64,000 nucleotides of DNA, taken from a virus. The notes below the pieces were generated by a model, which searched no databases, was not told where the DNA came from, and worked only from the letters and a program-made list of their open reading frames with translations. The position numbers were made by a program, and so were the translations under genes. Within the stretch, counting starts at the first letter, position 1; each line of letters begins with the position of its first letter. The stretch spans positions 122,088-186,087 of IMG/VR virus record IMGVR_UViG_3300023116_000009; one strand, written 5' to 3'. This document shows, one piece after another, positions 1-64,000 of this stretch.

Positions 1-1423
1 TGGAGCTGAGGTTTGCTGCAGCAGCAGGATCAGCATCAGCGAGGTGGGAATCATAACCCTTAGCGAATGGGTTCAGGACCATGCCATAGCGGGTCTTGAA
101 TCCGATACGTGGCTGGAAGTCATCCTGACCAACGCTACGTACCATCTGCAGAGGTACATATGGGCAGTAGAACATACCAGCGTCATAAGGTGAAGTACCC
201 TTATAACCGATGACGTAGTACTGGTTGCCTGACTGACCCGAAGCAGCAGAACCACCACGGGTGATGGTTGCATAAGGATCGATATAGACGCGATAGCGAC
301 CGTTCAGAACACCAGCGAAGGTGTTACCAGTTTCGTCAACTGCAAGGCGGTTGTTGCCTTCCAGAGCAGGGGTGTAATCAAGTACGCCTGCCATTGCCAG
401 TGCCGAAGCAACGTCAGCAGAGCACATGATCATGTTGCCCTTTCCTCTACGAGTTTCGCGTGCGATTGCGTTCGCATCACGCTCGATTTGGAACAGAAGA
501 CCCTTGAACTTCTCAACCGACCAACGACCATTGGAGTCAACGTCCAGGTCGAAAGTACCAGCGGTAGCGGTATCGTGCTGAGCACCACGCTTAGCGGACT
601 TATAAATGGTACGAACAACTTCGCGGTTGATTTCAGCAAGGATCTCAGAGGACAGAATGTTTGCCAGCTCTGACTCAGCATCAAGACCGTGGATAGCACG
701 CAGGTCTTGTGCGAGTTCGATGCTGTACTCTGCCTTCAGAGCACGTGACTTAGCGGTAACAGCAATCTTTTCGATGCTGAAACCCATCTCACGGAAGTCA
801 GGAGCGTTACCATCGCTATCCAGACCTTCCGAAACTTCAGTGCCCATAGCGCCAGGAGCACCATAGTAACCTTGAACGGTTGCTTCGTTAGAACCAGTGA
901 ATCCGTCGTTCAGAACTGCAGGGTTGTCTCCAGTCAGTGCATCAGCAGCACCAGAAACATCGTTAGCACCCTGAGCACCAGATTGGTTAGGATTAACTTC
1001 GTTGAAGAATGCTTCAGCGTTGGTGGTTGCCTGACCGTCATAACGGGCACGCATTGCGAAGATCAGTCCAGTAGGACCAGACATTGGTTGAACGCCAGCG
1101 AGGTCATATGCGACCAAGTTTGGCATTGAGCGGCGGATCAGTGAGATCAGAACTGGGTCGAAACCAGCAACAGGACCAGCAGCAGTTGCATCAGAACTGA
1201 AACCAGCAACGCCTACACCAGCGCCAGCAGCAGCATTAGAACCAGTGCTCATGGTGGGGATTGCTTCAGACAGGATCTGACGCTCCTCACGGATTACACG
1301 CTCTTGGTTTTCCAGCAGGATGGAAGTGACAGCTCTCTTGTAGTTATCTTCAATCTTAGGAAGATCACCGTGCTCAAGAACAGGTGCCCACTTCTCCTGG
1401 AGTTGTTGGGACATGCCTAACAT
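1..1423 (-). CDS. 23: Major capsid protein gp23 (3' end beyond window)
   Basis: This is the T4-type major capsid protein that builds the hexamers of the head shell after cleavage by the gp21 protease. About 474 codons are visible and the frame is still open at base 1, so only the last few residues can be missing. The family's C-terminal landmark is present near the window edge: PYVPLQMVRSVGQDDFQPRIG followed by FKTRYGMVLNPFAKG. The N-terminus reads MLGMSQQLQEKWAPVLEHGD, typical of marine T4-like gp23. I place the start at the ATG ending at 1423 because AGGAG lies 8 bases upstream; an in-frame ATG at 1414 is the alternative. An Ala/Gly-rich stretch follows around residues 50-70. It is the last gene of the capsid run. 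I see no TATAAATA octamer in the 37-base gap before it, so it may be read from the promoter upstream of gp22. Confidence 0.97.
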   Translation of the reverse strand, partial: MLGMSQQLQEKWAPVLEHGDLPKIEDNYKRAVTSILLENQERVIREERQILSEAIPTMSTGSNAAAGAGVGVAGFSSDATAAGPVAGFDPVLISLIRRSMPNLVAYDLAGVQPMSGPTGLIFAMRARYDGQATTNAEAFFNEVNPNQSGAQGANDVSGAADALTGDNPAVLNDGFTGSNEATVQGYYGAPGAMGTEVSEGLDSDGNAPDFREMGFSIEKIAVTAKSRALKAEYSIELAQDLRAIHGLDAESELANILSSEILAEINREVVRTIYKSAKRGAQHDTATAGTFDLDVDSNGRWSVEKFKGLLFQIERDANAIARETRRGKGNMIMCSADVASALAMAGVLDYTPALEGNNRLAVDETGNTFAGVLNGRYRVYIDPYATITRGGSAASGQSGNQYYVIGYKGTSPYDAGMFYCPYVPLQMVRSVGQDDFQPRIGFKTRYGMVLNPFAKGYDSHLADADPAAAANLSS

Positions 1424-1460
1424 TTGTTTTTCTCCTAGTAAGTAAGTAGTAGTTTAATAA

Positions 1461-2498
1461 TTATTTCCAACGGGAAATTGCCTGTACATAGGCAGCCATT
1501 GGACCCTCTACGGGCGATGCAACTTCACCAGTTGCAATGTCTTCCTTCAGTTCAACTTTTGCCTTGGGGAAATAAGATTCCTTGATGGTTTCGAGTTTGG
1601 ACTTAAAGGACTCCTCGGTTTCGAATTCAACACCTTCTGCGAGTGAAGCGAACTTCTCTGCTTGGGTGTCAGCGAGACCTTTGGAAACTTCAGCAACAAT
1701 CGATTCCTTTACAAAGGTCTTGATTGTGCCATTGAGTGACATATTGGTTTCAATCTGCTCATTGAGCTTTGCTTCCATCTCATCAAGTTTGTCTGTCATC
1801 TCTTGCATAACATCATATTTTTCTTCAGGGAGTTGTACATAATTTTCTTCAAAAAGATTCTTCATGCCGTCCATGAAGGACTGCATCATCTCAAGTTTAA
1901 TGCCGTTGTGGAGTTCGATTTCATTCTCTTTCTTCCACTCTTCAGCAACATAGGTGAGGAACTTGTCCATCTTCTCAGCAAGTTCCGACTTAACGGTTTC
2001 GACTTGCTCAGTAAGACGTGCCTCGTAGGACTCTTCAATCTTCTTGGTCTCTTCAGCAAGTTTCGACTTGACTGCTGCCTCAAAGATTGTCTTGGTCTTT
2101 TCTTTAAATTCTTCGGAGAGTTCTTCGCCAGTCAGAAGTGCTTTAACATCCTCTTCAACACTGAACGCTTCAGTTTCAGTAGTTTCTGCAACTACTTCTT
2201 CTGTGGTCTCTTCTTCTTCCTTCAGTTTGCCAGGTGCTGCATCGCCTGGTTTAGCAGATTTGGTTACGTGACCATCGCTAACCTTTGATGTGCCCTTATT
2301 GGCAATCTTAGCAGAATCATTATCCTGCTTGTAATTCTGATTTGTAGGACCGCCGAGATTATCCTTAGCGGTGTCTTGAGGACCAGGAATAGATGCAGCA
2401 ACCATGCCGTCTGCCCCTTTGGCACCATCAGTTGGCGCTTTTTCCTCAAGAGTTTCTTCTACGAAGGTTTCAAATTTCTGGTCAACTGATGCTGACAT
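1461..2498 (-). CDS. 22: Prohead core scaffolding protein gp22
   Basis: This is the internal scaffold of the prohead, around which gp23 assembles and which the gp21 protease later degrades. The 345-residue product is very rich in Glu, Lys, Ala and Thr. It has a low-complexity acidic N-terminal part (about residues 10-125) and a long, probably coiled-coil helical part (about 130-320), as expected for T4 gp22. It ends in a hydrophobic tail, AAYVQAISRWK. Position directly between gp21 and gp23 is the classical T4 order. AAGGAGA lies about 10 bases before the ATG, and a consensus late promoter octamer lies 44 bases upstream. Call rests on composition, length and synteny, since scaffolds diverge quickly in sequence. 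Confidence 0.9.
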   Translation of the reverse strand: MSASVDQKFETFVEETLEEKAPTDGAKGADGMVAASIPGPQDTAKDNLGGPTNQNYKQDNDSAKIANKGTSKVSDGHVTKSAKPGDAAPGKLKEEEETTEEVVAETTETEAFSVEEDVKALLTGEELSEEFKEKTKTIFEAAVKSKLAEETKKIEESYEARLTEQVETVKSELAEKMDKFLTYVAEEWKKENEIELHNGIKLEMMQSFMDGMKNLFEENYVQLPEEKYDVMQEMTDKLDEMEAKLNEQIETNMSLNGTIKTFVKESIVAEVSKGLADTQAEKFASLAEGVEFETEESFKSKLETIKESYFPKAKVELKEDIATGEVASPVEGPMAAYVQAISRWK

Positions 2499-2541
2499 GT
2501 GCTAGTTCTCCTTAATATAATCTGTTGTATTTGCTATAAGT

Positions 2542-2549
2542 TATTTATA
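2542..2549 (-). promoter_or_regulatory. Late promoter octamer TATAAATA upstream of gp22
   Basis: The minus strand reads TATAAATA, an exact match to the T4 late promoter -10 octamer recognised by the gp55-type sigma factor. It lies in the 53-base gap between gp21 and gp22, 44 bases before the gp22 ATG, so it would drive gp22 and gp23. Confidence 0.75.
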
Positions 2550-2551
2550 AA

Positions 2552-3196
2552 TTATAATCCTTTTAAGAATTTTTCAAACGCGGAAACTTTGCGCTCCTGA
2601 AGGTTATGCCAAGTTGCTGCGTCTAATTCTTTCTTAATTGAACTGATATGGCGCTCTGTAAGAATGCCATTGTTCCATACCCATTCTTTTCCTTCCATAA
2701 TACCTTCAACAAAAGCATCAGGTGCAGAAGGATCTGCTACAATATCAGCAGCAGTTGCAAGCATGAAATCATCACGGACATAATTTACTCCGCTTTTTTC
2801 TTGAAGCGAACCAACTCCTCTGGACGAAACTCCTAACTTAACTCCTTCATCGATTAAAGATTTTGCAATCTTACCCATAGGGGTATCGAGAATTTTTGCT
2901 TTCCCAATAAAATTAGATCCTTCTTTTTGAAGAGAAACAATTTTATGAGATACGCGATCTAAGTTTACAGTCGGACCTTCAGGGTGACCAAGTTCACCGA
3001 GAGCACGATCTTTAGAAATGTAAGATTCAGTATATCTTTGAACTTCTTTTTCAAGAACGTTCATTGGATACACTCTTCCATTTCTATTTTTAATGTCAGA
3101 TTGCAAGAAGATACCCTCAATGAAGTGATTCTTTTTAGAACCATTTTCTTCAATGAGAAATTCTACTGCTTCAATCTGTTCCGTGATCAGTTTCAT
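2552..3196 (-). CDS. 21: Prohead core protein protease gp21
   Basis: This is the head maturation serine protease of the T4 gp21 family, which sits inside the prohead and cleaves scaffold and capsid precursors. The 214-residue length matches the family (T4 gp21 is 212). Visible motifs are NRNGRVYP (residues 38-44), GELGHP (68-72) with the probable catalytic His71, and GVSSRG (122-127) with the probable catalytic Ser at 124 or 125. A conserved ADPSAPDAFV stretch follows. It sits between the small core peptide and gp22, as in T4. Its start overlaps the end of the upstream gene by 26 bases, suggesting coupled translation. Catalytic residue assignments come from family knowledge and were not aligned here. 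Confidence 0.95.
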   Translation of the reverse strand: MKLITEQIEAVEFLIEENGSKKNHFIEGIFLQSDIKNRNGRVYPMNVLEKEVQRYTESYISKDRALGELGHPEGPTVNLDRVSHKIVSLQKEGSNFIGKAKILDTPMGKIAKSLIDEGVKLGVSSRGVGSLQEKSGVNYVRDDFMLATAADIVADPSAPDAFVEGIMEGKEWVWNNGILTERHISSIKKELDAATWHNLQERKVSAFEKFLKGL

Positions 3197-3368
3197 CTTC
3201 GGTCTGTTCGGGTTCGTTTTCTAAATGGTTGAACATGTTAGCGCCAACCTTTTCTTTTTCAAGAGTAAGGATTTGCGCTGCTTTGTTCATAATCATATCT
3301 TTCACAGCATCAGAAGCATCAGAAAGTTGATCCTTCATAATCATATCAACAATTTTGGTTGGTTCCAT
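3171..3368 (-). CDS. Small prohead core protein (gp67/gp68 position)
   Basis: This encodes a 65-residue protein: a helical, Met/Lys-rich N-terminal two thirds and a very acidic C-terminal tail (ENEPEQTEDETDHGTD). It lies between the portal and the protease, where T4 encodes the prohead core proteins gp67 and gp68. Small acidic or helical proteins there are core components that the protease processes. Sequence alone does not tell which of the two it corresponds to, and it could be a fused or reduced equivalent. It overlaps the gp21 start by 26 bases and follows the portal start-side gap closely, so it belongs to the same operon. Confidence 0.6.
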   Translation of the reverse strand: MEPTKIVDMIMKDQLSDASDAVKDMIMNKAAQILTLEKEKVGANMFNHLENEPEQTEDETDHGTD

Positions 3369-3381
3369 GATCTAACCTCTA

Positions 3382-4992
3382 TTATTTAGTGTTTGAATTT
3401 CCTGACGTTTTAGGTGCAGGAGGATTTTTCATTTGGTCAATCTGAACCTTCTTAGTTTCCATATCCAGTTCAGCGGATTGCTTTTCTTGAGCAACCGTAT
3501 CAAGAGGATCAATAACTTGACCCGCCTTAATCTCATTATTTATCTGCTCTCTCATTTCTTCAATTTCTTGCTCAGTAAACTGCAGCAGTTGACGCATTAC
3601 ATATTCTTGAGAGAAGTATTTACCAACATAGAGATCTAGTTTATCCAGAACATCCATTTTGGTTTGAAGCATCTCCAGTTGTGCCATTTCAGCAAACTGA
3701 TTATCATAAAGATAATCATACTGAATGTGCTCTTTCATTTCTTCCCAATCTTCAGGTGCAATGATACCTTTGAGGATCAGTTGAGTTTTGAGAAGATCAT
3801 GGAGTAAATCAGAGAACTTCTTACGGAGACGACCGACAAACTTTGTAAATTTAATCTCATCTCTATTGATCTCTTCTGATTTACCGAGATCAAATGACTT
3901 GTCGCTCTCCAATCTTGAAGGAGGAACGCCAAGTGCTTTGTAGAGTTGAGTTTGGAAATACTTAATGTCAGTCAGTTCTCCAAGATTCTGACCGCCAGGC
4001 AGAGTGGTAATTTCTGTACCACGACCACCTTCACGACGAGGTAACCAGAAATCTTCAAGCATACTCATATGCTTTTTGTCATCACGGATCTCTCCAGTAT
4101 TGGAGTCATATACCATCTTATTTCTATAGCGTGACATCACATCACGCAGGTATTGTTCCGCTTTAATCTTAGGAAGATTGCCAACGTCAATATAGAAAAT
4201 ACGACGCTCAGGTGCTCTTGACAAACGATAGATAACAATGCTGTCCTCAAGCATTCTCAACTGGTTGAGATATTTAATTGCTTTGTGAAGATAACTCAGG
4301 GTCATGTTTCTACCCTGGTCAGTTATTCCAGACGCTACATGTGAAATAGCATCCTTTGCAATTTTAATTCCTTGGTTAGTATTGTTTACTCCTTTGGCAT
4401 TATATACATAAAACTCTGTGACTTTTCCGTAGTCATACTTGTTAAATTGATCTGCATCAACTGGAGGTTTTTCTACCAGACGTACCTTCTTAATTTTAAG
4501 AGGATCAATATAACGGAGTTCTAGTAGACCCTTAGATGGATCTTCTAAATCAATAACTTTATGATAGAATAATCTGCCATCGACGTACCAACGTCTAAAG
4601 ATCTGATGAGCAGATTTATCAAAATCAAGAAGACGTTTGATATGATCAAACTCTTCTCTCATTCTATTTTTAATTGATTCTGATACTTCCAGATTAGACA
4701 GTTCTAATTCTACTGGACTATCATCTTGATCAGTAACAATTGCTTCGTTTGTAATATCTTCAATAGCACTATCAACTTCTGGTTGTAATGCCATTTCTCT
4801 ATAGCGTCTAATGAGATTGATCTCATCACGCTTCTTAGTATCATCAAGATCTACATAATGACCAAACCATCCACCATATGGAGTAATGGTGGATGATGCA
4901 TCATTGTCAGTAGGTGGAACAGGGGACGTGGCTGCCCTCGCCCCCTTCTTGAGATCTTCATCTTTAATTGAAAATCCAAATAGTTGCGCCAT
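3382..4992 (-). CDS. 20: Portal vertex protein gp20
   Basis: This is the dodecameric portal at the unique head vertex, through which DNA is packaged and to which the neck attaches. The 536 residues are close to T4 gp20 (524). Family landmarks visible are RYREMALQPEVDSAIEDI near residue 65, RLSRAPERRIFYIDVGNLP near 260, and the DFWLPRREGGRGTEITTLPGG block near 320. This last region is the conserved core used as a marine T4-like marker. The C-terminal roughly 70 residues are Gln/Lys-rich and end in an Asn-rich tail. The gene is followed by the core peptide and protease, matching T4 order. Upstream lies a TCTAAATA octamer. Confidence 0.97.
   Translation of the reverse strand: MAQLFGFSIKDEDLKKGARAATSPVPPTDNDASSTITPYGGWFGHYVDLDDTKKRDEINLIRRYREMALQPEVDSAIEDITNEAIVTDQDDSPVELELSNLEVSESIKNRMREEFDHIKRLLDFDKSAHQIFRRWYVDGRLFYHKVIDLEDPSKGLLELRYIDPLKIKKVRLVEKPPVDADQFNKYDYGKVTEFYVYNAKGVNNTNQGIKIAKDAISHVASGITDQGRNMTLSYLHKAIKYLNQLRMLEDSIVIYRLSRAPERRIFYIDVGNLPKIKAEQYLRDVMSRYRNKMVYDSNTGEIRDDKKHMSMLEDFWLPRREGGRGTEITTLPGGQNLGELTDIKYFQTQLYKALGVPPSRLESDKSFDLGKSEEINRDEIKFTKFVGRLRKKFSDLLHDLLKTQLILKGIIAPEDWEEMKEHIQYDYLYDNQFAEMAQLEMLQTKMDVLDKLDLYVGKYFSQEYVMRQLLQFTEQEIEEMREQINNEIKAGQVIDPLDTVAQEKQSAELDMETKKVQIDQMKNPPAPKTSGNSNTK
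3383..3390 (-). promoter_or_regulatory. Weak late-promoter-like octamer ACTAAATA
   Basis: The minus strand reads ACTAAATA immediately past the portal gene's stop, 15 bases before the ATG of the core peptide gene. The same ACTAAATA recurs upstream of gp19, gp13 and the 3508-aa fibre. The short distance to the ATG makes function uncertain. Confidence 0.35.
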
Positions 4993-5021
4993 TCCAAATA
5001 TAGAGTATTAACCGTTGCTAC

Positions 5022-5029
5022 TATTTAGA
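5022..5029 (-). promoter_or_regulatory. Late-promoter-like octamer TCTAAATA upstream of gp20
   Basis: The minus strand reads TCTAAATA (one mismatch to TATAAATA) in the 47-base gap between gp19 and gp20, 30 bases before the portal ATG. Position and spacing match the stronger late promoters in this window. Confidence 0.45.
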
Positions 5030-5039
5030 CGATTTAAAA

Positions 5040-5654
5040 TCAAGCACCTACGGACTGACTTGTAAGGTCGCCACTTCCAACAGAGAAGTTCTTACCGCCT
5101 ACATCCATATACTGATATTGGAACTCAACGTCAAACTCTTCAATCTGATCGTTGCTATCATAAGCAAGGTTAATTGCACCAACATTAGTTGGCCAAGCAC
5201 CAACTAATCTGTACTCTCTAAGTACATCTGTGGTTGCATCCTTTGCTTTTTGTTGAACAATCATGTCACAGAAATAGTTTCCGTTTCCACCGATTGCACC
5301 AAAATCTAATGTACCAATGTTTTCATCAGTTTTGTTACCAGCGTTAATCCACAACTCAAATGCTTTTCTGAGATTGAAATCTTTTGTGTTGTAGAATGTT
5401 GCTGTCCATGCTTCAAAGGTTCTATCACCAGGGATCTTCAGGAAGCGTCCTCTGAAAGGAACTTCAATTAATCCCTGAGTGCTAGCAGGAAGTTGTGCTG
5501 ATCTGCACAGGAACGAAGATTGATCCTGCAAAGTGTTACCGCCAACAGCAGTAACAATTTCACCAGGGAAATTGATAACTACGTTGAACAGGTTGGGGCG
5601 GACGCCGCCCCTTAAAGTATTTTTAAAATCTTCGATTTTGCGTGTTGCTGCCAT
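5040..5654 (-). CDS. 19: Tail tube protein gp19
   Basis: This is the inner tail tube protein that polymerises inside the contractile sheath and conducts DNA. The 204 residues are longer than T4 gp19 (163), as is usual for marine T4-like phages. Landmarks are LRGGVRPNLFNVVINFP at the N-terminus, LCRSAQLPASTQGLIEVPFRG (about residues 49-69) and the KIPGDRTFEAWTATFYN block (about 73-89), all typical of T4-type tube proteins. It lies directly after the sheath gene. GGGAGA sits 10 bases before the ATG, and an ACTAAATA octamer lies 23 bases upstream. Confidence 0.95.
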   Translation of the reverse strand: MAATRKIEDFKNTLRGGVRPNLFNVVINFPGEIVTAVGGNTLQDQSSFLCRSAQLPASTQGLIEVPFRGRFLKIPGDRTFEAWTATFYNTKDFNLRKAFELWINAGNKTDENIGTLDFGAIGGNGNYFCDMIVQQKAKDATTDVLREYRLVGAWPTNVGAINLAYDSNDQIEEFDVEFQYQYMDVGGKNFSVGSGDLTSQSVGA

Positions 5655-5676
5655 TTTTTTAAGTTCTCCCGTTGTT

Positions 5677-5684
5677 TATTTAGT
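5677..5684 (-). promoter_or_regulatory. Late-promoter-like octamer ACTAAATA upstream of gp19
   Basis: The minus strand reads ACTAAATA, followed by AACA, in the 42-base gap between gp18 and gp19, 23 bases before the gp19 ATG. It matches TATAAATA at six of eight positions and is shared with several other gene borders here. Confidence 0.4.
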
Positions 5685-5696
5685 AACTACCAATGA

Positions 5697-8444
5697 TCAT
5701 CTAGCGATGACTTCAGAGAAGTCGATACCAGTTCTAGTAGCAGTAAATGTGAGAGTAATGAAGTTGATAGAACGGGCAGGTTGAATATAAATTTCTGCAA
5801 CAAATTCATTGTTGTCAATGACGTTTGCAGTGTTGTTTGTCTCGTCGCAAACAACTAAGAAGTCGGTGATGCCTCTTCTTGACTGTACATCGCGGAGGAA
5901 TGGTTCAACGATTGCTCTGAAAACACCTCTTGTGGTTTCGTCGTTGATTTCAAACAGTTGTGCTTTTGCTGCTTCCTCAATTGCTCTCTCAACAACAAGG
6001 AACAGTTTGCGAACGTTAATTCTATCAAACGCCGATGGAGTTGACAGTGCTGTCTTATCACCAAAGAGAACTGCACCTTGACCTGGGAAGGTTACGATAG
6101 GATTGATTCTATTCGCATAGAGTTCATCTCTATCTGCTTTGCCTGGATTCCAAGCAAGTTTTGCCAGATTGCGGATACCACCTCTAGAGAAACCAGCAGG
6201 TGAGAACCATGCTTCATTTCTAATAGTAGTATCTGCGACAAGACCAGCAACGTCGGTATTGCAAGGAATATACTTATAAACGTCGTTCCAACGATCATAA
6301 ACATACTTGTAATTTCCATCAATGACAAGATATGAATTGCTAGCAACATCTGAGAAGAAGTCCTTCAGGTTTCTAGTAATTTGAGAACTTGCGATTTGAG
6401 TTCCGTCAGCAGAAACAATATTTGAAATATGTGCAGAACCGAATGCAATACAGTCCTTTCTCTCAGCAGCAATAGATGCAATCTTATTCAGTTTTGATTT
6501 GGTGTCCTCTTCAGTCAAACCTGAAGGACCCATCAGAATATAATCAATAGTGATGTTTTCTACATCTCTAAAGATATCGTATCCAGCGTTCAGATCTCCA
6601 ACTGAAACCTCATATCCACTACCAGTGCTTGAGTAGTTTACGCCATTTGCAAGAGCGTATGATTTTGTACCTTTTGGTTTAAATCCTAATGGCGCTGTCT
6701 TTGTTTGATATTCATACAGAGTGTCTCCTGCATAAACATAAGCAGAACCTTCGGAAACAATTCTCTTATAGAAGTTTGCTCCGCCCTGTGCTCCTCTACC
6801 ATCAGTTGCTTTAGAAGCATATCTGAAAGTTTCGAGAACAGTATCTTTAGCACCACTTACAGTTCCATCTACGTCAACGATTGCAACGTGAACTGCATCA
6901 TAGACATTCATAGAACCATAGAACTCTTCTCCGTCTGCAGTTGCTTTTGGTCTTGCGGCAACAGAATTCCACTTAACAGATGAACCAGGATAGAGACGTG
7001 CCTCTAAGTACCACTCTTCACCATTGGATACACTTTCAACAACGCTAGTTCCTGAAGTACCAATGGTTACTGAATCTGCAGCAGCAAACAGTTGACCAGC
7101 AGATGGTGTGTTAACATAAGAGTCATCTGCTACATCTAAAATTACAATATGTACCAGAGTTTGACCAGCAGCATTTGCTCCTACTTCAAGAACCTCTCCT
7201 TTCTTTTGACCAACACTTACAAAATCTCCAGATGCAATATTTGAAGCAGTACCAGGAGAACCTGCAGTAAGGGTCAATGTTTGTTGAGGACCGTAGTCAA
7301 CGGTGCAAACTCTCAGTCCATTTGCCCAGGTTCCTGCTGTTCTACCTGCATACAACCAACCAGAAGTGTTTCCACTATAGGATGCTTCATAAACTTCGTT
7401 ATTAGCAATCTTGATTGGATCTGCAGAAATAGCTGAAGTTGCTGTTGCAACTACGCCAGGAGGTGGTTCAACTGGGTTTAAGTTTGAGAATCCAGTGTAA
7501 TCACCAAAGTTAGTAACAGTGACACCAGTTACAACACCTGCAGGACTTACATCCAGAGTGCCAGAGAATGGAGTGTTTGCAGTACCACCACTGACGTTCA
7601 ATGTATAAGTTGCTTCGTCATCATAATTTGTACCACCAGAAACAACAGAAACTTCGAGTCCAGTTGGAGCACTAAGTGTGATTGTTGGAGCAGAAGTATA
7701 ATTTTCTCCACCAGTGATTGAGATGGAAGTAACTACACCGTTAGTAATTACTGGAGTAGCAACAACAGTTGCTGGGTCTCCACCACCACCAGTTACGGTG
7801 ACAGTTGGTGCAGATGAATAACCAGAACCACCGTCAGTAACGGTTAAGTTTCCAGTCAATGCACCAGCAGCAACGTTTGCCCCAGACGCAGTTGCCGTTG
7901 CGGTGCTTCCTTGTGCAGCACTTAAAATGCAAGTATCGCCAACAGCAGCAATTGTTACAGCAGGAGCAGATTGATAACCGTTACCAGATTGGGTAACAAC
8001 AATAGCAGTAACTCTTCCTTCTGCATCAAGAACTGCAGTTCCCTGTGCTTGGGTTCCGCCAGCAGGAGGAGCAGCAAAAGTAACTGCAGGAGCAATTACA
8101 TACTTACCATTTGTTTGTGCATTGGTTACTGTTACTGAAGAAACAGAGTTGCCCTGTCTTGCTACAGCGTTTTTGAGGTCGGCATCATCAGCTCTTACAA
8201 CTGAAAGGGTGCCGCCATAGTTTAAATAGTTAACAGCAGAAAGAAAATAATCTGCATTGTACTGATTGGGTTCACCAAATGCAGAGATTAAACCTGCTTC
8301 TGAATCGATGGTAATTGGTGATCCAAGTTCGCCCTTTGCAAAAGGACCAACAAAAGCAGCGACGTTTGCGTTTGCAATACTTGCCCTTCCGTTTGTAAGA
8401 TCCTTTTCTCTAATAACAACGCCTGGTGAGCGTAAAGTTGCCAT
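5697..8444 (-). CDS. 18: Tail sheath protein gp18 with large repeat insertion
   Basis: This is the contractile tail sheath protein. The N-terminus (MATLRSPGVVIREKDLT) and the C-terminal half are typical of T4-type sheath; LFGDKTALSTPSAFDRINVR and the RGVFRAIVEPFLRDVQSRRG block form the polymerisation core. The product has 915 residues against 659 in T4. The excess is a Thr/Gly/Ala/Val-rich block at about residues 101-335 with repeats such as GSGYSSAPTVTVTGG and NYTSAPTITL. Removing that block leaves about 680 residues, close to the normal length. The block would probably protrude from the outer surface of the sheath. TAGGAG lies 6 bases before the ATG and an AATAAATA octamer lies 38 bases upstream. 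Confidence 0.96.
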   Translation of the reverse strand: MATLRSPGVVIREKDLTNGRASIANANVAAFVGPFAKGELGSPITIDSEAGLISAFGEPNQYNADYFLSAVNYLNYGGTLSVVRADDADLKNAVARQGNSVSSVTVTNAQTNGKYVIAPAVTFAAPPAGGTQAQGTAVLDAEGRVTAIVVTQSGNGYQSAPAVTIAAVGDTCILSAAQGSTATATASGANVAAGALTGNLTVTDGGSGYSSAPTVTVTGGGGDPATVVATPVITNGVVTSISITGGENYTSAPTITLSAPTGLEVSVVSGGTNYDDEATYTLNVSGGTANTPFSGTLDVSPAGVVTGVTVTNFGDYTGFSNLNPVEPPPGVVATATSAISADPIKIANNEVYEASYSGNTSGWLYAGRTAGTWANGLRVCTVDYGPQQTLTLTAGSPGTASNIASGDFVSVGQKKGEVLEVGANAAGQTLVHIVILDVADDSYVNTPSAGQLFAAADSVTIGTSGTSVVESVSNGEEWYLEARLYPGSSVKWNSVAARPKATADGEEFYGSMNVYDAVHVAIVDVDGTVSGAKDTVLETFRYASKATDGRGAQGGANFYKRIVSEGSAYVYAGDTLYEYQTKTAPLGFKPKGTKSYALANGVNYSSTGSGYEVSVGDLNAGYDIFRDVENITIDYILMGPSGLTEEDTKSKLNKIASIAAERKDCIAFGSAHISNIVSADGTQIASSQITRNLKDFFSDVASNSYLVIDGNYKYVYDRWNDVYKYIPCNTDVAGLVADTTIRNEAWFSPAGFSRGGIRNLAKLAWNPGKADRDELYANRINPIVTFPGQGAVLFGDKTALSTPSAFDRINVRKLFLVVERAIEEAAKAQLFEINDETTRGVFRAIVEPFLRDVQSRRGITDFLVVCDETNNTANVIDNNEFVAEIYIQPARSINFITLTFTATRTGIDFSEVIAR
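7440..8144 (-). repeat. GSGY-type repeat block inserted in tail sheath gene
   Basis: This stretch codes for about 235 residues of gp18 made of imperfect units with the core (G/S)GxGYxSAP(T/A)(V/I)T(V/I). The clear units are GNGYQSAPAVTIA, GSGYSSAPTVTVTG and GENYTSAPTITLS, with degenerate copies after them. The same unit type appears in gp8, the gp7-like protein and the giant fibres. Boundaries are approximate. Confidence 0.8.
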
Positions 8445-8481
8445 CTGTGTCTCCTAACAAATATGTCGAATTGTCTAAGAT

Positions 8482-8489
8482 TATTTATT
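8482..8489 (-). promoter_or_regulatory. Late promoter octamer AATAAATA upstream of gp18
   Basis: The minus strand reads AATAAATA, one mismatch to the T4 late octamer, in the 85-base gap before gp18 and 38 bases from its ATG. The rest of that gap shows no clear hairpin. Confidence 0.55.
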
Positions 8490-8529
8490 ATTTCGGCACT
8501 TTCAAATGGGGAAACAATGCATGAACACA

Positions 8530-8757
8530 CTACCAGTCAGGGTATTCCCACCTACCACTGTCCGCTTTTCTAGCATTGAGTATTCGTTTTTTTGTGCATT
8601 GTTTGCACTCATATGAATATGCAGATGGGAATCCTTTTTTGTTTTTACGAACCAAATAAAAATCAGTAAGCAAATCTTTTTCTACACCACATGCTCTACA
8701 TTTTCTTTCATTGAAGAGTAAATGTCCCAGATCAAACTCTTCATCAAATTCCATCAT
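8530..8757 (-). CDS. Small zinc-ribbon protein downstream of terminase
   Basis: This encodes about 75 residues with two cysteine pairs: CRACG near residue 20 and CKQC near residue 50. They are separated by a basic, aromatic stretch (FYLVRKNKKGFPSAYSYEC). The arrangement resembles the zinc-binding half of HNH-type endonucleases, as found in many small marine phage proteins, but the His-Asn-His catalytic part is absent, so nuclease activity is unlikely. I choose the ATG at 8757. It overlaps the terminase TGA in an ATGA junction and has GGGAG 5 bases upstream, whereas the longer alternative would need a GTG at 8769. The function is unknown; DNA binding is an inference. Confidence 0.75.
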   Translation of the reverse strand: MMEFDEEFDLGHLLFNERKCRACGVEKDLLTDFYLVRKNKKGFPSAYSYECKQCTKKRILNARKADSGRWEYPDW

Positions 8758-10454
8758 CTGTACTCCCACATATAATTTAAATCTCCATACTCACTAGTTT
8801 CACCTTGGAAATATCCATTACCATTTTCTGCCATATACCAAACATTACCATCACTATCAATTGATTCGTAGTCAGTTAGACCATCATCAATAAATCCAAA
8901 CGGTGCCATGTCTTGATCAATTTGATTCTTCTGCTCTTCATACAATCTTTTGCGAACGTCATTGTCCGTCATCTCTTTGAAATAATCTTGAGCAACCAAC
9001 CAAGCAAAGATAACCAGACACATTGCAAGGTCATCATTACATCCTTCCTCTGCTTCAAAGGACTGTTTCTTTTGAATAAATGTGGTTAGTTCTGATATGA
9101 TTTCATAATCATTGATAAGCAGTTTATCTGCTTCAATCAATTGTTTGAGGTTAGAGCAACCAATTTTCTTAACTGTTGTACTGGTCTTGACTCCAAGTTG
9201 TGTTTTAGATCCAGAGAATCCCTGACCAACCAATTGACCAGCACGACCCCTCATAGCACACATGAGAAGATTCTCGTTCTCAAGATCATACTGTAAGATT
9301 GATGCTACCTGATCTCCAATATCATTTACCTCAACCAAGATAAATGCTTTATTGTAATTAATAGCAACCTGATGAATAATGTTTGGGAACAACATTGGTT
9401 TAATATCATTGTTCCTATAGACACCTACCACTTTATATGGTACAGTGGTAATATCATATAAAATGAAAGCAGAGTAGTCATTATTAGTTCCACGAGACAC
9501 GTCAACCGTCATGAGATACTCATGCTCTGGAATAGGATTCTCGTATATTTTTAATCCTTTGCTGCTTGAGATTGGTTCATCATATGACATGGATCTCAAC
9601 TTTGCAGCAGAGATTAGTGTGTCAACAGATCCTAAGAACTCACACTCAAACTCTTGTGTGAACTGTCTTAGAGATGTGTTAGCAATCGTTTGTTCTTTCC
9701 ATGCATCATCACGACCTGGAACTTGTGACCAGTGAACTTCTGTCGTGACATATTCGTTTCTACCAAGTTCGGCATCATGCCATAACTTGTAGAACATGTT
9801 CATCCCGTTTGGTGTTGAGATGATGATGACTTTTGTGCTTTTACCAGAAGAAATAGTAGGATAAACAGAGGAAAAGAATTGCTCTGCAATATGGTTTGGA
9901 ATGAACGCAAACTCATCGAGGAAGATGATGTTAAACGACATACCTCGGACAGCACTTGCAGATGTAGAAGATGCCAATATCTTACTGCCATTTTCAAGCT
10001 CCATAGATCCTTTGTTCCATGCAATGATACCCTGCTGCAACCATGTTGGCAAGTTCTCGTATGCAAGTTGTAACCTTCCGAGAAGTTCTCTCGCAGTTGG
10101 TGCTTTGTTTGCTAGGATACCAATGTTAACGTTATCATTGAACAAAGCATAGTGCATAAGATATGCTACAACAGTGGTTGACTTACCTGTCTGTCGTGGC
10201 AACTTTGCAATATTAAATCTGTTGTTGTGGAAGCGGCGAACCATGTCTTCCTGGAAATCATATAATTTGAAGGGAACGAGACCTTCATCCAGGGAGACAA
10301 TTTTGCAATAGTTTCTAGCAAAGTAAACTGGATCCGCTTTACACTTTAAATACTCCTGAATCTGCTCTTGGGTAAAGTTGATAGGAACGCCAACTTTTTT
10401 TAGATTCGGGTTACCAAGATAAATTTCAGTTTGTTTTAATTTAGTCATTACCAT
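8754..10454 (-). CDS. 17: Terminase large subunit gp17
   Basis: This is the ATP-driven DNA packaging motor and headful nuclease. The 566 residues compare with 610 in T4. The ATPase domain shows Walker A PRQTGKST (about 86-93), Walker B NIIFLDE (about 175-181) and the coupling motif STPNGMNMFYKLW (about 213-225). The nuclease domain shows TVDVSRGTNNDYSAF (about 316-330) with the first catalytic Asp, VEVNDIGD (about 374-381) and the C-terminal GCNDDLAM. The C-terminal tail is acidic. Two starts are possible: ATG at 10454, or ATG at 10448, which overlaps the stop of the upstream 48-aa gene as TAATG. No strong ribosome site is visible, consistent with coupled translation. In T4 gp16 directly precedes gp17; here four small genes intervene. 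Confidence 0.97.
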   Translation of the reverse strand: MVMTKLKQTEIYLGNPNLKKVGVPINFTQEQIQEYLKCKADPVYFARNYCKIVSLDEGLVPFKLYDFQEDMVRRFHNNRFNIAKLPRQTGKSTTVVAYLMHYALFNDNVNIGILANKAPTARELLGRLQLAYENLPTWLQQGIIAWNKGSMELENGSKILASSTSASAVRGMSFNIIFLDEFAFIPNHIAEQFFSSVYPTISSGKSTKVIIISTPNGMNMFYKLWHDAELGRNEYVTTEVHWSQVPGRDDAWKEQTIANTSLRQFTQEFECEFLGSVDTLISAAKLRSMSYDEPISSSKGLKIYENPIPEHEYLMTVDVSRGTNNDYSAFILYDITTVPYKVVGVYRNNDIKPMLFPNIIHQVAINYNKAFILVEVNDIGDQVASILQYDLENENLLMCAMRGRAGQLVGQGFSGSKTQLGVKTSTTVKKIGCSNLKQLIEADKLLINDYEIISELTTFIQKKQSFEAEEGCNDDLAMCLVIFAWLVAQDYFKEMTDNDVRKRLYEEQKNQIDQDMAPFGFIDDGLTDYESIDSDGNVWYMAENGNGYFQGETSEYGDLNYMWEYR

Positions 10455-10594
10455 TTAGGGGGTGTATCGGGGCACCTCATGCCAGGTAGAAGTGTTTTCA
10501 GTGGCATAAAACAACCACACAGTTTACATTGTTTTGTTTTTTCTTTAAAATGTTCACACTCTGTACAGAGTTTATATTTTTCATCAGAAGTCAT
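10448..10594 (-). CDS. 48-residue cysteine-rich protein (possible zinc finger)
   Basis: This very short gene encodes 48 residues beginning MTSDEKYKLCTECEHFKEKT and continuing with QCKLCGCFMPLKTLLPGMRC, then PDTPPKW. Six or more cysteines form CxxC, CxxCxC and a final C before a Pro-Asp and terminal Lys-Trp. This resembles small DUF6171-like zinc proteins known from phages and bacteria (family name from memory, not searched). It fills the space between the 93-aa gene and the terminase exactly: it starts 3 bases after the upstream gene's stop and its TAA overlaps an ATG of gp17. This tight packing and the cysteine pattern support a real gene despite its size. Its function is unknown. Confidence 0.75.
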   Translation of the reverse strand: MTSDEKYKLCTECEHFKEKTKQCKLCGCFMPLKTLLPGMRCPDTPPKW

Positions 10595-10597
10595 AAA

Positions 10598-10879
10598 TTA
10601 ACAATCCCAAGCTCTCAATGATTTATTTATTCTTGAATTTGGATCACTAGCAGTTTTCTTACTTGTAAGTTTTTTCTTCATCCCACGCATTCGAGCACAG
10701 AAGGACTTTCTTCTCTTGTTTCCCTTCTCCTTGCTGGGTGCTTTCAAGTCGCTCCCAGGGTTCTCCCTCTCGTAGGACTTCCTGCCCTTCTCGTTGAGTC
10801 CACCTTCTTTGTTCTGACCAGATTTCTTTGTCCATGCTGCACCTTCTTCTAAGTTACAAAATTCTTTAAATGTTAACAT
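10598..10879 (-). CDS. Conserved basic phage protein (DUF6321-like)
   Basis: This encodes a 93-residue, strongly basic protein. The core reads AAWTKKSGQNKEGGLNEKGR then KSYERENPGSDLKAPSKEKG and an Arg/Lys-rich SFCARMRGMKKKL. This arrangement is common in T4-like cyanophages and resembles the family I recall as DUF6321. The role is unknown; the charge suggests nucleic acid contact, possibly in packaging, but that is inference. It lies between a virion-type protein and the 48-aa cysteine-rich gene, with gaps of 1 and 3 bases. It appears translationally linked to both. Confidence 0.75.
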   Translation of the reverse strand: MLTFKEFCNLEEGAAWTKKSGQNKEGGLNEKGRKSYERENPGSDLKAPSKEKGNKRRKSFCARMRGMKKKLTSKKTASDPNSRINKSLRAWDC

Positions 10880-10880
10880 A

Positions 10881-11603
10881 TTAGGACTCCTTTAGTAATA
10901 AAAGGTCAAATGCTGCTGTATAACGACCGTTGTTTGAACGAGTAGTCATACGAACATCAATATCAGATTTCTCTGGGATACGCTGTGGGAATGAGAAGTC
11001 GTAATCATACTGACCACCTACACCAGCAACCTCAAATGAATGAGCAATTCTGAAAGCGTCCTCGCCACCATAACGAATATACATATCACCACTACCATCT
11101 GCTGATGCTTGTGCTGTGCAAACACCTCTGTAGAGATATCCAGTTTTGCCAGCAGGAACAGTATAAACTGCCATTTGAGTTTGCTGACGGTTCTCTAAAA
11201 TTTTAGCGACAACTGTAGTACCAACTTTAATCTCAATGTTACCAACAAGAGGAGTTCCAGTGTATGCTCTAAAAACTCTAATAAATTGATTGGTTGTAGT
11301 TACTGTTCCAGGATTAGTTCCAGTATTAATTTCTTCAGTAAGTTCATTGTAGTCAGCATCTAATCCAATGATAGTGAGTGTTTTACCATCATCACCACCA
11401 TTGCTGTGTGCCACTACCAGATTAGCAGCGCCAGGATCAAAAGCACTCCATGGATACAGAGTATCATTTACATCCCAAATAGTTCCGTCCTGGTTCTGTG
11501 ACATCGCTGGCACAGCACCAAACTTATGAACAGTAGATGCTCCACGGACTTTACCCATGGCAACATTCTGTCTAAAGTTGTCGTCCCAATTAAAGTAACT
11601 CAT
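10881..11603 (-). CDS. Putative virion structural protein next to packaging genes
   Basis: This encodes about 240 residues, mostly beta-strand, with no signal peptide or membrane segment. The stretches ASTVHKFGAVP, TIIGLDADYNELTEEI, TTTNQFIRVFRAYTG and QMAVYTVPAGKTGYLYRG match a style of protein often encoded beside head and packaging genes in marine phages. The family is presumed structural, but I cannot name a T4 counterpart. I choose the ATG at 11603, because it overlaps the upstream stop as ATGA and has AGGA about 9 bases before it. A longer start at 11630 would overlap the preceding gene by 31 bases. Confidence 0.7.
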   Translation of the reverse strand: MSYFNWDDNFRQNVAMGKVRGASTVHKFGAVPAMSQNQDGTIWDVNDTLYPWSAFDPGAANLVVAHSNGGDDGKTLTIIGLDADYNELTEEINTGTNPGTVTTTNQFIRVFRAYTGTPLVGNIEIKVGTTVVAKILENRQQTQMAVYTVPAGKTGYLYRGVCTAQASADGSGDMYIRYGGEDAFRIAHSFEVAGVGGQYDYDFSFPQRIPEKSDIDVRMTTRSNNGRYTAAFDLLLLKES

Positions 11604-11848
11604 GCGAAATATCCTACTGGGGTTGCCCAAACTTCAGCAGTGGCACCTGTGGTTGCCTGAAGAGTTTCGTCATACTCTTTTTTGATGAGTACTCTTTCTC
11701 CAGCAGCAATCCACAGATTATTGCCGTTGCTGTTAACAATAAGAACAGGAACAGTATTAGTATTAATTACAGATACAATAGTTGCATCTCCAACTAAATT
11801 TGCTGCTGCTTGGATATCTACAGATACCCCTTTTGACTTGAGGATCAT
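11600..11848 (-). CDS. Small hypothetical protein, possible virion component
   Basis: This encodes 82 residues predicted to be mostly beta-strand, beginning MILKSKGVSVDIQAAANLVG and containing VPVLIVNSNGNNLWIAAGER, which resembles a small beta-barrel with a receptor-like loop. I do not recognise the family. Its stop overlaps the next gene's ATG (ATGA), so the pair is probably co-translated and may act together in the virion. An AATAAATA octamer lies 19 bases before its ATG. Confidence 0.6.
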   Translation of the reverse strand: MILKSKGVSVDIQAAANLVGDATIVSVINTNTVPVLIVNSNGNNLWIAAGERVLIKKEYDETLQATTGATAEVWATPVGYFA

Positions 11849-11865
11849 CGTACTAAGTTTTATTA

Positions 11866-12294
11866 TTATTTATTATCTAAGAGACCTTGTTTAATGAGTT
11901 TGGACAACTCTGCAGTTGATCCAACAAACAAAGCATTGTTGTTGGTAACCTTCTGCTTGGACTTAGGACCTTCTTCAAGATCCTGCATCTTCTGCTGTAA
12001 GGCAATCAGTTTCTCAGTGGCGTCAGAAACGCTCTTAACTAACTGTCCAGCGACTTCATATGCTCTAGGGTGATCTGTGTTATTTGCCACGTCTAAGATG
12101 CCTGAGAGCGCCTCCTGACCCTTCTCAATGATGTCATAGAGTTGACCCCTAGAATAGTCGTAATCTTTTTTGATATCCTTATCGATATCAATAATACGCT
12201 CTGTTCTTTTCTTTGGTTTTAGGGTTTCTTCTGTAGGAACAATATCTGCTTCTACATTTAGTGCATCTTCAATCCCATCGTAGTTATCATTCAT
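11866..12294 (-). CDS. 16: Terminase small subunit gp16
   Basis: This is the small terminase that recognises DNA for packaging and regulates gp17. The 142-residue, mostly helical protein compares with 164 in T4. It has an acidic N-terminus, then DYSRGQLYDIIEKGQEALSG and a second helix pair with HPRAYEVAGQLVKSVSDATEKL. The end is SKQKVTNNNALFVGSTAELS, a tail typical of marine T4-like gp16. Its ATG overlaps the gp15 stop (ATGA). Order gp15-gp16 is as in T4, but gp17 is displaced by about 1.4 kb. Confidence 0.9.
   Translation of the reverse strand: MNDNYDGIEDALNVEADIVPTEETLKPKKRTERIIDIDKDIKKDYDYSRGQLYDIIEKGQEALSGILDVANNTDHPRAYEVAGQLVKSVSDATEKLIALQQKMQDLEEGPKSKQKVTNNNALFVGSTAELSKLIKQGLLDNK
11867..11874 (-). 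promoter_or_regulatory. Late promoter octamer AATAAATA at the gp16 3' end
   Basis: The minus strand reads AATAAATA overlapping the last codons of gp16, 19 bases before the ATG of the 82-aa gene. It would start transcription of the four small genes and the terminase. Confidence 0.45.
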
Positions 12295-13097
12295 ACGTCT
12301 TCAAAATAAGATGTAGTTTCATTGAATCCAAAGTCATCGCCAGATACCAGAAGAGCATCATCAAGTGCATCAACAACGTTGTCGCTGTTCTTATCTTCTT
12401 TTGCTTTAGGAGTGACTTCATATTGTCTATATCTACTTGCAATATTCAGATCAGTTGTAGTATAATCTTTTGTAATTGCTTTTTTGATAAGTCCAGTATC
12501 AGATGTAGGACCGTAAATATAAGTTTTAATTGTAAATCTTAAAGTGTATACCAGAGATCTTCTGGTTGAGAAATCTCCTTCATATGAATCATCAAAGAAA
12601 ATACTATTCAATACAATGGGAACATCTTTTCTAATGTTTGCTTCATCGACTAATCTCATTGAAAGATTAAAGGATGGTTGAAAGTATGGAACAATTTGTT
12701 CTACAATTTGCAAACAATCATCTTGAGTTTTGCTAAGAATATTAAGTTCAAATTCAAGATTGTATGGAACAGGAACATAAGTTTTCTTTACACCCTCATT
12801 GTCCTCATTGGTCAAACAATACTGAACAGGACTCTGCTTTCTGGTTGGATCATAATTCATCCCAGTCATTTCAAATGCAAGACGAGGAAGAGTAATAGCA
12901 TTTGGTCTTCCAAGTTCAGGTTGCTCCGTTAAACGAGCAAGAAATTTCTGACGAGGACCATATGCCAAAGGAACTTTCATTCTTTGATATACTGTTCCAT
13001 CATCATGAAACTTACGAATTTCAATATTATTGAAAAGCGTACCAAACCCGATAACTGCTTTTCTTATAATTTGATTGTAACTAAATTCTCCTAACAT
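12291..13097 (-). CDS. 15: Tail sheath stabiliser / terminator gp15
   Basis: This is the T4 gp15-type protein that caps the contractile tail and joins it to the neck. The 268 residues match T4 gp15 (272). The N-terminus (MLGEFSYNQIIRKAVIGFGT) and the blocks RQKFLARLTEQPELG, LPRLAFEMTGMNYDPTRK and PVPYNLEFELNILSKTQDD are family landmarks. An acidic C-terminal tail follows. It lies 2 bases after gp14 and overlaps gp16, within the gp13-gp14-gp15-gp16 run. Confidence 0.95.
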   Translation of the reverse strand: MLGEFSYNQIIRKAVIGFGTLFNNIEIRKFHDDGTVYQRMKVPLAYGPRQKFLARLTEQPELGRPNAITLPRLAFEMTGMNYDPTRKQSPVQYCLTNEDNEGVKKTYVPVPYNLEFELNILSKTQDDCLQIVEQIVPYFQPSFNLSMRLVDEANIRKDVPIVLNSIFFDDSYEGDFSTRRSLVYTLRFTIKTYIYGPTSDTGLIKKAITKDYTTTDLNIASRYRQYEVTPKAKEDKNSDNVVDALDDALLVSGDDFGFNETTSYFEDV

Positions 13098-13099
13098 AA

Positions 13100-13984
13100 T
13101 TAACTCCTATTTCCAAATTCTCCAAATGGGTTTACTTCAGTGAAATCTAAAATTCCATCGCCTAGATTTTCAAACTCAATGTTATCTGCATATGCATCCT
13201 TCATATCAAGTTCATCAAAGCTAGTAATATTTATAGAGAAACCAGTAACCTCTCCAGTTAAAGTTTCTCCAACTAGATATGTCGAAGATGCAGAAGATGA
13301 TGTAAATGCTCTCAGTTCTACAAATGCTTCATCAGGATCCCATTGGTTAACCATTGCTTTGATCCCATTAACAGATCCTTCAACCATTTCACCAAGTTGT
13401 GGTTCACCACTAATGGTCTCCCTATCATAATAGAATTTAACAATAAATCCATCATCTTCTTGAGTTTCAAAGATATCACTACCAGCGGTTTCGTTGGCAT
13501 ACTCATAAAGTTCACATTTTAATTGATAAGTAAATAACTTACCAAATTGATAAAAAGGTACTTCATGTTCTACAAACTTAACTTCAAATAAATTTGAGGT
13601 CAGTGGGAAGTATATTAGATCACCTTCTTGTGGTCTAGAACCAACCATGATGTTATCTGCTCCTGTCATTTGCACAGCAATAAAATCATCAAACATCTGC
13701 TTAGATAATGTAAGAGTGATTTCATCTGTTGATCTAATGCCAAATTTTGTTAGGATATCACCAGCACCTTGGAATCCTTCATTATTTTCCAAGTAGGCAT
13801 ATGTTAAAAATGAATCATCAAATTCTGAAATAATTTCTTCATTTAAGATATTATCTTTAGCAATAAGTTTTCTAGGAATATAAAGAATATCTAAACTAAA
13901 CATTTTGATAAACTCATCCACCAGCGATTGCTGAAGGATTTGTTCATTCCTAGTACCGTGTGTAAAGTAAGTAGTTTTTGCCAT
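13100..13984 (-). CDS. 14: Neck protein gp14
   Basis: This is a head completion / neck protein that, with gp13, closes the filled head and offers the tail docking surface. The 294 residues compare with 256 in T4. The start MAKTTYFTHGTRNEQILQQS is typical, followed by DEFIKMFSLDILYIPRK, DEITLTLSKQMFDDF and SRPQEGDLIYFPLTSNLFEV. It lies 1 base from gp13 and 2 from gp15, so the three neck genes form one translational block. Confidence 0.95.
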   Translation of the reverse strand: MAKTTYFTHGTRNEQILQQSLVDEFIKMFSLDILYIPRKLIAKDNILNEEIISEFDDSFLTYAYLENNEGFQGAGDILTKFGIRSTDEITLTLSKQMFDDFIAVQMTGADNIMVGSRPQEGDLIYFPLTSNLFEVKFVEHEVPFYQFGKLFTYQLKCELYEYANETAGSDIFETQEDDGFIVKFYYDRETISGEPQLGEMVEGSVNGIKAMVNQWDPDEAFVELRAFTSSSASSTYLVGETLTGEVTGFSINITSFDELDMKDAYADNIEFENLGDGILDFTEVNPFGEFGNRS

Positions 13985-13985
13985 C

Positions 13986-14789
13986 TTATCCGATCATATC
14001 CATTGGTGGAAGTTCGTATGTTGATGCCATTTCCGATTCAATCTTTTCAAGTTCTGCAACAGCATCGTCATAAAGTTGTCTACCGTTCATTGTAATTCCA
14101 CCAGGAAGTTGTGCCCCCTGGAATTTGATTAAGTTTTGACCCCACTGCTTTTTAATGAGTGAGGTGCAGTATCTTTTTAAGAATTGGTCATTATAAATTT
14201 GAGTATATGAAGTTGGGTCAAGCAATCGATAACAATCAATAATTACAAAAGCACCTTCATCTACAAAATCTGTAGCAGTGTCAATAAACAAACGATCTTG
14301 TCTTTGATTGAATCTAAACGGAATAAAACTACCATTGTTTAAAACCATATCTAAGGTCTCTAGATATGACTTAACCATGTAGTAACTTAAAATATCAACA
14401 GATCCAAATTGATAAAGATCATTTAAAAATAATTGATACTCTAATCCAAAGAGGTTGCTTCTAATATTGCTACCTTTGATTCCAAAAACTTGATTAACAC
14501 CCAGTACTTGAGGTGGAATATCTAAGTAATTATTTCGTGCCAACCAATCTGTAGATCCTACAGTAGTGGTTTCGTTGCTTTCAGTAAACCGTGTTACATC
14601 ATCAGCAGTAAACTGATGCTTCAAGAACATCCTTTCGACACCATTGAAATGACGTTCTTGGAACATTTGAATTGCATCATCAATTAGATCATCAATCTGG
14701 TCATCATCGACGTTGATTTCCAGAATTGGTTTGCCTAATCTTCTAAGACAATATTCTTTTAATTCTGCTCTACTTGTTGGTTGCGCCAT
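13986..14789 (-). CDS. 13: Neck protein gp13
   Basis: This is the head completion protein that works with gp14 at the portal. The 267 residues (T4 has 309) start MAQPTSRAELKEYCLRRLGK, followed by VDDDQIDDLIDDAIQMFQERHFNG, the family hallmark. FIDTATDFVDEGAFVIIDCYR and LIKKQWGQNLIKFQGAQLPGG appear towards the C-terminus. It is the first gene after a hairpin terminator. A late-promoter-like octamer lies inside that hairpin 29 bases upstream, so it probably heads its own transcript. There is no clear Shine-Dalgarno sequence. Confidence 0.96.
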   Translation of the reverse strand: MAQPTSRAELKEYCLRRLGKPILEINVDDDQIDDLIDDAIQMFQERHFNGVERMFLKHQFTADDVTRFTESNETTTVGSTDWLARNNYLDIPPQVLGVNQVFGIKGSNIRSNLFGLEYQLFLNDLYQFGSVDILSYYMVKSYLETLDMVLNNGSFIPFRFNQRQDRLFIDTATDFVDEGAFVIIDCYRLLDPTSYTQIYNDQFLKRYCTSLIKKQWGQNLIKFQGAQLPGGITMNGRQLYDDAVAELEKIESEMASTYELPPMDMIG

Positions 14790-14799
14790 TTATACGCAT

Positions 14800-14832
14800 A
14801 AAAAAAGTCCTCTACTTTATTTAGTAGAGGAC
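14800..14832 (-). terminator. Rho-independent terminator between fibre block and gp13
   Basis: On the minus strand a perfect 10-bp stem (GTCCTCTACT paired with AGTAGAGGAC) closes a 6-base loop AAATAA and is followed by seven T residues. It lies between the 72-aa gene and gp13, so it would end the transcripts from the fibre block. Stem, loop and T-run are read directly from the sequence. Confidence 0.9.
14818..14825 (-). promoter_or_regulatory. Late-promoter-like octamer inside terminator hairpin
   Basis: The minus strand reads ACTAAATA across the loop and adjoining stem bases of the terminator, 29 bases before the gp13 ATG. The same octamer precedes gp19 and the 3508-aa fibre gene at 23-31 bases. 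A transcript started here would begin within the 3' arm and could not form the hairpin. Confidence 0.4.
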
Positions 14833-14839
14833 CATTTTA

Positions 14840-15058
14840 TCAACCTTCGACGTGTTGCGAGATCAGTTCTTCTTGCCCTGAATTCAGAGGTTGATCTCCA
14901 CCGTTATCGGTCTTTGCCATACGCAAACCTTCAATAGCACCTTGCAATCTAAAGAATTCTTCCTTCTTAGATACAAGTCCTGCATCCAGTTCACGAATCT
15001 CATCTACGAGTTCTTTGAGATTCTTTTCAAAACGTTGAATCATTTCGTCAATTGTCAT
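14840..15058 (-). CDS. Small coiled-coil protein, function unknown
   Basis: This encodes 72 residues with a charged heptad-like helix over about residues 1-45 (EMIQRFEKNLKELVDEIREL then a second stretch) and a polar tail. Similar small coiled-coil proteins are common in T4-like cyanophage structural clusters, but I do not recognise a specific role. The start is well supported by a full AGGAGG 5 bases before the ATG and a consensus late promoter 41 bases upstream. A terminator follows 8 bases after the stop, so it may be made from its own short transcript in large amount. Confidence 0.8.
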   Translation of the reverse strand: MTIDEMIQRFEKNLKELVDEIRELDAGLVSKKEEFFRLQGAIEGLRMAKTDNGGDQPLNSGQEELISQHVEG

Positions 15059-15098
15059 TGGATCCTCCTATAAAATTGTATATTGGTCATGACTCTAT

Positions 15099-15106
15099 TA
15101 TTTATA
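15099..15106 (-). promoter_or_regulatory. Late promoter octamer TATAAATA upstream of 72-aa gene
   Basis: This is an exact match to the T4 late octamer on the minus strand, 41 bases before an ATG that also has a full AGGAGG site. It lies just past the stop of the 1173-aa fibre gene. Confidence 0.8.
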
Positions 15107-15108
15107 CA

Positions 15109-18100
15109 TCAATGATCTGGTTCATCAATCTCCTCTGATGGTGCTGCTTGACCATCAAACATGCTGGACTTGTTCTCAGGTTCTTCAGCAAGGAACGCTT
15201 CATATGTTGGATAATCATCTCCAGGACGGCGATGTCTATCTGGTTCAAGAATTGTTCTACCTTCATCATCAGTCCAGTTTGCTTCTCTAATCTTAGCATC
15301 CTGACGCTCTGCAACAACCATCCAATCGATGGTGTCAGTACATGCAGGATCTTGTGCTTCGATAGTAACAATACCTGCTGCAGTGACTGTAGCACGAACT
15401 GATGTCCATCCTTGGTTATTGACAACAAATACTTGAGGATCTCTACAGAGATGTTGCCATGTGCCTGGGGTCATTCCAACTGCAACGTCAATGTCAACAG
15501 TAGCAGTTCCACCAACAAGTGCAACCTTATCTCTATAAATCAGATCAGGACGTGGACCCTCAACAAATGAGTGAACCAGATCTTTGGTTTCTGTTAGTTC
15601 AGGCAGTGGGTGTGGAATACGGAATGTACCAGATCCTTTGGTTAGAGTTCCAGAGTGGAATGCATCACCATTTGATCTGAAGTAGTGATAAAGATTACCT
15701 GACCACTCACCACAACTGTATCCAGAACAGGAGTAACCATAGATAGCAAATTCTTCATTACTATCATCATTCAGATGAAGTTCTAATCTTGATACGTTAT
15801 AAGATGGAGTTACAAATCTGAAACCGTATGGGTCAGAGTTTGTACCATAACCTGTCTGGCGGAATCTAATAGTGTTAGTGGTAATTGTTGGGCAACGCAT
15901 CTCACCCGTGACATCCAAGTTAATACCAGATGCTGGGTTTGTACCGATACCAACACGACCAGAGAAGTAGTTCTGATCTTCATTTCTACAGTAAATGCCA
16001 TAACGATAAGACAAGTTAGTTGGATTATTACCAGCACTGTCTAAGGATCCTACTGAGAAAGTAAGTCCTCTAATGTCAAAGTTAACATAGAGACCTCTCA
16101 TATTATAGCAGTTACCACCATCCATTCTGGTATAGAGGTAAGCACCATAAGAGTTGTTTACTGTAGTTCCATTTACTCTTTCTTCAGCATTAACACCAAT
16201 TCTATTATAAGTGTAAATACCAAACTTAGAGTTTGTTCTAGAACCATATCTGGTGTCCAAATAGTTGTAGATACCTCTAGCATCTGCAACATATCCTGGA
16301 CCAGAACTATTAGCATTCAATCCATTGTAGAAATCACTGGAGAAGTTATATGCATAATCCATTCTACCATTACGGTAGTTTCTGCAGTATGCCTGAACAC
16401 CACGGGCACTTACCCATCTACCACCAGCAATATTAAATGCAAGACCTCTGTTACCTTCTCCATATCCAACATAAGCATTTGCATAGTTTCTCTTATCAAG
16501 ATAACCTTGTCTGCAATATGCGTAGTTGAGTGAAGCGTAGATACTATCTAAGAATGCATCTTGTTGATATCCGTTTGCAACATAAAGTTCACCAGGGCGA
16601 TTCTGCCAACTCATTGAGAAGTCAGAATAAACACCAATTTGACCAACGTTAGTAATATTATAAGAAGAAGATCTTGTAGTATCTACATAGAGTGCTTTAC
16701 CACGCTCACCTGAACCTGCACCATTAGCAGGAACGGTTGTCGAATAAGGCAGTGCAGTTCCTTGTGGTGGCAAATAGTATGCAGTAAATCTATCGTTCCA
16801 ACCAACATCAAGAGCGGTGTTTGCACCAGTGCCAGTGTTAAACAGTCCAAGTCGATTCCAACGACCCTTTACTCTTGCATTTGTTGGGCAATTGTGAACG
16901 TAAGTTGTATCTGGTGTTCCTCCTGCTTCTGTTGCAAAGTTATAAGTTCCTGCAGAAGTTGGAGTTTGAGTTGCGGCAAGTTGTTCCCAACCAGGATTAT
17001 TGATTCGCATCAAAATCGTATTTGGGTAGGGATTGGTATCACTGCTATTTGGTCTATAGCAGTTTAAGTTTCTATTGAATGTACCAGATTGAGACCAATT
17101 AGTGTCACCCTCTCCACCATTGGTTCCGCCTGCTGCTGTACCAAGACCAGTGTTCACCATAGTGAGACCCTGGTTATACATGAATTTGTGACCTTCTGCA
17201 TTTCCACTCATGGAGTTTGCAGTAGTTTCCTCAATAGTAAAGGTACAGTTAACGCCTACATTATTAAAAGTAAATACTCCAGTTCCAACACCATTTTCAT
17301 CAAGAACTTCCGTTGCAGTTCTATTGTAATTTGGAATGCTAATAGAAATAATTCTATATCCATCATCGTCATAGTTTGCCCCAATAGGACCATACTGCTT
17401 TAATACATCTTGAGAAACAATCTTAGAGTCACTAGTGTTTACACCCTCACCTGTTGTAACAGAAGCAATGTTTGTATAGTAAATTGGTCTACCACCTTGA
17501 GTAGAACCTGAGGTTGCCTCAAAGTATCTACTCCAGTTTCTGTAGTATGCAAGGTTTCTAGTTACATACTGAGTACGCCAAGAGTGCATCTGGCGGTTAT
17601 TATAGTAACCTAACAGATACATCAGGGACCAACCAGAGTTTCTGTAGTCCAACTGCCAATAACCACGAATCATGTGGGAAGTTGCAGGACCCCAGTACAT
17701 GATACCAACATTGCTGCGGAATCTGGTAGGACCATTTACATCAAGTTTTGCATAACCATCAAAACCACTAGTAAGATTGATGGCAGCTCTGTAACTATCA
17801 AGATAGAAAATATCTCTTAATTGTTCTGTAGAACTATCATAGTTCCTACCATATGCTCTAAATCTCCACTGTTCAGGACCAATCTTATCAGATCTTGAAC
17901 GCATCCAAAGAGCATCTTGAGTACCACCTGATTGATTACCTGGAACTTTCCATTTAAAATACCAATAGTTGGAATCTGTTTGAGTTGTAAATCTCCAGCG
18001 ATATTCACCATTGCTGGATCTTAATTCTGGACCCTGCTCTGGTTGGTTTGCATCTACTCCACTGTCAAGGGTTACAATATCGAGAGGTGAATTTGGTGAT

Positions 18101-18630
18101 GTTGTTTTAATGCCAACTCTCTTATCAGAGCGAACTGACATTACAACTGCGTCGGATCCTAAATTAGTATTATTATCTGTAGAATCTCCAGCAAAAATAT
18201 CTAATCTTTGACCAATACCATTAATGTATTGAGATCCAAATCCAGCAGAGTATCTTGGATTTGCAGCATTTGGAAATGCAAGGGTTGGTGAATTTGGATT
18301 AAATGTGTCTTGATGAATATGCAATCTTGCAATTGCGGTAGATCCACCAACAGCAGTTTTACCACCAAAGGGGTTTAATTTAGCAGTTCCATCAAGTCCT
18401 GCTGCAATAACTGGAATACCAGAAATATCATTTCCTACTAAAGAATCTCCAGAAGTAGTGTTGGTATCTAATGTGAGAATTTGTCCCAAAGATGCACTAA
18501 AGGATATTGCATTATCATCCGCAACCTTAAGTGTGATTGGATTATTATCAAATCCCACAAAATCAATTTTGGGTTCGTCTGCTTCTCCTACATTAGGAGT
18601 TATTAAAATATCCTTATCAGTATTTGCCAT
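15109..18630 (-). CDS. Tail fibre-like structural protein, 1173 aa
   Basis: This is a probable tail fibre or adhesin. The N-terminal about 130 residues have the fibre style (DSLVGNDISGIPVIAAGLDG, then RLHIHQDTF). A central Tyr/Asn/Arg-rich beta region follows (about 330-960) with repeated units such as GIYNYLDTRYGSRTNSKFGI and SYGAYLYTRMDGGNCYNMRG. It ends in a cap domain at about residues 1000-1106 (FRIPHPLPELTETKDLVHSF, VEGPRPDLIYRD) that parallels the C-terminus of the 3508-aa fibre. A short acidic, Pro/Arg-rich tail of about 65 residues follows the cap. The central region may adopt a trimeric beta-helix, but that is inference. Host receptor is unknown. A consensus late promoter lies 28 bases upstream, so it is transcribed separately from the lectin pair. 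Confidence 0.8.
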   Translation of the reverse strand: MANTDKDILITPNVGEADEPKIDFVGFDNNPITLKVADDNAISFSASLGQILTLDTNTTSGDSLVGNDISGIPVIAAGLDGTAKLNPFGGKTAVGGSTAIARLHIHQDTFNPNSPTLAFPNAANPRYSAGFGSQYINGIGQRLDIFAGDSTDNNTNLGSDAVVMSVRSDKRVGIKTTSPNSPLDIVTLDSGVDANQPEQGPELRSSNGEYRWRFTTQTDSNYWYFKWKVPGNQSGGTQDALWMRSRSDKIGPEQWRFRAYGRNYDSSTEQLRDIFYLDSYRAAINLTSGFDGYAKLDVNGPTRFRSNVGIMYWGPATSHMIRGYWQLDYRNSGWSLMYLLGYYNNRQMHSWRTQYVTRNLAYYRNWSRYFEATSGSTQGGRPIYYTNIASVTTGEGVNTSDSKIVSQDVLKQYGPIGANYDDDGYRIISISIPNYNRTATEVLDENGVGTGVFTFNNVGVNCTFTIEETTANSMSGNAEGHKFMYNQGLTMVNTGLGTAAGGTNGGEGDTNWSQSGTFNRNLNCYRPNSSDTNPYPNTILMRINNPGWEQLAATQTPTSAGTYNFATEAGGTPDTTYVHNCPTNARVKGRWNRLGLFNTGTGANTALDVGWNDRFTAYYLPPQGTALPYSTTVPANGAGSGERGKALYVDTTRSSSYNITNVGQIGVYSDFSMSWQNRPGELYVANGYQQDAFLDSIYASLNYAYCRQGYLDKRNYANAYVGYGEGNRGLAFNIAGGRWVSARGVQAYCRNYRNGRMDYAYNFSSDFYNGLNANSSGPGYVADARGIYNYLDTRYGSRTNSKFGIYTYNRIGVNAEERVNGTTVNNSYGAYLYTRMDGGNCYNMRGLYVNFDIRGLTFSVGSLDSAGNNPTNLSYRYGIYCRNEDQNYFSGRVGIGTNPASGINLDVTGEMRCPTITTNTIRFRQTGYGTNSDPYGFRFVTPSYNVSRLELHLNDDSNEEFAIYGYSCSGYSCGEWSGNLYHYFRSNGDAFHSGTLTKGSGTFRIPHPLPELTETKDLVHSFVEGPRPDLIYRDKVALVGGTATVDIDVAVGMTPGTWQHLCRDPQVFVVNNQGWTSVRATVTAAGIVTIEAQDPACTDTIDWMVVAERQDAKIREANWTDDEGRTILEPDRHRRPGDDYPTYEAFLAEEPENKSSMFDGQAAPSEEIDEPDH

Positions 18631-18657
18631 TAGAGTTGGAGACCTTTTCCTAAAGAG

Positions 18658-18665
18658 TATTTATA
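18658..18665 (-). promoter_or_regulatory. Late promoter octamer TATAAATA upstream of 1173-aa fibre
   Basis: This is an exact TATAAATA on the minus strand, 28 bases before the fibre gene's ATG and just upstream of the preceding gene's stop on the map. Confidence 0.8.
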
Positions 18666-19403
18666 TTATGTAAAGCGAGGAGCATATGCATCATACAGCA
18701 ACTTACACTCTCTAGCATTTAGTGCAGTATCATGCCAAAAGAAAGAATTTAATTTTCCATCAAAACGAAGACAGCATGGGTTTCTACAAATATTTGGTGG
18801 AGATGCTTGCATTTGTACTTGTGCCCCAAATGCACCAACATCACCTAATAATTCGCCATCATGATAAATGTATAATGTTGGACCATTACCATATTCATTG
18901 CCACGATCAAACACTCCAGTTGCTAAATGCCAGTTTCCATCACCAGTTCCAGCATTACTAAATGCAACTCCTTCCCGATAATCAAGACCCATCAACCAAT
19001 AGTAACCTCCACTAGAAGGTCCAAATCTAAATCCATCTGCACTACCAGCATTAGCAACTAAACTAATTTGACCGCCAGCACCATCATGAGTATACCAAAA
19101 AGAAATCGAAAAACTTCCAGTTCTAGTAAGACCCATTGAGTCCATATTTGTTGGTGACTGAAATCCTAACGGAGCATTATACGATCTTGGTGTAGCATCT
19201 CCATTGTCATTACCACCAAAGTCCCAATACAAATAATTTGATTGTGTGATTCTTGGAACAGTTCCAACAATAGTATAGTTATTTTGATTACCACTTAAAT
19301 CAAATACTGTAGATCCAGTCCCAGGAAAACTAGAATTATTGTTTGCGTCAAGAAGAATTTTTAATTCTCTTAACGGAATATGGGGTCCATGATATGCGGT
19401 CAT
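18666..19403 (-). CDS. LamG-like (concanavalin-type) lectin protein, copy 2
   Basis: This encodes a 245-residue protein that appears to be a single LamG/concanavalin-type jelly roll, as used for glycan binding. Landmarks are LKILLDANNNSSFPGTGSTV near the start, RTGSFSISFWYTHDGAGGQI in the middle, then NWHLATGVFDRG and TLYIYHDGELLGDVGAFGAQ. The end is the F-W-H-D-T-A-L-N-A-R-E strand typical of the fold. It is a distant tandem relative of the next upstream gene. Its ATG overlaps that gene's stop (ATGA). The pair follow the 3508-aa fibre by overlapping frames, so all three are probably translated together and may be fibre-tip or accessory adhesins. Glycan binding is inferred from the fold. Confidence 0.75.
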   Translation of the reverse strand: MTAYHGPHIPLRELKILLDANNNSSFPGTGSTVFDLSGNQNNYTIVGTVPRITQSNYLYWDFGGNDNGDATPRSYNAPLGFQSPTNMDSMGLTRTGSFSISFWYTHDGAGGQISLVANAGSADGFRFGPSSGGYYWLMGLDYREGVAFSNAGTGDGNWHLATGVFDRGNEYGNGPTLYIYHDGELLGDVGAFGAQVQMQASPPNICRNPCCLRFDGKLNSFFWHDTALNARECKLLYDAYAPRFT

Positions 19404-20185
19404 AATCCATACCTTCCTTTTAAGTTATTGAACATCAGAGTATTTTCATCACCAGAAAGTGCCCTATTATAAATGTAAACACTTCCTAAAAATCCAGGGC
19501 ATGGACCATTGCCACCTAATGATCCATCGTTTTGAGTGCCCCCAAATACTCTGAATCCACTAGTGCTATAATTTCCATAAGATAGTCCTAATCCTGGTGT
19601 TGTTGGATTAGCGCCACCACCTTCTGTTTGTGGTCCAGTAATAATCTGAGTTTCATTTCTGTAGGCAGTTGCAATTCCAGTTGCTTGATCATAAGTATAT
19701 GTGTACATATTCCATCCATCTGCTGGAACACCTACAGGAGCAAAGTTTCCATTGATATATCTTCTATATCTATCTGTGTGAGTTGTAGAATAATTTAATA
19801 CATTACTCTGTTCTAATACACATGTAAGGGGAGATCCTGCAGTTCCACCCCCAGCGGTGCAAATAAGTCCTCTCCAATTATTATTAGCATTAACACTTAA
19901 TGGAAGATTATTTATATTCATCCATAATAGAAAAGTAATAGAACCAGTATATAATCTATCGTTAATCGGGGAAATTAGATGAGATGTTCCTTGCCCAGTA
20001 GAATTGGTATCACTTTGTACATAGTTAAATCCTACGGGTCCAGTTGCCGCAGTAAAATTATTAACTTGCCAATTTCCTACAGAACCCCTACTTGGGGCAA
20101 GTGAATTAATACCCACCCCATCATTTGATTCATATACATCTACGATCCCATCGTAGATGATATTGGGACCGTATTTAGTTGTCAT
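19400..20185 (-). CDS. LamG-like (concanavalin-type) lectin protein, copy 1
   Basis: This encodes a 261-residue protein with the same overall plan as its neighbour. The start MTTKYGPNIIYDGIVDVYES parallels the neighbour's MTAYHGPHIPLRELKILLDA. The middle has LYTGSITFLLWMNINNLPLS, then WNMYTYTYDQATGIATAYRN, and the end is GFLGSVYIYNRALSGDENTL, a classic LamG closing strand. Two cysteines are present near residues 110-120. It is coupled to the 3508-aa fibre by an ATGA overlap and to the next lectin likewise. The likely role is carbohydrate contact at the virion surface; no catalytic residues are apparent. Confidence 0.75.
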   Translation of the reverse strand: MTTKYGPNIIYDGIVDVYESNDGVGINSLAPSRGSVGNWQVNNFTAATGPVGFNYVQSDTNSTGQGTSHLISPINDRLYTGSITFLLWMNINNLPLSVNANNNWRGLICTAGGGTAGSPLTCVLEQSNVLNYSTTHTDRYRRYINGNFAPVGVPADGWNMYTYTYDQATGIATAYRNETQIITGPQTEGGGANPTTPGLGLSYGNYSTSGFRVFGGTQNDGSLGGNGPCPGFLGSVYIYNRALSGDENTLMFNNLKGRYGL

Positions 20186-23100
20186 TCCTGAACCTCCTTG
20201 ATTTCCATTTCTACTTCCATCTTAGGAACATCCTTACGTTCTGCCTGTACAAAGTAGAACGCCGCCCCGCCACCAGTCGTGATTGTATTATCAGCGACAT
20301 CAATTACCCAGCGATTGCCAGAGTCACCAATTGCAGTCAGCTGAACTGTAATGGTGTCTTCATCAACAAGTTGTAACCAGTAATCTGGTAATGTAATTAC
20401 ACCATCTGTGACACGTCCTCTGACGTATACACCATGCTCAGGACCCTCAAGTGAACCATGCTGAAGTTTGTAATTTTCCTTAGTTGGGTGATCGATAAGG
20501 AAGGACTTGCTCTTAGCAGAGAAAGTACCATTGATTGTCAGAGTATGTGTTGGAACATTAAGTCCAGTGTACATACCAACTCTTGATGTTGTTACATCAG
20601 CAGCATCAGATCTTTGATACATGCTGAATACATTATCACCAGCATGATTGGTGATTCTGAGAATATCGTTTGGAGTGATATTAGCATCATTCCAAATGGT
20701 CCACTTAACTTGACCTTGACGTGCAAGACCCATACCAATGTCTCTGTCAAACGCATTATCAATAGTCAAGAGTGATGGATAACCAGCATCAGTATCAAAG
20801 TTCTTAAAGAGAATACCTGCTGCTGAGGCAGCAGTAGCATAACCTCCACCACCAGTTGCGTTAACAGTCAGTTTAGAACCAATGTTTGCAGCAGTGACGC
20901 CGATACCGACATTACCGTTATAGCGGATTCTAACTCTCTCATAGAAATCACTATTGCGTACACCAAATACTAAGTCAGTTTGATAATCACCTGCCTTAAC
21001 TGCAGCAATTCGTGCAGAGGAGATTCTTGCGCCATCAGCCGCTCTACCTGCTTGTAACCACAGACCAGCAAACGTTGAAGAGTTTCCTGCCTCAGTATTG
21101 TATACTGCAAGTTCTTGTGGATATGGTTCATATGCATATTGACCACTAATACTTGCAGACCATGCGGTTGAATCAGTAACTTGCTGCTTCAACTGACCAG
21201 TTAGAGTACCACCAGAGAGTGGTAAGTTCTCAGATGCAGAACCAATCAGATCACCATATGCATTTCTAAATCCAATGTCACCATTTGAATCTCTAATTAC
21301 ACCCTTACTATTTGCTGCTGTATCATATGCAGCGTTGACTGTATCAATACCAACACCAAAGGTAATGTTACCTGCGTGCCAGATGTTATTACCATTAACT
21401 TGAGCGGCATTTGCTTGGAAGTTAATAGTACCAGTTCCAACAGTAGATGTACCGCCAGATGCAAGAATTCTTACATCGTAACCATTAAGATTAGGATCAC
21501 CATTTGGAAGTGTGAATGCATTACCGCTGGTTAAGAATCTAATCTGACCACTAGTTGCCTCTGCTTCATTACCTAAAGTAATTACTGGATTACCAGAACC
21601 ATCTGCATAGAGTTTGTGCTTATCAATAGAATAATCATCTACAGAAGTAATACCAAAGTCAGCAATTGGGAAGTAAGTTGCTGGTTCTACTGCAGTACCA
21701 AACTTGGTAACAGTTTCATTAAGAACACCAGAGATAAGTTCTGCTTGTACTTTTGTATGTGACAGTTGAGATGCTCTTGACCAAAATACTCCATTTTGAG
21801 TTCCTTCATCTGGACCATGAATTGGAATAATGTTTGGTCTTGGACTTACATATGTAAACCCAACGCTACCATCAGTTGCAGCACCAGTTGTATGTGATGG
21901 ACCATTGCCAGATGCTGAAGTCGTACCAGCAGTGGTTACCTCATAAAGATTTTGGTTAGCAAGTACTAAAGTACCAACACCCAGAACTAAGTTATTGTCA
22001 TATACAGTTGGAGTTCTGATGAAATCAACTGTAGTATAAATGTTGTTATTATACTGAACTTCTCTGCTAGGTGGAATACCTCTAGATACAAATCTGAAGT
22101 CAGCAGTACCATTAGTTACTGTACCACTTGTGTGATTCAGAGAAACGGTTCCAGATTCACCAGCAGTAGTTACCTCATAGAGGTATACATCTTCACCCAG
22201 AGTACCAGCAATGATAGTATATACTAATTGACCTTGTGAGTATAATGTTTCTGGATCAAAGTCAACTGCAGTTACATTGCTATAACCAAACTCCCAAACA
22301 TAATCTGCTTCGTATTCTGGAGTAACTTTTAGGACATTGACTGTACCTTGGTTGACGTTATTGTCAGTGTAGAGGTTTACTGTGAAGAATGTATCACCAT
22401 TTAAGTTTGCACTTGATCCACCAGTATCAAGCATTTGGAAGTCATCATATGTAAACAGGAGATTATCTACAGTGAATTCATAGATAACACCAGTATTGAT
22501 TTGAACTTGAGGATCAAATCTAGTAATTCTCAGAGAATCAGTAATTGATTTTGGTGAAAGATTGCCTGGCATCCTTCTGTTGCTCAGGTAACCATAATTC
22601 ATATTTGTGCCAGATCTTAAGAATGTATCTGACTTACCTCTTAAGAATGCAGCATCGAGAGTTGATCCAACACCATCATTACCACTGGACCATAACTTAT
22701 ACCAAGAACTCCACTGGTTTGCGTTAACCGATGCGAGAGTTGCAGTCAGTTCAGCAGAAAGAGATCCTGCATAATCAAATACTGCAGTACCACTAGTTGC
22801 TTGTGCAGAACCACTAGTATGAGTTGGTTCTTGAGTTCCTGCAGTACCAGCGGTAACTACATCATACAATCTACCAAATCCAATGGTTTCAGCAACAAAT
22901 ACCTTATCACCAATATTATAATTAGCACCTGAAGACCAGCGAATGTAACCAGAGTCATATTGACGACCATTATCAACACCAAAGATGTTTTGTGGAAGTA
23001 CACATGTAAATGTTCCTGGTGCATTACCAGTTTCATTATATCCATAACCAGTATCAACAATGGTTACATTAGTAATTTGCCCATTGCTTCCAACGGTAAT

Positions 23101-26100
23101 ATCTGCCTTAAGACCATGACCTTCACCACCACCAAGTTCTACTGATTTGTATTGACCAGGAGTGTAACCGTTACCTGCTTTAGAAATTGCAATGGATCCA
23201 ACAAAGTTTCCACCATGACCACGAATCCATTGGTTGTTATTATCGGTAAATGCAAACTGAGTAATTGCATAACCATCAAATGTAGTTCCAGTACCAATAC
23301 CTCTTCTAGTTGTGTACTTGGTATGGTCAGTTCCGCCGTCTAACAAACCATCATCGGCATTCTTCTTCCATGCTGCTGATGTTCCAAGTGGTGCGTTAGA
23401 TGGTGCAAGAGTTTGCTGTCTAACGTCAGAAATTGTAAGATTCAGTGCAGTACCTGATTGACCCGTAATGTCAATGATATATTCGCCAGAAAGGTAGTCA
23501 GGACCAAGAGTACCAGCATCAATGTTAGATGCGTCTGTATAGAACTCTTTATCTTCACCATCGAGTTGGTCAGCATCCAGACCAGACCCTGCACCCTCTT
23601 TGAGTGTCAATGCACCATCAGGTCCGAAATTCCATTGCTCTTTATAGAATCTCCAAACACCAAGGTTACTAAAGTCATCACCAGCAATGGTTAAGTTGTC
23701 ACCACGTTTGATGTCAATTGTAATATCATTAAAGATCTTAGATGTCTCTGCAACCTTTGCTTCCAGATCTGCATCATCATCTCCATTTGGATTTGTGATT
23801 GATGCAGGTAGTGTTGAAATAGAGAAGTCAGCGTTATAATTTAGACCTCCTTCTACAACAGCAACTCTTGAAATTACACCATCTGCAATAGTTGCTGTAG
23901 CAGCAGCACTGTTACCAACACCAGTGAATTCGATGTTAGGTGCAGAAGTGAATCCACTACCACCATCAAGAATTCTAATCTCGGTAACTGAACCATTAGT
24001 CGTAACTGCTTTTGCAACAACGTTAACCAGAACAGCACCATTATTATCTTTAAAAATGACCGTTGGTGGTTCTTCAGCAAATACAACTGGAGTAACGTTT
24101 TCGTCAACAACAAGGCGATAACCAGTACCACCGTTGGTGACTGCAATACTCTTAACAGCACCATCACTAACTGTGAAGTCGGCAAGGAATCCTTCTCCTG
24201 CTCCACCAACTACTTGTTGAGATTGTAAAGTTCCAGTTCCTCCACCCAAAGTAGAAATACCATAATTTTCACCACCGTCGATAATTTCAACAGATCCAAT
24301 ATATGTACTTCTTTGGTTTGAAGAACTGATAACAAGTGGTGTCTCTGCAGAATTCTTTCTGATAGAAGAAACAACAGGAACGAACTTAGAATCACCTCTC
24401 AGGTAAGTATTAGAACTTGCTGGATAATTAGAAGTAATGTTTGCTAATCTTGCTGGATTAATGACACCAGTGGTAATAGAACCAGCGTCAATATTAGTAG
24501 AAGTCAACTGAACCCAGTTTGAATCAAGTTGACCAGAAGTATTAACTACATTAGTAATTGCTACAGTTTGAGGTGTACCACTAAAATCTTGGATATCATC
24601 TGCAACTGCAAATTTAATATTACCAATGAGAATGAGTTCTAATCTACTTCTAATGACTAAAGATGCGTTTGCGCCAGCACCGCCAGTTCCAGTATTATCA
24701 AATATAATTGAAGGTGCAGTTGTATAACCAGAACCTCTATTCGTTACCGTGATAACAGAAACACGATTATTATCAATTTGTGCTGTGGCAGTTGCCGCAG
24801 TTCCAGCATACTCAAAGGTTACTGTTCCATCAGTAGCAGTGCCTGATGTATGAATTGGACCACCACCAGAAGAACTTGAAGTGCCAGCAACTGTTACTGT
24901 ATACAGATTTCCGTTGGCAGCAATTTGAGCACCAGCACTATAACCAGTGCTATTTGCATACTGAATACCAATTGTAACTGTTGGTGCTGTGGTATAACCA
25001 GATCCACCACTAATAACACTTACATTTGGTGATACTTCGCCATGAATATAGTAATTAACTGTACCTTGTCCATTAGAGGGAGTACCACTTACAACATCTC
25101 CATTTGAGAATGTATAAGTTGGGTCTGGAGTAAACTCAAGAATTTGAGCATAGGTATCATTGTTCAGAATGTAGGAGATATTGTTTGGTGCCAACTGAAT
25201 TGCAATGTCACCTGCAAGTGCTCCTTCCAGTGCAAGACGTGCTGCCAGATCTGCAACAGTAAAGACATTAAATGGTCTCAGTGCTGGAATCTGGTCAATA
25301 TTAATTCTACCAGTAGAATCTAACTGTACAAGGTTACCAGGAGATGGTGTTGTGCCATATGGTTTGTTCTTGTAGTTACCATAGTTATTGGTAATATATT
25401 CTCTAATTGATGCTTGAGTTGCCAGAATTCTATCACTATTCAGTTCGGTAGAACCAAGGGTAATATCACCAAGTTTCTCATCTCCAGAGAAACCAACAAT
25501 TTCAATATCACCACCCTTAATCTTCAGGAACGCAACTTCTTCAATTTCAACAGTACCACCAAAGGTGATGTTACCAGTTCTGTTTTCGATGTTAGCAAAG
25601 TAACCAACTTTAAAGTTACCGAGTTCGTCAGTACCTGATGCATAAACACGACCGTTAAGTTGAGATACCTGTTCGTAATCAGCGGTATCTTCAGATCCTC
25701 TCTTACCACCATTTTGTGGCAGAGCGTTATAGTCAACACCAGAACCAGAGAATTCCCACGTGTGAGAAGACGAGTTACAAATAGATGGTCTGTGGAGATT
25801 AATTGGGTGATTAATCAGTTTATAACGAGTTGAGTTATCAAGGATAAACTCACCATCATCTCTTTCTGCACCAGATGGAAGTGGAGTTGTAACTGTTGGG
25901 TTATCAAGAATTTCATCAATCAGAGTATTCAGGGTATCGATTGCTGCCTGAACGTTAGCACAATCAGAAGTGCTATACAGATCAGAAGCAGTTCCTACTT
26001 CACCCGCAGGTGAGGATACATCATGAATTACTGCAAGATCTACGTATGGTTTTACAGTTGTATACTGTGCAACATAGTATCCAGCAGTTGTTTCTGCTCC

Positions 26101-29100
26101 AGTTAGAGTAGTTCCAAACTCTTTAAGTTGGTTATTAATTGCTAACTTACAGAGAACCGTTGCCTGATCAAATACTGCTTTTGTTCCTGCAGCATAACCA
26201 GTAATGTGTGCAATGACACTATTTTCAATATATGATTTACCAGCATCCCAAGTAAATGCATTACCGTCATCTCTGATGTCATCAGCAATTGCCTGAACAA
26301 TCAGTTCAGTATCTCTGATGCACTTAGCATAATTTGCTTGGAATGAATATACATTGCTATACAGAACAGTATAGAATGCTTCTTCTGCAATGTACTTCTT
26401 ATTATTCTCAATAAGAACCGCAGCATCAGTGTATCTGTTTTCATTACCAATCAAACGCATTTGAGCATCTGCTTGTACTAATGCATCAGTATTGGTTGCT
26501 TGAATAACAGAATCAATAAAGTATTCTGGATTATTATTGCCTGATCTCAGAACGGGTTTGATGCCATCAACTTTAATAATATAGTGCTCTCTTGGTTCTG
26601 AATTCAATTGACTAATATCAAATGTTGGAGTACCAATGAGGTCAAAAGTAACATCATCAACTTTACCAACATCAAAGTTGTAAGGGTCTACTCTAAATCC
26701 AGTTGCTCTCAGTGAGTAAATACCAAAGTTAGATGCTGAGTTGGTCAGGGATGCATATCCACCACTTTCAACAACACAACCATCATAAGTAAAGATACAG
26801 AAGACCGAAACCAACTGAGTGTATCCATCGTTGATGACTCGATAACCAGTGCCGCCAAATGAGATGATCGTGAACGCAGCAGCAACCATCGACTTACCTT
26901 GTGGTGGCAGTCCAGGTCTGATAACGTTAGGATCAGCAACCTTAGCACCGTCAATCTCACATCCAGATCCACCAAGGAACGAGATTACTGAAGAGTTAAA
27001 GATGTATGGAGACGCTTCAATAATAGGAAGATCTAAGAAGTTTCTTGCAAAAGTAACAAACTTAGTTCCATTATCCTCAAAAGATTTTTCTGGTAAAGTT
27101 CTATCTGGTGCAGTTCCTCCAGAAATTACAGTATCAATAATACCGAAGTAAGTATAAATTGCAGAGGTTACATTTGCACAAACATAATCTCTATTTGCTT
27201 CATAAGTATTAGAGATTGTTGTATCTCTAAATGTAGTTTGTGTTGAAGTTCCTGCATTTACTAAGTTTGTAGAATAGTAGAACTTGGATGATGCTGTTGC
27301 AAACGAAACGAATGCATCATAACTAGAACCAAGAACCGTGAAGTTAATACCAGCACTATTTGCAACTTCAAACCATCTACGTCCATCGTAAGAGTTTAAA
27401 ATGCCATCATCAGTACTGATCCAGAACTGGTAACCATCATGATAAACTCTATTATTATTCTTACCTGCAGCAGTTCTTGTAATTCCAGTAAGGTTTCCAG
27501 GAGTTGCTGTAGTACCAATTGCTTGGTCTAAAATTGCAAACAGGTTTTGAATTGCAGTTGCTACGTTAGCACAATATGGACTGTTACTATCAATAGTGAC
27601 ATTGTTATCAAATGACTGAAGAAGACCTGAAGCATAATTCTGAACGTCAGATACTGCAAATGCTTCATTACGCATTGCTGCAATAGCAAAGGATTCTGCA
27701 TATCCGAATACTTCTGCAGATTCATCTTCTTCGCCAGAGACATGTGCTCCAGTTACATAAAGATTAGCAGCATCATATACTCTATCATTTCCACCATACT
27801 GTAAGTTAAGGACCATTGCTTCCAAGAAGTCCATAACATCATCTTTACATGCCTGATTGCCTGTAGGGATGCTAAATCCTTGATTGTTATCAAGCATCTT
27901 ATTTACAGACATCTCAGCAATTATTTGCTTGTTTGCTAAGATGAGGTCTGCAGCATCTCCGTATCTATCTGCTACAAACTCTGCGGCAATTCCAAGTTTC
28001 CAAGTTTGACCGTCTGTTGATGTATAAATTAAATCTCCTGAAGCAGCAATGAGAATATCCTCGTTTGCTGTAATTGAAGAGAATGTAGTTGCGGATGTAG
28101 TTCTTTCTGTCCATACAACGCCATCAGGTGAAGTGTATGCACTACCACCACTACCTACAGCAACAAACTGACTATTCTTATAATCCCAAATTACATCTTT
28201 TACAAGGTGTTGACCAGATCCATTAACAGGTACAAAAGAACCTCTTGCAGTCCATTCCTGACCGTTATCAGAAGAGAACCACTGAGGACCACCAAATCCT
28301 ACCCATTGCTCATCATCATCCCAAGCAATAGTACTAATTGATTGGGAACTGAGGTTGCCGCCTTGTGCAATTGCCCAATTTACGCCATTGCTGGAGGTAA
28401 TAATATATGCACCATCAGCACCACCACGACCACCAACAACAACAATTGTTTGTCCATTCCAAATAATATCATTCCATTGAGTTCCTGCGGTAATAGGACT
28501 TGTTTGTTGAGTCCAGGTAATACCGTCAGGAGAAGTTGCGATTAAACCAGCAGAACCAACGGCAATAAATTGTGTATTTACCCACTGTACTGCGTAGATA
28601 GTTGCGCCAATGGAATTTGCAATTGCAGTTAAGTTTGAACCATTCAGATATTGAATTCTATTTCTAATTGCAAGAACTGCTAGTTCTCTTGCTTGTTCAA
28701 ATGCATATCTGGTTTCTTCTAACTGACCATTAATATGAATTAAAGCATTGCCTTGGTAATAGTTATTTGCTGCTTCTAAGGTTGCAGCATTACCACCGTG
28801 AGACAAGTCATATTGAACAGCATTCAGAACGTGCTTAATATCTGTTTTGCACTGATCTTCATTTGGGATGATTAATGAAGAATATTTTGCCTTGGTTCTG
28901 ATTACTGCTTCATCTGCAATAAACTCTTTGTTCCTTCTAATAAGATCAGCACCATCTAAGAATCTGTGACCTTGCTTTTCGGACTCTTCAAATTTAAATG
29001 GTGAGTTCAGCAAACTGAACTTAACGTAGTTATCAGAGGAAGTTACAACAGCACCATATACAGTCAGAGAGAATGGTACTGCTTCCGATCCTAACTGTGA

Positions 29101-30708
29101 TGGAGTATCTTTGAATACTGCAAATACTTTACTAAATCCGTCTGATGACTCTACACGCTTAGTAACATATTGACGACCATTAAATCTATTGAGATCTCCA
29201 CCTGCACCAGAAGAGGGAAGATCTGAAAATTCTACCCATTGACCTTCTTCAAACGTATGATACTGCTGAGTTCTAAAGAATAACCAATCTGGATATGCAC
29301 TATCAAAATAGCAATTCTCAATCAAGTAATTAGGATGCTCAGTTACGTGCTCAGTAACTTCACCCTCTGGTCTTAATGATTTAATATTTGTTGCAACAAA
29401 TTGATACTGAGGAATGCTAGTATTAAAAGTAAATTCTGCTGTTCCATTTAAAGCAGCACCACTAGAGTGTGATGGTTCATTGGTTCCAGAAGTACCTGCA
29501 ACAGTAATGTCATATAACGTATTATCGATGAATACTTGATCACCTAAGTCATATGCAGTTTCTGGAGTCCATCTAATTGCACCTACTGCTGGTACAGGAG
29601 TATATTTAAAAGTATCACCTTGTTCTAATGCACCTCTTACAGTACCAACAGTGATGAATCCTTTGTCAACACTAGTTTGATCAGCAACATTTAAACTATC
29701 TGGTAATCCAAAACTTACCTCAGTAATGATTGCTCTACCGCCAGTTGCAACACCAACGATCTCATCACCAACTACAAAGACAGGATCACTAGTGCTTGCA
29801 CGGTCAAACTGAACCTGGAAAATACCTTCACCAAAAATTTGATAACCAATTGGGAATTCTCTACCAAATTGACCACCAAGAGTTTTATCATAATACATTC
29901 TTTGCTTATCGTCAAAGACGTAAGCATAATCCCAAGTACCAACAGGTTTTTCAAAACCATCAACTACTTCGATCTTGTCACGGAATGTGACACCGATCAT
30001 GTAGTTTTCATTCTGGTTTTTGAACATGTGCTTGTTCGGATTCTGCGGGCGAATAATGCAGAGACGAATGTTATCGCCCACAACCGAACATTTATCAGGA
30101 ATGGAGATTGGGTTATCTTCTAAGTAATCTCCACCTGCAACAATAAGGGTTTCCTTATCAGGAGTAGTACCAGCAATCTGTGCTGCCTTTTTAATCGTTC
30201 TTACTGGTTTCGTAGCAGAGCGACCATCAAAGTCATCGTTACCAATCTGCTCAGAAACATAAACACGACCACCAACGTCGTTAGTTGCAATGTTATAAAC
30301 AAAGTTTGTTGTTGCAACTTTGTTCGTATCATCATCAAAAGCAGGAGTTTCAGAAGTTGGGAAGAAGGTATCTCCAGTTTCTGGATCAACAAATGACTGA
30401 AGGTTAGGTGCTTTTAAATTAAGTTTTGGATTGACGATTGTGTCAATATCCAAGTTGTTAATTTTTGCAGTATCAGAAATGATAGAAGTGGTCGTTCTAA
30501 TCTGACCTTCAACATCAAGTTCATATTGTGGCGTTAAAGTATTAATACCAACACGAACCAGTTTGTCAACATCATCTGACAATTGAGAAAATAATGCCGA
30601 TTTTTCATCAGCACCACCACCCAATCTCAAATTCAAACTTGTATCGTTTTTGATCTTCAGAGAATTCGACTTAAGAATCTCCTTATCAGCATTAAATTCT
30701 AACGCCAT
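20182..30708 (-). CDS. Giant tail fibre protein, 3508 aa
   Basis: This is a giant modular fibre. Modules in order: N-terminal attachment region (1-140); pectate-lyase-like beta-helix (about 150-270; RVYVSEQIGNDDFDGRSATK); a first helical module (582-683); an Asp-box propeller (about 690-905); second and third helical modules (915-1014, 1425-1526) with CANV segments after them; a beta shaft with GSGY repeats (about 1900-2560); PTHTSG-type modules (about 380, 1946, 2600, 2820, 2920); and a C-terminal cap (about 3400-3508; HPTKENYKLQHGSLEGPEHG). The start resembles giant fibres of T4-like cyanophages. It is probably a long tail fibre or whisker-like receptor-binding protein. It overlaps the first LamG gene by 4 bases. 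An ACTAAATA octamer lies 24 bases upstream. Confidence 0.88.
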   Translation of the reverse strand: MALEFNADKEILKSNSLKIKNDTSLNLRLGGGADEKSALFSQLSDDVDKLVRVGINTLTPQYELDVEGQIRTTTSIISDTAKINNLDIDTIVNPKLNLKAPNLQSFVDPETGDTFFPTSETPAFDDDTNKVATTNFVYNIATNDVGGRVYVSEQIGNDDFDGRSATKPVRTIKKAAQIAGTTPDKETLIVAGGDYLEDNPISIPDKCSVVGDNIRLCIIRPQNPNKHMFKNQNENYMIGVTFRDKIEVVDGFEKPVGTWDYAYVFDDKQRMYYDKTLGGQFGREFPIGYQIFGEGIFQVQFDRASTSDPVFVVGDEIVGVATGGRAIITEVSFGLPDSLNVADQTSVDKGFITVGTVRGALEQGDTFKYTPVPAVGAIRWTPETAYDLGDQVFIDNTLYDITVAGTSGTNEPSHSSGAALNGTAEFTFNTSIPQYQFVATNIKSLRPEGEVTEHVTEHPNYLIENCYFDSAYPDWLFFRTQQYHTFEEGQWVEFSDLPSSGAGGDLNRFNGRQYVTKRVESSDGFSKVFAVFKDTPSQLGSEAVPFSLTVYGAVVTSSDNYVKFSLLNSPFKFEESEKQGHRFLDGADLIRRNKEFIADEAVIRTKAKYSSLIIPNEDQCKTDIKHVLNAVQYDLSHGGNAATLEAANNYYQGNALIHINGQLEETRYAFEQARELAVLAIRNRIQYLNGSNLTAIANSIGATIYAVQWVNTQFIAVGSAGLIATSPDGITWTQQTSPITAGTQWNDIIWNGQTIVVVGGRGGADGAYIITSSNGVNWAIAQGGNLSSQSISTIAWDDDEQWVGFGGPQWFSSDNGQEWTARGSFVPVNGSGQHLVKDVIWDYKNSQFVAVGSGGSAYTSPDGVVWTERTTSATTFSSITANEDILIAASGDLIYTSTDGQTWKLGIAAEFVADRYGDAADLILANKQIIAEMSVNKMLDNNQGFSIPTGNQACKDDVMDFLEAMVLNLQYGGNDRVYDAANLYVTGAHVSGEEDESAEVFGYAESFAIAAMRNEAFAVSDVQNYASGLLQSFDNNVTIDSNSPYCANVATAIQNLFAILDQAIGTTATPGNLTGITRTAAGKNNNRVYHDGYQFWISTDDGILNSYDGRRWFEVANSAGINFTVLGSSYDAFVSFATASSKFYYSTNLVNAGTSTQTTFRDTTISNTYEANRDYVCANVTSAIYTYFGIIDTVISGGTAPDRTLPEKSFEDNGTKFVTFARNFLDLPIIEASPYIFNSSVISFLGGSGCEIDGAKVADPNVIRPGLPPQGKSMVAAAFTIISFGGTGYRVINDGYTQLVSVFCIFTYDGCVVESGGYASLTNSASNFGIYSLRATGFRVDPYNFDVGKVDDVTFDLIGTPTFDISQLNSEPREHYIIKVDGIKPVLRSGNNNPEYFIDSVIQATNTDALVQADAQMRLIGNENRYTDAAVLIENNKKYIAEEAFYTVLYSNVYSFQANYAKCIRDTELIVQAIADDIRDDGNAFTWDAGKSYIENSVIAHITGYAAGTKAVFDQATVLCKLAINNQLKEFGTTLTGAETTAGYYVAQYTTVKPYVDLAVIHDVSSPAGEVGTASDLYSTSDCANVQAAIDTLNTLIDEILDNPTVTTPLPSGAERDDGEFILDNSTRYKLINHPINLHRPSICNSSSHTWEFSGSGVDYNALPQNGGKRGSEDTADYEQVSQLNGRVYASGTDELGNFKVGYFANIENRTGNITFGGTVEIEEVAFLKIKGGDIEIVGFSGDEKLGDITLGSTELNSDRILATQASIREYITNNYGNYKNKPYGTTPSPGNLVQLDSTGRINIDQIPALRPFNVFTVADLAARLALEGALAGDIAIQLAPNNISYILNNDTYAQILEFTPDPTYTFSNGDVVSGTPSNGQGTVNYYIHGEVSPNVSVISGGSGYTTAPTVTIGIQYANSTGYSAGAQIAANGNLYTVTVAGTSSSSGGGPIHTSGTATDGTVTFEYAGTAATATAQIDNNRVSVITVTNRGSGYTTAPSIIFDNTGTGGAGANASLVIRSRLELILIGNIKFAVADDIQDFSGTPQTVAITNVVNTSGQLDSNWVQLTSTNIDAGSITTGVINPARLANITSNYPASSNTYLRGDSKFVPVVSSIRKNSAETPLVISSSNQRSTYIGSVEIIDGGENYGISTLGGGTGTLQSQQVVGGAGEGFLADFTVSDGAVKSIAVTNGGTGYRLVVDENVTPVVFAEEPPTVIFKDNNGAVLVNVVAKAVTTNGSVTEIRILDGGSGFTSAPNIEFTGVGNSAAATATIADGVISRVAVVEGGLNYNADFSISTLPASITNPNGDDDADLEAKVAETSKIFNDITIDIKRGDNLTIAGDDFSNLGVWRFYKEQWNFGPDGALTLKEGAGSGLDADQLDGEDKEFYTDASNIDAGTLGPDYLSGEYIIDITGQSGTALNLTISDVRQQTLAPSNAPLGTSAAWKKNADDGLLDGGTDHTKYTTRRGIGTGTTFDGYAITQFAFTDNNNQWIRGHGGNFVGSIAISKAGNGYTPGQYKSVELGGGEGHGLKADITVGSNGQITNVTIVDTGYGYNETGNAPGTFTCVLPQNIFGVDNGRQYDSGYIRWSSGANYNIGDKVFVAETIGFGRLYDVVTAGTAGTQEPTHTSGSAQATSGTAVFDYAGSLSAELTATLASVNANQWSSWYKLWSSGNDGVGSTLDAAFLRGKSDTFLRSGTNMNYGYLSNRRMPGNLSPKSITDSLRITRFDPQVQINTGVIYEFTVDNLLFTYDDFQMLDTGGSSANLNGDTFFTVNLYTDNNVNQGTVNVLKVTPEYEADYVWEFGYSNVTAVDFDPETLYSQGQLVYTIIAGTLGEDVYLYEVTTAGESGTVSLNHTSGTVTNGTADFRFVSRGIPPSREVQYNNNIYTTVDFIRTPTVYDNNLVLGVGTLVLANQNLYEVTTAGTTSASGNGPSHTTGAATDGSVGFTYVSPRPNIIPIHGPDEGTQNGVFWSRASQLSHTKVQAELISGVLNETVTKFGTAVEPATYFPIADFGITSVDDYSIDKHKLYADGSGNPVITLGNEAEATSGQIRFLTSGNAFTLPNGDPNLNGYDVRILASGGTSTVGTGTINFQANAAQVNGNNIWHAGNITFGVGIDTVNAAYDTAANSKGVIRDSNGDIGFRNAYGDLIGSASENLPLSGGTLTGQLKQQVTDSTAWSASISGQYAYEPYPQELAVYNTEAGNSSTFAGLWLQAGRAADGARISSARIAAVKAGDYQTDLVFGVRNSDFYERVRIRYNGNVGIGVTAANIGSKLTVNATGGGGYATAASAAGILFKNFDTDAGYPSLLTIDNAFDRDIGMGLARQGQVKWTIWNDANITPNDILRITNHAGDNVFSMYQRSDAADVTTSRVGMYTGLNVPTHTLTINGTFSAKSKSFLIDHPTKENYKLQHGSLEGPEHGVYVRGRVTDGVITLPDYWLQLVDEDTITVQLTAIGDSGNRWVIDVADNTITTGGGAAFYFVQAERKDVPKMEVEMEIKEVQE
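26131..26436 (-). repeat. Helical C-x2-D module, copy 3 (residues 1425-1526)
   Basis: This is the third copy of a module of about 103 residues in the 3508-aa fibre: RYTDAAVLIENNKKYIAEEA, then C1463-x2-D with GN ending 20 residues after the Cys, then DAGKSYIENSVIAHITG. A CANV segment follows at residue 1583. Predicted to be mainly helical, in contrast to the beta-rich surroundings. Confidence 0.75.
27667..27966 (-). repeat. Helical C-x2-D module, copy 2 (residues 915-1014)
   Basis: This is the second copy: RYGDAADLILANKQIIAEMS, Cys954 with Asp three residues later, and GGN ending 20 residues after the Cys, then YDAANLYVTGAHVSGEEDES. It is three residues shorter than copies 1 and 3 in its last part. 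CANV segments follow at residues 1046 and 1177. Confidence 0.75.
27990..28640 (-). repeat. Asp-box (BNR-like) propeller segment in giant fibre
   Basis: Residues about 690-905 of the 3508-aa fibre contain at least five blade-like units, each ending in an Asp-box core: SPDGITW, SSNGVNW, SSDNGQEW, SPDGVVW and STDGQTW. Such units build sialidase-type beta-propellers. I see no sialidase catalytic Arg/Asp/Tyr arrangement, so a binding rather than cleaving role is more likely. Confidence 0.7.
28660..28965 (-). repeat. Helical C-x2-D module, copy 1 (residues 582-683)
   Basis: This is the first copy: RFLDGADLIRRNKEFIADEA, Cys620 with Asp three residues later, and GGN ending 20 residues after the Cys, then ANNYYQGNALIHINGQLEET. 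The last part has exactly the same length as in copy 3. No CANV segment is seen before the propeller. Confidence 0.75.
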
Positions 30709-30731
30709 GTTCTTCTAAATTCCTTCTTTGT

Positions 30732-30739
30732 TATTTAGT
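30732..30739 (-). promoter_or_regulatory. Late-promoter-like octamer ACTAAATA upstream of 3508-aa fibre
   Basis: The minus strand reads ACTAAATA in the 38-base gap before the giant fibre gene, 24 bases from its ATG. It is the same variant seen before gp19 and gp13. Confidence 0.45.
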
Positions 30740-30746
30740 ACTATTA

Positions 30747-31121
30747 TTATGGGAGGGTTCTATAACCTTCGTATTTTGACAGATCCTCAGATTCTTCATC
30801 ATATCTGTCTCTATCCTCTTTATCATGAGCAGCTCTATAGTCATGCATATGCAAAAACTTTAATTTGCAATCAGGATAATTCGCTTCCATAAAATCAATA
30901 AATTCACTCATAACTGTAGTTGCAACATCATCTAAATATGCATTGAATTCTAAACGCCTCCTATCCTCGTCATAACGACGCTCAATAATATATACTTCCT
31001 CAGGCAAATCATAAAGGAGTGCTTGAGCGTCTTCTTTACTAATATTTCTTCTTACGTATTCAAATTCAATATCGTGCAAATCTGGCATTTGCACATTGCT
31101 TGTGCCTTGAGTTGGTTCCAT
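30747..31121 (-). CDS. Hypothetical acidic protein, 124 aa
   Basis: This encodes a 124-residue, highly charged, mostly helical protein. Recognisable stretches are IERRYDEDRRRLEFNAYLDD and FIDFMEANYPDCKLKFLHMH, and it ends in an Asp/Glu/Arg-rich segment with KYEGYRTLP. I do not recognise a family. Position between two virion genes and its own GATAAATA octamer 22 bases upstream point to late expression. It could be a fibre-assembly factor or a minor virion protein, and nothing in the sequence decides this. Confidence 0.65.
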   Translation of the reverse strand: MEPTQGTSNVQMPDLHDIEFEYVRRNISKEDAQALLYDLPEEVYIIERRYDEDRRRLEFNAYLDDVATTVMSEFIDFMEANYPDCKLKFLHMHDYRAAHDKEDRDRYDEESEDLSKYEGYRTLP

Positions 31122-31142
31122 AAAACTTTAAAAATATATGAT

Positions 31143-31150
31143 TATTTATC
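31143..31150 (-). promoter_or_regulatory. Late promoter octamer GATAAATA upstream of 124-aa gene
   Basis: The minus strand reads GATAAATA, one mismatch to the T4 late octamer, 22 bases before the ATG of the 124-aa gene. It overlaps the last codon of the preceding gene. Confidence 0.55.
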
Positions 31151-31919
31151 AATCTCTCTCAGTTACTACTGCGACTACATTTCCAACCCAACGTACACCA
31201 GTGCCTACACTCTCCAATGTTCCATTAGAAGATACAGTTGCTTGGAATGAAAATTCTTTTGTGGTTTGGTTCACACTTGGAACCAAAGTCCATGTATGTC
31301 CTGGTGGAACATTATCTCTTACGATTGTAGATGAAATTGCTGCAATGGATAAGGTTTGATCTGCAACATCATCAGTAAGAACAGCAGATTCAATTTTGAT
31401 TGCATATTCCCACTTATTGCCATAACTAGTAAATTCTACATCACCCAATGTTGGATTTGCCGCATCTACTGGAGTGCCAACATCAAAGGTAAAATTATCA
31501 GCATCAACTACAACAACTTGATAAGAACCATTAGCAGCAGATCCTGCAGTATCAAAACTTGCAGTAATTGAATCTCCTGTGGTCAATCCATGGTCAGCAA
31601 GAGACACTGTTACAATTGATTCATTTGCATTGATAACATAAAGACCAATTGGATATCCTTCCCAGGTTCCAATTGCAAATGTGGTAATAAACGCTACTTT
31701 ATTTCTATCAATTACGTGAGCAGGATTAAATGATGTAGATCCAACGGTGTCGTTCAAAGTTGCAAATGCAACATACTCCTTTTTAAATGCTGTAGTATTT
31801 AAAACGTTAGTAACCTTAACAGAGTTAGCATCGATGATGTCTCTGTTTGCATCAATGATGGTGGCTTCTTTTACTGAGAAACCACCCTCAGATTGTAATG
31901 ACTTTAGAACTCTTGCCAT
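31149..31919 (-). CDS. Putative virion structural protein, 256 aa
   Basis: This encodes a beta-rich 256-residue protein. The N-terminus (MARVLKSLQSEGGFSVKEAT) is a recurrent motif in T4-like cyanophage structural clusters, where similar proteins are shorter. Residues about 95-140 contain VSLADHGLTTGDSITASFDT followed by SYQVVVVDADNFTFDVG, a common phage tail module of the form HGLxxGDxV...NGxYxV. The gene starts 2 bases after the stop of the 3083-aa fibre gene, so the two are probably co-translated. It may attach to or decorate that fibre. The precise role is unknown. Confidence 0.7.
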   Translation of the reverse strand: MARVLKSLQSEGGFSVKEATIIDANRDIIDANSVKVTNVLNTTAFKKEYVAFATLNDTVGSTSFNPAHVIDRNKVAFITTFAIGTWEGYPIGLYVINANESIVTVSLADHGLTTGDSITASFDTAGSAANGSYQVVVVDADNFTFDVGTPVDAANPTLGDVEFTSYGNKWEYAIKIESAVLTDDVADQTLSIAAISSTIVRDNVPPGHTWTLVPSVNQTTKEFSFQATVSSNGTLESVGTGVRWVGNVVAVVTERD

Positions 31920-31921
31920 TT

Positions 31922-34900
31922 TTATCTCTTAACAGTGTGGGAAACGATCTTAATATTGTATGTAGTTCTGTTCTCAATAGCAGAGGCAAAACTTACAGTT
32001 TCATCTGCAGATGCAGAAATGTTACTGGTTGTAGAAGCACTGGTAACAAAGATATCATGTAAATCACCATTGCCATCTGCTCTAGTTCCAATAAAGATTA
32101 CATCCAAATCACCAGCATTGAGTAGATTGCCATCATAATTAACTGGTTGATCTAATGCTGCATAAGTTCTGGATCTGGAGGTATAACTTAAAGTATCACC
32201 ATCAGCAATGATAACACCTTGAATATTTTGCTCTCCATCATTAGTCGAGGAGTAATCCAACGCTACGTTGAACAAGAATTGCCCATCTGCAGGATTGCTT
32301 GCTACACTGAAGATTTCAGAATCAATACCAGTAGAAACTACTAATCCAACTTCTGACAGATCACTCAGATCATAATATCTTGCTTGAATTTGAGAAGTTG
32401 AAGTATCATAGTACATCTTCAATACTCTGGTCGTTCCAACTACTGCCCACTGAACACCATTACCAGAACCGATACCAACAGTGGTTACTGCAGTTAATGT
32501 TGAACCATTAACAGAATACTTTCTAACTACTCCTGAAGTAAAGTTTACATATAAGTAAGTGCCGTCAGTAAATGCATCTTGCAGTCCAGTACCACCAAGT
32601 AATAGAGATGGGGTTGACCAAGATACGCTATTAGTAGAACCGCCAGTGACAGTTCCGTTTACTTGATATACTCCAGAAGTAGTATGATAAACAATAATCA
32701 TTCTTCCATTAACACTCAAGATTCTGCATGTTCTTGCATCTCTACCACCATTTAAGCTATAAATCAGAATACTATCAGAGGTAAATGTGCCAAGCGATCC
32801 AAATGTGATATTACTATTATTAGGGTCTACGTCCCCAACAATATAATCTCCACTGTTTGACGCCCATACGATTCTATTTGTTGCAGAATCAAATGCCATA
32901 GAAGCATGATCAGAATTGCCAGTAGCAGTTAACGGAATTTGTGTGCCAAAAACAACACCATTATCACTTACTGTACCAACTCTAAATCCACCAGTAGCGA
33001 AATTGGCATTGTCATTGGCATAAATTACAACTCTATCTGCATCGGTATCAATAACTGATGCAATATTTTTAGTAAAGAATGTTGAAGACGTAATATCTGC
33101 AGATCTTTCTGCTGCAACAGGAATGTAAGTATCTGTTGCACTTCCAAGTTCGGTAACTCTTACTTGAACATTTGAACCTGACAGATCTGCTTCAATGTCA
33201 GCAAGAACTACATCAGTATACAATTTATTACTTTCAGTATAAATGATATCTTCACCATTACCTCTGATTAAGTAAGAAACTTCAGAGTATTGCTTTCTTG
33301 GATATGCATCTGGAATTGGGAACTGCTCTTCAACCTCAACCATAAATTTACCTGACCATGCTTCTGCCCATGGGAACATAGTTGCAGAAACAATGTTACC
33401 AGCAGCAGCATCTAAAGTAGATGTTTGAGTAAAGATCTTAGTGTTTGCAAGTTCCAGTTTTTGAAGACCTGCATCAAGAACAGTTAAGTAATTGTCTGCA
33501 GTAGAAGAGAATCCTCTATTGATTTGCAGAGCACCACCATTGGTTAACTTAAGAAGTTGATAAGAATCTGAAGATGCTGGTTCAAATCCAAATGTCAATG
33601 CGTCTCTATCAGTTTTAATGATTTCGTCAGTTGCACTAGAAGTAATCTCTAATTGATTAGTGCTAATAGTGAACTTGCCATTAACATTTAAGTTGACATT
33701 ATCAACATTGGCGTTCAAATTATCATATCTGTAAGACCAATATTCAAGATTATCAACAGTTCCTGATGTGTGGGTTGGAGCAACAGTTCCTGTAGTGTGA
33801 TCAGCAGTAATCCTATAAAGATTATCACCTGAGTAAATATATTGCTGAACAGTCAGAACATCATCAAGATCTGCTGTAAACTGAGTTACATCAGTTTCTG
33901 GAGTCCATTCAATACTGTTTCCTTCAGCGTTAGAATTAATAGTGTTGAGAGTATCAAGATTTAACTCAGTTTGACTTACTCTTAATGTTTGAGTTCCGTC
34001 ATTAAAGAACCAAACATTATTATCATCATTACCAGGAGATCTCTCACCGATTACAAAAGTATTTCCATCAACGTCTCTTACACCACCGAGAGAAACAAAG
34101 TAATTTCCATTGTATCCTTCAAATTGATTTCTGTCAGTATTATATCTTACAGAACCTTGAAGAGGACCACCAGGGCGATTTGCATCAGTACCGACAGGAA
34201 GTGCAAGTGCTCCAGTTCCACTAATTACAACTTGAGAATTTGCCTCAGCACTTAATGTTAAATCGCCAGCAGTTGTTGAAATTGTATTATTGTTGAGTAA
34301 CAGTGTAGTTGCAATTTCAACGCCATCAGGAGATGCAACGAGTTTCTTAGCAGTGACTACACCATCTACAGCATCAAACTGAATATTATTAAATTCAGCA
34401 AGAGAATTGACTGTCAGGGAGAATCCTGCAGGGAAGTATCCATTATGAGCAATAGTTGCAGTTCCATTTGTTACAGAACTTGCAATGGATGATACTGTAA
34501 AGTTAGCGCCAGAACCATTAGTCAATGATTGGACAACAATTGTAACCGTGGTTGGATCATCTACAGGATCTCCACCCTCTTCTGGATCGCCACCGCCACC
34601 GCCACCAAACAGAGAACCATCAAATTCAATCAGTTCACCAACTTGATAACCAATACCATTGGAAAGAATTACTGCAGATGAAATATTTCCAGTAGCATCT
34701 GATGTGAATCTAATTAAAATATTTGCACCTGTTCCACTAGTTCCAGTTTGATTCAAATCGTAAGTTTGTGTGTCACCATATGCACCATTATCACCACCGC
34801 TTGCAATAGCAATTGTTGCAGCACCCGTATTGATATAGTCATTATCCAGAGTAAATGCATCCCCGACTTGGAATAAATCACCAGAGAGATTGCCACTTGG

Positions 34901-37900
34901 ACTAATAGAAGTTACTGTACCCGCACCATTGGTGGTAATGTCTACAAGAAGACCAGTTCCTTCACCAGTGGTTGCTTCACATTGAACGCCTTCAATTGTT
35001 GCACCTGAAGGATAACCAGAACCACCACTAACAGTGTTGATACCAGAAACGCCATCTTGTCCAAATGATGGAACTACAGTTCCAGTGGTTCCAGCGCCAG
35101 TTACTTCATATGCGTACTCACCAGCATAAAATTCTTGTCCAACACTTACTGCTGCTTCTGTTGGGAATAGTGTAAACCCAAGTGCTGCAGCGTCATAGTA
35201 ACTTGATGGAAGATCAAGAACGTCATCTACAGAATAACCAGCACCGAGGTCAACAACATTTACATATGAGACCGAATTCAATCTCTTTACAGTATATTCT
35301 ACTGGAACTGCTGGAGCAGAAATTGTTGTTAACAGACCTGAAGTTGGATCAGTATACTGCATGTCTGTGTAGTTAACTGTGAGAACATCTCCAATTAAAT
35401 ACCCAGAACCTGGAGAAGTAATGTTAAATTCAGTAACAACTCCACCTTCAACCAAAATCCTTGCTTGTGCATTAGAACCTGTTCCTGTAGCACCGATATT
35501 ATTAACTCTAATAGCGAACCCAGATCCAGTAGACACAGTTTGTGCTGAGAATGCTGCACCTGAACCATATGTTACTGATGCAATATTAATCTGTCCAACC
35601 ATACTTGCATGGTTACCACAAATATAATAATAAGTTCCAGGAACTGTTAAAGAAGTATCAAAACTTACAGTGCCACTTTCTGCACCATTATTAGTTGCTG
35701 GGAGAACATATGCAGCGTTAAATCCATTAGTTTGTGCATCTAATTGAGATACCAAATAGAATGGGTGACCAGCAGCACTTACTGAGAATGAAATAGTATC
35801 TCCAAGGTTTACATTGATACTTGGATTGCTTGCACTGGTGTATGTGGTGTTTCTATCATCACCACTAATTACATAGTTAGTGCTACCATTGTTTGTAACT
35901 GTATATGTGAATGTCAGGTTTTCATACAGGTCTGAATCTGCAACAGTAAAGGTATCAGAGGTTGTATATCCACCACCACCTTGATTAACAGTTGCAGACG
36001 TTACAACTCCACCAGACACTACAACGTTAGCAGTAGCACCAGATCCAGAACCTAACGTGTTTACTAACGCAACATCACTATAAGTACCATCTGGATAACC
36101 AGTTCCTGCTAAAGAAACTCCAAGAGTTCCAGAAAGTTTACTTCCTCCAACATTAGCAGTATCAACACCAAGAAGATCCGATACTGCATATCCAGAACCT
36201 CTAGAGTTAATAACAACAGAAGTTACTTGACCATTTTCAATAGTAAAGTCGCCTGTTGCTGAACTTCCAGTTCCTGCAGTAAGAGCAACGTTGAAATAAG
36301 TTCCATCAACATACCCACTACCTGGGGTGAGTGTTCCAAATACAGTGATTGCACCAGATGCAACACTTACATACTGAACTGGAACGTTTAAATATTCCTC
36401 ATTATAATAACCAGATCCTGGTTGTGTAATATTACCAGTAAACGCAACTGTTACATTTGCAGTAAAGTCAGCGCCAGTACCACCTCTGAAAAGAACATTA
36501 TTAGTAGTGCCAATTGTATATCCTCTACCTGGAGTAATTGTATATTCATCAATTGCTTTATTGATTAAATCTACTGGTTTGAAGAAACTAATCTGCTGAG
36601 TAGTTTGCTTCATGATAGGACCATTATATCCTACCGTAGTAATTTCATTAAGATTGCTCTTATAGAAACCAAGTTTTTCGTCGCTATCAAAAGTAATTGA
36701 TGGAGCAATCTCTGTGCCATCATTAACTAAAATTCTACCATCAAATCTACTATCACCAGTTACAGTAAATTTCTCATCAAATGTAGATGAGATGTCATCA
36801 GGTCCTGGATCAGTTCCGATGCTTACAACCGATCCAGCATCAGTTGCTAAGAATACGTGATTATAAATTTTAGCGGTGCTATTAACTTCAAATGTATAAT
36901 CTTCAATGACTACTGGGTCTGTGGGTCCTAAGATACTAACTTTATTATTAGTAGCATCAATTTGGAGCAGATCGGTGTCAAATGCTACACTTGCACCAAT
37001 CTGTGATGGATTATTTGGATCTCCAACTACGGTCAATCTACCGTTTGTACCAAGGTCTCCTTGGACAGTAAGGTTGCCAGAAGTTCCAATGCCACCAGAA
37101 GCAGTTAATGTACCACTAACTGTAAGATTCTGAGCACTAACTGTTGATAAAGTTGTTGTTCCAAGTGCTGAGAAATTTTCATTGACAGTAACGTTGGTAT
37201 TGAATGTACCACCTTCTGCGGTAATATTACCTGTTTTTGTCAGCGAAAGGAAGTTTTCTAATAATGCTGTACCAATAGCAATGGATCCATTTTGACCATA
37301 CTCGGTATCTGCAGTAGTGTCAATGGAGTTGCCCATTCCAGAGTGAATGGTGCAATAGTAGTATAGAGTTCCTGGAGTATCACCAGTTACAATAATATAA
37401 GCACCGTTGTTACCATTTAATGGTCCAGATAACGTAGTATATGCTGTTCCACCATTATGAATACCATCATTAGTTTCTGAGATTGTAAATGGATGATCAG
37501 CGTATGTTGCCGTATATGTTGCGTCTGGAGTGACTGTAAATCTGTAAAGTGTATCCTTATTTAAAGTTAAAGCAGGCGCTTCTACATATCCACTACCAGT
37601 GTTAATCCAGTAGGCATTACCACCACCGCCAGATTTGGGGCGAATCTGAACATTGTATGTTACGGTTGTACCAATACCAACCAGGGTATCATTGGAAGCA
37701 AGTTCAAAGTAAGGTTGAACTAATTCACCTGATAAATATCCTTCACCTGCAAGTGCATCATCTGTTCCTTCATCAACAATATTGGCACTGCTCAGGAATT
37801 GAATATTGCTAAATTCAAATACAAATCCATTTCCACCACCAGGAACAGTTGCAGTAATTGCATCTCCAATAGTATATCCAGTTCCACTCCAAGTTCCAGA

Positions 37901-40900
37901 TGGAGTAACAGAAGTTACAGTATATGAATTTGACGGTACAGTATATGCAAATCCAGCACCACCACTAGTAAATTGATTTCCTTCTTCATCGAAGTAAATC
38001 AAATTCGAATTGTTTATTGTCAGAGTATCACCAGCAGTATACCCACTATCGCCATCATCACTAATATTGATCTCAGTAACTACTCCACCGCTAACAGTAA
38101 CAGTTGCTACTGCTCCTGTTCCTGTACCTCCATTTAAAGGTACTGTTGCATAAATGTTATCAGTGTATCCAGAACCACCAGTAATTGTACCACCTGAAAT
38201 ACCTTTTACCGTTACTGTACCAGTTCCTCCAGTACCAGTTCCTGTTTGTTGGTTTTGACCTTGAACATTTGTAAATGAAAGGTTATTATAAACTCCTGCA
38301 ATATAACCAGAACCTGCTTGAGTTACTTGACCAGCGAATGCAGTTACTGTTACATCAACTCTAAGACCAGTACCCGATCCTCCAGTAACTGGAATATTGG
38401 TATATGTTCCAGGAAGGTATCCAATACCTGGAGTACCAACAGAAACTGTTTCTGGAATTGAAGATGAGATATTAATATCAGTAAGAGATCTTACTTCACC
38501 AGGAGCAATTCTTAATACAGATCCACCATTAGAAACTAAATCATAGTATCCATCTCCAAGATCAATTGGTTTTCTAATACCAGTATCTTGATCACCATCA
38601 AATGCCAAAGAAAGGCGAGTGCTTCCAGAAGTAAAGGTTTCCAGATTAACTCTTTGATTCAGATTAATCTCATTACCAGTAAATGGTGTCAGGTTAATAT
38701 TACCTGAAGTTGTAGAAATCGTATTACCGAAGAAGGTAAACGCACCGACCTCAATGGACGTTGGAAGGATCGTGGTGGTGTCTGAACCAGCAGATACGAG
38801 CAATTGGTCAAAACTAGTTCCAGCGCCTGCTCCAGCGCCTCCAGACCCAGCAAAGGAAAGGGTTCCCTTCTCTTGGTCAACCAGGAAAAGATCGCCTACA
38901 CGGAAGTCGCCACTCTGGTCAACAGAGGTAAAGAATACACGACCATTATTTTGTTCAATGACTTCGTTTGACTGTACAACCAAACTAACGTCGTTATTAT
39001 CATCCTTACCGACGCCAATGTATCCAAAGTTATGACTGATAAGACGTAAACTTACACCCTGACCATTTGCACTAGCACCACGCTCACCATAAACGTTTGC
39101 AGATGCAATTGAGCGAAGTTCTGCACCAAACTTGGTATAATCTGCAAGGGTTACAAATGTTGCAGTTCCGCCAGCAGTGGTTCTAACATCTTGAGCAACA
39201 ATACTATCATCAACAAATACAGCAGCACCATTTGTGCCCTCCATATGGAGCAGCAGAGCAGTATCATTATCTGCTAAAAACTGAACTGTGGTTGGTGTAA
39301 ATGCTGCGTTATATCTTGAAGAACCCTTAGTTACTCTAACTTCATCAATATAACCATTCAATCCAGCACTTCCATCATATGCTGCACCAATTGTTAAACC
39401 TCTTGTTGGGAAGTCATTACCGTCAGTGTAACTAGAACCAACTTGAGTGCCGTCTACGAATAACTTACTTACGCCAGAAGTTCTTGAGAGTGCAATATGG
39501 TGCCAAGTAGATGCAGTTAATGCAGCAGAACCTGTGATTACAGCAGCGCCATTAACATAATATACAAGATCTGATCCAGAAATATTAACTACTGGTGAAA
39601 TTTCTGTTGGTGATGCTGATCTAAAGTCAAAGATAGTTTTAGCACCAGAAGTATTGTTGAGGTAGATAAATGCTTCTAATGTAAATTCGCCAGTACTAAA
39701 GTTGAAATCTGGATCTGATGGTACTGTTAATCGATCATCAGTTCCATCAAATGCTGCAGAAGTTGAACCAAGTTTAACTTGAGTTGTGCTGGTTACTACA
39801 TTGTCAACTGCAGAAACATTCTTACCTGTTGTTTCGTCAGTTGCAATGATACGACCTTCACCTTTTCCATCCAAATATACATAAGTACCATCATTTTCAT
39901 CAATGGTTCCATAACCACTGGTCTTTAAATAGTTTAAGTTACCAGCACTTGCAGTGCCAGCAAAGATACCATCAATGACAAAACTATTGCCTGTCGTTAC
40001 TGATGTAATTTTATGGAATTCTGTTACACCACTCTGAGCGCCAGAAGTAGTATTGATGTAGACAAGATCCCCTTGTGCCAGTCCATGACTGGATGAGGTG
40101 ATCGTCATTGTTAAATTATCATCTGCACCACTAGTTGTATATGCAGCAGTTACTTGAGATACGCCTGCTTCAATTAAACCAACTTGGTTACCAGATCCAG
40201 CAGTAAAGTCGCCAGATTCCCCTTGGAGATTCAGTCGAGTTCTCGCTACTCCACCAAGACCAGTACCACCGTCTGGACTTTCTCCTAAAATACCATCTTG
40301 TGCATAATATGTGAATGAGTTTAACCATTCACAACGAGCACCATTTTTAAGATATAAACCAACTGAATTAGGTACAACAAATGTACACTCATTGAAAAGA
40401 ATGGATGCTTCAATAGTGCTTGAATTGGCAACAGAACCATCAATTAAGGCACCTCTACCAGCATCACCTTGATTATAACCTCTAGGATCGGATGCAGAAG
40501 TTACAGAACCTTTTGTGAGGACACTGACTCTCTCAATATAAGGTCTTCTTTCAGTAAGAGTAAAGTTTGATGCTAATCTGAAACCATATCCAGTATCATT
40601 AGAAGCATTATAGTAGAAGTTTCTAATGGTAATGTCTTCAATATTAGCATTACCGAGAAGAAGGAAGCAGTCAAGATCTTGAGTGGCAACGGTTGGTTGA
40701 ATAAAAACAGATTTAATTCCACGTCCCTTAATAGAAACATCAACTGGTACGGTTAATGGAAACTCCTCAGTGTAAGTACCACCTTCAACTACAATAGTAT
40801 CACCCGCTTGAGCAAAGTTCTCAAGGGCATACTTGAGTGAAGCAAATGCGGTGAACTCTGTTGCACCCCATGCGTTTGCCCCTGTCGTTGACCCATGGCG

Positions 40901-41173
40901 GGGATTGGCAGAACCAATTGTTGCTTTGTCAGTACCATTTGCTGATACAAACCAAGTATTTCCAACTCCATCTGTGATGGAACTGGAAAGCATTGATGGA
41001 ACGATGGTTTCATCGTTCGGGTCAGCATTCAAAACCTCCCTGATAGTACCGCCGTCATTGATAAACAGCGATCTATCATTAATATTAAGAGCTACCTCTC
41101 TATCTGAAAGGTCACTTATCTGGGGTACTGAATTCGGAGTCGTTGAACTCTTGAGTTTGATTCTGCTTGCCAT
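31922..41173 (-). CDS. Giant tail fibre protein with cupredoxin and LamG domains, 3083 aa
   Basis: This is a giant modular fibre or adhesin. Modules in order: N-terminal attachment motif (MASRIKLKSSTTPNSVPQIS then DREVALNINDRSLFIND); a pectate-lyase-like helix (about 65-330); a LamG jelly roll (about 465-630; FDGTDDRLTVPSDPDFNFST); GSGY-type repeats (about 900-1110); a cupredoxin-like domain (about 1199-1287); more GSGY repeats (about 1500-1740); a second cupredoxin-like domain (about 1762-1865); further repeats (about 1920-2100); a PTHTSG module (about 2450); and a C-terminal propeller-like region (about 2690-3000). Its start overlaps the upstream small coiled-coil gene by 62 bases. It lacks the C-terminal cap found in the other two fibres. 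Confidence 0.88.
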   Translation of the reverse strand: MASRIKLKSSTTPNSVPQISDLSDREVALNINDRSLFINDGGTIREVLNADPNDETIVPSMLSSSITDGVGNTWFVSANGTDKATIGSANPRHGSTTGANAWGATEFTAFASLKYALENFAQAGDTIVVEGGTYTEEFPLTVPVDVSIKGRGIKSVFIQPTVATQDLDCFLLLGNANIEDITIRNFYYNASNDTGYGFRLASNFTLTERRPYIERVSVLTKGSVTSASDPRGYNQGDAGRGALIDGSVANSSTIEASILFNECTFVVPNSVGLYLKNGARCEWLNSFTYYAQDGILGESPDGGTGLGGVARTRLNLQGESGDFTAGSGNQVGLIEAGVSQVTAAYTTSGADDNLTMTITSSSHGLAQGDLVYINTTSGAQSGVTEFHKITSVTTGNSFVIDGIFAGTASAGNLNYLKTSGYGTIDENDGTYVYLDGKGEGRIIATDETTGKNVSAVDNVVTSTTQVKLGSTSAAFDGTDDRLTVPSDPDFNFSTGEFTLEAFIYLNNTSGAKTIFDFRSASPTEISPVVNISGSDLVYYVNGAAVITGSAALTASTWHHIALSRTSGVSKLFVDGTQVGSSYTDGNDFPTRGLTIGAAYDGSAGLNGYIDEVRVTKGSSRYNAAFTPTTVQFLADNDTALLLHMEGTNGAAVFVDDSIVAQDVRTTAGGTATFVTLADYTKFGAELRSIASANVYGERGASANGQGVSLRLISHNFGYIGVGKDDNNDVSLVVQSNEVIEQNNGRVFFTSVDQSGDFRVGDLFLVDQEKGTLSFAGSGGAGAGAGTSFDQLLVSAGSDTTTILPTSIEVGAFTFFGNTISTTSGNINLTPFTGNEINLNQRVNLETFTSGSTRLSLAFDGDQDTGIRKPIDLGDGYYDLVSNGGSVLRIAPGEVRSLTDINISSSIPETVSVGTPGIGYLPGTYTNIPVTGGSGTGLRVDVTVTAFAGQVTQAGSGYIAGVYNNLSFTNVQGQNQQTGTGTGGTGTVTVKGISGGTITGGSGYTDNIYATVPLNGGTGTGAVATVTVSGGVVTEINISDDGDSGYTAGDTLTINNSNLIYFDEEGNQFTSGGAGFAYTVPSNSYTVTSVTPSGTWSGTGYTIGDAITATVPGGGNGFVFEFSNIQFLSSANIVDEGTDDALAGEGYLSGELVQPYFELASNDTLVGIGTTVTYNVQIRPKSGGGGNAYWINTGSGYVEAPALTLNKDTLYRFTVTPDATYTATYADHPFTISETNDGIHNGGTAYTTLSGPLNGNNGAYIIVTGDTPGTLYYYCTIHSGMGNSIDTTADTEYGQNGSIAIGTALLENFLSLTKTGNITAEGGTFNTNVTVNENFSALGTTTLSTVSAQNLTVSGTLTASGGIGTSGNLTVQGDLGTNGRLTVVGDPNNPSQIGASVAFDTDLLQIDATNNKVSILGPTDPVVIEDYTFEVNSTAKIYNHVFLATDAGSVVSIGTDPGPDDISSTFDEKFTVTGDSRFDGRILVNDGTEIAPSITFDSDEKLGFYKSNLNEITTVGYNGPIMKQTTQQISFFKPVDLINKAIDEYTITPGRGYTIGTTNNVLFRGGTGADFTANVTVAFTGNITQPGSGYYNEEYLNVPVQYVSVASGAITVFGTLTPGSGYVDGTYFNVALTAGTGSSATGDFTIENGQVTSVVINSRGSGYAVSDLLGVDTANVGGSKLSGTLGVSLAGTGYPDGTYSDVALVNTLGSGSGATANVVVSGGVVTSATVNQGGGGYTTSDTFTVADSDLYENLTFTYTVTNNGSTNYVISGDDRNTTYTSASNPSINVNLGDTISFSVSAAGHPFYLVSQLDAQTNGFNAAYVLPATNNGAESGTVSFDTSLTVPGTYYYICGNHASMVGQINIASVTYGSGAAFSAQTVSTGSGFAIRVNNIGATGTGSNAQARILVEGGVVTEFNITSPGSGYLIGDVLTVNYTDMQYTDPTSGLLTTISAPAVPVEYTVKRLNSVSYVNVVDLGAGYSVDDVLDLPSSYYDAAALGFTLFPTEAAVSVGQEFYAGEYAYEVTGAGTTGTVVPSFGQDGVSGINTVSGGSGYPSGATIEGVQCEATTGEGTGLLVDITTNGAGTVTSISPSGNLSGDLFQVGDAFTLDNDYINTGAATIAIASGGDNGAYGDTQTYDLNQTGTSGTGANILIRFTSDATGNISSAVILSNGIGYQVGELIEFDGSLFGGGGGGDPEEGGDPVDDPTTVTIVVQSLTNGSGANFTVSSIASSVTNGTATIAHNGYFPAGFSLTVNSLAEFNNIQFDAVDGVVTAKKLVASPDGVEIATTLLLNNNTISTTAGDLTLSAEANSQVVISGTGALALPVGTDANRPGGPLQGSVRYNTDRNQFEGYNGNYFVSLGGVRDVDGNTFVIGERSPGNDDNNVWFFNDGTQTLRVSQTELNLDTLNTINSNAEGNSIEWTPETDVTQFTADLDDVLTVQQYIYSGDNLYRITADHTTGTVAPTHTSGTVDNLEYWSYRYDNLNANVDNVNLNVNGKFTISTNQLEITSSATDEIIKTDRDALTFGFEPASSDSYQLLKLTNGGALQINRGFSSTADNYLTVLDAGLQKLELANTKIFTQTSTLDAAAGNIVSATMFPWAEAWSGKFMVEVEEQFPIPDAYPRKQYSEVSYLIRGNGEDIIYTESNKLYTDVVLADIEADLSGSNVQVRVTELGSATDTYIPVAAERSADITSSTFFTKNIASVIDTDADRVVIYANDNANFATGGFRVGTVSDNGVVFGTQIPLTATGNSDHASMAFDSATNRIVWASNSGDYIVGDVDPNNSNITFGSLGTFTSDSILIYSLNGGRDARTCRILSVNGRMIIVYHTTSGVYQVNGTVTGGSTNSVSWSTPSLLLGGTGLQDAFTDGTYLYVNFTSGVVRKYSVNGSTLTAVTTVGIGSGNGVQWAVVGTTRVLKMYYDTSTSQIQARYYDLSDLSEVGLVVSTGIDSEIFSVASNPADGQFLFNVALDYSSTNDGEQNIQGVIIADGDTLSYTSRSRTYAALDQPVNYDGNLLNAGDLDVIFIGTRADGNGDLHDIFVTSASTTSNISASADETVSFASAIENRTTYNIKIVSHTVKR
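35579..35890 (-). other. Cupredoxin-like domain 2 with complete type 1 Cu ligand set
   Basis: Residues about 1762-1865 of the 3083-aa fibre read as a cupredoxin: NPSINVNLGDTISFSVSAAG then HPFYLV (His1803), and YYYICGNHASMVGQI (Cys1852, His1855, Met1858). The spacing C-x2-H-x2-M is that of amicyanin. Fold and copper binding are inferred from the motif. Confidence 0.75.
37313..37579 (-). other. Cupredoxin-like domain 1 with complete type 1 Cu ligand set
   Basis: Residues about 1199-1287 of the 3083-aa fibre: NKDTLYRFTVTPDATYTATY then ADHPFTIS (His1227), and TPGTLYYYCTIHSGMGNSI (Cys1274, His1277, Met1280). The spacing C-x2-H-x2-M equals that in the second copy. Confidence 0.75.
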
Positions 41174-41321
41174 TTATAGCATTCTCTGTTTCTATAATAC
41201 TATTTAACCGTTTAGATAAATCCTGTATTCGTGCCTCTAGGACAACATTAGTAAGTGTCAAATCAGTAATCTTCTTTTGAAGAGTAGCGACCAAGACATT
41301 AACATCTATTTCATTGTTCAT
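41112..41321 (-). CDS. Small coiled-coil protein overlapping the giant fibre start
   Basis: This encodes 69 residues with a heptad-like helix (VNVLVATLQKKITDLTLTNV, VLEARIQDLSKRLNSI) and a polar Asn/Gln-rich tail. It overlaps the first 62 bases of the 3083-aa fibre gene in another frame. TGAGGTT lies before the ATG. Small coiled-coil proteins in this position recur in T4-like cyanophages and may be trimerisation or assembly helpers, but no specific function is recognised. Confidence 0.65.
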   Translation of the reverse strand: MNNEIDVNVLVATLQKKITDLTLTNVVLEARIQDLSKRLNSIIETENAINGKQNQTQEFNDSEFSTPDK

Positions 41322-41330
41322 TGTTTAACC

Positions 41331-43550
41331 TCAGGTGAATGTTCCCCCATCAATAGTATCAGTCCAGACGGGGACCCCAGCAGCAGTAACTGTCAGGATC
41401 TGGAATGATGTAGCAACATCAGGACCAACTCCTGGTTGCAACATGTTTGCAGCAGCGGTTTCTAAAAGTTCACCAGTGCCGTTTCCATAAAGAATTCCAT
41501 TAGTATTAAATTCAGATCTTCCAGTACCACCATAAGTGACTTGAAGATCAACATCTAATTCCAGTTTACCAACAACTACAGTACCTCTATTTGAGGATAC
41601 TGAAAGAACGCGAATCTGTACATTATCTGCAGGTGTATTACCACCAATGCTAGCACCAGGAAGAGTGAGCAAATCACCTTCTTGGTAGTAACCACCATCA
41701 TTTGCAACAAATGCATTAACAGGAGCACCATTAGCATCTCTAACTAATGTAATGGCGGCACCAGATCCACTACCACCAGTAGCAGATACTGCAGTGTATG
41801 TTTGGTTTGCTTGTGATGGGATGGTAGTTCCACTATTATTATTTAAATCATCTTTTTCAATTTGAACATCACCAAGAACACCTACTTGATGGGTAAAGAT
41901 GTTGTTAGTGTTGACTGCATCCTCAATAAAAGTGAAGGCACCAGTTCCGTTGGCAGCACCAGTTCTATCATATCCAAAGAAACCAATCTTAGTAGTAGAA
42001 CCGTTAAGATAAGTATATGAAATACCACGGTCCATGCCATCATCAGCACCTTGGGTGATTGTAATTGCATCACCCTCAGCAATTTCTCCAATAATACCAC
42101 CGCCAGAAATACCAATCAAGGTAGTTGCAAATACCTGAGCAGCAGCAATGCTTGGATCAATATTTACTGTTTGTGGAGTTCCGCTATTACCATCTGCAAG
42201 TTCAAGGTTCTCATAGAAAGCACTTTCTCTTAACGATTTGGAACTAAGTTGAACTGCAACCGTTGATCCAGATTGTGAAATGAAAGTACCAATCAACTCA
42301 TATACTGAACCATCTTTTACGTAGATGTTAGCACCTACAGAAGGAGCAGATGCAAATCCAGAAGCAGTACTAAAGGTTACTGCAATACTAGCAATGGTTC
42401 TTCCAGATCCAACATTTGCTCCACTAATAGAAGAACCAACAATAATACCAGAAGGATTATCAATTGAAAGTGAGGTTGAACCAACAACTGCAGTTGTTTT
42501 TACAACTTTCTCACTTACATTATCACCCAGATTGAAGACGGGATCATTGACCGTCATCTGGGTCGAGTTCACAGTTGTGGTTGTACCAGCAACTTGAAGG
42601 TTACCACGAACGATTAAATCACCAGCAGCATCTCCATTTCTAGGATCTGGGTCCAGGATTAACTGATTACCAGCGTTTGTTGAAATGGTATTACCATCCA
42701 AACGAATGTTGTCAAGATTGAACTGACCAGTTTGGTTAATAGTACCAGCAATGGTTTGAGTTCCATTGAAGGTTACGTTCGCATTAAAAGTTGTTTCTGA
42801 ATTAACAGTTAATGTATCAGTGTTAGCAGTACCTAAGATTACATTATCATCAACTCTAAGTTCATCAATCCATGCAGTACCAGCAACACCAAGACCACCA
42901 TCAATAACTACAGCACCAGTTGAAACGCTAGTTGATGTTGTAGTATCGGCAACTTTAATAGCAACACCATTATCAAATTGCCAATCTGCTCCATCAACTC
43001 TAACTTTATCTAAAGAGGTTTCATCGTAGCGAATACCGCCATCTCCATCAGTACCAAACTGAAGTTTGAGATCATCATCCAGACGGAATTCTGGAGTATT
43101 AGAACCAACCCTATCTAAACGAAGAACGTTTGCTACTTCATCAAATCTAAACTCAATGTCTCCTGTAGTACCGAACTCAAGTTCTTGACTATCTTCAATT
43201 ACAAGTTTACCGAGTCCGTTTGCTCTAAAGATGAGATCTGTATCTGTAGTATCAGTTTCTACTACGTTAGAGTCGATGTTGACATCATCAACTCTAAATC
43301 TGTCTACTTTAGAATTGTTGTCTACAATAATTGCAGAATCTGCTGTTAACGTACCATGTACGTGATCCAGCATATCGGTAAAATACTTACCACCAATTAC
43401 TTGAACTGTGGTATTATTGTCACCAATAAAAACTCTATCGCCACGATTAACCTGAGTACCAGCACCAACCGTTACTGCAAGTTCACCGAACTCTAGCGAA
43501 GCAGGTACTGTAGTACCCGTACTTCTTTTAATTAGGATGGTTGATGCCAT
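41331..43550 (-). CDS. Fibre-type structural protein, 739 aa
   Basis: This is probably a short fibre or whisker-like protein. The N-terminus (MASTILIKRSTGTTVPASLE then FGELAVTVGAG) is the common attachment motif of marine phage fibres and resembles tropism-determinant N-termini. Residues about 50-270 consist of strand repeats such as DDDLKLQFGTDGDGGIRYDE and VVIDGGLGVAGTAWIDELRV, typical of intertwined beta shafts. Further on come ISGANVGSGRTIASIAVTFS and a single GGYYQEGDLLTLPG unit. It ends with GVPVWTDTIDGGTFT, a terminus also used by the next small gene (VTVNGGSF). Stop and start of the two overlap by one base. Its T4 positional equivalents would be gp10-gp12. Confidence 0.75.
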   Translation of the reverse strand: MASTILIKRSTGTTVPASLEFGELAVTVGAGTQVNRGDRVFIGDNNTTVQVIGGKYFTDMLDHVHGTLTADSAIIVDNNSKVDRFRVDDVNIDSNVVETDTTDTDLIFRANGLGKLVIEDSQELEFGTTGDIEFRFDEVANVLRLDRVGSNTPEFRLDDDLKLQFGTDGDGGIRYDETSLDKVRVDGADWQFDNGVAIKVADTTTSTSVSTGAVVIDGGLGVAGTAWIDELRVDDNVILGTANTDTLTVNSETTFNANVTFNGTQTIAGTINQTGQFNLDNIRLDGNTISTNAGNQLILDPDPRNGDAAGDLIVRGNLQVAGTTTTVNSTQMTVNDPVFNLGDNVSEKVVKTTAVVGSTSLSIDNPSGIIVGSSISGANVGSGRTIASIAVTFSTASGFASAPSVGANIYVKDGSVYELIGTFISQSGSTVAVQLSSKSLRESAFYENLELADGNSGTPQTVNIDPSIAAAQVFATTLIGISGGGIIGEIAEGDAITITQGADDGMDRGISYTYLNGSTTKIGFFGYDRTGAANGTGAFTFIEDAVNTNNIFTHQVGVLGDVQIEKDDLNNNSGTTIPSQANQTYTAVSATGGSGSGAAITLVRDANGAPVNAFVANDGGYYQEGDLLTLPGASIGGNTPADNVQIRVLSVSSNRGTVVVGKLELDVDLQVTYGGTGRSEFNTNGILYGNGTGELLETAAANMLQPGVGPDVATSFQILTVTAAGVPVWTDTIDGGTFT

Positions 43551-43759
43551 CAGAATGATCCTCCGTTAACTGTTACGTTATTTAATACGTTTGTTGTTTG
43601 AAATTTTTGCGTAGTTGCATTATAAACCATAACGTATCCTTCACCTAAACCTTCAGTTACAGTATCAACATCTGCGAGATTTTGAAGTGTCGCAGCACCG
43701 CCTACAGCAACTCTAGAAACCTGTGGAAAACTTTGGTCTCCAAATCTTACTCTGGCCAT
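43550..43759 (-). CDS. Small virion-type protein, 69 aa
   Basis: This encodes 69 residues: MARVRFGDQSFPQVSRVAVG followed by LQNLADVDTVTEGLGEGYVM and VYNATTQKFQTTNVLNN, ending VTVNGGSF. The middle motif (L-x-N-L-x-D-V-D ... Y-N-x-x-T-x-K-F) is widespread in phage fibre proteins. The terminal Gly-Gly-(S/T)-F matches the end of the 739-aa neighbour (GGTFT). It may be a detached fibre segment or an adaptor. It starts one base after the upstream gene's stop and overlaps the next by one base. Confidence 0.65.
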   Translation of the reverse strand: MARVRFGDQSFPQVSRVAVGGAATLQNLADVDTVTEGLGEGYVMVYNATTQKFQTTNVLNNVTVNGGSF

Positions 43760-43760
43760 T

Positions 43761-44099
43761 TTAGATTGTTACTCCTTCTACTACCGTTAACACACCTTCC
43801 AGCACTCTGGATTTAATCCCGTCTGGAGCGGTAAGAACTACATCATAAACATACTTACCAGGAGTCATTGCAGAGGTAACTGCATTTGAAAGTGAAAGTT
43901 TCACTGCTCCAACTGACGCTGGAGGTGTAATCTCAACTACAATTGAAGTTGAAGTCGAGCTTTCATAATGCTTCTTAATTAAAGAAGCACCAGAATAACC
44001 AGTCAAATCAAAGTTCTGACCATTATCTTTACTCACATAAAATGTGGTTTCAAAATCAGCACCTTGATATACAATTAAGTTAGTTACCGCAGATAACAT
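43761..44099 (-). CDS. Small beta-sandwich virion protein, 112 aa
   Basis: This encodes a 112-residue protein with an Ig-like or baseplate-upper-protein-like pattern: VTNLIVYQGADFETTFYVSK, FDLTGYSGASLIKKHYES, then KYVYDVVLTAPDGIKSRVLE and GVLTVVEGVTI. This type, with Y-Q-G-x-D-F near the start and G-x-(L/V)-T-V-x-x-x-(V/I)-T at the end, is frequent near phage baseplate or fibre genes. The role is probably structural. A consensus late promoter lies 24 bases before the ATG, so it heads a transcript reading into the fibre genes. Confidence 0.7.
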   Translation of the reverse strand: MLSAVTNLIVYQGADFETTFYVSKDNGQNFDLTGYSGASLIKKHYESSTSTSIVVEITPPASVGAVKLSLSNAVTSAMTPGKYVYDVVLTAPDGIKSRVLEGVLTVVEGVTI

Positions 44100-44117
44100 T
44101 ACCTTGTTCCTACTTCA

Positions 44118-44357
44118 TCAAGTATTTATACCACTCATTAATTTAAGTAAAAGGTTTTTGATTTCATCAATCTCACCTTTTAGTTCTTCCACTTGATGAA
44201 TAGCATACTCTAATTTTTCCTCTTTATTTTTATTAGAGTTTCTATTATGAATATACTGTTCGTATTCTGATTTATTTGTATTAATAATTGCACCAGTTTG
44301 AGGGTCTCTGGCAAGATTGCCATGACCCTCTACTGGGATCAAGCTAGGGCGATGCAT
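44118..44357 (-). CDS. Small conserved protein with C-terminal coiled coil, 79 aa
   Basis: This encodes 79 residues: MHRPSLIPVEGHGNLARDPQ with TGAIINTNKSEYEQYI, followed by a Lys/Asn linker and a helix EEKLEYAIHQVEELKGEIDE. The VEGH-x-NL-x-RD-x-x-TGAIIN pattern recurs in T4-like cyanophages next to baseplate genes. The helix may form a coiled coil. It overlaps the end of the 2102-aa gene by 19 bases. The role is unknown; an assembly or bridging part of the baseplate is plausible. Confidence 0.75.
   Translation of the reverse strand: MHRPSLIPVEGHGNLARDPQTGAIINTNKSEYEQYIHNRNSNKNKEEKLEYAIHQVEELKGEIDEIKNLLLKLMSGINT
44123..44130 (-). promoter_or_regulatory. Late promoter octamer TATAAATA upstream of 112-aa gene
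   Basis: This is an exact TATAAATA on the minus strand, overlapping the last codons of the 79-aa gene and 24 bases before the next ATG. It would drive the fibre block towards lower coordinates. Confidence 0.75.
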
Positions 44358-47300
44358 CTTAAATCCTTAATTAATGGAATATCACAAGTATTTACAGAAC
44401 GCATTCTAATTTTGATTGCGTATTGAGTGAATGTGTCATCTCCCGTTAAATCGATTTGATAATCATAATCGGAGAAGTCATCAGTCCTCTTGAGAGTTGC
44501 ATAATTTGCTGAAGTTACTTCTTGCCAAGGAATCTTATTTGGATCTTCCTCATCACCAACAAGTAGTTTAACATAAAGATCAATATCAGTATTTTGATTA
44601 TTGAATGCAGCAAACAGTACTTTCAGCGAAGTACATTCTTGTGCAAGAGTTACAAGTTTAGTAATGTATTGAGCACCATTATAATCCTCTTCTGCACTAG
44701 AACCAATATCATAAGTTCCAGTAGCATCATCAAAGAAGAATGCTTTATTCGTAGTACCATCAAAGTTTGCAATTCTGTTTTGGGTGGTAACAACGCTGAT
44801 TCTGTCCGTGTCAATAACTGGACTTAGATTATCAATATTACTAGAAAGTGTTAATTGCAATTCGAAAGATTTTGCATTAGACATCTGTCTTTCTTGATTG
44901 ATCAACGAAGCAACCAATCTTGGGGAATTGAAATAGTTAGTATCATTCAATGCCACAGGAGTAAATGCACCATCTTTTCTGTAAGAATCGGTATACCATG
45001 TTTCCTTAACAGGTGATGGTAATGAATATTTACCATCACCAAGGGAAGTTCCAGAAGTTCCTTTATATGCACTTGATACTGTAGTTCCTGGAAGTTCTTT
45101 GTAAGAAATCATTGGCATCATTGAAGTATATGCAATGTTAGTGCTTGCAGTAACATCAGGTCCGCCAAAAGTTGTATTTGCGTCGTCAATGTTTCTTCTG
45201 TACGCATTAAGATCTAATTGATAAGAATCAGTGGTGATATATTTCAAATTCTGATGTACAGTATTAATAAGTGTTAGTGGAATACCATTCTTAACATACA
45301 ATTCAACTTCCCAACCATCAGCGCCTCTAAAACCACCAGAAGGAACATTAGATTCTGTAATTTTACTTATTAAAGTTATAGCAAACTTGCCATCGGTTAC
45401 AGTGCCAACTGCAGTTGGATCATAAGTGTATATAAATTCACCAATACGAAGATAACCAGGATTAGTCGCACTTGGTGTTGCTCCAAGAATACCATTTCTA
45501 GTGGGAGATGATCCTGTATTGTAAATCATATCTTGCGATCCTACAGATCCACTAGCATAGAAAAGATTTCTAACAGAATCTGTACCACTAGTATCAACTA
45601 GTTCTAATGGTGAACCTGATCCAGTTTGACCTGTCCAATCAGAAGCAAGTTTAGCACTGACTTCACTACTTACCCCTTTAATCTCTACAAATGATGATTC
45701 ATCAAACATGCCGTGATTTGCATGATAAACTTTTACATATCCACGATCAGCACCATTTTCATTAACAGTAAGTTCAATAGGATCATTTCTAAGTGGTTTA
45801 AACAACAGTTCTCCACTATTGTCATCAGTAAATTCAATTACAGGAGTTTCGTTAATATTAAACTTACATCTGTAAATTCTAAACTTCATGTCTTGGTATT
45901 CTGCCGTAGTCCAAGTAGATGCGTTTTGAGATTTAAATAGGACACCAGCATATGGTTGCTTAGAAATTCTTTCACCATTTAAATCATCTTTGCCCATTTC
46001 AGACAACCAAACATTATACTCAACTGATGAAGTTAAAAGAACAAAACAGTATTCTTTTAATTCTGCCAAGTATACTGGACTATCAAACACAAATGTAGTT
46101 ACAGCAGTAGCATCATCAGAAACACTCACATCGGATGGATCCTTATTGATAGTTGCAAGAACTACAGAAGATGGATATCCATTTACCATCTCACGAATCT
46201 GCATTGTTACTGGTAGAGAGGTGTCTTTAGTTCTAAAATAAACATCAATCTTAGAAATAAAACATCCTCCAACTTCTTGAACCAAGAATGACTGTGCAAG
46301 AGGGTCATACCATGCACCTCTACTTGTACCTGAAGAACTTGACCTTAAAGTTCTTGACTGACTTACTACATCTCTAGTAAGTTCAGCATTTCTAACAAGC
46401 AGAGTGTCTAACTGTTTTGACAGAATTGTTCCTCTGGCACTATAAGTGCCTTCTGCAGAACTATCTACAACCCCAGGAATTTGAGAGTTTGTTGGACTAT
46501 CCGTTAATCTAACTAAAGATTCCCCAACTTTAAATCTTAATGCAGCTTTACCATTTGGATCTGGAATATAAACACTTGCACGAAGATTGCCCTTTTCATC
46601 TGCAATTAAATGTTTTTTGGTAACCTTTGCAATAGCACCACTAGTGACACCGATAATAGTATCACCTTCCACCAAATAACCACCATAAACTTGACCATCA
46701 AGTTGCTGCATAGAAGAAATATTCAAATTCAAGAATGTTGAAGATAAGTTATATGATGTAATTGTAATTTCATCTCCACTGTAAGGGTCAATTAAATAAT
46801 TTTTACCTGACTTAGCAATTGCTCCAAAAGGAGCTGCTAATTTACATCTAAATTTTCTTCCTCTAAATGGACCAAATCTAATTCTAGGAGCATCAGATGA
46901 ACCACCTGCACCGATGAGTACAATATCCTCACCAGTTTGGAAAACTCTGTTTCCACGCATTTCGATTCCAATAATTTTTGGAGTAGTGTAAGCAGCAATT
47001 GCTTTACCCTCCATAAATGGATATACTCTTACATTTGGTTTTAATCTAAATGCAGTAATTGAGAAGTTTCTTGATCTCTTGAATCGTGCATACTTGGTAT
47101 CAACAACTCTATCACCAAGAACTTTTCTATCAAGTCGTGGAGTTACCCTGGTCCTAATACCAGTTCTTGTTTGCCTTGTAATGCTCCAAGAACTCCAAGA
47201 TGTAACGTCTCTTACAAATGGATGCTGATCTCTTCTTTCTGCTCTTCTATTTGTCGTGGATGAAAAACCCCTAGATGACCATTGAGTTTGCCATGCATTC

Positions 47301-50300
47301 CATTCAGTTGGTGCAAATCCAGTATTTGGATCCACATTCATTGAGAATCGCGTTGCAGTATAATCACCTTCAACTTCAGTGACAGTTTCGGGCAATCTTC
47401 TTTCATCTACCCAGTCGTCTGATGCTGGGAATACTTGCATCAAACCAACCCAAGAAACAACAGCAAATGGATTTACATTTTCAGAAACTGCTGCATATGG
47501 TTGCTCAATTAGCAATTGATCAGTGTAATCTAACATGATCAAATCGCCTTTGATGTAATTTGTTGGCGTTGTTTTGTATTTGAGTTGAACGTTTGTGGTG
47601 TAATTTTGAGGTCTCAGTTCTCCCTCTTCAAAATCAATACCGCAACTATAATTTGGGTGAGCAGCATTACCGATATTATGACTTGTAAAATTATCAACTA
47701 AGAATCCATTCTTAAGTCGATTTAGATTACTTCCATCTGGAATGAATAAATTCTGAGTATCTGATTCAAGTAAACTCAATTGAGTGTAGTATTCTACATT
47801 TTCAATTCTTCTCTCAAGTTTGCCAATATCTCTCATGGTGTATCTTCTATTTGTACTTCTTTCGAAATACACCTTATCAAGATTTCTAATATATGCAGGC
47901 ATGGTAATAGTACCAACCTTCATCGCATTTGCCAGAGAATCATCTGGTTTTTTGGGTGTTAGTGCAGGAATCCCTTTCTTATTAATAAAGTTTCCATTCT
48001 TATCCAAATACAAATCATCAATTCTTCCAAGATAATACTCAATATCTCCATCAAGAGTTCCAATTGGACCAATGTATGCTGCAAAATTATAATTTCTTTC
48101 ATTAAAATCAGCAAGAGTTGCACCACCACTAATTTGAGTTAGATCAATAGTGTATGGAGTTGTATAATCGCCATTTCCAGAAAGAATAGGAGTTTGATTA
48201 GTTCTCCAGTCAATTACGTTACTGAGATAAATTTTATTATCAGAATCAATCTCATAATAAGGAATATCTGCATAATCCGCATCATAGTATGAATTTACAG
48301 TATAGAACTTACCAGGAACTTCATCTTTAAACCAATCAAATACAATCCAAAGCTTTCCTTCAGTTCTATTAGATACTGATGCCTTTCTCAAGGAAGACCA
48401 ATTAAATGATTGTGGAGTTTGTCCATCGTTTAGTTTATATCTAGCACTAATGTCAATAGCGCCATTACTATCAACAGTGTCAATTACTCTCTTTACTGCA
48501 GTGTCCTTGCCGAACAATTCTTCATTAGCAACAAATCTGAGATCACCAACATATGTAAAATAAACAGTAGTCCCACTTTGACTCAGAATACGCCCCTTTG
48601 CTCCACTAGTTCTTCCTTCTACAACTTCACCAATATCAAAACTACCAGAACCATTTTCTAATGTTAATTTTGGAATAGCATCTGCTTTACTATCAACGTT
48701 ATAAATTGCATGAATTTGGGATGCTCTAGTTAATCCCAAATAAAGAGTTTCGTCATTAATATCATACTTATTAGTAGCACTATCAGTTTCCAATTGCAAA
48801 ATTCTCATTTTTTGATGAGAAGTTAAAGTTACATTAGGTTCACTAATTTTTTGACGACCAAACAATACAAATGCAGCGTTAACACCAGAATTAGATCTTC
48901 CAGTAACTGTAGCAGTTAAAGTTCCACCAACAACACTACTGATTGTAAGTCCAAGAGTTTGAGCATCTTCATTTTCCATTCTAATTGTATAATTAGAAGC
49001 GGTTGTGTCGTAGTATTCACCAGTAATAGTGATGGTATCTCCTGCAGAAGTACCGTTATAATATGTTAAAACATCTTGTGCTTTAAGATCTGTAATTGCT
49101 TTAATATCATTTTGACCATATACTTCATAGAAAAATGGTACTTGGGTTCCAGTAACTTTACCGCTACCAGTAACTAAAATATAATCAGAAGTTCCAACAT
49201 TAATTCTATCGGCATCTCTAGCAACATATGCACTATTAGTAATTACTAAGTTTGCTAAGCGCACATAGTTTTCTGTAGCACTTTGCGTATATGAAATTAA
49301 ACTTGCTCTACCAATTTCGGTAGAACCTGTTTTTAAAATTACTTGTCTATTTGTCGAACCGATTACAGAAATAAGATCAGATTCTGTAATCTTATTCGAT
49401 GCATTCAAATTAAATCTAGATCCTCTAAAGTCAGCATAAATTGTTTGATTATTTCTTGACTCTGTAGTTCTTGGTTTTTCAATATCTACATAAGTATTTG
49501 CAATAGTTTCGATTTCATATCCACGAACGTATGCCTTTCCTGGAGATACTACAATTTCAAACAAATCATCAGATGCAGTATTCTCTTGATCAGTTTCAGT
49601 TTCAATCTCAAATATACCACCATTAACACCATCGTCAAGACACTCGTCAGTGGTAAAATCATACTGTGTTACTTCATAATCACCAGATTCATCATATGTT
49701 CTTCTTGCAAGAGTATCTTCTAAAGTTCTTGCAATTTGCGCTCTAGAACTAGCAACAATCTCTTCACACTTACCTTCATTAAGCTTTAATAATTCAATAA
49801 AGTTAATTACTGTGGTATCGTCTAGTGCTTTTTTAACTAATACCGCTCTAAACTTTAATCTGTGTGCTCCAGGAGCAGAATAGTTTGAATATCCTTGAGA
49901 AGGATCATTTAAAGTTTCGTCATCTTCTGGTGTAATGATCTCTTCTAAAACTTGCAGACCAACTCTATATGATGGAGTTACTCCAAATTGATCAAGAACA
50001 ATTTCTTGTTCAGGAACAGATACAAAATTACCTTTGATGAAATAAATGCCTGCTGTAATTTTTGCAGAAGATCCAACAGCAGTTGCTTGAGAAGTTATAC
50101 ATTTTGCAAAATCAGTATTCTCTTGAATTACTGTAGTTCCTAAGGAGAACGTTTGTTCAGTAATAATAATTTCATCATCGATAAATTCAGTATACTGATT
50201 TCCATTAGCATCAGTATTACCAGCATTAATATATTTGAGATAAAGAGTTGTTTTACCTTTCTCAGATTGGTCTGAGGTCAAAGCATTAACAATTTTTGCT

Positions 50301-50647
50301 TTAACACCAGAAGTGTTACCTCTGATTGTTTTACCAACAATGATGGAATTTCCATTACCATCTTTATTAGTAACTAAAGAGTTTGATTGAATTCCAAAAT
50401 ACTCATCTTCAATTAAGATAGCATTATATTTTAAGTCATAAGCAATCTGACCAGGGATGACCATAGCGCCATCTCTGTAAATACTAGAACCAAACTTTTC
50501 AATCTGATCCTGAAGGATAGATTGTAAAGTCGTCAGTTCCCTTGCCTGAAGAGGAAACCCAGGACGAAACAGAACTTTATGAAAATTGTCGTTTGGGTCA
50601 AAATCCTCAAAGTATGGAGGAGTGTTCAGATTAGTGGACTGCGGCAT
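44339..50647 (-). CDS. Large baseplate-region structural protein (DUF4815-type), 2102 aa
   Basis: The N-terminus (PPYFEDFDPNDNFHKVLFRP, then LQARELTTLQSILQDQIEKF and DGAMVIPGQIAYDLKYN) is the hallmark of the DUF4815 family of large phage virion proteins. A conserved block near residue 1450 (ARGAWYDPLAQSFLVQEVGG, then KDTSLPVTMQIREMVNGYPS and ELKEYCFVLLTSSVEYNVWL) is also typical. Between them lies a region rich in Tyr, Arg and Trp around 1090-1230. The C-terminal 150 residues end in IPLIKDLRCIALA. By position after gp8 it replaces T4 gp9/gp10, so it may form the baseplate periphery that carries the fibres; this is inference from synteny. It begins one base after gp8. Confidence 0.85.
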   Translation of the reverse strand: MPQSTNLNTPPYFEDFDPNDNFHKVLFRPGFPLQARELTTLQSILQDQIEKFGSSIYRDGAMVIPGQIAYDLKYNAILIEDEYFGIQSNSLVTNKDGNGNSIIVGKTIRGNTSGVKAKIVNALTSDQSEKGKTTLYLKYINAGNTDANGNQYTEFIDDEIIITEQTFSLGTTVIQENTDFAKCITSQATAVGSSAKITAGIYFIKGNFVSVPEQEIVLDQFGVTPSYRVGLQVLEEIITPEDDETLNDPSQGYSNYSAPGAHRLKFRAVLVKKALDDTTVINFIELLKLNEGKCEEIVASSRAQIARTLEDTLARRTYDESGDYEVTQYDFTTDECLDDGVNGGIFEIETETDQENTASDDLFEIVVSPGKAYVRGYEIETIANTYVDIEKPRTTESRNNQTIYADFRGSRFNLNASNKITESDLISVIGSTNRQVILKTGSTEIGRASLISYTQSATENYVRLANLVITNSAYVARDADRINVGTSDYILVTGSGKVTGTQVPFFYEVYGQNDIKAITDLKAQDVLTYYNGTSAGDTITITGEYYDTTASNYTIRMENEDAQTLGLTISSVVGGTLTATVTGRSNSGVNAAFVLFGRQKISEPNVTLTSHQKMRILQLETDSATNKYDINDETLYLGLTRASQIHAIYNVDSKADAIPKLTLENGSGSFDIGEVVEGRTSGAKGRILSQSGTTVYFTYVGDLRFVANEELFGKDTAVKRVIDTVDSNGAIDISARYKLNDGQTPQSFNWSSLRKASVSNRTEGKLWIVFDWFKDEVPGKFYTVNSYYDADYADIPYYEIDSDNKIYLSNVIDWRTNQTPILSGNGDYTTPYTIDLTQISGGATLADFNERNYNFAAYIGPIGTLDGDIEYYLGRIDDLYLDKNGNFINKKGIPALTPKKPDDSLANAMKVGTITMPAYIRNLDKVYFERSTNRRYTMRDIGKLERRIENVEYYTQLSLLESDTQNLFIPDGSNLNRLKNGFLVDNFTSHNIGNAAHPNYSCGIDFEEGELRPQNYTTNVQLKYKTTPTNYIKGDLIMLDYTDQLLIEQPYAAVSENVNPFAVVSWVGLMQVFPASDDWVDERRLPETVTEVEGDYTATRFSMNVDPNTGFAPTEWNAWQTQWSSRGFSSTTNRRAERRDQHPFVRDVTSWSSWSITRQTRTGIRTRVTPRLDRKVLGDRVVDTKYARFKRSRNFSITAFRLKPNVRVYPFMEGKAIAAYTTPKIIGIEMRGNRVFQTGEDIVLIGAGGSSDAPRIRFGPFRGRKFRCKLAAPFGAIAKSGKNYLIDPYSGDEITITSYNLSSTFLNLNISSMQQLDGQVYGGYLVEGDTIIGVTSGAIAKVTKKHLIADEKGNLRASVYIPDPNGKAALRFKVGESLVRLTDSPTNSQIPGVVDSSAEGTYSARGTILSKQLDTLLVRNAELTRDVVSQSRTLRSSSSGTSRGAWYDPLAQSFLVQEVGGCFISKIDVYFRTKDTSLPVTMQIREMVNGYPSSVVLATINKDPSDVSVSDDATAVTTFVFDSPVYLAELKEYCFVLLTSSVEYNVWLSEMGKDDLNGERISKQPYAGVLFKSQNASTWTTAEYQDMKFRIYRCKFNINETPVIEFTDDNSGELLFKPLRNDPIELTVNENGADRGYVKVYHANHGMFDESSFVEIKGVSSEVSAKLASDWTGQTGSGSPLELVDTSGTDSVRNLFYASGSVGSQDMIYNTGSSPTRNGILGATPSATNPGYLRIGEFIYTYDPTAVGTVTDGKFAITLISKITESNVPSGGFRGADGWEVELYVKNGIPLTLINTVHQNLKYITTDSYQLDLNAYRRNIDDANTTFGGPDVTASTNIAYTSMMPMISYKELPGTTVSSAYKGTSGTSLGDGKYSLPSPVKETWYTDSYRKDGAFTPVALNDTNYFNSPRLVASLINQERQMSNAKSFELQLTLSSNIDNLSPVIDTDRISVVTTQNRIANFDGTTNKAFFFDDATGTYDIGSSAEEDYNGAQYITKLVTLAQECTSLKVLFAAFNNQNTDIDLYVKLLVGDEEDPNKIPWQEVTSANYATLKRTDDFSDYDYQIDLTGDDTFTQYAIKIRMRSVNTCDIPLIKDLRCIALA

Positions 50648-50648
50648 C

Positions 50649-52142
50649 TTAGAACTCTAAAATAATTTTGAAATCTTCGGTCTGATCTTGTGCTCTGGAA
50701 ATTTTATTCCTATTATCTATGTAGACGATATTTCCAGACCCTCTAATAAGTTGAGGTGAAGAAACTGCATCTGCAGAATCTAGGATTGAACCACTAGTAC
50801 CAGATTGACCAATGGCAATATCGTCATTCCTTTCAAATGAGGTTCTTCTACCTCTAGAATCTAAACCATAATTAAAAATATTTTCCTGATGGAAATAGAT
50901 CTTGCTGGTTACGCCATCATCTTCATAATGAACAATAGTTCCAGTTGCTAATGGTAAAGTAGCATCTCCATCTCCACGAGTTGTCACACGAACCTGCAAA
51001 TCCTCCAATAAGGTTGGATCTGTAATTCCACTCAATGCAGCATCGAGAGTCATAACATGAGTTCCAATTGCAGTACTGGAAGGATTTCCAGTAAACGATG
51101 GATTAAGAATCAAACCAACAACCGTAAAATCATTCTTAAATACGAAATCATTTGGTTCTAATCTTGCATGAAGAACAATTCTATTTGCTCCAAGTTCTCT
51201 TGCAAAATCAACCGCAATCCCTTCTTTTGGCGAAATAATAGGAATTAATGAGGCATTAGATCCAGTTCCAGTAACTTCTTCACCTTGAGTATTTACAATT
51301 AAAGTATCTTCAATTTGACCATAAGTGTAAGAACTTCCTGGATTAATAACTTTAACTCCAGTGATACCACCTGAAGAGTTAACCGTAGTAACTCTTACTT
51401 GTGCATTAACGCCATCTCCAACAATGTTAAATGTATCATTTGTGCTGTATCCAGTTCCTGGTGCTTTAATATCTACTTTATAAATTGCACCACCATAGTT
51501 ACTGCTTGTTGGAATTTGATTACCAACATCAGAAGTTGCTGGAACAGGAATATATTCATCACTCTTAAACTTCTCAAAATCGTTAGCATTAACAGTAAAC
51601 ATGTATTTCCAGATGTAACCATCTGAAAGAATAAATGGCGATTGTGAAGTAGAAGAAGGTTCTACAGTAGATGCAGAGTTGCCTGCATTATCTAAACACT
51701 TATATACTTTATATTCAGAAGTAACAACATAAAAGTTAGTTTCATACAACTTGGGTTCATTACTCAATCCAAGTTCATAAATGATAGTGTTTCCATTGTT
51801 TTGAGTATTATCAATGACGCTACCATAGTCATGTCTATAATAATCATACTTAGTTCCACTCACCCACTTGTTATTTCTAATAACTTGTCTAATTTCTGAA
51901 GATGGAACTTTTTTGAGACCCACGATGTAATCGTAGATCTCAAATTCAGTGCTCTGATTATCAATTGGATTATCTGGTTGATTGACAACATTACCTTGAT
52001 AATCTTTCCACTCTTTTGGTCTAGCAAAAAATAACCAAAGACCTGTTTTAGTGCCCGTTGTATCGTTCTCATCGGACTCAACACGTTCCTTAAACCTTTC
52101 GGCAAGTAGAACTCTAAATTTGTCAGTAAGTAACGCTGCCAT
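50649..52142 (-). CDS. 8: Baseplate wedge protein gp8
   Basis: This is a T4 gp8-type baseplate wedge component. The N-terminal region (MAALLTDKFRVLLAERFKER, then TGLWLFFARPKEWKDYQGN) and the block DGYIWKYMFTVNANDFEKF match the family. The C-terminal half has FARELGANRIVLHARLEPND and ends with an acidic strand. At 497 residues it is about 160 longer than T4 gp8 (334). Much of the excess is a GSGY-type stretch at about residues 220-300 (APGTGYSTNDTFNIVGDG, NPGSSYTYGQIEDTL). A consensus TATAAATA octamer lies 20 bases before the ATG. Order gp6, gp7-like, gp8 is as in T4. Confidence 0.88.
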   Translation of the reverse strand: MAALLTDKFRVLLAERFKERVESDENDTTGTKTGLWLFFARPKEWKDYQGNVVNQPDNPIDNQSTEFEIYDYIVGLKKVPSSEIRQVIRNNKWVSGTKYDYYRHDYGSVIDNTQNNGNTIIYELGLSNEPKLYETNFYVVTSEYKVYKCLDNAGNSASTVEPSSTSQSPFILSDGYIWKYMFTVNANDFEKFKSDEYIPVPATSDVGNQIPTSSNYGGAIYKVDIKAPGTGYSTNDTFNIVGDGVNAQVRVTTVNSSGGITGVKVINPGSSYTYGQIEDTLIVNTQGEEVTGTGSNASLIPIISPKEGIAVDFARELGANRIVLHARLEPNDFVFKNDFTVVGLILNPSFTGNPSSTAIGTHVMTLDAALSGITDPTLLEDLQVRVTTRGDGDATLPLATGTIVHYEDDGVTSKIYFHQENIFNYGLDSRGRRTSFERNDDIAIGQSGTSGSILDSADAVSSPQLIRGSGNIVYIDNRNKISRAQDQTEDFKIILEF

Positions 52143-52161
52143 CGCTTGAAGGGTTTCTTTT

Positions 52162-52169
52162 TATTTATA
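52162..52169 (-). promoter_or_regulatory. Late promoter octamer TATAAATA upstream of gp8
   Basis: This is an exact TATAAATA on the minus strand in the 32-base gap between the gp7-like gene and gp8, 20 bases before the gp8 ATG. Confidence 0.75.
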
Positions 52170-52174
52170 TGGGG

Positions 52175-55100
52175 TTAGAAATCGTATGTAATCAAATCAT
52201 TATAAGAAATTGTTTGGAAATCAATCATCAAATCATCATCAAGAACTTGATGTGAAATATTTCTACAGGTAACAATAGTTCCAGCATTCGGATCTGCTGC
52301 ATATGTAGTAATTGGATTTAATGGATCATCCAATTTCACATAAAGATATCTTGTTGTAGTGCTGGATCCCTCAAGAGTTTCTCCAGCAGTGTATCCGACT
52401 ACAGTGGCGGTTTTAGTGCCATTGTCATAGAAAATTTTAGAATCAATAGAAGATACTTTTAACTTGACATTATTAAATCCATTCAATCTAAGTTCTTGAC
52501 CATCAATATAGTCAGAACCTCTATTCACAACTTCAACCGAAGTAACTACACCAAATTCAACAGTAACATTAACAGTACCATTTTGACCAGGATCTCCAGG
52601 TTCTAATGGAAGTAATTCTACACCGTTTGTAATACCATTGGCAAATCCACTTCCAGAATCTAAAATGAACAAAGTACCAATTTCTCCAGCACTTGCAGTG
52701 GTCAATGTTCCAAATGTATCATTATCTGCTGTAGATGCCAATCTTACAATCTGATCGAATTTCAAATCGAATCCAAAGGTTAAATTACTAATAGTATCCA
52801 TATCTGGGGCAACAATTTGATGTGTCCCCGTAGCATTTGCTGAGATATTTACATATACCTCATTATCTAAGTTGTATTTATTAGATGCTAGTTTAATAGT
52901 ATGCTGATCAATTACTTTAACATAATATTGCTCACCAGAGGTTAATCCGCCAAAATCAGGGTTACTTTGATTATTATATGTAATTATAGTACCAGTGGTC
53001 ATTCCATGACTTTCAAAGATTCCAGTTCCACTAGTAACTTGAATTGTATCATTTGCTAGATCAACCTCACTAGAGGTAAAAGTATAATCTGTAGTATTCA
53101 GTTCATTGCGAACTGCAAAGTCAGAGTAAATGCAATTTACTCTACGTTGTGGGAAACTAGAATTTTCTGCAAGAGTGATACTAATAAATGCATTAATATC
53201 TGTACTTGTTGGAAAATCTGAGGAAATATTACTAATTTTTAAAGTTGGAATTGGTGTTGTTAGCAGAGTTGGCGATGTCAGTGGATATGGAGTATTTGTA
53301 AATCTAAGAATATTTGATGTTAATGTTCTTCTTACTCTTAAAGTTTCTCTAATATCTGCAGTTTGTACTAAATCTGTAAGCCAATATCCATTAGATCCAT
53401 CAAGCAATTGGGGTTTACTTGCATTAGAAACATTATTAATTTGACCAAATGAAGACCCAACAGAAAGTTTATCAGAACTTACGATAAGGTTTACCGCTCT
53501 TTCTCTTCTTTCATTACTTTGAATGATAGTGTCTCCTCTTTCTACAGGAGGATCTACGTCAATCTCTTCAAAGTCATCGTTAGAACCAACGAAAATGTAA
53601 CCCTCAAAAGTAGCGCCATTTTTGGGTGGAGCACTATATTCGACAATACTACCAAATAGTTTATACGCCGCCAAGGTAGATGGGTAAGCAGCAACACGTC
53701 CAACTTCTTCAGTTGATGGAATCTGTAAGGAACCATCAATAAACAGGAGTAAGTTTGCAGAAATATTTGCTTCTGGTCGTGATTTGGATACTAACGAGAA
53801 TACCTCATCATTAGTAGGGTTGATAAGGTTGAATGCCCTATCAGTGCCGTTAAATAGAGGTGACATGTCTTTGAGTGCCTTTACCTCTCCAAGGTAAAAT
53901 ACGTTGAATGGAGCGCCTTCTGGAGGTGCTTCAGTGAACGTTAGGACAGAATATTCATTTGGAGATGTTCCTAGAATATTAATCACATACGAATCATTAG
54001 CACCCTTCTTCTGAAGAATGCCATTTACAATAACAAAGATATCTTTATCAGTTTCAATATTAACTCTTGCACCCTTTTCTTTAAGTTCAAAAACAGTTTT
54101 ATCTCCATCAAACCCTCTTTGGAAAGAAGATACAGTTATTGTGTATGGGATAATTTTTTCAACAACTTTATTATCTGCATGATTGACTGCTTCAGTTCTT
54201 AACTGCCCACGATCAATAGTTAAAGTATTTGACGAGACATTTGTAACCTTAACGATTTCTACTTCGTTGATTACTAAGTAATCATTTAAAGCAAATCCAC
54301 TAGCATTGTCAACATCAATTGTAGTATCATCTTCGAGTACTCCGTAAGGTTCATTCAACAAACTGCTAGTTCCAGTTCTAAGTGAAGAAATAAGACCGCT
54401 TTCAAGTGTATCCCCTTGGGTAAATGCATCATCTCTGTCTGGCGCTGTAGTTTCAATTTGAATTACTACAAACTCACGATGAATAAATTTCAAATTTCCA
54501 TTTGATGGTAGATTTAAAGTTAATGTAGTTGAACCAATATTAGTGAGAGTCACTACATTACCAACAATTGCAGTAATTTCAAGTTCATCACTAGCATTAG
54601 AAACCAATCCTAAAGCAGGATTAAACTGAACCCTATCTCCAACTGCAATTCTAAGTTGTGAAGTCAATGTAATATCTACAGTAGCACCAACAGTAAGAGA
54701 ATAGTTAGTAACCCCAATCGAAATTGATTTGGTTATAATCTCTTCTGATTTATTTTTAATCAATGCAGAAGATGTAGAAGTATTAATATAATCACCAGTT
54801 ACAAAATTTTCAAATCCCTCTTTAACGTGCAATCTGCTAATACTTACATCATCAAATTGATAGTTTGGAGTTGTAGTAATGCCTTCTGGATCTTGCCTTT
54901 CATAAAGAAGACCAATAAATTGTCTACCAATTTCACTTCTATCTGATGCAGCATCTGGTAAAATGTACCTAGTTGGTGCCTCAAAGAATCTAATCTTTCT
55001 AACACCACTACTTCTAGTGTTGTAAACAACATAAGGGGTCTGTACAATACCTGCGATATCAACTACGTATTGCTCTGGATTGATTGTAAATCCAAGAGGA

Positions 55101-58100
55101 ATCTCCAATTGACCATCTTCAATTTTATATGTGTAATTATTATCTGTGATATCATGATACGATTCAATCAAAGAAACACCATTAATATCAATAATAATTT
55201 GTAAAGTGTCATAATTAAATCCATAGTCAAATACAGGATACTTATTACTATCTAATTCATAGTCATCTGGAGAAATAATAACACCATCAACAAACACGAA
55301 GTAATCTTGTTTTGAAGATGGATTTGTAGAAACATTAGATAACGTAACAGGTGTACCTGCATTAACTACCCCATTTGTAAGTTCATTCTTAATAAATGCG
55401 CTAGAATATCTAACTGAAATTTGAGTTCCAATTGGAAGGGTTTCTCCAGGGAATTCAATAGTTGGAGAACCTCCACCAGCAGAAATGGTAAAGTTTGCAT
55501 TTTCTTGTAAAGCACCATCAACAAATACCATATAGTTATTATTATCAATGGCACTAAAAATGCCTGCTGGCCAAACAGATCCATCTTGTTGATTTAATGC
55601 AAAAGTATCTCCCTCAACAGTACTATTCTGATTCATAGTATAGATGGAGTTTGCTTCATTAAATTGACGATATGATAAACGCTCTCCACCTGGCATTTGC
55701 TCCCCAGAATTTTCTTGAGCAGTAAATAGAATTACTTTATCTGCATCAATGACTTCCCATGAAGTTCCATATGTCTGAACGATATTATCAAGAAGAACGA
55801 CCATTTGATCGACTTCATAATCGACAATGTAGTTTGTAAATCCATTAAGTGTTGGTGTTACTGGATCGACAACTTTTAATTCAAATAAAGTTTTAACTCC
55901 ATCGAATTGATCTGAGATATCATCAAAAACTCCAACAATAGCAGTTTTGATGTTCAATACGTCAGTCAAAAGTTTATTTTCTACTAATACAGAATCAAAC
56001 TTATTTGGTTCATTTTTAGCAACTAAGAAATTGTATTTTCTTCTCAATTGAACTAATTCTGCAGCAGTTGTTCCTACTGTAGTGATAGAATTAGATCCTT
56101 TAATTAAATTACGCTCATCATAATTAGTTGATGGATCATCAACTGGTCTAAAGTTTTCAGAAAGAATACTTATATCTGGTGAACTAATTACTTCTGTTTT
56201 AGAGAACACTTTATACCCTGCTGGATGCAGAGCATTCAAATAGTTTTCCTTCCACTCAACAAATGGAGTTTGTACTCCAATTTGGTATGCAAATTTTTGA
56301 TATCTATTGCTATCTTGAATTTTTAATGCATTTGATCCAAGGAAAGACGATTCACCTAAGAATCTCTTTGGAGTTTGTACAATTGCATCTAATTTTGCAG
56401 AAGTTTCTACAACAAATACCCTGTCAACAATTCCCAATGCAAGAGTATTTAAACCAACAATCTCATCGTTCTCTAAAATTTTAGTTGTCAAATTAACGAT
56501 ACGAAGAATTGAATTATTTTCTTGCCAACCATTAATTGTTGATACTTCACCCTTCCCAACAACTACAGAAGAATTACCAATATTTCTAATAACATTGATT
56601 TTTTCTGATTCTGAGAATGGTGATTTTATAACAATAGCAGTTAATAAAGCATTTCTTTCTAAATTAATTACCTCAAAATATAATCCAGTAGCAGGCGTTG
56701 TAATGATGTTAGTAATATCATCAGACCAGTTAGATTGGTCTAATGGTTGTAAATTGACAGATCCACCTTGTGATCTTACCTTCAGAGATACATTGCCAAG
56801 GTAAGCATACATGAGGTTACTATCTACGTATGAATACGTATTTGTTGCTTCATCGCCAGCGTTTGCAAAGTAATATGCTCTAATTTTTACTGCATCATTT
56901 TCTTGGAAATACTCTTTAAAGTTAATGTTGAATGAAATATCTTCACCAGAAATAAAACTGACATAGTAATATTTTTCTGCAGTTAAAGTTGGTGACGATG
57001 CATATTTTGTTCCTGGACGAATAACATTAATACTTTCAATTGCCTGTCCAACAACATTTGCTGAAAACTCTGCATGATTCAAACTTTCATCAATGAGACC
57101 CCCACCAGTAACAATAATTCTGGGTTGGAATAGATATCCAGAACCACCATCACTTACCTCAACCCTATCAACAGTAAAGTTATTTTTTAACTGTACGATT
57201 GTTGGGAATACTAATGTTGGTTTTTGTGTGGGATCTGGACTATATCCATAACCAGAATTAATCGCTTTAACAGAAGAAATAGTACCAATATTTGAAGAAA
57301 CTGCTTCTAAAATAGCACCACTTCCATTTTCTGTAGTAATACTGGAGATTCTAGGAACTTGTTCATAGTTAACCCCTCCATTAGTCAGTGTTACTGAGTT
57401 AATTGGTCCAGTTGCAGTTTCTGAAGTTGTAGTATACTTAATTGTATTTTGGTTATATTGAGATAATAAATCTCCATTAGGATCTGGATCTGTACCAGTA
57501 TATACTTCAAAGAATCCTGATCCAGAGTTTACAACACTGTATGTGCCATTAATTGGTTCTGCTAAAATATTAAGAGCAATAATAGTGACATTACTATTAT
57601 CCAAGTTAATAACTTCCATGGCAAGATTTGTCAAATCAGAATCTTTTGGAGAAAGTGTAAATTTCTCCAATCTTCCAGAGGTGTCATATACTTTGATAAT
57701 TTCTATATCAAAGTATTCTTTCTTAGTATTTGCATCTGTAGAAGTATAAAACTTTACATCAATTGGTTTATATGAATTATTTGTATATGAAACATTAAAC
57801 TCATACTTTGATCCTTCATACAGCACTAAACCATTTGGATATGCAGCATTAAATAACTGACCAGTGGATAATTGCAGATTGCTTAAATTTGTTTGATAGA
57901 TATCAAACGATTCTGTAATCTTGGTTGCTGCCGAAATTGTAACTTCATCTCTAATCACAAGTCCATTATCATTAGCATTCAATTTACTTAAAATTCTATT
58001 TTCATCATAGTAAGTAACTGTCGCAGTGCTAAAGAATAATCTATCTACTTCGGATCTTGCAACATGATCTGCAAGAGAAGTATCTAATACCTCTCTTTCT

Positions 58101-61100
58101 ACAACTAATGTGTGATTATAAGTTGTTGCTAACAATTCAACATTAGCAACAATATTTTGAACATTACCAGCAGCATCTAACGCAGAGTTTGTAGAAACAG
58201 AAACTATAGGATTGGATGTATATGCTGTTGCTGTTGGAGTATATACAACATCAACAATATTTCCCTCGGCACTAATGGTGAGAGTTGTTTGAGTATTTCC
58301 ACCATTATTCTGCAACTCATTATTAAAATACAGATAGTATTGAATTCCACCCTGAGTTCCTTCAGTATTTTCAATTTTTACAGCAGATACTTGGTTGTTT
58401 GGGTTCTTAGCAACCAAAATATCAACAACCCTCATCTTCTCAGTTCCAATCTGAATATAGTCACCAACATTATACTTGGAACTATCATATACAGGTACAT
58501 TATCTAAAATTTTAATTGAAGCATTGTTTGCATGAGTAGATTCTGTGCTAGCGATGCCTCTAGCAACAAGCAATCTGTTTGCACCCTGTACAGCAATGAC
58601 TTTCATAATCTCATTACCAATCTTAATATAAACTGGATTGCCCTGAGATGGGGTAAAATCGCTAATTGTTGCGTTCAGTAAATTATCAATTAAGAAAGTT
58701 GTTGTAGTGGTACTAATACCAGAAGATTCATTCAATTGGGCAGTTTTTTGTTGCTGACTTACAACAATTGTACCAACATCTGCACCAATAAGTTCAGAAA
58801 TAGATGTAGAGTCAATTGTTAAGTTTGTATTATAAAAAGATTCTTTATTTTGAGGATTTGGAGGAGTTCCAGTAACATTTTCCAAATATATTCTCTCATT
58901 TACAGTATCAATAGAATAAATGTCTGCTTGATATCCATTTGTGGTTTTAATAGTTGATCCAGCATCAAAATTGCCAATATCATCAGTATATTCTAAGTAA
59001 TCATATGTACTTTTACTTACGGCACTAACAGATCTACCCTGAAGGACACTAATGTATGCTGCAGCGTCAAATCCCTTAGTACCATCATTATTAAAATTGA
59101 CAACATCTCCAAGTTTGTAATTACTTCCAGGAGAACTAACTTCAACAAAATCTAAAGATGCTTCAGTTGATGTTGGAATTGAACTTACCTCAAAAAATCC
59201 AGCATCAATTGGTCTTGGTGCAATATTCGCATTAAACCTTAAATATCTTCTCAAATTTGGAATATTCTCAATAGAAGCAAATGATTTATTGTTGAACTCC
59301 ATATCAACAGTTCCCGCAAACTTAGATCCAACAAAATATGGGAATCCTTGTGTTGGAGAGTTTAGTTCCGCAGTTAAAAAGTACGCATAGACGCCATTTG
59401 GATATTCTGGTGTTTTTCCAAATCTACCATTATTAACATCTAAATCTGCATTCTTTGCGGTCCAAATATAATCCTGCTCAAACTCACCAATACTATATTC
59501 TGTAAGAAGACCTCCATCAGATTGACTATTTCTTCTTTCTGCTGGTAAGTTTGCTACATTAATCTTCTTATATCCAGATCGCATCTTTCTGATGCCAGAA
59601 TCTGGATCTTGAGGATTTAAATATCCATATGGTCCATAAATTGGCGCACCATCAAGTGCCCATCCAATAATTGGAGAATGATTTTGAGAATCGCTAAGAT
59701 TTACTTGAATTCTATCTCCAGTCCCTGGATCGAAAATATTCAACTTCTGAGGAGCACCCAAAATTGAATAACTTCTTAAAAATGTTTGATTTCCTTCATC
59801 ATCAGTCAAAATACCTGTAGGATCTGTATAAAATGCACCAGTATCATTTCTAATAAGATTAATAAGATCTGGATTGGTGTTATTTACTTGAGTCCAATAT
59901 TTTACGTTAGAATTCAACAATAAACCAGATCCTGGTTCAAAAATATCAATAACTGTTGAGGTTTCATTGTAATTAATTCCACCATTCAATATTTCAATTC
60001 CTTCGACCTGCTTACTTACACTATTCCAATTTGCAATGGCAACAGCACCAAATCCACCATTTACAGCAGAATCCGTAATTCTCACCAAAGGTCTGCAGTT
60101 GTAATCGGATCCACCAGAAACAATAGATGCTCCTATAATTTTTCCATTCTCAATAGATAAGATACCTGAAGCACCAGAACCTTTTTTCAGTTCAATAGAA
60201 GGATTTGATCGATAGTTTGTACCTGTATTAGAAATAGAAACAGAAGTTACTGGTCCACCAACTTGCAATTCAATATCTGCTCTATTATCAATGTTGACAA
60301 CAGGAGTAATGCTGACTGTGGGGGATTTTGTATATCCCTCTCCTGGATCAATAATTCTAACCTTTGTAATTTTACCATCAACGACAACAGGAGTTAATAC
60401 AGCATCCCTAAAAAACTTACCAGTAAAAGTAGTATCAGTTGGATCCTTAATAACGCTAATAGTGGTAGTTTTTGAAGGATATCCACTACCAGAAGATTTG
60501 ATATAAACTTCTTTAACTTGACCCTTAACAATTAGAGATGCTTCTGCTGGAACTCCACTCCAAACACTATCAACATTTAAAATAATATCATCATCACTAT
60601 CAACACCACCAACTAAACTCCCCAACAGTTTAACTTCCGCATTTGCGGCATAATCATTTCCTGGAAGTTCATCAACAACAGTTACATTATCAACACTTCC
60701 ACCAGCATTTCTGGTGACAACAAATCTAGCACCATATCCAAACTCACTAATTCCATTTACTGTGTATACTTCATTTGCTTCTGAGACAATTGTCGTAGAT
60801 TGGGTGACCGAAAGTGAACCAATTGCATTTAAAAATGGTCTTTCTACCAACAACTCTGGAGGTTGGTCAATACTAAAATTATCACCAGATTCTACAACAT
60901 CAATAGAAGTAAGACCTCCCCTAATAATTCTAAATTCACTTTTCCAGTTATGAACATATGAACCATCTCTTAAGATTCCAACTACATTATTTGGAGGTGT
61001 AGATATTTGCTGAGATTCAACAGATTTTTTAAATTGTTTAGGAAACTTCTTAAAAATTCTAGCATCTTTAATATCAATGGAATTTGTTTCCAAATAAGTT

Positions 61101-62524
61101 CCATTGGGGTCAATACTGTAATATGGAAGTCCAGAAGTGTACACATAAACTGATTCAGAGTCAGTGTATACTTGAGTAATTCCCGCAATAATGTCTTGGT
61201 TTAAACTAATTGGAGTTATATCATTAAATGTCCAATTAGTAACTAACAGGTTGGTCTCATCTATCAGATTGGTAACAAATCCTAAGTCACCTCTTTGATA
61301 ATACGTAGTGTTGTTGATAATTTCAAAATCACTGACACCAGCATAAATGACAAAATAAGATCCTTCCAAAATAGGACCATTTAATTCTTTAACTCTTGCT
61401 AATGTACTTACATCATAAACAACATCATCTACAGAAATTTTTAACGTAGGATTTCCTTCAAGTGGTAAGACAAAATAATTAAGTTCTCTATCAATATATG
61501 AATAAATCTTATCACCAATTCTTAATTCACCTTCATCTGGAAAATTATAAGTAGAGTCAACATAAACATAATAGTTTCCTTGAATTTCACGAACAGTGGT
61601 TACTACTTTAGTGAAATTTGTGGGAATGATATTCTTTCCATTTGCAATCTCTAATTCAAAAATTTGACTTGCGTATGAAAATACGTTTTCTACCGTTTGT
61701 ACTGGGAATTCTTTCACTCCCTGTACAAGAATTGCACCATTATCTGCTAAAGTTCCAAGATTGTAGTTATCTAGAGTTTCAATTCTAATGATTTCTTTAT
61801 TTTGATAAATTGCATCAGATGATGCCATCAAGAGGTCTCTGTAGTTGGTAATGCTTGCAACTTCTTGATATAAAAATTTAAAGTAGAATGAGATTGATTT
61901 TGGTGTACCTTTTGAAAGGTAAAAATCTTTAATATGCTTTAATACCGTATCAATATTAATTGTTTCAATATTGTCTTGAAGGACATTTTTAGGAAAATCA
62001 ATAAGATAGTTTCCTCTAATCCTTTCAAGAATAAAAAGGAAGAATGCAAACGTTTGATTAACTGCTCTGCTATTTGCAGCGTGTGGTGCAGCAACAGTTG
62101 GAACGTTTGATGTTAATTTACCATCAAGATCAAGATCATTGTAAGTATATCCTCTAGTACACCCAATAAACTTGGTACGAGCAGTTTCACCACTGCCTAC
62201 TAATGTACATCTCTTGTAAAGAATAACCTCATCATCAATTTTCAGCAATCCATCTGTTGGTGGATATACACCATGCTCATATACTTCAATTTCGGTTGAA
62301 GTTGATGTTATATCATCAGACAAGATTCCATATGTAGATACTCCTGTATAAGTATCAATATTAATTAAATCACCAACATTTCCAATGATATCCAATGGAT
62401 TACCATTGGTTTCCAAGAAGGCATAGTATTCTTTTAAGAATGCTATGAACGTTGGGTACTGTTGAGCAAAGTATTGAGATACTTGCCCTTCAATAGAAGT
62501 CGATACTTTTAAATCGTTAAACAT
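52175..62524 (-). CDS. gp7-like giant baseplate protein with YHYH domain, 3449 aa
   Basis: This giant protein lies exactly where T4 has gp7 (1032 residues). Residues about 190-225 (KHIKDFYLSKGTPKSISFYF then KFLYQEVA) resemble the T4 gp7 segment DFYSTKGIEASYKFLFKVLY. Residues about 2090-2110 (EWKENYLNALHPAGYKVFSK) resemble T4 RWKSDVIRFVHPVGFGF; T4 sequence is recalled, not aligned. Between and after them lie at least a dozen GSGY-type units, a YHYH domain (about 930-1080), three units of the form I-(D/N)-x-E-(V/I)-x-x...RG, and about six VFVDGxxQ modules (about 2240-2960). It is probably a baseplate wedge protein carrying large surface additions. The start is 2 bases after the gp6 stop, and the gene ends 32 bases before gp8. 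Confidence 0.8.
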   Translation of the reverse strand: MFNDLKVSTSIEGQVSQYFAQQYPTFIAFLKEYYAFLETNGNPLDIIGNVGDLINIDTYTGVSTYGILSDDITSTSTEIEVYEHGVYPPTDGLLKIDDEVILYKRCTLVGSGETARTKFIGCTRGYTYNDLDLDGKLTSNVPTVAAPHAANSRAVNQTFAFFLFILERIRGNYLIDFPKNVLQDNIETINIDTVLKHIKDFYLSKGTPKSISFYFKFLYQEVASITNYRDLLMASSDAIYQNKEIIRIETLDNYNLGTLADNGAILVQGVKEFPVQTVENVFSYASQIFELEIANGKNIIPTNFTKVVTTVREIQGNYYVYVDSTYNFPDEGELRIGDKIYSYIDRELNYFVLPLEGNPTLKISVDDVVYDVSTLARVKELNGPILEGSYFVIYAGVSDFEIINNTTYYQRGDLGFVTNLIDETNLLVTNWTFNDITPISLNQDIIAGITQVYTDSESVYVYTSGLPYYSIDPNGTYLETNSIDIKDARIFKKFPKQFKKSVESQQISTPPNNVVGILRDGSYVHNWKSEFRIIRGGLTSIDVVESGDNFSIDQPPELLVERPFLNAIGSLSVTQSTTIVSEANEVYTVNGISEFGYGARFVVTRNAGGSVDNVTVVDELPGNDYAANAEVKLLGSLVGGVDSDDDIILNVDSVWSGVPAEASLIVKGQVKEVYIKSSGSGYPSKTTTISVIKDPTDTTFTGKFFRDAVLTPVVVDGKITKVRIIDPGEGYTKSPTVSITPVVNIDNRADIELQVGGPVTSVSISNTGTNYRSNPSIELKKGSGASGILSIENGKIIGASIVSGGSDYNCRPLVRITDSAVNGGFGAVAIANWNSVSKQVEGIEILNGGINYNETSTVIDIFEPGSGLLLNSNVKYWTQVNNTNPDLINLIRNDTGAFYTDPTGILTDDEGNQTFLRSYSILGAPQKLNIFDPGTGDRIQVNLSDSQNHSPIIGWALDGAPIYGPYGYLNPQDPDSGIRKMRSGYKKINVANLPAERRNSQSDGGLLTEYSIGEFEQDYIWTAKNADLDVNNGRFGKTPEYPNGVYAYFLTAELNSPTQGFPYFVGSKFAGTVDMEFNNKSFASIENIPNLRRYLRFNANIAPRPIDAGFFEVSSIPTSTEASLDFVEVSSPGSNYKLGDVVNFNNDGTKGFDAAAYISVLQGRSVSAVSKSTYDYLEYTDDIGNFDAGSTIKTTNGYQADIYSIDTVNERIYLENVTGTPPNPQNKESFYNTNLTIDSTSISELIGADVGTIVVSQQQKTAQLNESSGISTTTTTFLIDNLLNATISDFTPSQGNPVYIKIGNEIMKVIAVQGANRLLVARGIASTESTHANNASIKILDNVPVYDSSKYNVGDYIQIGTEKMRVVDILVAKNPNNQVSAVKIENTEGTQGGIQYYLYFNNELQNNGGNTQTTLTISAEGNIVDVVYTPTATAYTSNPIVSVSTNSALDAAGNVQNIVANVELLATTYNHTLVVEREVLDTSLADHVARSEVDRLFFSTATVTYYDENRILSKLNANDNGLVIRDEVTISAATKITESFDIYQTNLSNLQLSTGQLFNAAYPNGLVLYEGSKYEFNVSYTNNSYKPIDVKFYTSTDANTKKEYFDIEIIKVYDTSGRLEKFTLSPKDSDLTNLAMEVINLDNSNVTIIALNILAEPINGTYSVVNSGSGFFEVYTGTDPDPNGDLLSQYNQNTIKYTTTSETATGPINSVTLTNGGVNYEQVPRISSITTENGSGAILEAVSSNIGTISSVKAINSGYGYSPDPTQKPTLVFPTIVQLKNNFTVDRVEVSDGGSGYLFQPRIIVTGGGLIDESLNHAEFSANVVGQAIESINVIRPGTKYASSPTLTAEKYYYVSFISGEDISFNINFKEYFQENDAVKIRAYYFANAGDEATNTYSYVDSNLMYAYLGNVSLKVRSQGGSVNLQPLDQSNWSDDITNIITTPATGLYFEVINLERNALLTAIVIKSPFSESEKINVIRNIGNSSVVVGKGEVSTINGWQENNSILRIVNLTTKILENDEIVGLNTLALGIVDRVFVVETSAKLDAIVQTPKRFLGESSFLGSNALKIQDSNRYQKFAYQIGVQTPFVEWKENYLNALHPAGYKVFSKTEVISSPDISILSENFRPVDDPSTNYDERNLIKGSNSITTVGTTAAELVQLRRKYNFLVAKNEPNKFDSVLVENKLLTDVLNIKTAIVGVFDDISDQFDGVKTLFELKVVDPVTPTLNGFTNYIVDYEVDQMVVLLDNIVQTYGTSWEVIDADKVILFTAQENSGEQMPGGERLSYRQFNEANSIYTMNQNSTVEGDTFALNQQDGSVWPAGIFSAIDNNNYMVFVDGALQENANFTISAGGGSPTIEFPGETLPIGTQISVRYSSAFIKNELTNGVVNAGTPVTLSNVSTNPSSKQDYFVFVDGVIISPDDYELDSNKYPVFDYGFNYDTLQIIIDINGVSLIESYHDITDNNYTYKIEDGQLEIPLGFTINPEQYVVDIAGIVQTPYVVYNTRSSGVRKIRFFEAPTRYILPDAASDRSEIGRQFIGLLYERQDPEGITTTPNYQFDDVSISRLHVKEGFENFVTGDYINTSTSSALIKNKSEEIITKSISIGVTNYSLTVGATVDITLTSQLRIAVGDRVQFNPALGLVSNASDELEITAIVGNVVTLTNIGSTTLTLNLPSNGNLKFIHREFVVIQIETTAPDRDDAFTQGDTLESGLISSLRTGTSSLLNEPYGVLEDDTTIDVDNASGFALNDYLVINEVEIVKVTNVSSNTLTIDRGQLRTEAVNHADNKVVEKIIPYTITVSSFQRGFDGDKTVFELKEKGARVNIETDKDIFVIVNGILQKKGANDSYVINILGTSPNEYSVLTFTEAPPEGAPFNVFYLGEVKALKDMSPLFNGTDRAFNLINPTNDEVFSLVSKSRPEANISANLLLFIDGSLQIPSTEEVGRVAAYPSTLAAYKLFGSIVEYSAPPKNGATFEGYIFVGSNDDFEEIDVDPPVERGDTIIQSNERRERAVNLIVSSDKLSVGSSFGQINNVSNASKPQLLDGSNGYWLTDLVQTADIRETLRVRRTLTSNILRFTNTPYPLTSPTLLTTPIPTLKISNISSDFPTSTDINAFISITLAENSSFPQRRVNCIYSDFAVRNELNTTDYTFTSSEVDLANDTIQVTSGTGIFESHGMTTGTIITYNNQSNPDFGGLTSGEQYYVKVIDQHTIKLASNKYNLDNEVYVNISANATGTHQIVAPDMDTISNLTFGFDLKFDQIVRLASTADNDTFGTLTTASAGEIGTLFILDSGSGFANGITNGVELLPLEPGDPGQNGTVNVTVEFGVVTSVEVVNRGSDYIDGQELRLNGFNNVKLKVSSIDSKIFYDNGTKTATVVGYTAGETLEGSSTTTRYLYVKLDDPLNPITTYAADPNAGTIVTCRNISHQVLDDDLMIDFQTISYNDLITYDF
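59290..59740 (-). other. YHYH-type domain inside the gp7-like protein
   Basis: Residues about 930-1080 of the 3449-aa protein contain SPIIGWALDGAPIYGPYGYL with PQDPDSG and MRSGYKK, then DLDVNNGRFGKTPEYPNGVY with AYFLT, and GFPYFVGSKFAGTV. This sequence of motifs is the signature of the YHYH domain family, whose biochemical role is not established. Boundaries are approximate. Confidence 0.75.
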
Positions 62525-62526
62525 AG

Positions 62527-64000
62527 TTAACTAGATACGGGGATTTGTCCTACGCCTGATGTTCTGTTAGCAGATGAAATAGTGTCTAAAATTGAAGTAA
62601 CCTTAATATCTTCAGGTTTAATTGAAATATAAAGATCACGCAATGCTACAATATCATTTGACTTTGGAATCACTGAGAAAGTAATATACTCAAGGTCTCC
62701 TACAACAGAATTAATATTAATTGCATTAATATTTATTTCGCCCTTCTCATAGTCAATTGTACCTGCGTTCTTAGAGTAATAAAGTTTTTCTCCACCACTA
62801 ATTTTATAAATTGCTAATCCAGATTCACCATACTTTTCAAAATAGTAAGTATTGACCACATCCTCTCCAGTAATCTTAAATCCACTAGACATAAGATCAG
62901 TGTCGTTTGAAATTCTATTGCCGTAGCAAATTTCATACGAAGCAAAGACATTTGACAGCACTGGCATATTCTTCTTCATCCTAACTCGTGTAATGTTAGA
63001 AGTGATACCAGGATCAGTATCATCAATTTCTCCTACGAGTTTACTATACTTGAATTTTCCGTTAAATCTGTCAAGATCGTTAGTATCGCCAAAATTAGCA
63101 ATAACTTTTCTGATAACTTCTGCAATTTGCTGTGAAGTTCTTCTTGTTTTGTTATTATTGTAATAAACAAAAGATTCAATTTCCAAATACAGATATGAGG
63201 GGTCAATAATTTCAGGAATAACCGAAAGAATGGTATATTCTCTAATTGACTTCTGTAAATTCTGTTTTCCTGTTGTGGTTAGTGTTTCTGCACCGTATGG
63301 TTTTGCTGCAATGAAAACTTTACCATATTGAGGTGGACTTGCGTCTTCACCACCAAAAACTGACAGTGCTTGAAGGTTTGGATACAATTGAGAAACTAAA
63401 GTTTCATAATCCCTAACAGTGACTGCTCTCTGCTGTGCAGAATAATACCTTGGAGCAAAATATTTAATAGATGTAATGTTTTGAGGTTCTGCTCCACCCG
63501 CTGAAGGAGAGTTTATTGTGATAGTTGGAGTTACACTGTCAAAATTTTGACCATTGAAATTGAATACTCCTGTAAATTCAAAATTAGCACATCCATTAGC
63601 ATCAGATTTGTTATTGACAATATATTCAATGTCTACTTGATCATTATTTTTAAGTTTGCGACCAAATACGTCATCTCCAAAGATGAGTTCAAATTGTTCA
63701 TTCTTATTCTCTTGAATAAAGTAAATTTTATCATCTGCAGTTATCGTTGTAAATTGTCCTGCCTTTTTATAAGTAAGAGGAACATTAAAATTGTCCTCTC
63801 TTACGATAACTGTCAAAAGATCAACATCAGCATCTGCACTTGGGATGATAATTTTTTGTCTTGTTGAAGAATCAATTGGATATACAACTCTCAGAAGGTT
63901 TCCTTGGTAAATATCAATCTCAGAAAACCTTACTTTGCGTCTTCCGTCAGTATCAACAAACGCTTCTCTGGTAACATCATCCAAAACAGAAAATACATAA
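62527..64000 (-). CDS. 6: Baseplate wedge protein gp6 (5' end beyond window)
   Basis: This is a T4 gp6-type baseplate wedge protein, which links neighbouring wedges and controls baseplate opening. About 491 codons are visible, and the frame stays open to base 64000 (preceding residues YVFSVL), so the N-terminus is missing. The TTG at 63984 is not the real start. Hallmarks are FELIFGDDVFGRKLKNNDQV (about 115 visible residues in), the block FAPRYYSAQQRAVTVRDYET with LYPNLQALSVFGGEDASPPQ and YGKVFIAAKP, and the C-terminal FSVIPKSNDIVALRD. T4 gp6 is 660 residues, so perhaps 100-170 residues lie outside. It reads into the gp7-like gene with a 2-base gap. Confidence 0.95.
   Translation of the reverse strand, partial: YVFSVLDDVTREAFVDTDGRRKVRFSEIDIYQGNLLRVVYPIDSSTRQKIIIPSADADVDLLTVIVREDNFNVPLTYKKAGQFTTITADDKIYFIQENKNEQFELIFGDDVFGRKLKNNDQVDIEYIVNNKSDANGCANFEFTGVFNFNGQNFDSVTPTITINSPSAGGAEPQNITSIKYFAPRYYSAQQRAVTVRDYETLVSQLYPNLQALSVFGGEDASPPQYGKVFIAAKPYGAETLTTTGKQNLQKSIREYTILSVIPEIIDPSYLYLEIESFVYYNNNKTRRTSQQIAEVIRKVIANFGDTNDLDRFNGKFKYSKLVGEIDDTDPGITSNITRVRMKKNMPVLSNVFASYEICYGNRISNDTDLMSSGFKITGEDVVNTYYFEKYGESGLAIYKISGGEKLYYSKNAGTIDYEKGEININAININSVVGDLEYITFSVIPKSNDIVALRDLYISIKPEDIKVTSILDTISSANRTSGVGQIPVSS

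Follow-up and report, generated by a model that had tools for sequence, protein, structure and literature searches.

The window, the whole 64,000-nucleotide stretch of DNA analyzed here, comes from a 186-kb phage genome (IMG/VR record IMGVR_UViG_3300023116_000009; coordinates on the entire genome carry the prefix G000) and encompasses a gene for a 3508-aa tail fiber protein (Table 1). A preliminary description of this protein had pointed out three segments (residues 582-683, 915-1014 and 1425-1526) that share a C-x2-D-x15-G-N motif. The positions of the segments were confirmed, and the motif was found at residues 620, 954 and 1463; a scan of eleven large window ORFs revealed no further occurrence. 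In pairwise sequence comparisons with BLASTP, the likeness among the three copies is above chance (copies 1 and 2, 36% over 104 aa, E 1.5e-17; copies 1 and 3, 32% over 114 aa, E 6.8e-17; copies 2 and 3, 30% over 105 aa, E 1.3e-8).

The module is longer than originally delineated. Instead of ending at A-I-x-N or A-M-R-N, the domain extends for approximately 50-75 further residues, up to a C-terminal helix that is opened by a second cysteine (C1046 in copy 2 and C1583 in copy 3). An iterated profile search in relatives yielded a full unit of about 155 positions, with the last helix starting at the second cysteine (C-A-N-V...). Copy 1 has no C-terminal part in place, and an orphan end piece sits after copy 2; possibly, copy 1 was interrupted by the insertion of copy 2 together with S-x-D/N-G-x2-W beta repeats, so that the orphan piece would be the far end of copy 1. 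A fourth full module was identified in the same genome, within a 1872-aa structural protein (G000:43499-43915). The S-x-D/N-G-x2-W repeats themselves resemble blades of a BNR or beta-propeller: five of them lie between copies 1 and 2 (fiber residues 726-903; window ~27990-28540, minus strand), and one more is located at residue 1106.

Table 1. Features of the module-bearing fiber gene and of the bilin lyase-like gene (window coordinates unless prefixed)
Feature	Position	Strand	Basis
3508-aa tail fiber gene, module carrier	20182..30708	-	best PHROG 5342 'tail fiber protein'
Module copy 1 (residues 575-700), N-terminal three quarters of the predicted phycobiliprotein-like domain	28609..28986	-	family HMM positions 1-119
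Putative chromophore-site motif C-x2-D, copy 1 (Cys620, Asp623)	28840..28851	-	motif scan
Module copy 2 (residues 908-1067), complete predicted phycobiliprotein-like domain	27508..27987	-	AF2, Foldseek and VIA-align
Putative chromophore-site motif C-x2-D, copy 2 (Cys954, Asp957)	27838..27849	-	profile column of Cys82/Asp85 of beta-phycocyanin (HMMER, HHalign)
Second cysteine of copy 2 (Cys1046), directly before the last helix, at the place of beta-phycocyanin Cys153	27571..27573	-	HHalign onto G-D-C of phycobiliproteins; model
Orphan C-terminal piece (residues 1141-1197, Cys1177)	27118..27288	-	family HMM positions 102-154
Module copy 3 (residues 1420-1604), complete predicted phycobiliprotein-like domain (Cys1463, Asp1466, second Cys1583)	25897..26451	-	AF2 and PDB fold matches
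Putative chromophore-site motif C-x-R-D, copy 3 (Cys1463, Arg1465, Asp1466)	26311..26322	-	motif scan
CpeT-like ORF, 141 aa	G000:81866-82291 (L161:1366-1791)	-	PF06206, two pieces

The segments had not been recognized as a named domain. They are assigned to the phycobiliprotein family (PF00502) by profile searches as well as by comparisons between profiles and between folds, and the profile search that had been proposed as a check thus led to a well-described domain. By these comparisons, the modules are identified as divergent phycobiliprotein domains that are predicted to adopt a globin-like fold and most resemble the phycoerythrin and phycocyanin beta subunits. When a profile built from 51 copies was run against the whole PDB, the best 60 matches were all phycobiliproteins (best E 2.3e-8), and the module Cys and Asp were aligned with Cys82 and Asp85. 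The profile was needed because a single-sequence phmmer search of the PDB with copy 2 returned no match. The HHalign comparison of the phage profile with 80 cyanobacterial phycobiliproteins gave 95.7% (E 9e-9), compared to at most 0.42% for the controls (a reversed profile and 20 column shuffles), and the two module cysteines were aligned with the pair of cysteines that bind bilin in the beta subunit. The spacing is common to both families as well: in the module, the first Gly of G-G-N follows the Cys at +18, the distance that separates Cys82 from Gly100. Searched against four cyanobacterial genomes at E<=10, the phage profile hit 11 places, each of them a phycobiliprotein ORF.

Searches with the existing family model pointed in the same direction. 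The PF00502 match of the fiber, in copy 1, has an E of 0.0041 and does not reach the Pfam cut-off; in a six-frame search of the phage's own genome at E<=10, PF00502 matched two places only, copy 1 (E 0.0038) and copy 3 (E 0.0129). Window copies 1 and 3 scored 15.6-17.5 bits, under the cut-off of 22.2, and copy 2 was not among the matches listed. Among the 51 copies, 24 matched PF00502 at E<1, and one, from S-WAM2, was above the gathering score (27.7 vs 22.2 bits). Pfam would flag this S-WAM2 copy and, therefore, the likeness may sit unremarked in databases.

The preliminary description of a helical repeated module inside a mostly beta fiber is borne out by the AlphaFold2 models of copies 2 and 3, both of which are almost entirely helical and have the predicted globin-like phycobiliprotein fold. 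The model of copy 2, obtained from an alignment of 107 window and metagenome sequences, has a pLDDT of 90.3 and a pTM of 0.88, and its last helix (140-157, model numbering) follows Cys139. The best 50 PDB matches of this model in Foldseek and VIA-align were all phycobiliproteins, with a VIA-align Z of 18.3 (rmsd 2.8 over 149 residues) to one beta-phycoerythrin and of 17.7 (rmsd 2.1 over 140 residues) to another, above the level of up to 14 that is quoted for chance helical matches. For copy 3 (pLDDT 86.7, pTM 0.85), the best 50 PDB matches were likewise all phycobiliproteins, with a best Z of 15.9 and weaker Foldseek E-values (best 2.4e-3). Copy 3 is 26% identical to copy 2, and the two models are not fully independent because most of the alignments are common to both.

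Among phage records, the module appears confined to cyanophages. In tblastn searches with two different copies, 316 and 349 of the 50,697 phage records matched, all named cyanophages except for one "Marine virus". A profile search of 33 genomes detected the module in 24, with 3-24 matches each; it was not found in T4, pelagiphage HTVC008M, podoviruses P-SSP7 and Syn5, siphovirus P-SS2, and myoviruses P-SSM2, S-TIM5, S-CRM01 and Ma-LMM01. Successive copies often lie close together, with 103 of the 175 pairs within 40 residues of each other. The best explanation of these observations is that the modules are repeated in tail fiber and giant baseplate proteins of T4-like cyanophages and, given this restriction, the phage of the window is probably a cyanophage-like relative of T4. 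Bacterial genome contigs scanned with one conserved copy contained no relative, and neither did plasmids; the donor can thus be traced only by its remote homology with phycobiliproteins of cells. Presumably, the module was acquired from cyanobacteria. Several loci, namely, L027 (S-WAM2), L028, L020, L025 and L030, additionally contain pieces of about 40 residues that correspond to the first two module helices only (HMM 1-39), alone or in tandem before full modules.

We counted conservation in 181 distinct phage copies, among them a degenerate one that lacks the Cys (P-RSM6, L028:11697-12071). The first Cys, which occupies the Cys82/84 chromophore site, is present in all three window copies and is kept in 180 of the 181, the degenerate copy being the sole exception. 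The Asp at +3 (Asp85/87), which in phycobiliproteins holds the bilin nitrogens, is kept in 99%, and the Gly100 counterpart in 84%. Only Asn13 (100%), Cys41, Asp44 and Tyr71 (98%) are near-invariant positions of the family model. The second Cys, at the place of Cys153, is found in 121 of the 144 copies in which that column is aligned, and window copies 2 and 3 have it; the 23 copies without it all retain the first Cys.

Other positions have been lost. The Arg at +2 (Arg84/86), which holds a bilin propionate and is universal in the 80 cyanobacterial phycobiliproteins, is R in 60 of the 181 phage copies and D in 90; of the three copies in the window, copy 3 alone carries R. No conserved position of the phage family corresponds to Arg91 or Tyr95. 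Also lost are a stretch of approximately six residues that precedes the Cys and includes two Arg, and the N-terminal X-Y hairpin with Asp13; the model matches no part of the PDB chains before residue 25. Asp13 and Arg91 are residues of the alpha-beta interface of phycobiliproteins. Given that the Arg at +2 is mostly lost, along with Arg91 and the Arg-containing stretch before the Cys, the bilin pocket appears to be altered. Altogether, the residue pattern implies that the assembly features are gone, the thioether site is retained and the pocket is changed, which is best explained by a module that is no longer built for assembly into phycobilisomes. We also considered an alpha-beta trimer disc formed by tandem copies within a trimeric fiber; a canonical disc is disfavored by the missing X-Y hairpin and Arg91.

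The phage of the window encodes a putative T-type bilin lyase (CpeT/CpcT, PF06206), identified by sequence matches of 43.7 and 28.9 bits (cut-off 21) to positions 2-76 and 107-181, and a 228-aa ferredoxin-dependent bilin reductase; a heme oxygenase (PF01126) was not found in the phage record. In the CpeT-like ORF, the central part of the lyase barrel seems to be shortened, and similar short forms are present in P-HM1, P-HM2, MED4-213 and others. Across the genome set, cpeT was detected in 19 of the 24 module-bearing genomes compared to none of the 9 without the module (Fisher 5e-5, for genomes that are related and not independent). The remaining five module-bearing genomes have no detectable cpeT; a weak CpeT could escape detection, as in P-SSM7. 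In S-PM2, S-RIM44, S-RIM32, S-WAM2 and S-H9-2, cpeT ends 0.7-1.8 kb upstream of the module-bearing fiber gene, on the same strand; in the phage of the window, the two genes are far apart. A 2OG-Fe(II) oxygenase gene, with a product that could act on the fiber, is located between cpeT and the fiber gene in L266 (S-PM2), L023, L025 and L020.

T-type lyases serve the Cys153 site (PMC2327270; PMC10452541), which is the site of the second Cys of the module. The S-type lyase (PF09367), which serves the first site, is absent from all 33 genomes and was accordingly discarded as a phage-encoded partner of the first Cys. In phages with a T-type but without an S-type lyase, host enzymes would therefore have to serve this residue. 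S-type lyases have been reported in other cyanophages (PMC10665884), and the module-bearing S-CREM1 may belong to that cluster. P-SSM2, with a bilin reductase and no module, is a counter-example to a strict link, so that the bilin genes of phages must serve some further purpose.

Cyanophages carry genes for bilin synthesis and lyases, even those that infect Prochlorococcus, which lacks phycobilisomes. The role of phage pcyA and pebS has been termed a mystery, and that of phage cpeT is considered unresolved (PMC3037559); no phage-encoded acceptor for the cyanophage bilin enzymes is named in the open-access literature that we searched. The fiber, a virion protein in which phycobiliprotein domains have retained their attachment cysteines, is a candidate bilin acceptor that apparently had not been named before. 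We consider the chances about even that the module still binds bilin and is a virus-adapted chromoprotein. During infection, a linear tetrapyrrole (bilin), made by the host or with the help of phage bilin reductases, would be attached to the conserved Cys (the Cys82/84 site) and, in many copies, to the Cys153 site as well, which is served by T-type lyases such as CpcT; the mature virion would then bear bilins on its fibers. Homology, the predicted fold, the position and conservation of the attachment residues, the restriction to cyanophages, and the association and linkage with cpeT are the observations from which we infer attachment; in the open-access literature searched, there is no report of bilin on any virion. 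Further points that speak against this reading are the altered pocket, the lack of an S-type lyase in the 33 genomes, the short CpeT-like protein with its match in two pieces, the bilin reductase of the module-free P-SSM2, and the five module-bearing genomes in which cpeT was not detected.

A serious possibility, although one to which we give less than an even chance, is that the fold was exapted without the pigment, as a rigid, helical element of the fiber that acts as a bead or spacer, with the Cys and Asp kept for structural reasons such as core packing or helix capping. The loss of the assembly residues, of Arg91 and, in two thirds of the copies, of the Arg at +2 is compatible with such a role, as are the absence of an S-type lyase in the 33 phage genomes and the occurrence of 3 to 24 copies per genome, often in tandem, as would be expected of spacers. 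However, two of the four near-invariant positions are chromophore ligands, a buried thiol without a reaction partner is seldom kept at 99%, and both the linkage and the co-occurrence with cpeT would be left unexplained. The earlier suggestion of a spacer, hinge or trimerization unit was a guess, with nothing specific in its favor. Even without the pigment, a virus fiber would have taken over a photosynthetic antenna fold as one of its repeated structural units.

If, on the contrary, the fibers are pigmented, this could provide a physical basis for the light-dependent adsorption of some cyanophages. In this narrower form of the bilin-binding hypothesis, which we regard as unlikely, bilins covalently bound to the fiber modules by phage and host bilin enzymes would sense light and gate adsorption by switching the fiber between binding and non-binding states; with the same low likelihood, this would explain why some cyanophages fail to adsorb in the dark. 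S-PM2, reportedly one of the phages in the work on light-dependent adsorption of cyanomyoviruses, has 13 module matches. The light-dependent adsorption reported for several marine cyanomyoviruses (PMC2984593) is in line with such gating, and so are two phages compared elsewhere (PMC7112961), of which P-HM2, with 6 module matches, is unable to adsorb in the dark, whereas P-SSP7, with none, is able to do so. These two phages are unrelated, however, and come from different families, so that any gene difference would fit and the comparison is too thin to bear this claim. Furthermore, phycobiliproteins proper are antennae rather than switches, and a review attributes the light requirement to host photosynthesis (PMC9229316).

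The invariant Cys might instead serve a disulfide or metal site in the fiber, given that most full copies (121 of the 144) have two cysteines and that these proteins act outside the cell. We view this as quite improbable: the corresponding sites of the homologous fold bind separate bilins and are distant from each other, and three equal cysteines around a threefold axis cannot all pair. A simple Cys1-Cys2 disulfide was rejected for the family as a whole because the first Cys persists in the 23 copies without the second and, therefore, is not kept for such a bond. That short helical segments have become alike by chance or convergence, as the identity to phycobiliproteins of just 13-20% might suggest, is hardly credible given the E of 2.3e-8 against the whole PDB, the one family that fills the matches listed, the negative controls, and the Z of 18.3 with 149 aligned residues and both cysteines in register.

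Compared to the beta subunits of phycoerythrin and phycocyanin (PF00502), the phage module has the same predicted fold over ~140-149 residues, Cys82, Asp85, the Cys-to-Gly100 spacing and a second Cys at the Cys153 place. Unlike these subunits, it is repeated inside a giant virion protein, is a putative rather than an established bilin carrier, has no X-Y hairpin, Arg91, Tyr95 or Arg-bearing stretch before the Cys, retains the Arg at +2 in one third of the copies, and contains insertions before the last helix. Fusion of a phycobiliprotein domain into a large multidomain protein is reminiscent of ApcE (L-CM), the multidomain phycobiliprotein core linker; ApcE, however, is a cellular protein inside the phycobilisome, whereas the phage module is in a virion fiber. 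The cyanophage bilin genes cpeT, pebS, pcyA and ho1 occur in the same viruses and involve the same chromophore chemistry, but their products, unlike the module, are soluble enzymes that act in the infected cell. In the subset of the open-access literature that we searched, no virion protein is described as having a phycobiliprotein domain.

Another large virion protein encoded in the window, a baseplate-wedge-like ORF of 3083 aa (31922-41173), also contains domains of note. A plastocyanin/azurin domain (PF00127; 27 bits, above the cut-off) is located at residues 1783-1864 (window 35582-35827, minus strand), with what appears from the sequence to be a full set of type-1 copper ligands (G-H-P-F ... 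C-G-N-H-A-S-M). A second C-x2-H-x2-M (C-T-I-H-S-G-M) is present at residue 1274, with no Pfam match. Residues 476-615 of the same ORF (window 38890-39750, minus strand, rounded coordinates) comprise a LamG/concanavalin-like domain (PF13385, E 3e-19).

Follow-up and report, generated by a model that had tools for sequence, protein, structure and literature searches.

Putative cupredoxin domains with type 1 copper ligand sets in a giant tail protein of a marine cyanomyovirus

Why would the tail of a marine virus carry what look like copper sites? The question is raised by a very long gene in a stretch of viral DNA of 64,000 nucleotides (hereafter the window, bases 122088-186087 of a virus record that is 186,087 bases long), for which an earlier note had described two amicyanin-like domains within a single tail fibre. 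The window contains genes for terminase, portal, tail sheath, neck and baseplate proteins. The nearest named relatives of these structural genes belong to marine Synechococcus and Prochlorococcus T4-like phages and, therefore, the virus is a cyanomyovirus; psbA, talC and petE-type genes are found elsewhere in the record, outside the window. The tail sheath gene (5697-8444, minus strand) encodes a protein of 915 amino acids in which the sheath match is restricted to the C-terminal part, the long additional N-terminal part matching other structural families. The features of the giant gene are as follows (window coordinates):

31922-41173, minus strand: gene for the baseplate-wedge/tail-fibre protein that carries D1 and D2 (3083 aa, ATG start)
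34425-38473, minus strand: GSGY-type glycine-rich repeat segments flanking D1 and D2 (read from the translation)
37322-37660, minus strand: predicted cupredoxin domain D1, approximately residues 1172-1284 (AlphaFold2, Foldseek, hhalign to the D2 family)
37334-37495, minus strand: D1 ligand set H1227, C1274, H1277, M1280 (C-x2-H-x2-M)
37493-37495, 37352-37354, 37343-37345 and 37334-37336, minus strand: D1 ligand codons for H, C, H and M, respectively
35576-35896, minus strand: predicted cupredoxin domain D2, approximately residues 1760-1866 (Pfam PF00127, AlphaFold2, Foldseek)
35600-35767, minus strand: D2 ligand set H1803, C1852, H1855, M1858 (C-x2-H-x2-M)
35765-35767, 35618-35620, 35609-35611 and 35600-35602, minus strand: D2 ligand codons for H, C, H and M, respectively

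The N-terminal ~860 amino acids of the 3083-aa protein match two families of baseplate wedge subunits, phrog_32294 (E 2e-229) and phrog_13163 (E 5e-199), instead of phrog_677, the cyanophage gp9 connector, which was not matched at E 0.01. These matches bear out the virion tail or baseplate location that had been assumed for the protein. Pfam detects a Laminin_G_3 domain at residues 476-615. Beyond its baseplate-wedge part, the protein is a long repetitive fibre with GSGY-type segments at around residues 901-1200, 1540-1745 and 1865-2250, between which lie D1, D2 and a non-repeat stretch; the glycine-rich repeats previously noticed beside the domains do flank both of them. The 3083 residues include just 7 cysteines, two of them being those of the C-x2-H-x2-M motifs. 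Among the 24 minus-strand ORFs checked in the window, all the others lack a C..H..M-type motif, and, in the record as a whole, cupredoxin searches gave no match other than D1, D2 and a distinct plastocyanin gene. Another virus contig (L003) encodes an orthologue of the protein in which the two domains are retained with their full complement of eight ligands.

The translation confirmed the eight ligand residues at the positions given in the earlier note, with a complete His/Cys/His/Met type 1 set in each domain. The interval proposed for the pair (35579-37579) does hold the domains but clips D1, which extends to about 37660. D2 is recognised by Pfam as a Copper-bind domain (PF00127; E 6.7e-6 and 27.8 bits, which exceeds the curated cut-off of 21.2 bits). 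D1 is more divergent than D2 and is not recognised by Pfam alone; it was joined to the D2 family by profile-profile comparison (hhalign 99.9%, E 1.4e-33) and was also matched by profiles of phage relatives, with E 2.7e-10 for alignment A2 and E 3.4e-33 for alignment A3, the latter value coming from an alignment that includes D1 itself. Several phage domains in A2 and A3 also score weakly against the Pfam family At5g54830-like (PF25489), hinting that this plant domain family may be distantly linked to cupredoxins.

AlphaFold2 yielded confident models for D2 (pLDDT 97.5, pTM 0.89, using an alignment of 60 viral relatives as input) and D1 (pLDDT 90.0, pTM 0.83). The best PDB fold matches of D2 in Foldseek were rusticyanin (E 2e-5), auracyanin, plastocyanin and amicyanin, together with azurin variants containing an engineered CAAHAAM loop. 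For D1, the top match was SO1698, another beta-sandwich, and rusticyanin came next (E 1.2e-3). In a viral structure library, the best matches were predicted tail, fibre and gp9 proteins of marine phages. The cupredoxin fold anticipated for both domains is upheld by structure prediction, Foldseek and profile comparison, and the models leave us with very little doubt about it. A chance motif is ruled out by the fold, the Pfam match and the conservation among homologues. In our view, D1 and D2 are almost certainly true cupredoxin domains inside a virion tail/baseplate protein, each with its type 1 copper ligand set intact.

To what kind of copper protein are these domains related? Like the PF00127 blue copper proteins (plastocyanin, azurin and amicyanin, as well as rusticyanin and auracyanin), D1 and D2 have a predicted Greek-key beta-sandwich, a Y-x-C motif, a Met axial ligand and an N-terminal His ligand located 47-49 residues ahead of the Cys, but they are modules, internal or terminal, of large virion proteins and not soluble carriers. 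The phage domain has an invariant His-Pro, whereas plastocyanin and amicyanin carry His-Asn at this position. The label 'amicyanin-like' holds for the short C-x2-H-x2-M spacing, which amicyanin shares, but not for the nearest relative by sequence or fold: rusticyanin leads the Foldseek matches, and nitrite reductase and plastocyanin lead the profile search of solved proteins; a true amicyanin is rejected by these comparisons. Moreover, the loop residues are small or polar in the phage domains and Pro or Phe in amicyanin, and the phage domains have no methylamine dehydrogenase context. Bacteroidota and Thaumarchaeota also have cellular proteins with the C-x2-H-x2-M spacing, which is therefore not diagnostic of amicyanin.

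The longer C-x2-H-x4-M loop of plastocyanin is not found in D1 or D2. The virus does possess it in its separate plastocyanin gene, petE, outside the window (G000:C1:75421-75666; L001:1495-1818), which encodes a protein of 107 aa and lies near psbA and a transaldolase-like gene, so that one phage has two kinds of cupredoxins. Cyanophage petE is well known (PMC3037559). Its product is, as D1 and D2, a type 1 copper protein, but it is a stand-alone secreted protein and shows no close similarity that would make it their source: only the C-terminal motif aligns with D2 (33% over 30 aa), and an origin from the phage's own plastocyanin is not supported. The complete type 1 ligand set is a hallmark of electron-transfer cupredoxins and, together with the real plastocyanin gene of the phage, could suggest that D1 and D2 form a plastocyanin- or amicyanin-like redox module acting on the host envelope. 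We consider this very unlikely, since the genome already has a separate C-x2-H-x4-M plastocyanin, to which D2 aligns over 30 residues only, the neighbourhood of the fibre gene showed no gene for a redox partner, and a virion fibre has no obvious source of electrons.

The closest cellular relatives that we found came from marine Bacteroidota and were either portions of large secreted proteins or small cupredoxins that are secreted or lipoprotein-like. Several of these proteins (in L183, L164, L168 and other loci) matched the profile of the phage domain along its entire length with 115-117 bits, among the highest scores of cellular-type sequences, and share the C-x2-H-x2-M loop, but they are not virion proteins. 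As for the two domains themselves, the earlier note saw them as two diverged copies under selection for metal binding. Selection for the ligand set is supported across relatives (see below), but local duplication is not, each domain being closer to those of other phages than to the other one. They belong to different subfamilies and are placed apart in the domain tree, where D1 falls in a set of 30 phage domains, with 98% SH-aLRT support, from which D2 is absent; this rejects a recent tandem duplication.

What had been described as a feature of a single fibre, where the domains are indeed present, is actually a module common to hundreds of marine phages. In single-sequence translated searches, 62 of 50,697 phage records had a relative of D2 and 77 had one of D1, and three consensus queries, one per subtype and written from the family alignments, matched 38, 72 and 332 records. 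Nearly all the records found with these three queries are Synechococcus and Prochlorococcus phages and unnamed marine viruses; one lake actinomycete phage was also among the matches, and the D1 type occurs in Pelagibacter and Methylophilales phages as well. The 332-record subtype is the gp9 type, among which are 256 Synechococcus-named and 54 Cyanophage-named records, compared with 377 and 61, respectively, carrying a terminase like that of this phage. The terminase query also recovered many enterobacterial T4-like phages; none of these was among the gp9-type records. A search for the domain in plasmids gave no match.

The position of the module varies between phages. The baseplate wedge tail fibre connector, gp9, has the T4 gp9/10 domain (PF07880, T4_gp9_10_N) at its N-terminus and, in P-SSM4 and ACG-2014d, the module at its C-terminal end. 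Elsewhere, the module terminates fibre-like proteins in ACG-2014j and S-H9-1, is internal to fibres in P-SSM2 and P-HM2, lies within an annotated virion structural protein in S-TIM5 and close to the tail-fibre end in the pelagiphages HTVC028P and Baldr, and is near the start of fibre-like proteins in two cyanopodoviruses. The C-terminal ~95 residues of cyanophage gp9 belong to the same cupredoxin family as D1 and D2, with the same loop, and phrog_677 takes in this domain as its C-terminal end, but gp9 is annotated as a connector only and Pfam reports no copper domain there; in the window, by contrast, the domains are inside a 3083-aa fibre. PF00127 matches 52 of 60 family members. Some virus-contig proteins have four to six copies of the domain; fibre proteins with five or six occur in L072, L132, L069 and L050. 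In L010, L042, L070, L101 and L143 a shortened domain directly trails a full one, and strands may be shared between them. Two loci from contigs titled Euryarchaeota MAG (L184 and L185) encode proteins matching marine phage cupredoxin fibres, with L185 closely resembling the virus locus L086, and may be phage sequence within archaeal bins.

The 3083-aa protein has the attributes of this marine phage fibre/baseplate module, namely the profile match, the H-P pair, the Y-x-C-x2-H-x2-M motif and the tail/baseplate location. D1 and D2 are thus members of a large marine-phage domain family, of which the C-terminal domain of cyanophage gp9 is the best representative. In the open full-text literature covered by our search, we found no description of cupredoxin domains in phage structural proteins, and the PDB sequence matches included no solved virion structure containing the domain.

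If the fold alone mattered to these phages, the metal ligands would be relics of a cellular ancestor in a plain structural beta-sandwich devoid of metal. Members without ligands do exist, apparently with the fold kept. Nevertheless, the ligand columns are the most conserved of the family, whose sequences are elsewhere only 25-50% identical, and losses tend to be joint, so we regard such a metal-free sandwich as quite improbable. In a 60-sequence alignment, the only invariant columns were H, P, Y, C, H and M, the two that are not ligands being the Pro following the first His and the Tyr two positions before the Cys. Across 209 domains, H, C, H and M were present in 183, 189, 186 and 177, respectively, and the set was complete in 164; most homologues keep it, as in 132 of the 152 non-redundant domains. 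This collection was retrieved with degenerate DNA patterns and, because one of them demands the Cys, the count was redone on domains found outside the patterns. Of these 46 pattern-independent non-redundant domains, 29 had the four ligands (16.3 expected if losses were independent) and 10 had one or none (1.8 expected), a one-or-none count that was reached in 0 of 10,000 permutations. A survey keyed on gp9, using six gp9 peptides of which five lie outside the metal loop, found C-x2-H-x2-M in all 24 domains of gp9 and neighbouring ORFs.

Only one of the ~23 domains in 19 isolate-phage loci was without the site: in Synechococcus phage S-B43 (L206:3413-5758), the Cys has been lost together with the two His ligands while the remainder of the domain is kept. 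About a dozen lineages, including this one, have the fold with an incomplete site, which implies that the metal is dispensable in some fibres. Axial variants of the C-x2-H-x2-Q and C-x2-H-P-E-A types are found in L117, L128, L055, L137 and L042, and in L090, L105, L129, L131, L133 and L136; in complete domains, the Gln and Ala variants retain the Cys and both His. Stellacyanin naturally has Gln as its axial ligand. On the tree of the 152 domains, there are about 13 changes between a complete and an incomplete ligand set. The co-loss statistic fails under strict control for relatedness, which leaves only 3-5 phylogenetically independent pairs; almost every way of pairing agrees with joint loss, but the pairs are too few to reach significance. 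These patterns strongly suggest selection for the site and are suggestive of joint loss of the ligands. A metal-competent site appears highly probable.

From ligands and predicted fold, we strongly infer that the domains would bind a metal; the AlphaFold2 models of D1 and D2 contain none. Cupredoxin-type sites hold copper tightly or, when no copper is available, zinc. Copper is rather likely to be the ion present in the native virion. Free copper is very scarce in the cytoplasm, the site of virion assembly, and type 1 sites formed there can take zinc or stay empty, so that another metal, most likely zinc acquired there, might be carried instead. We find this rather unlikely, as type 1 copper sites typically have Met, or Gln in its place, as a ligand, and copper displaces zinc from such sites upon exposure to seawater.

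What could a probably copper-bound domain do in a tail? As the most likely explanation, we propose with moderate confidence that the beta-sandwich would be an exposed bead on the fibre, in which the N-terminal His and the C-x2-H-x2-M loop would coordinate a single metal ion, probably copper. The metal would staple the loops at one end of the sandwich, making one face rigid, and the gp9 connector or the fibre might use this face for fibre-fibre or fibre-host contacts. The attachment role is read from location only, namely the recurrence of the domain at fibre and baseplate positions, and a function of the metal-clamped face in attachment or architecture is a tentative hypothesis to which we give slightly less than even chances. 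The ligand-free minority fits a scaffold that can be retained without metal.

A precedent for metal in phage tails is found in the fibres of T4 (gp37) and alterophage R22Y, which bind iron at HxH motifs (PMC11705849). D1 and D2 resemble them as parts of a phage tail fibre predicted to hold a metal, but the iron is octahedral and located between fibre chains, whereas the Cys/His/Met site would lie in a globular domain of a single chain. A Trojan-horse idea has been published for iron (PMC11705849), and a copper counterpart of this Ferrojan hypothesis can be envisaged, in which copper at the fibre or gp9 tip would be a lure recognised by a copper ligand or uptake receptor of the host surface. 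The confinement of the modules to phages of marine and aquatic hosts, living where trace metals are scarce, would be in line with it. However, no host copper receptor has been linked to these phages, the domains of the 3083-aa protein are internal to the chain and not terminal, and the copper site is buried in most cupredoxins; a lure thus seems unlikely. We attach a similarly low probability to the broader view of marine phage particles as copper metalloparticles, in which copper-loaded cupredoxin beads on connector and fibres would act in host recognition or infection triggering and would also constitute an uncounted pool of strongly bound copper in seawater.

Returning to the metal-stapled bead, the presence of such domains has a consequence for annotation, as Copper-bind matches in viral contigs can be fibre domains and not stolen photosynthesis genes. 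Cyanophages and pelagiphages are among the most numerous marine viruses. If our reading is right, virions with such a conserved copper-site module in connector and fibres would themselves be metalloprotein assemblies. The module would also indicate a metal-dependent step in adsorption or assembly, and virus particles may carry protein-bound copper.
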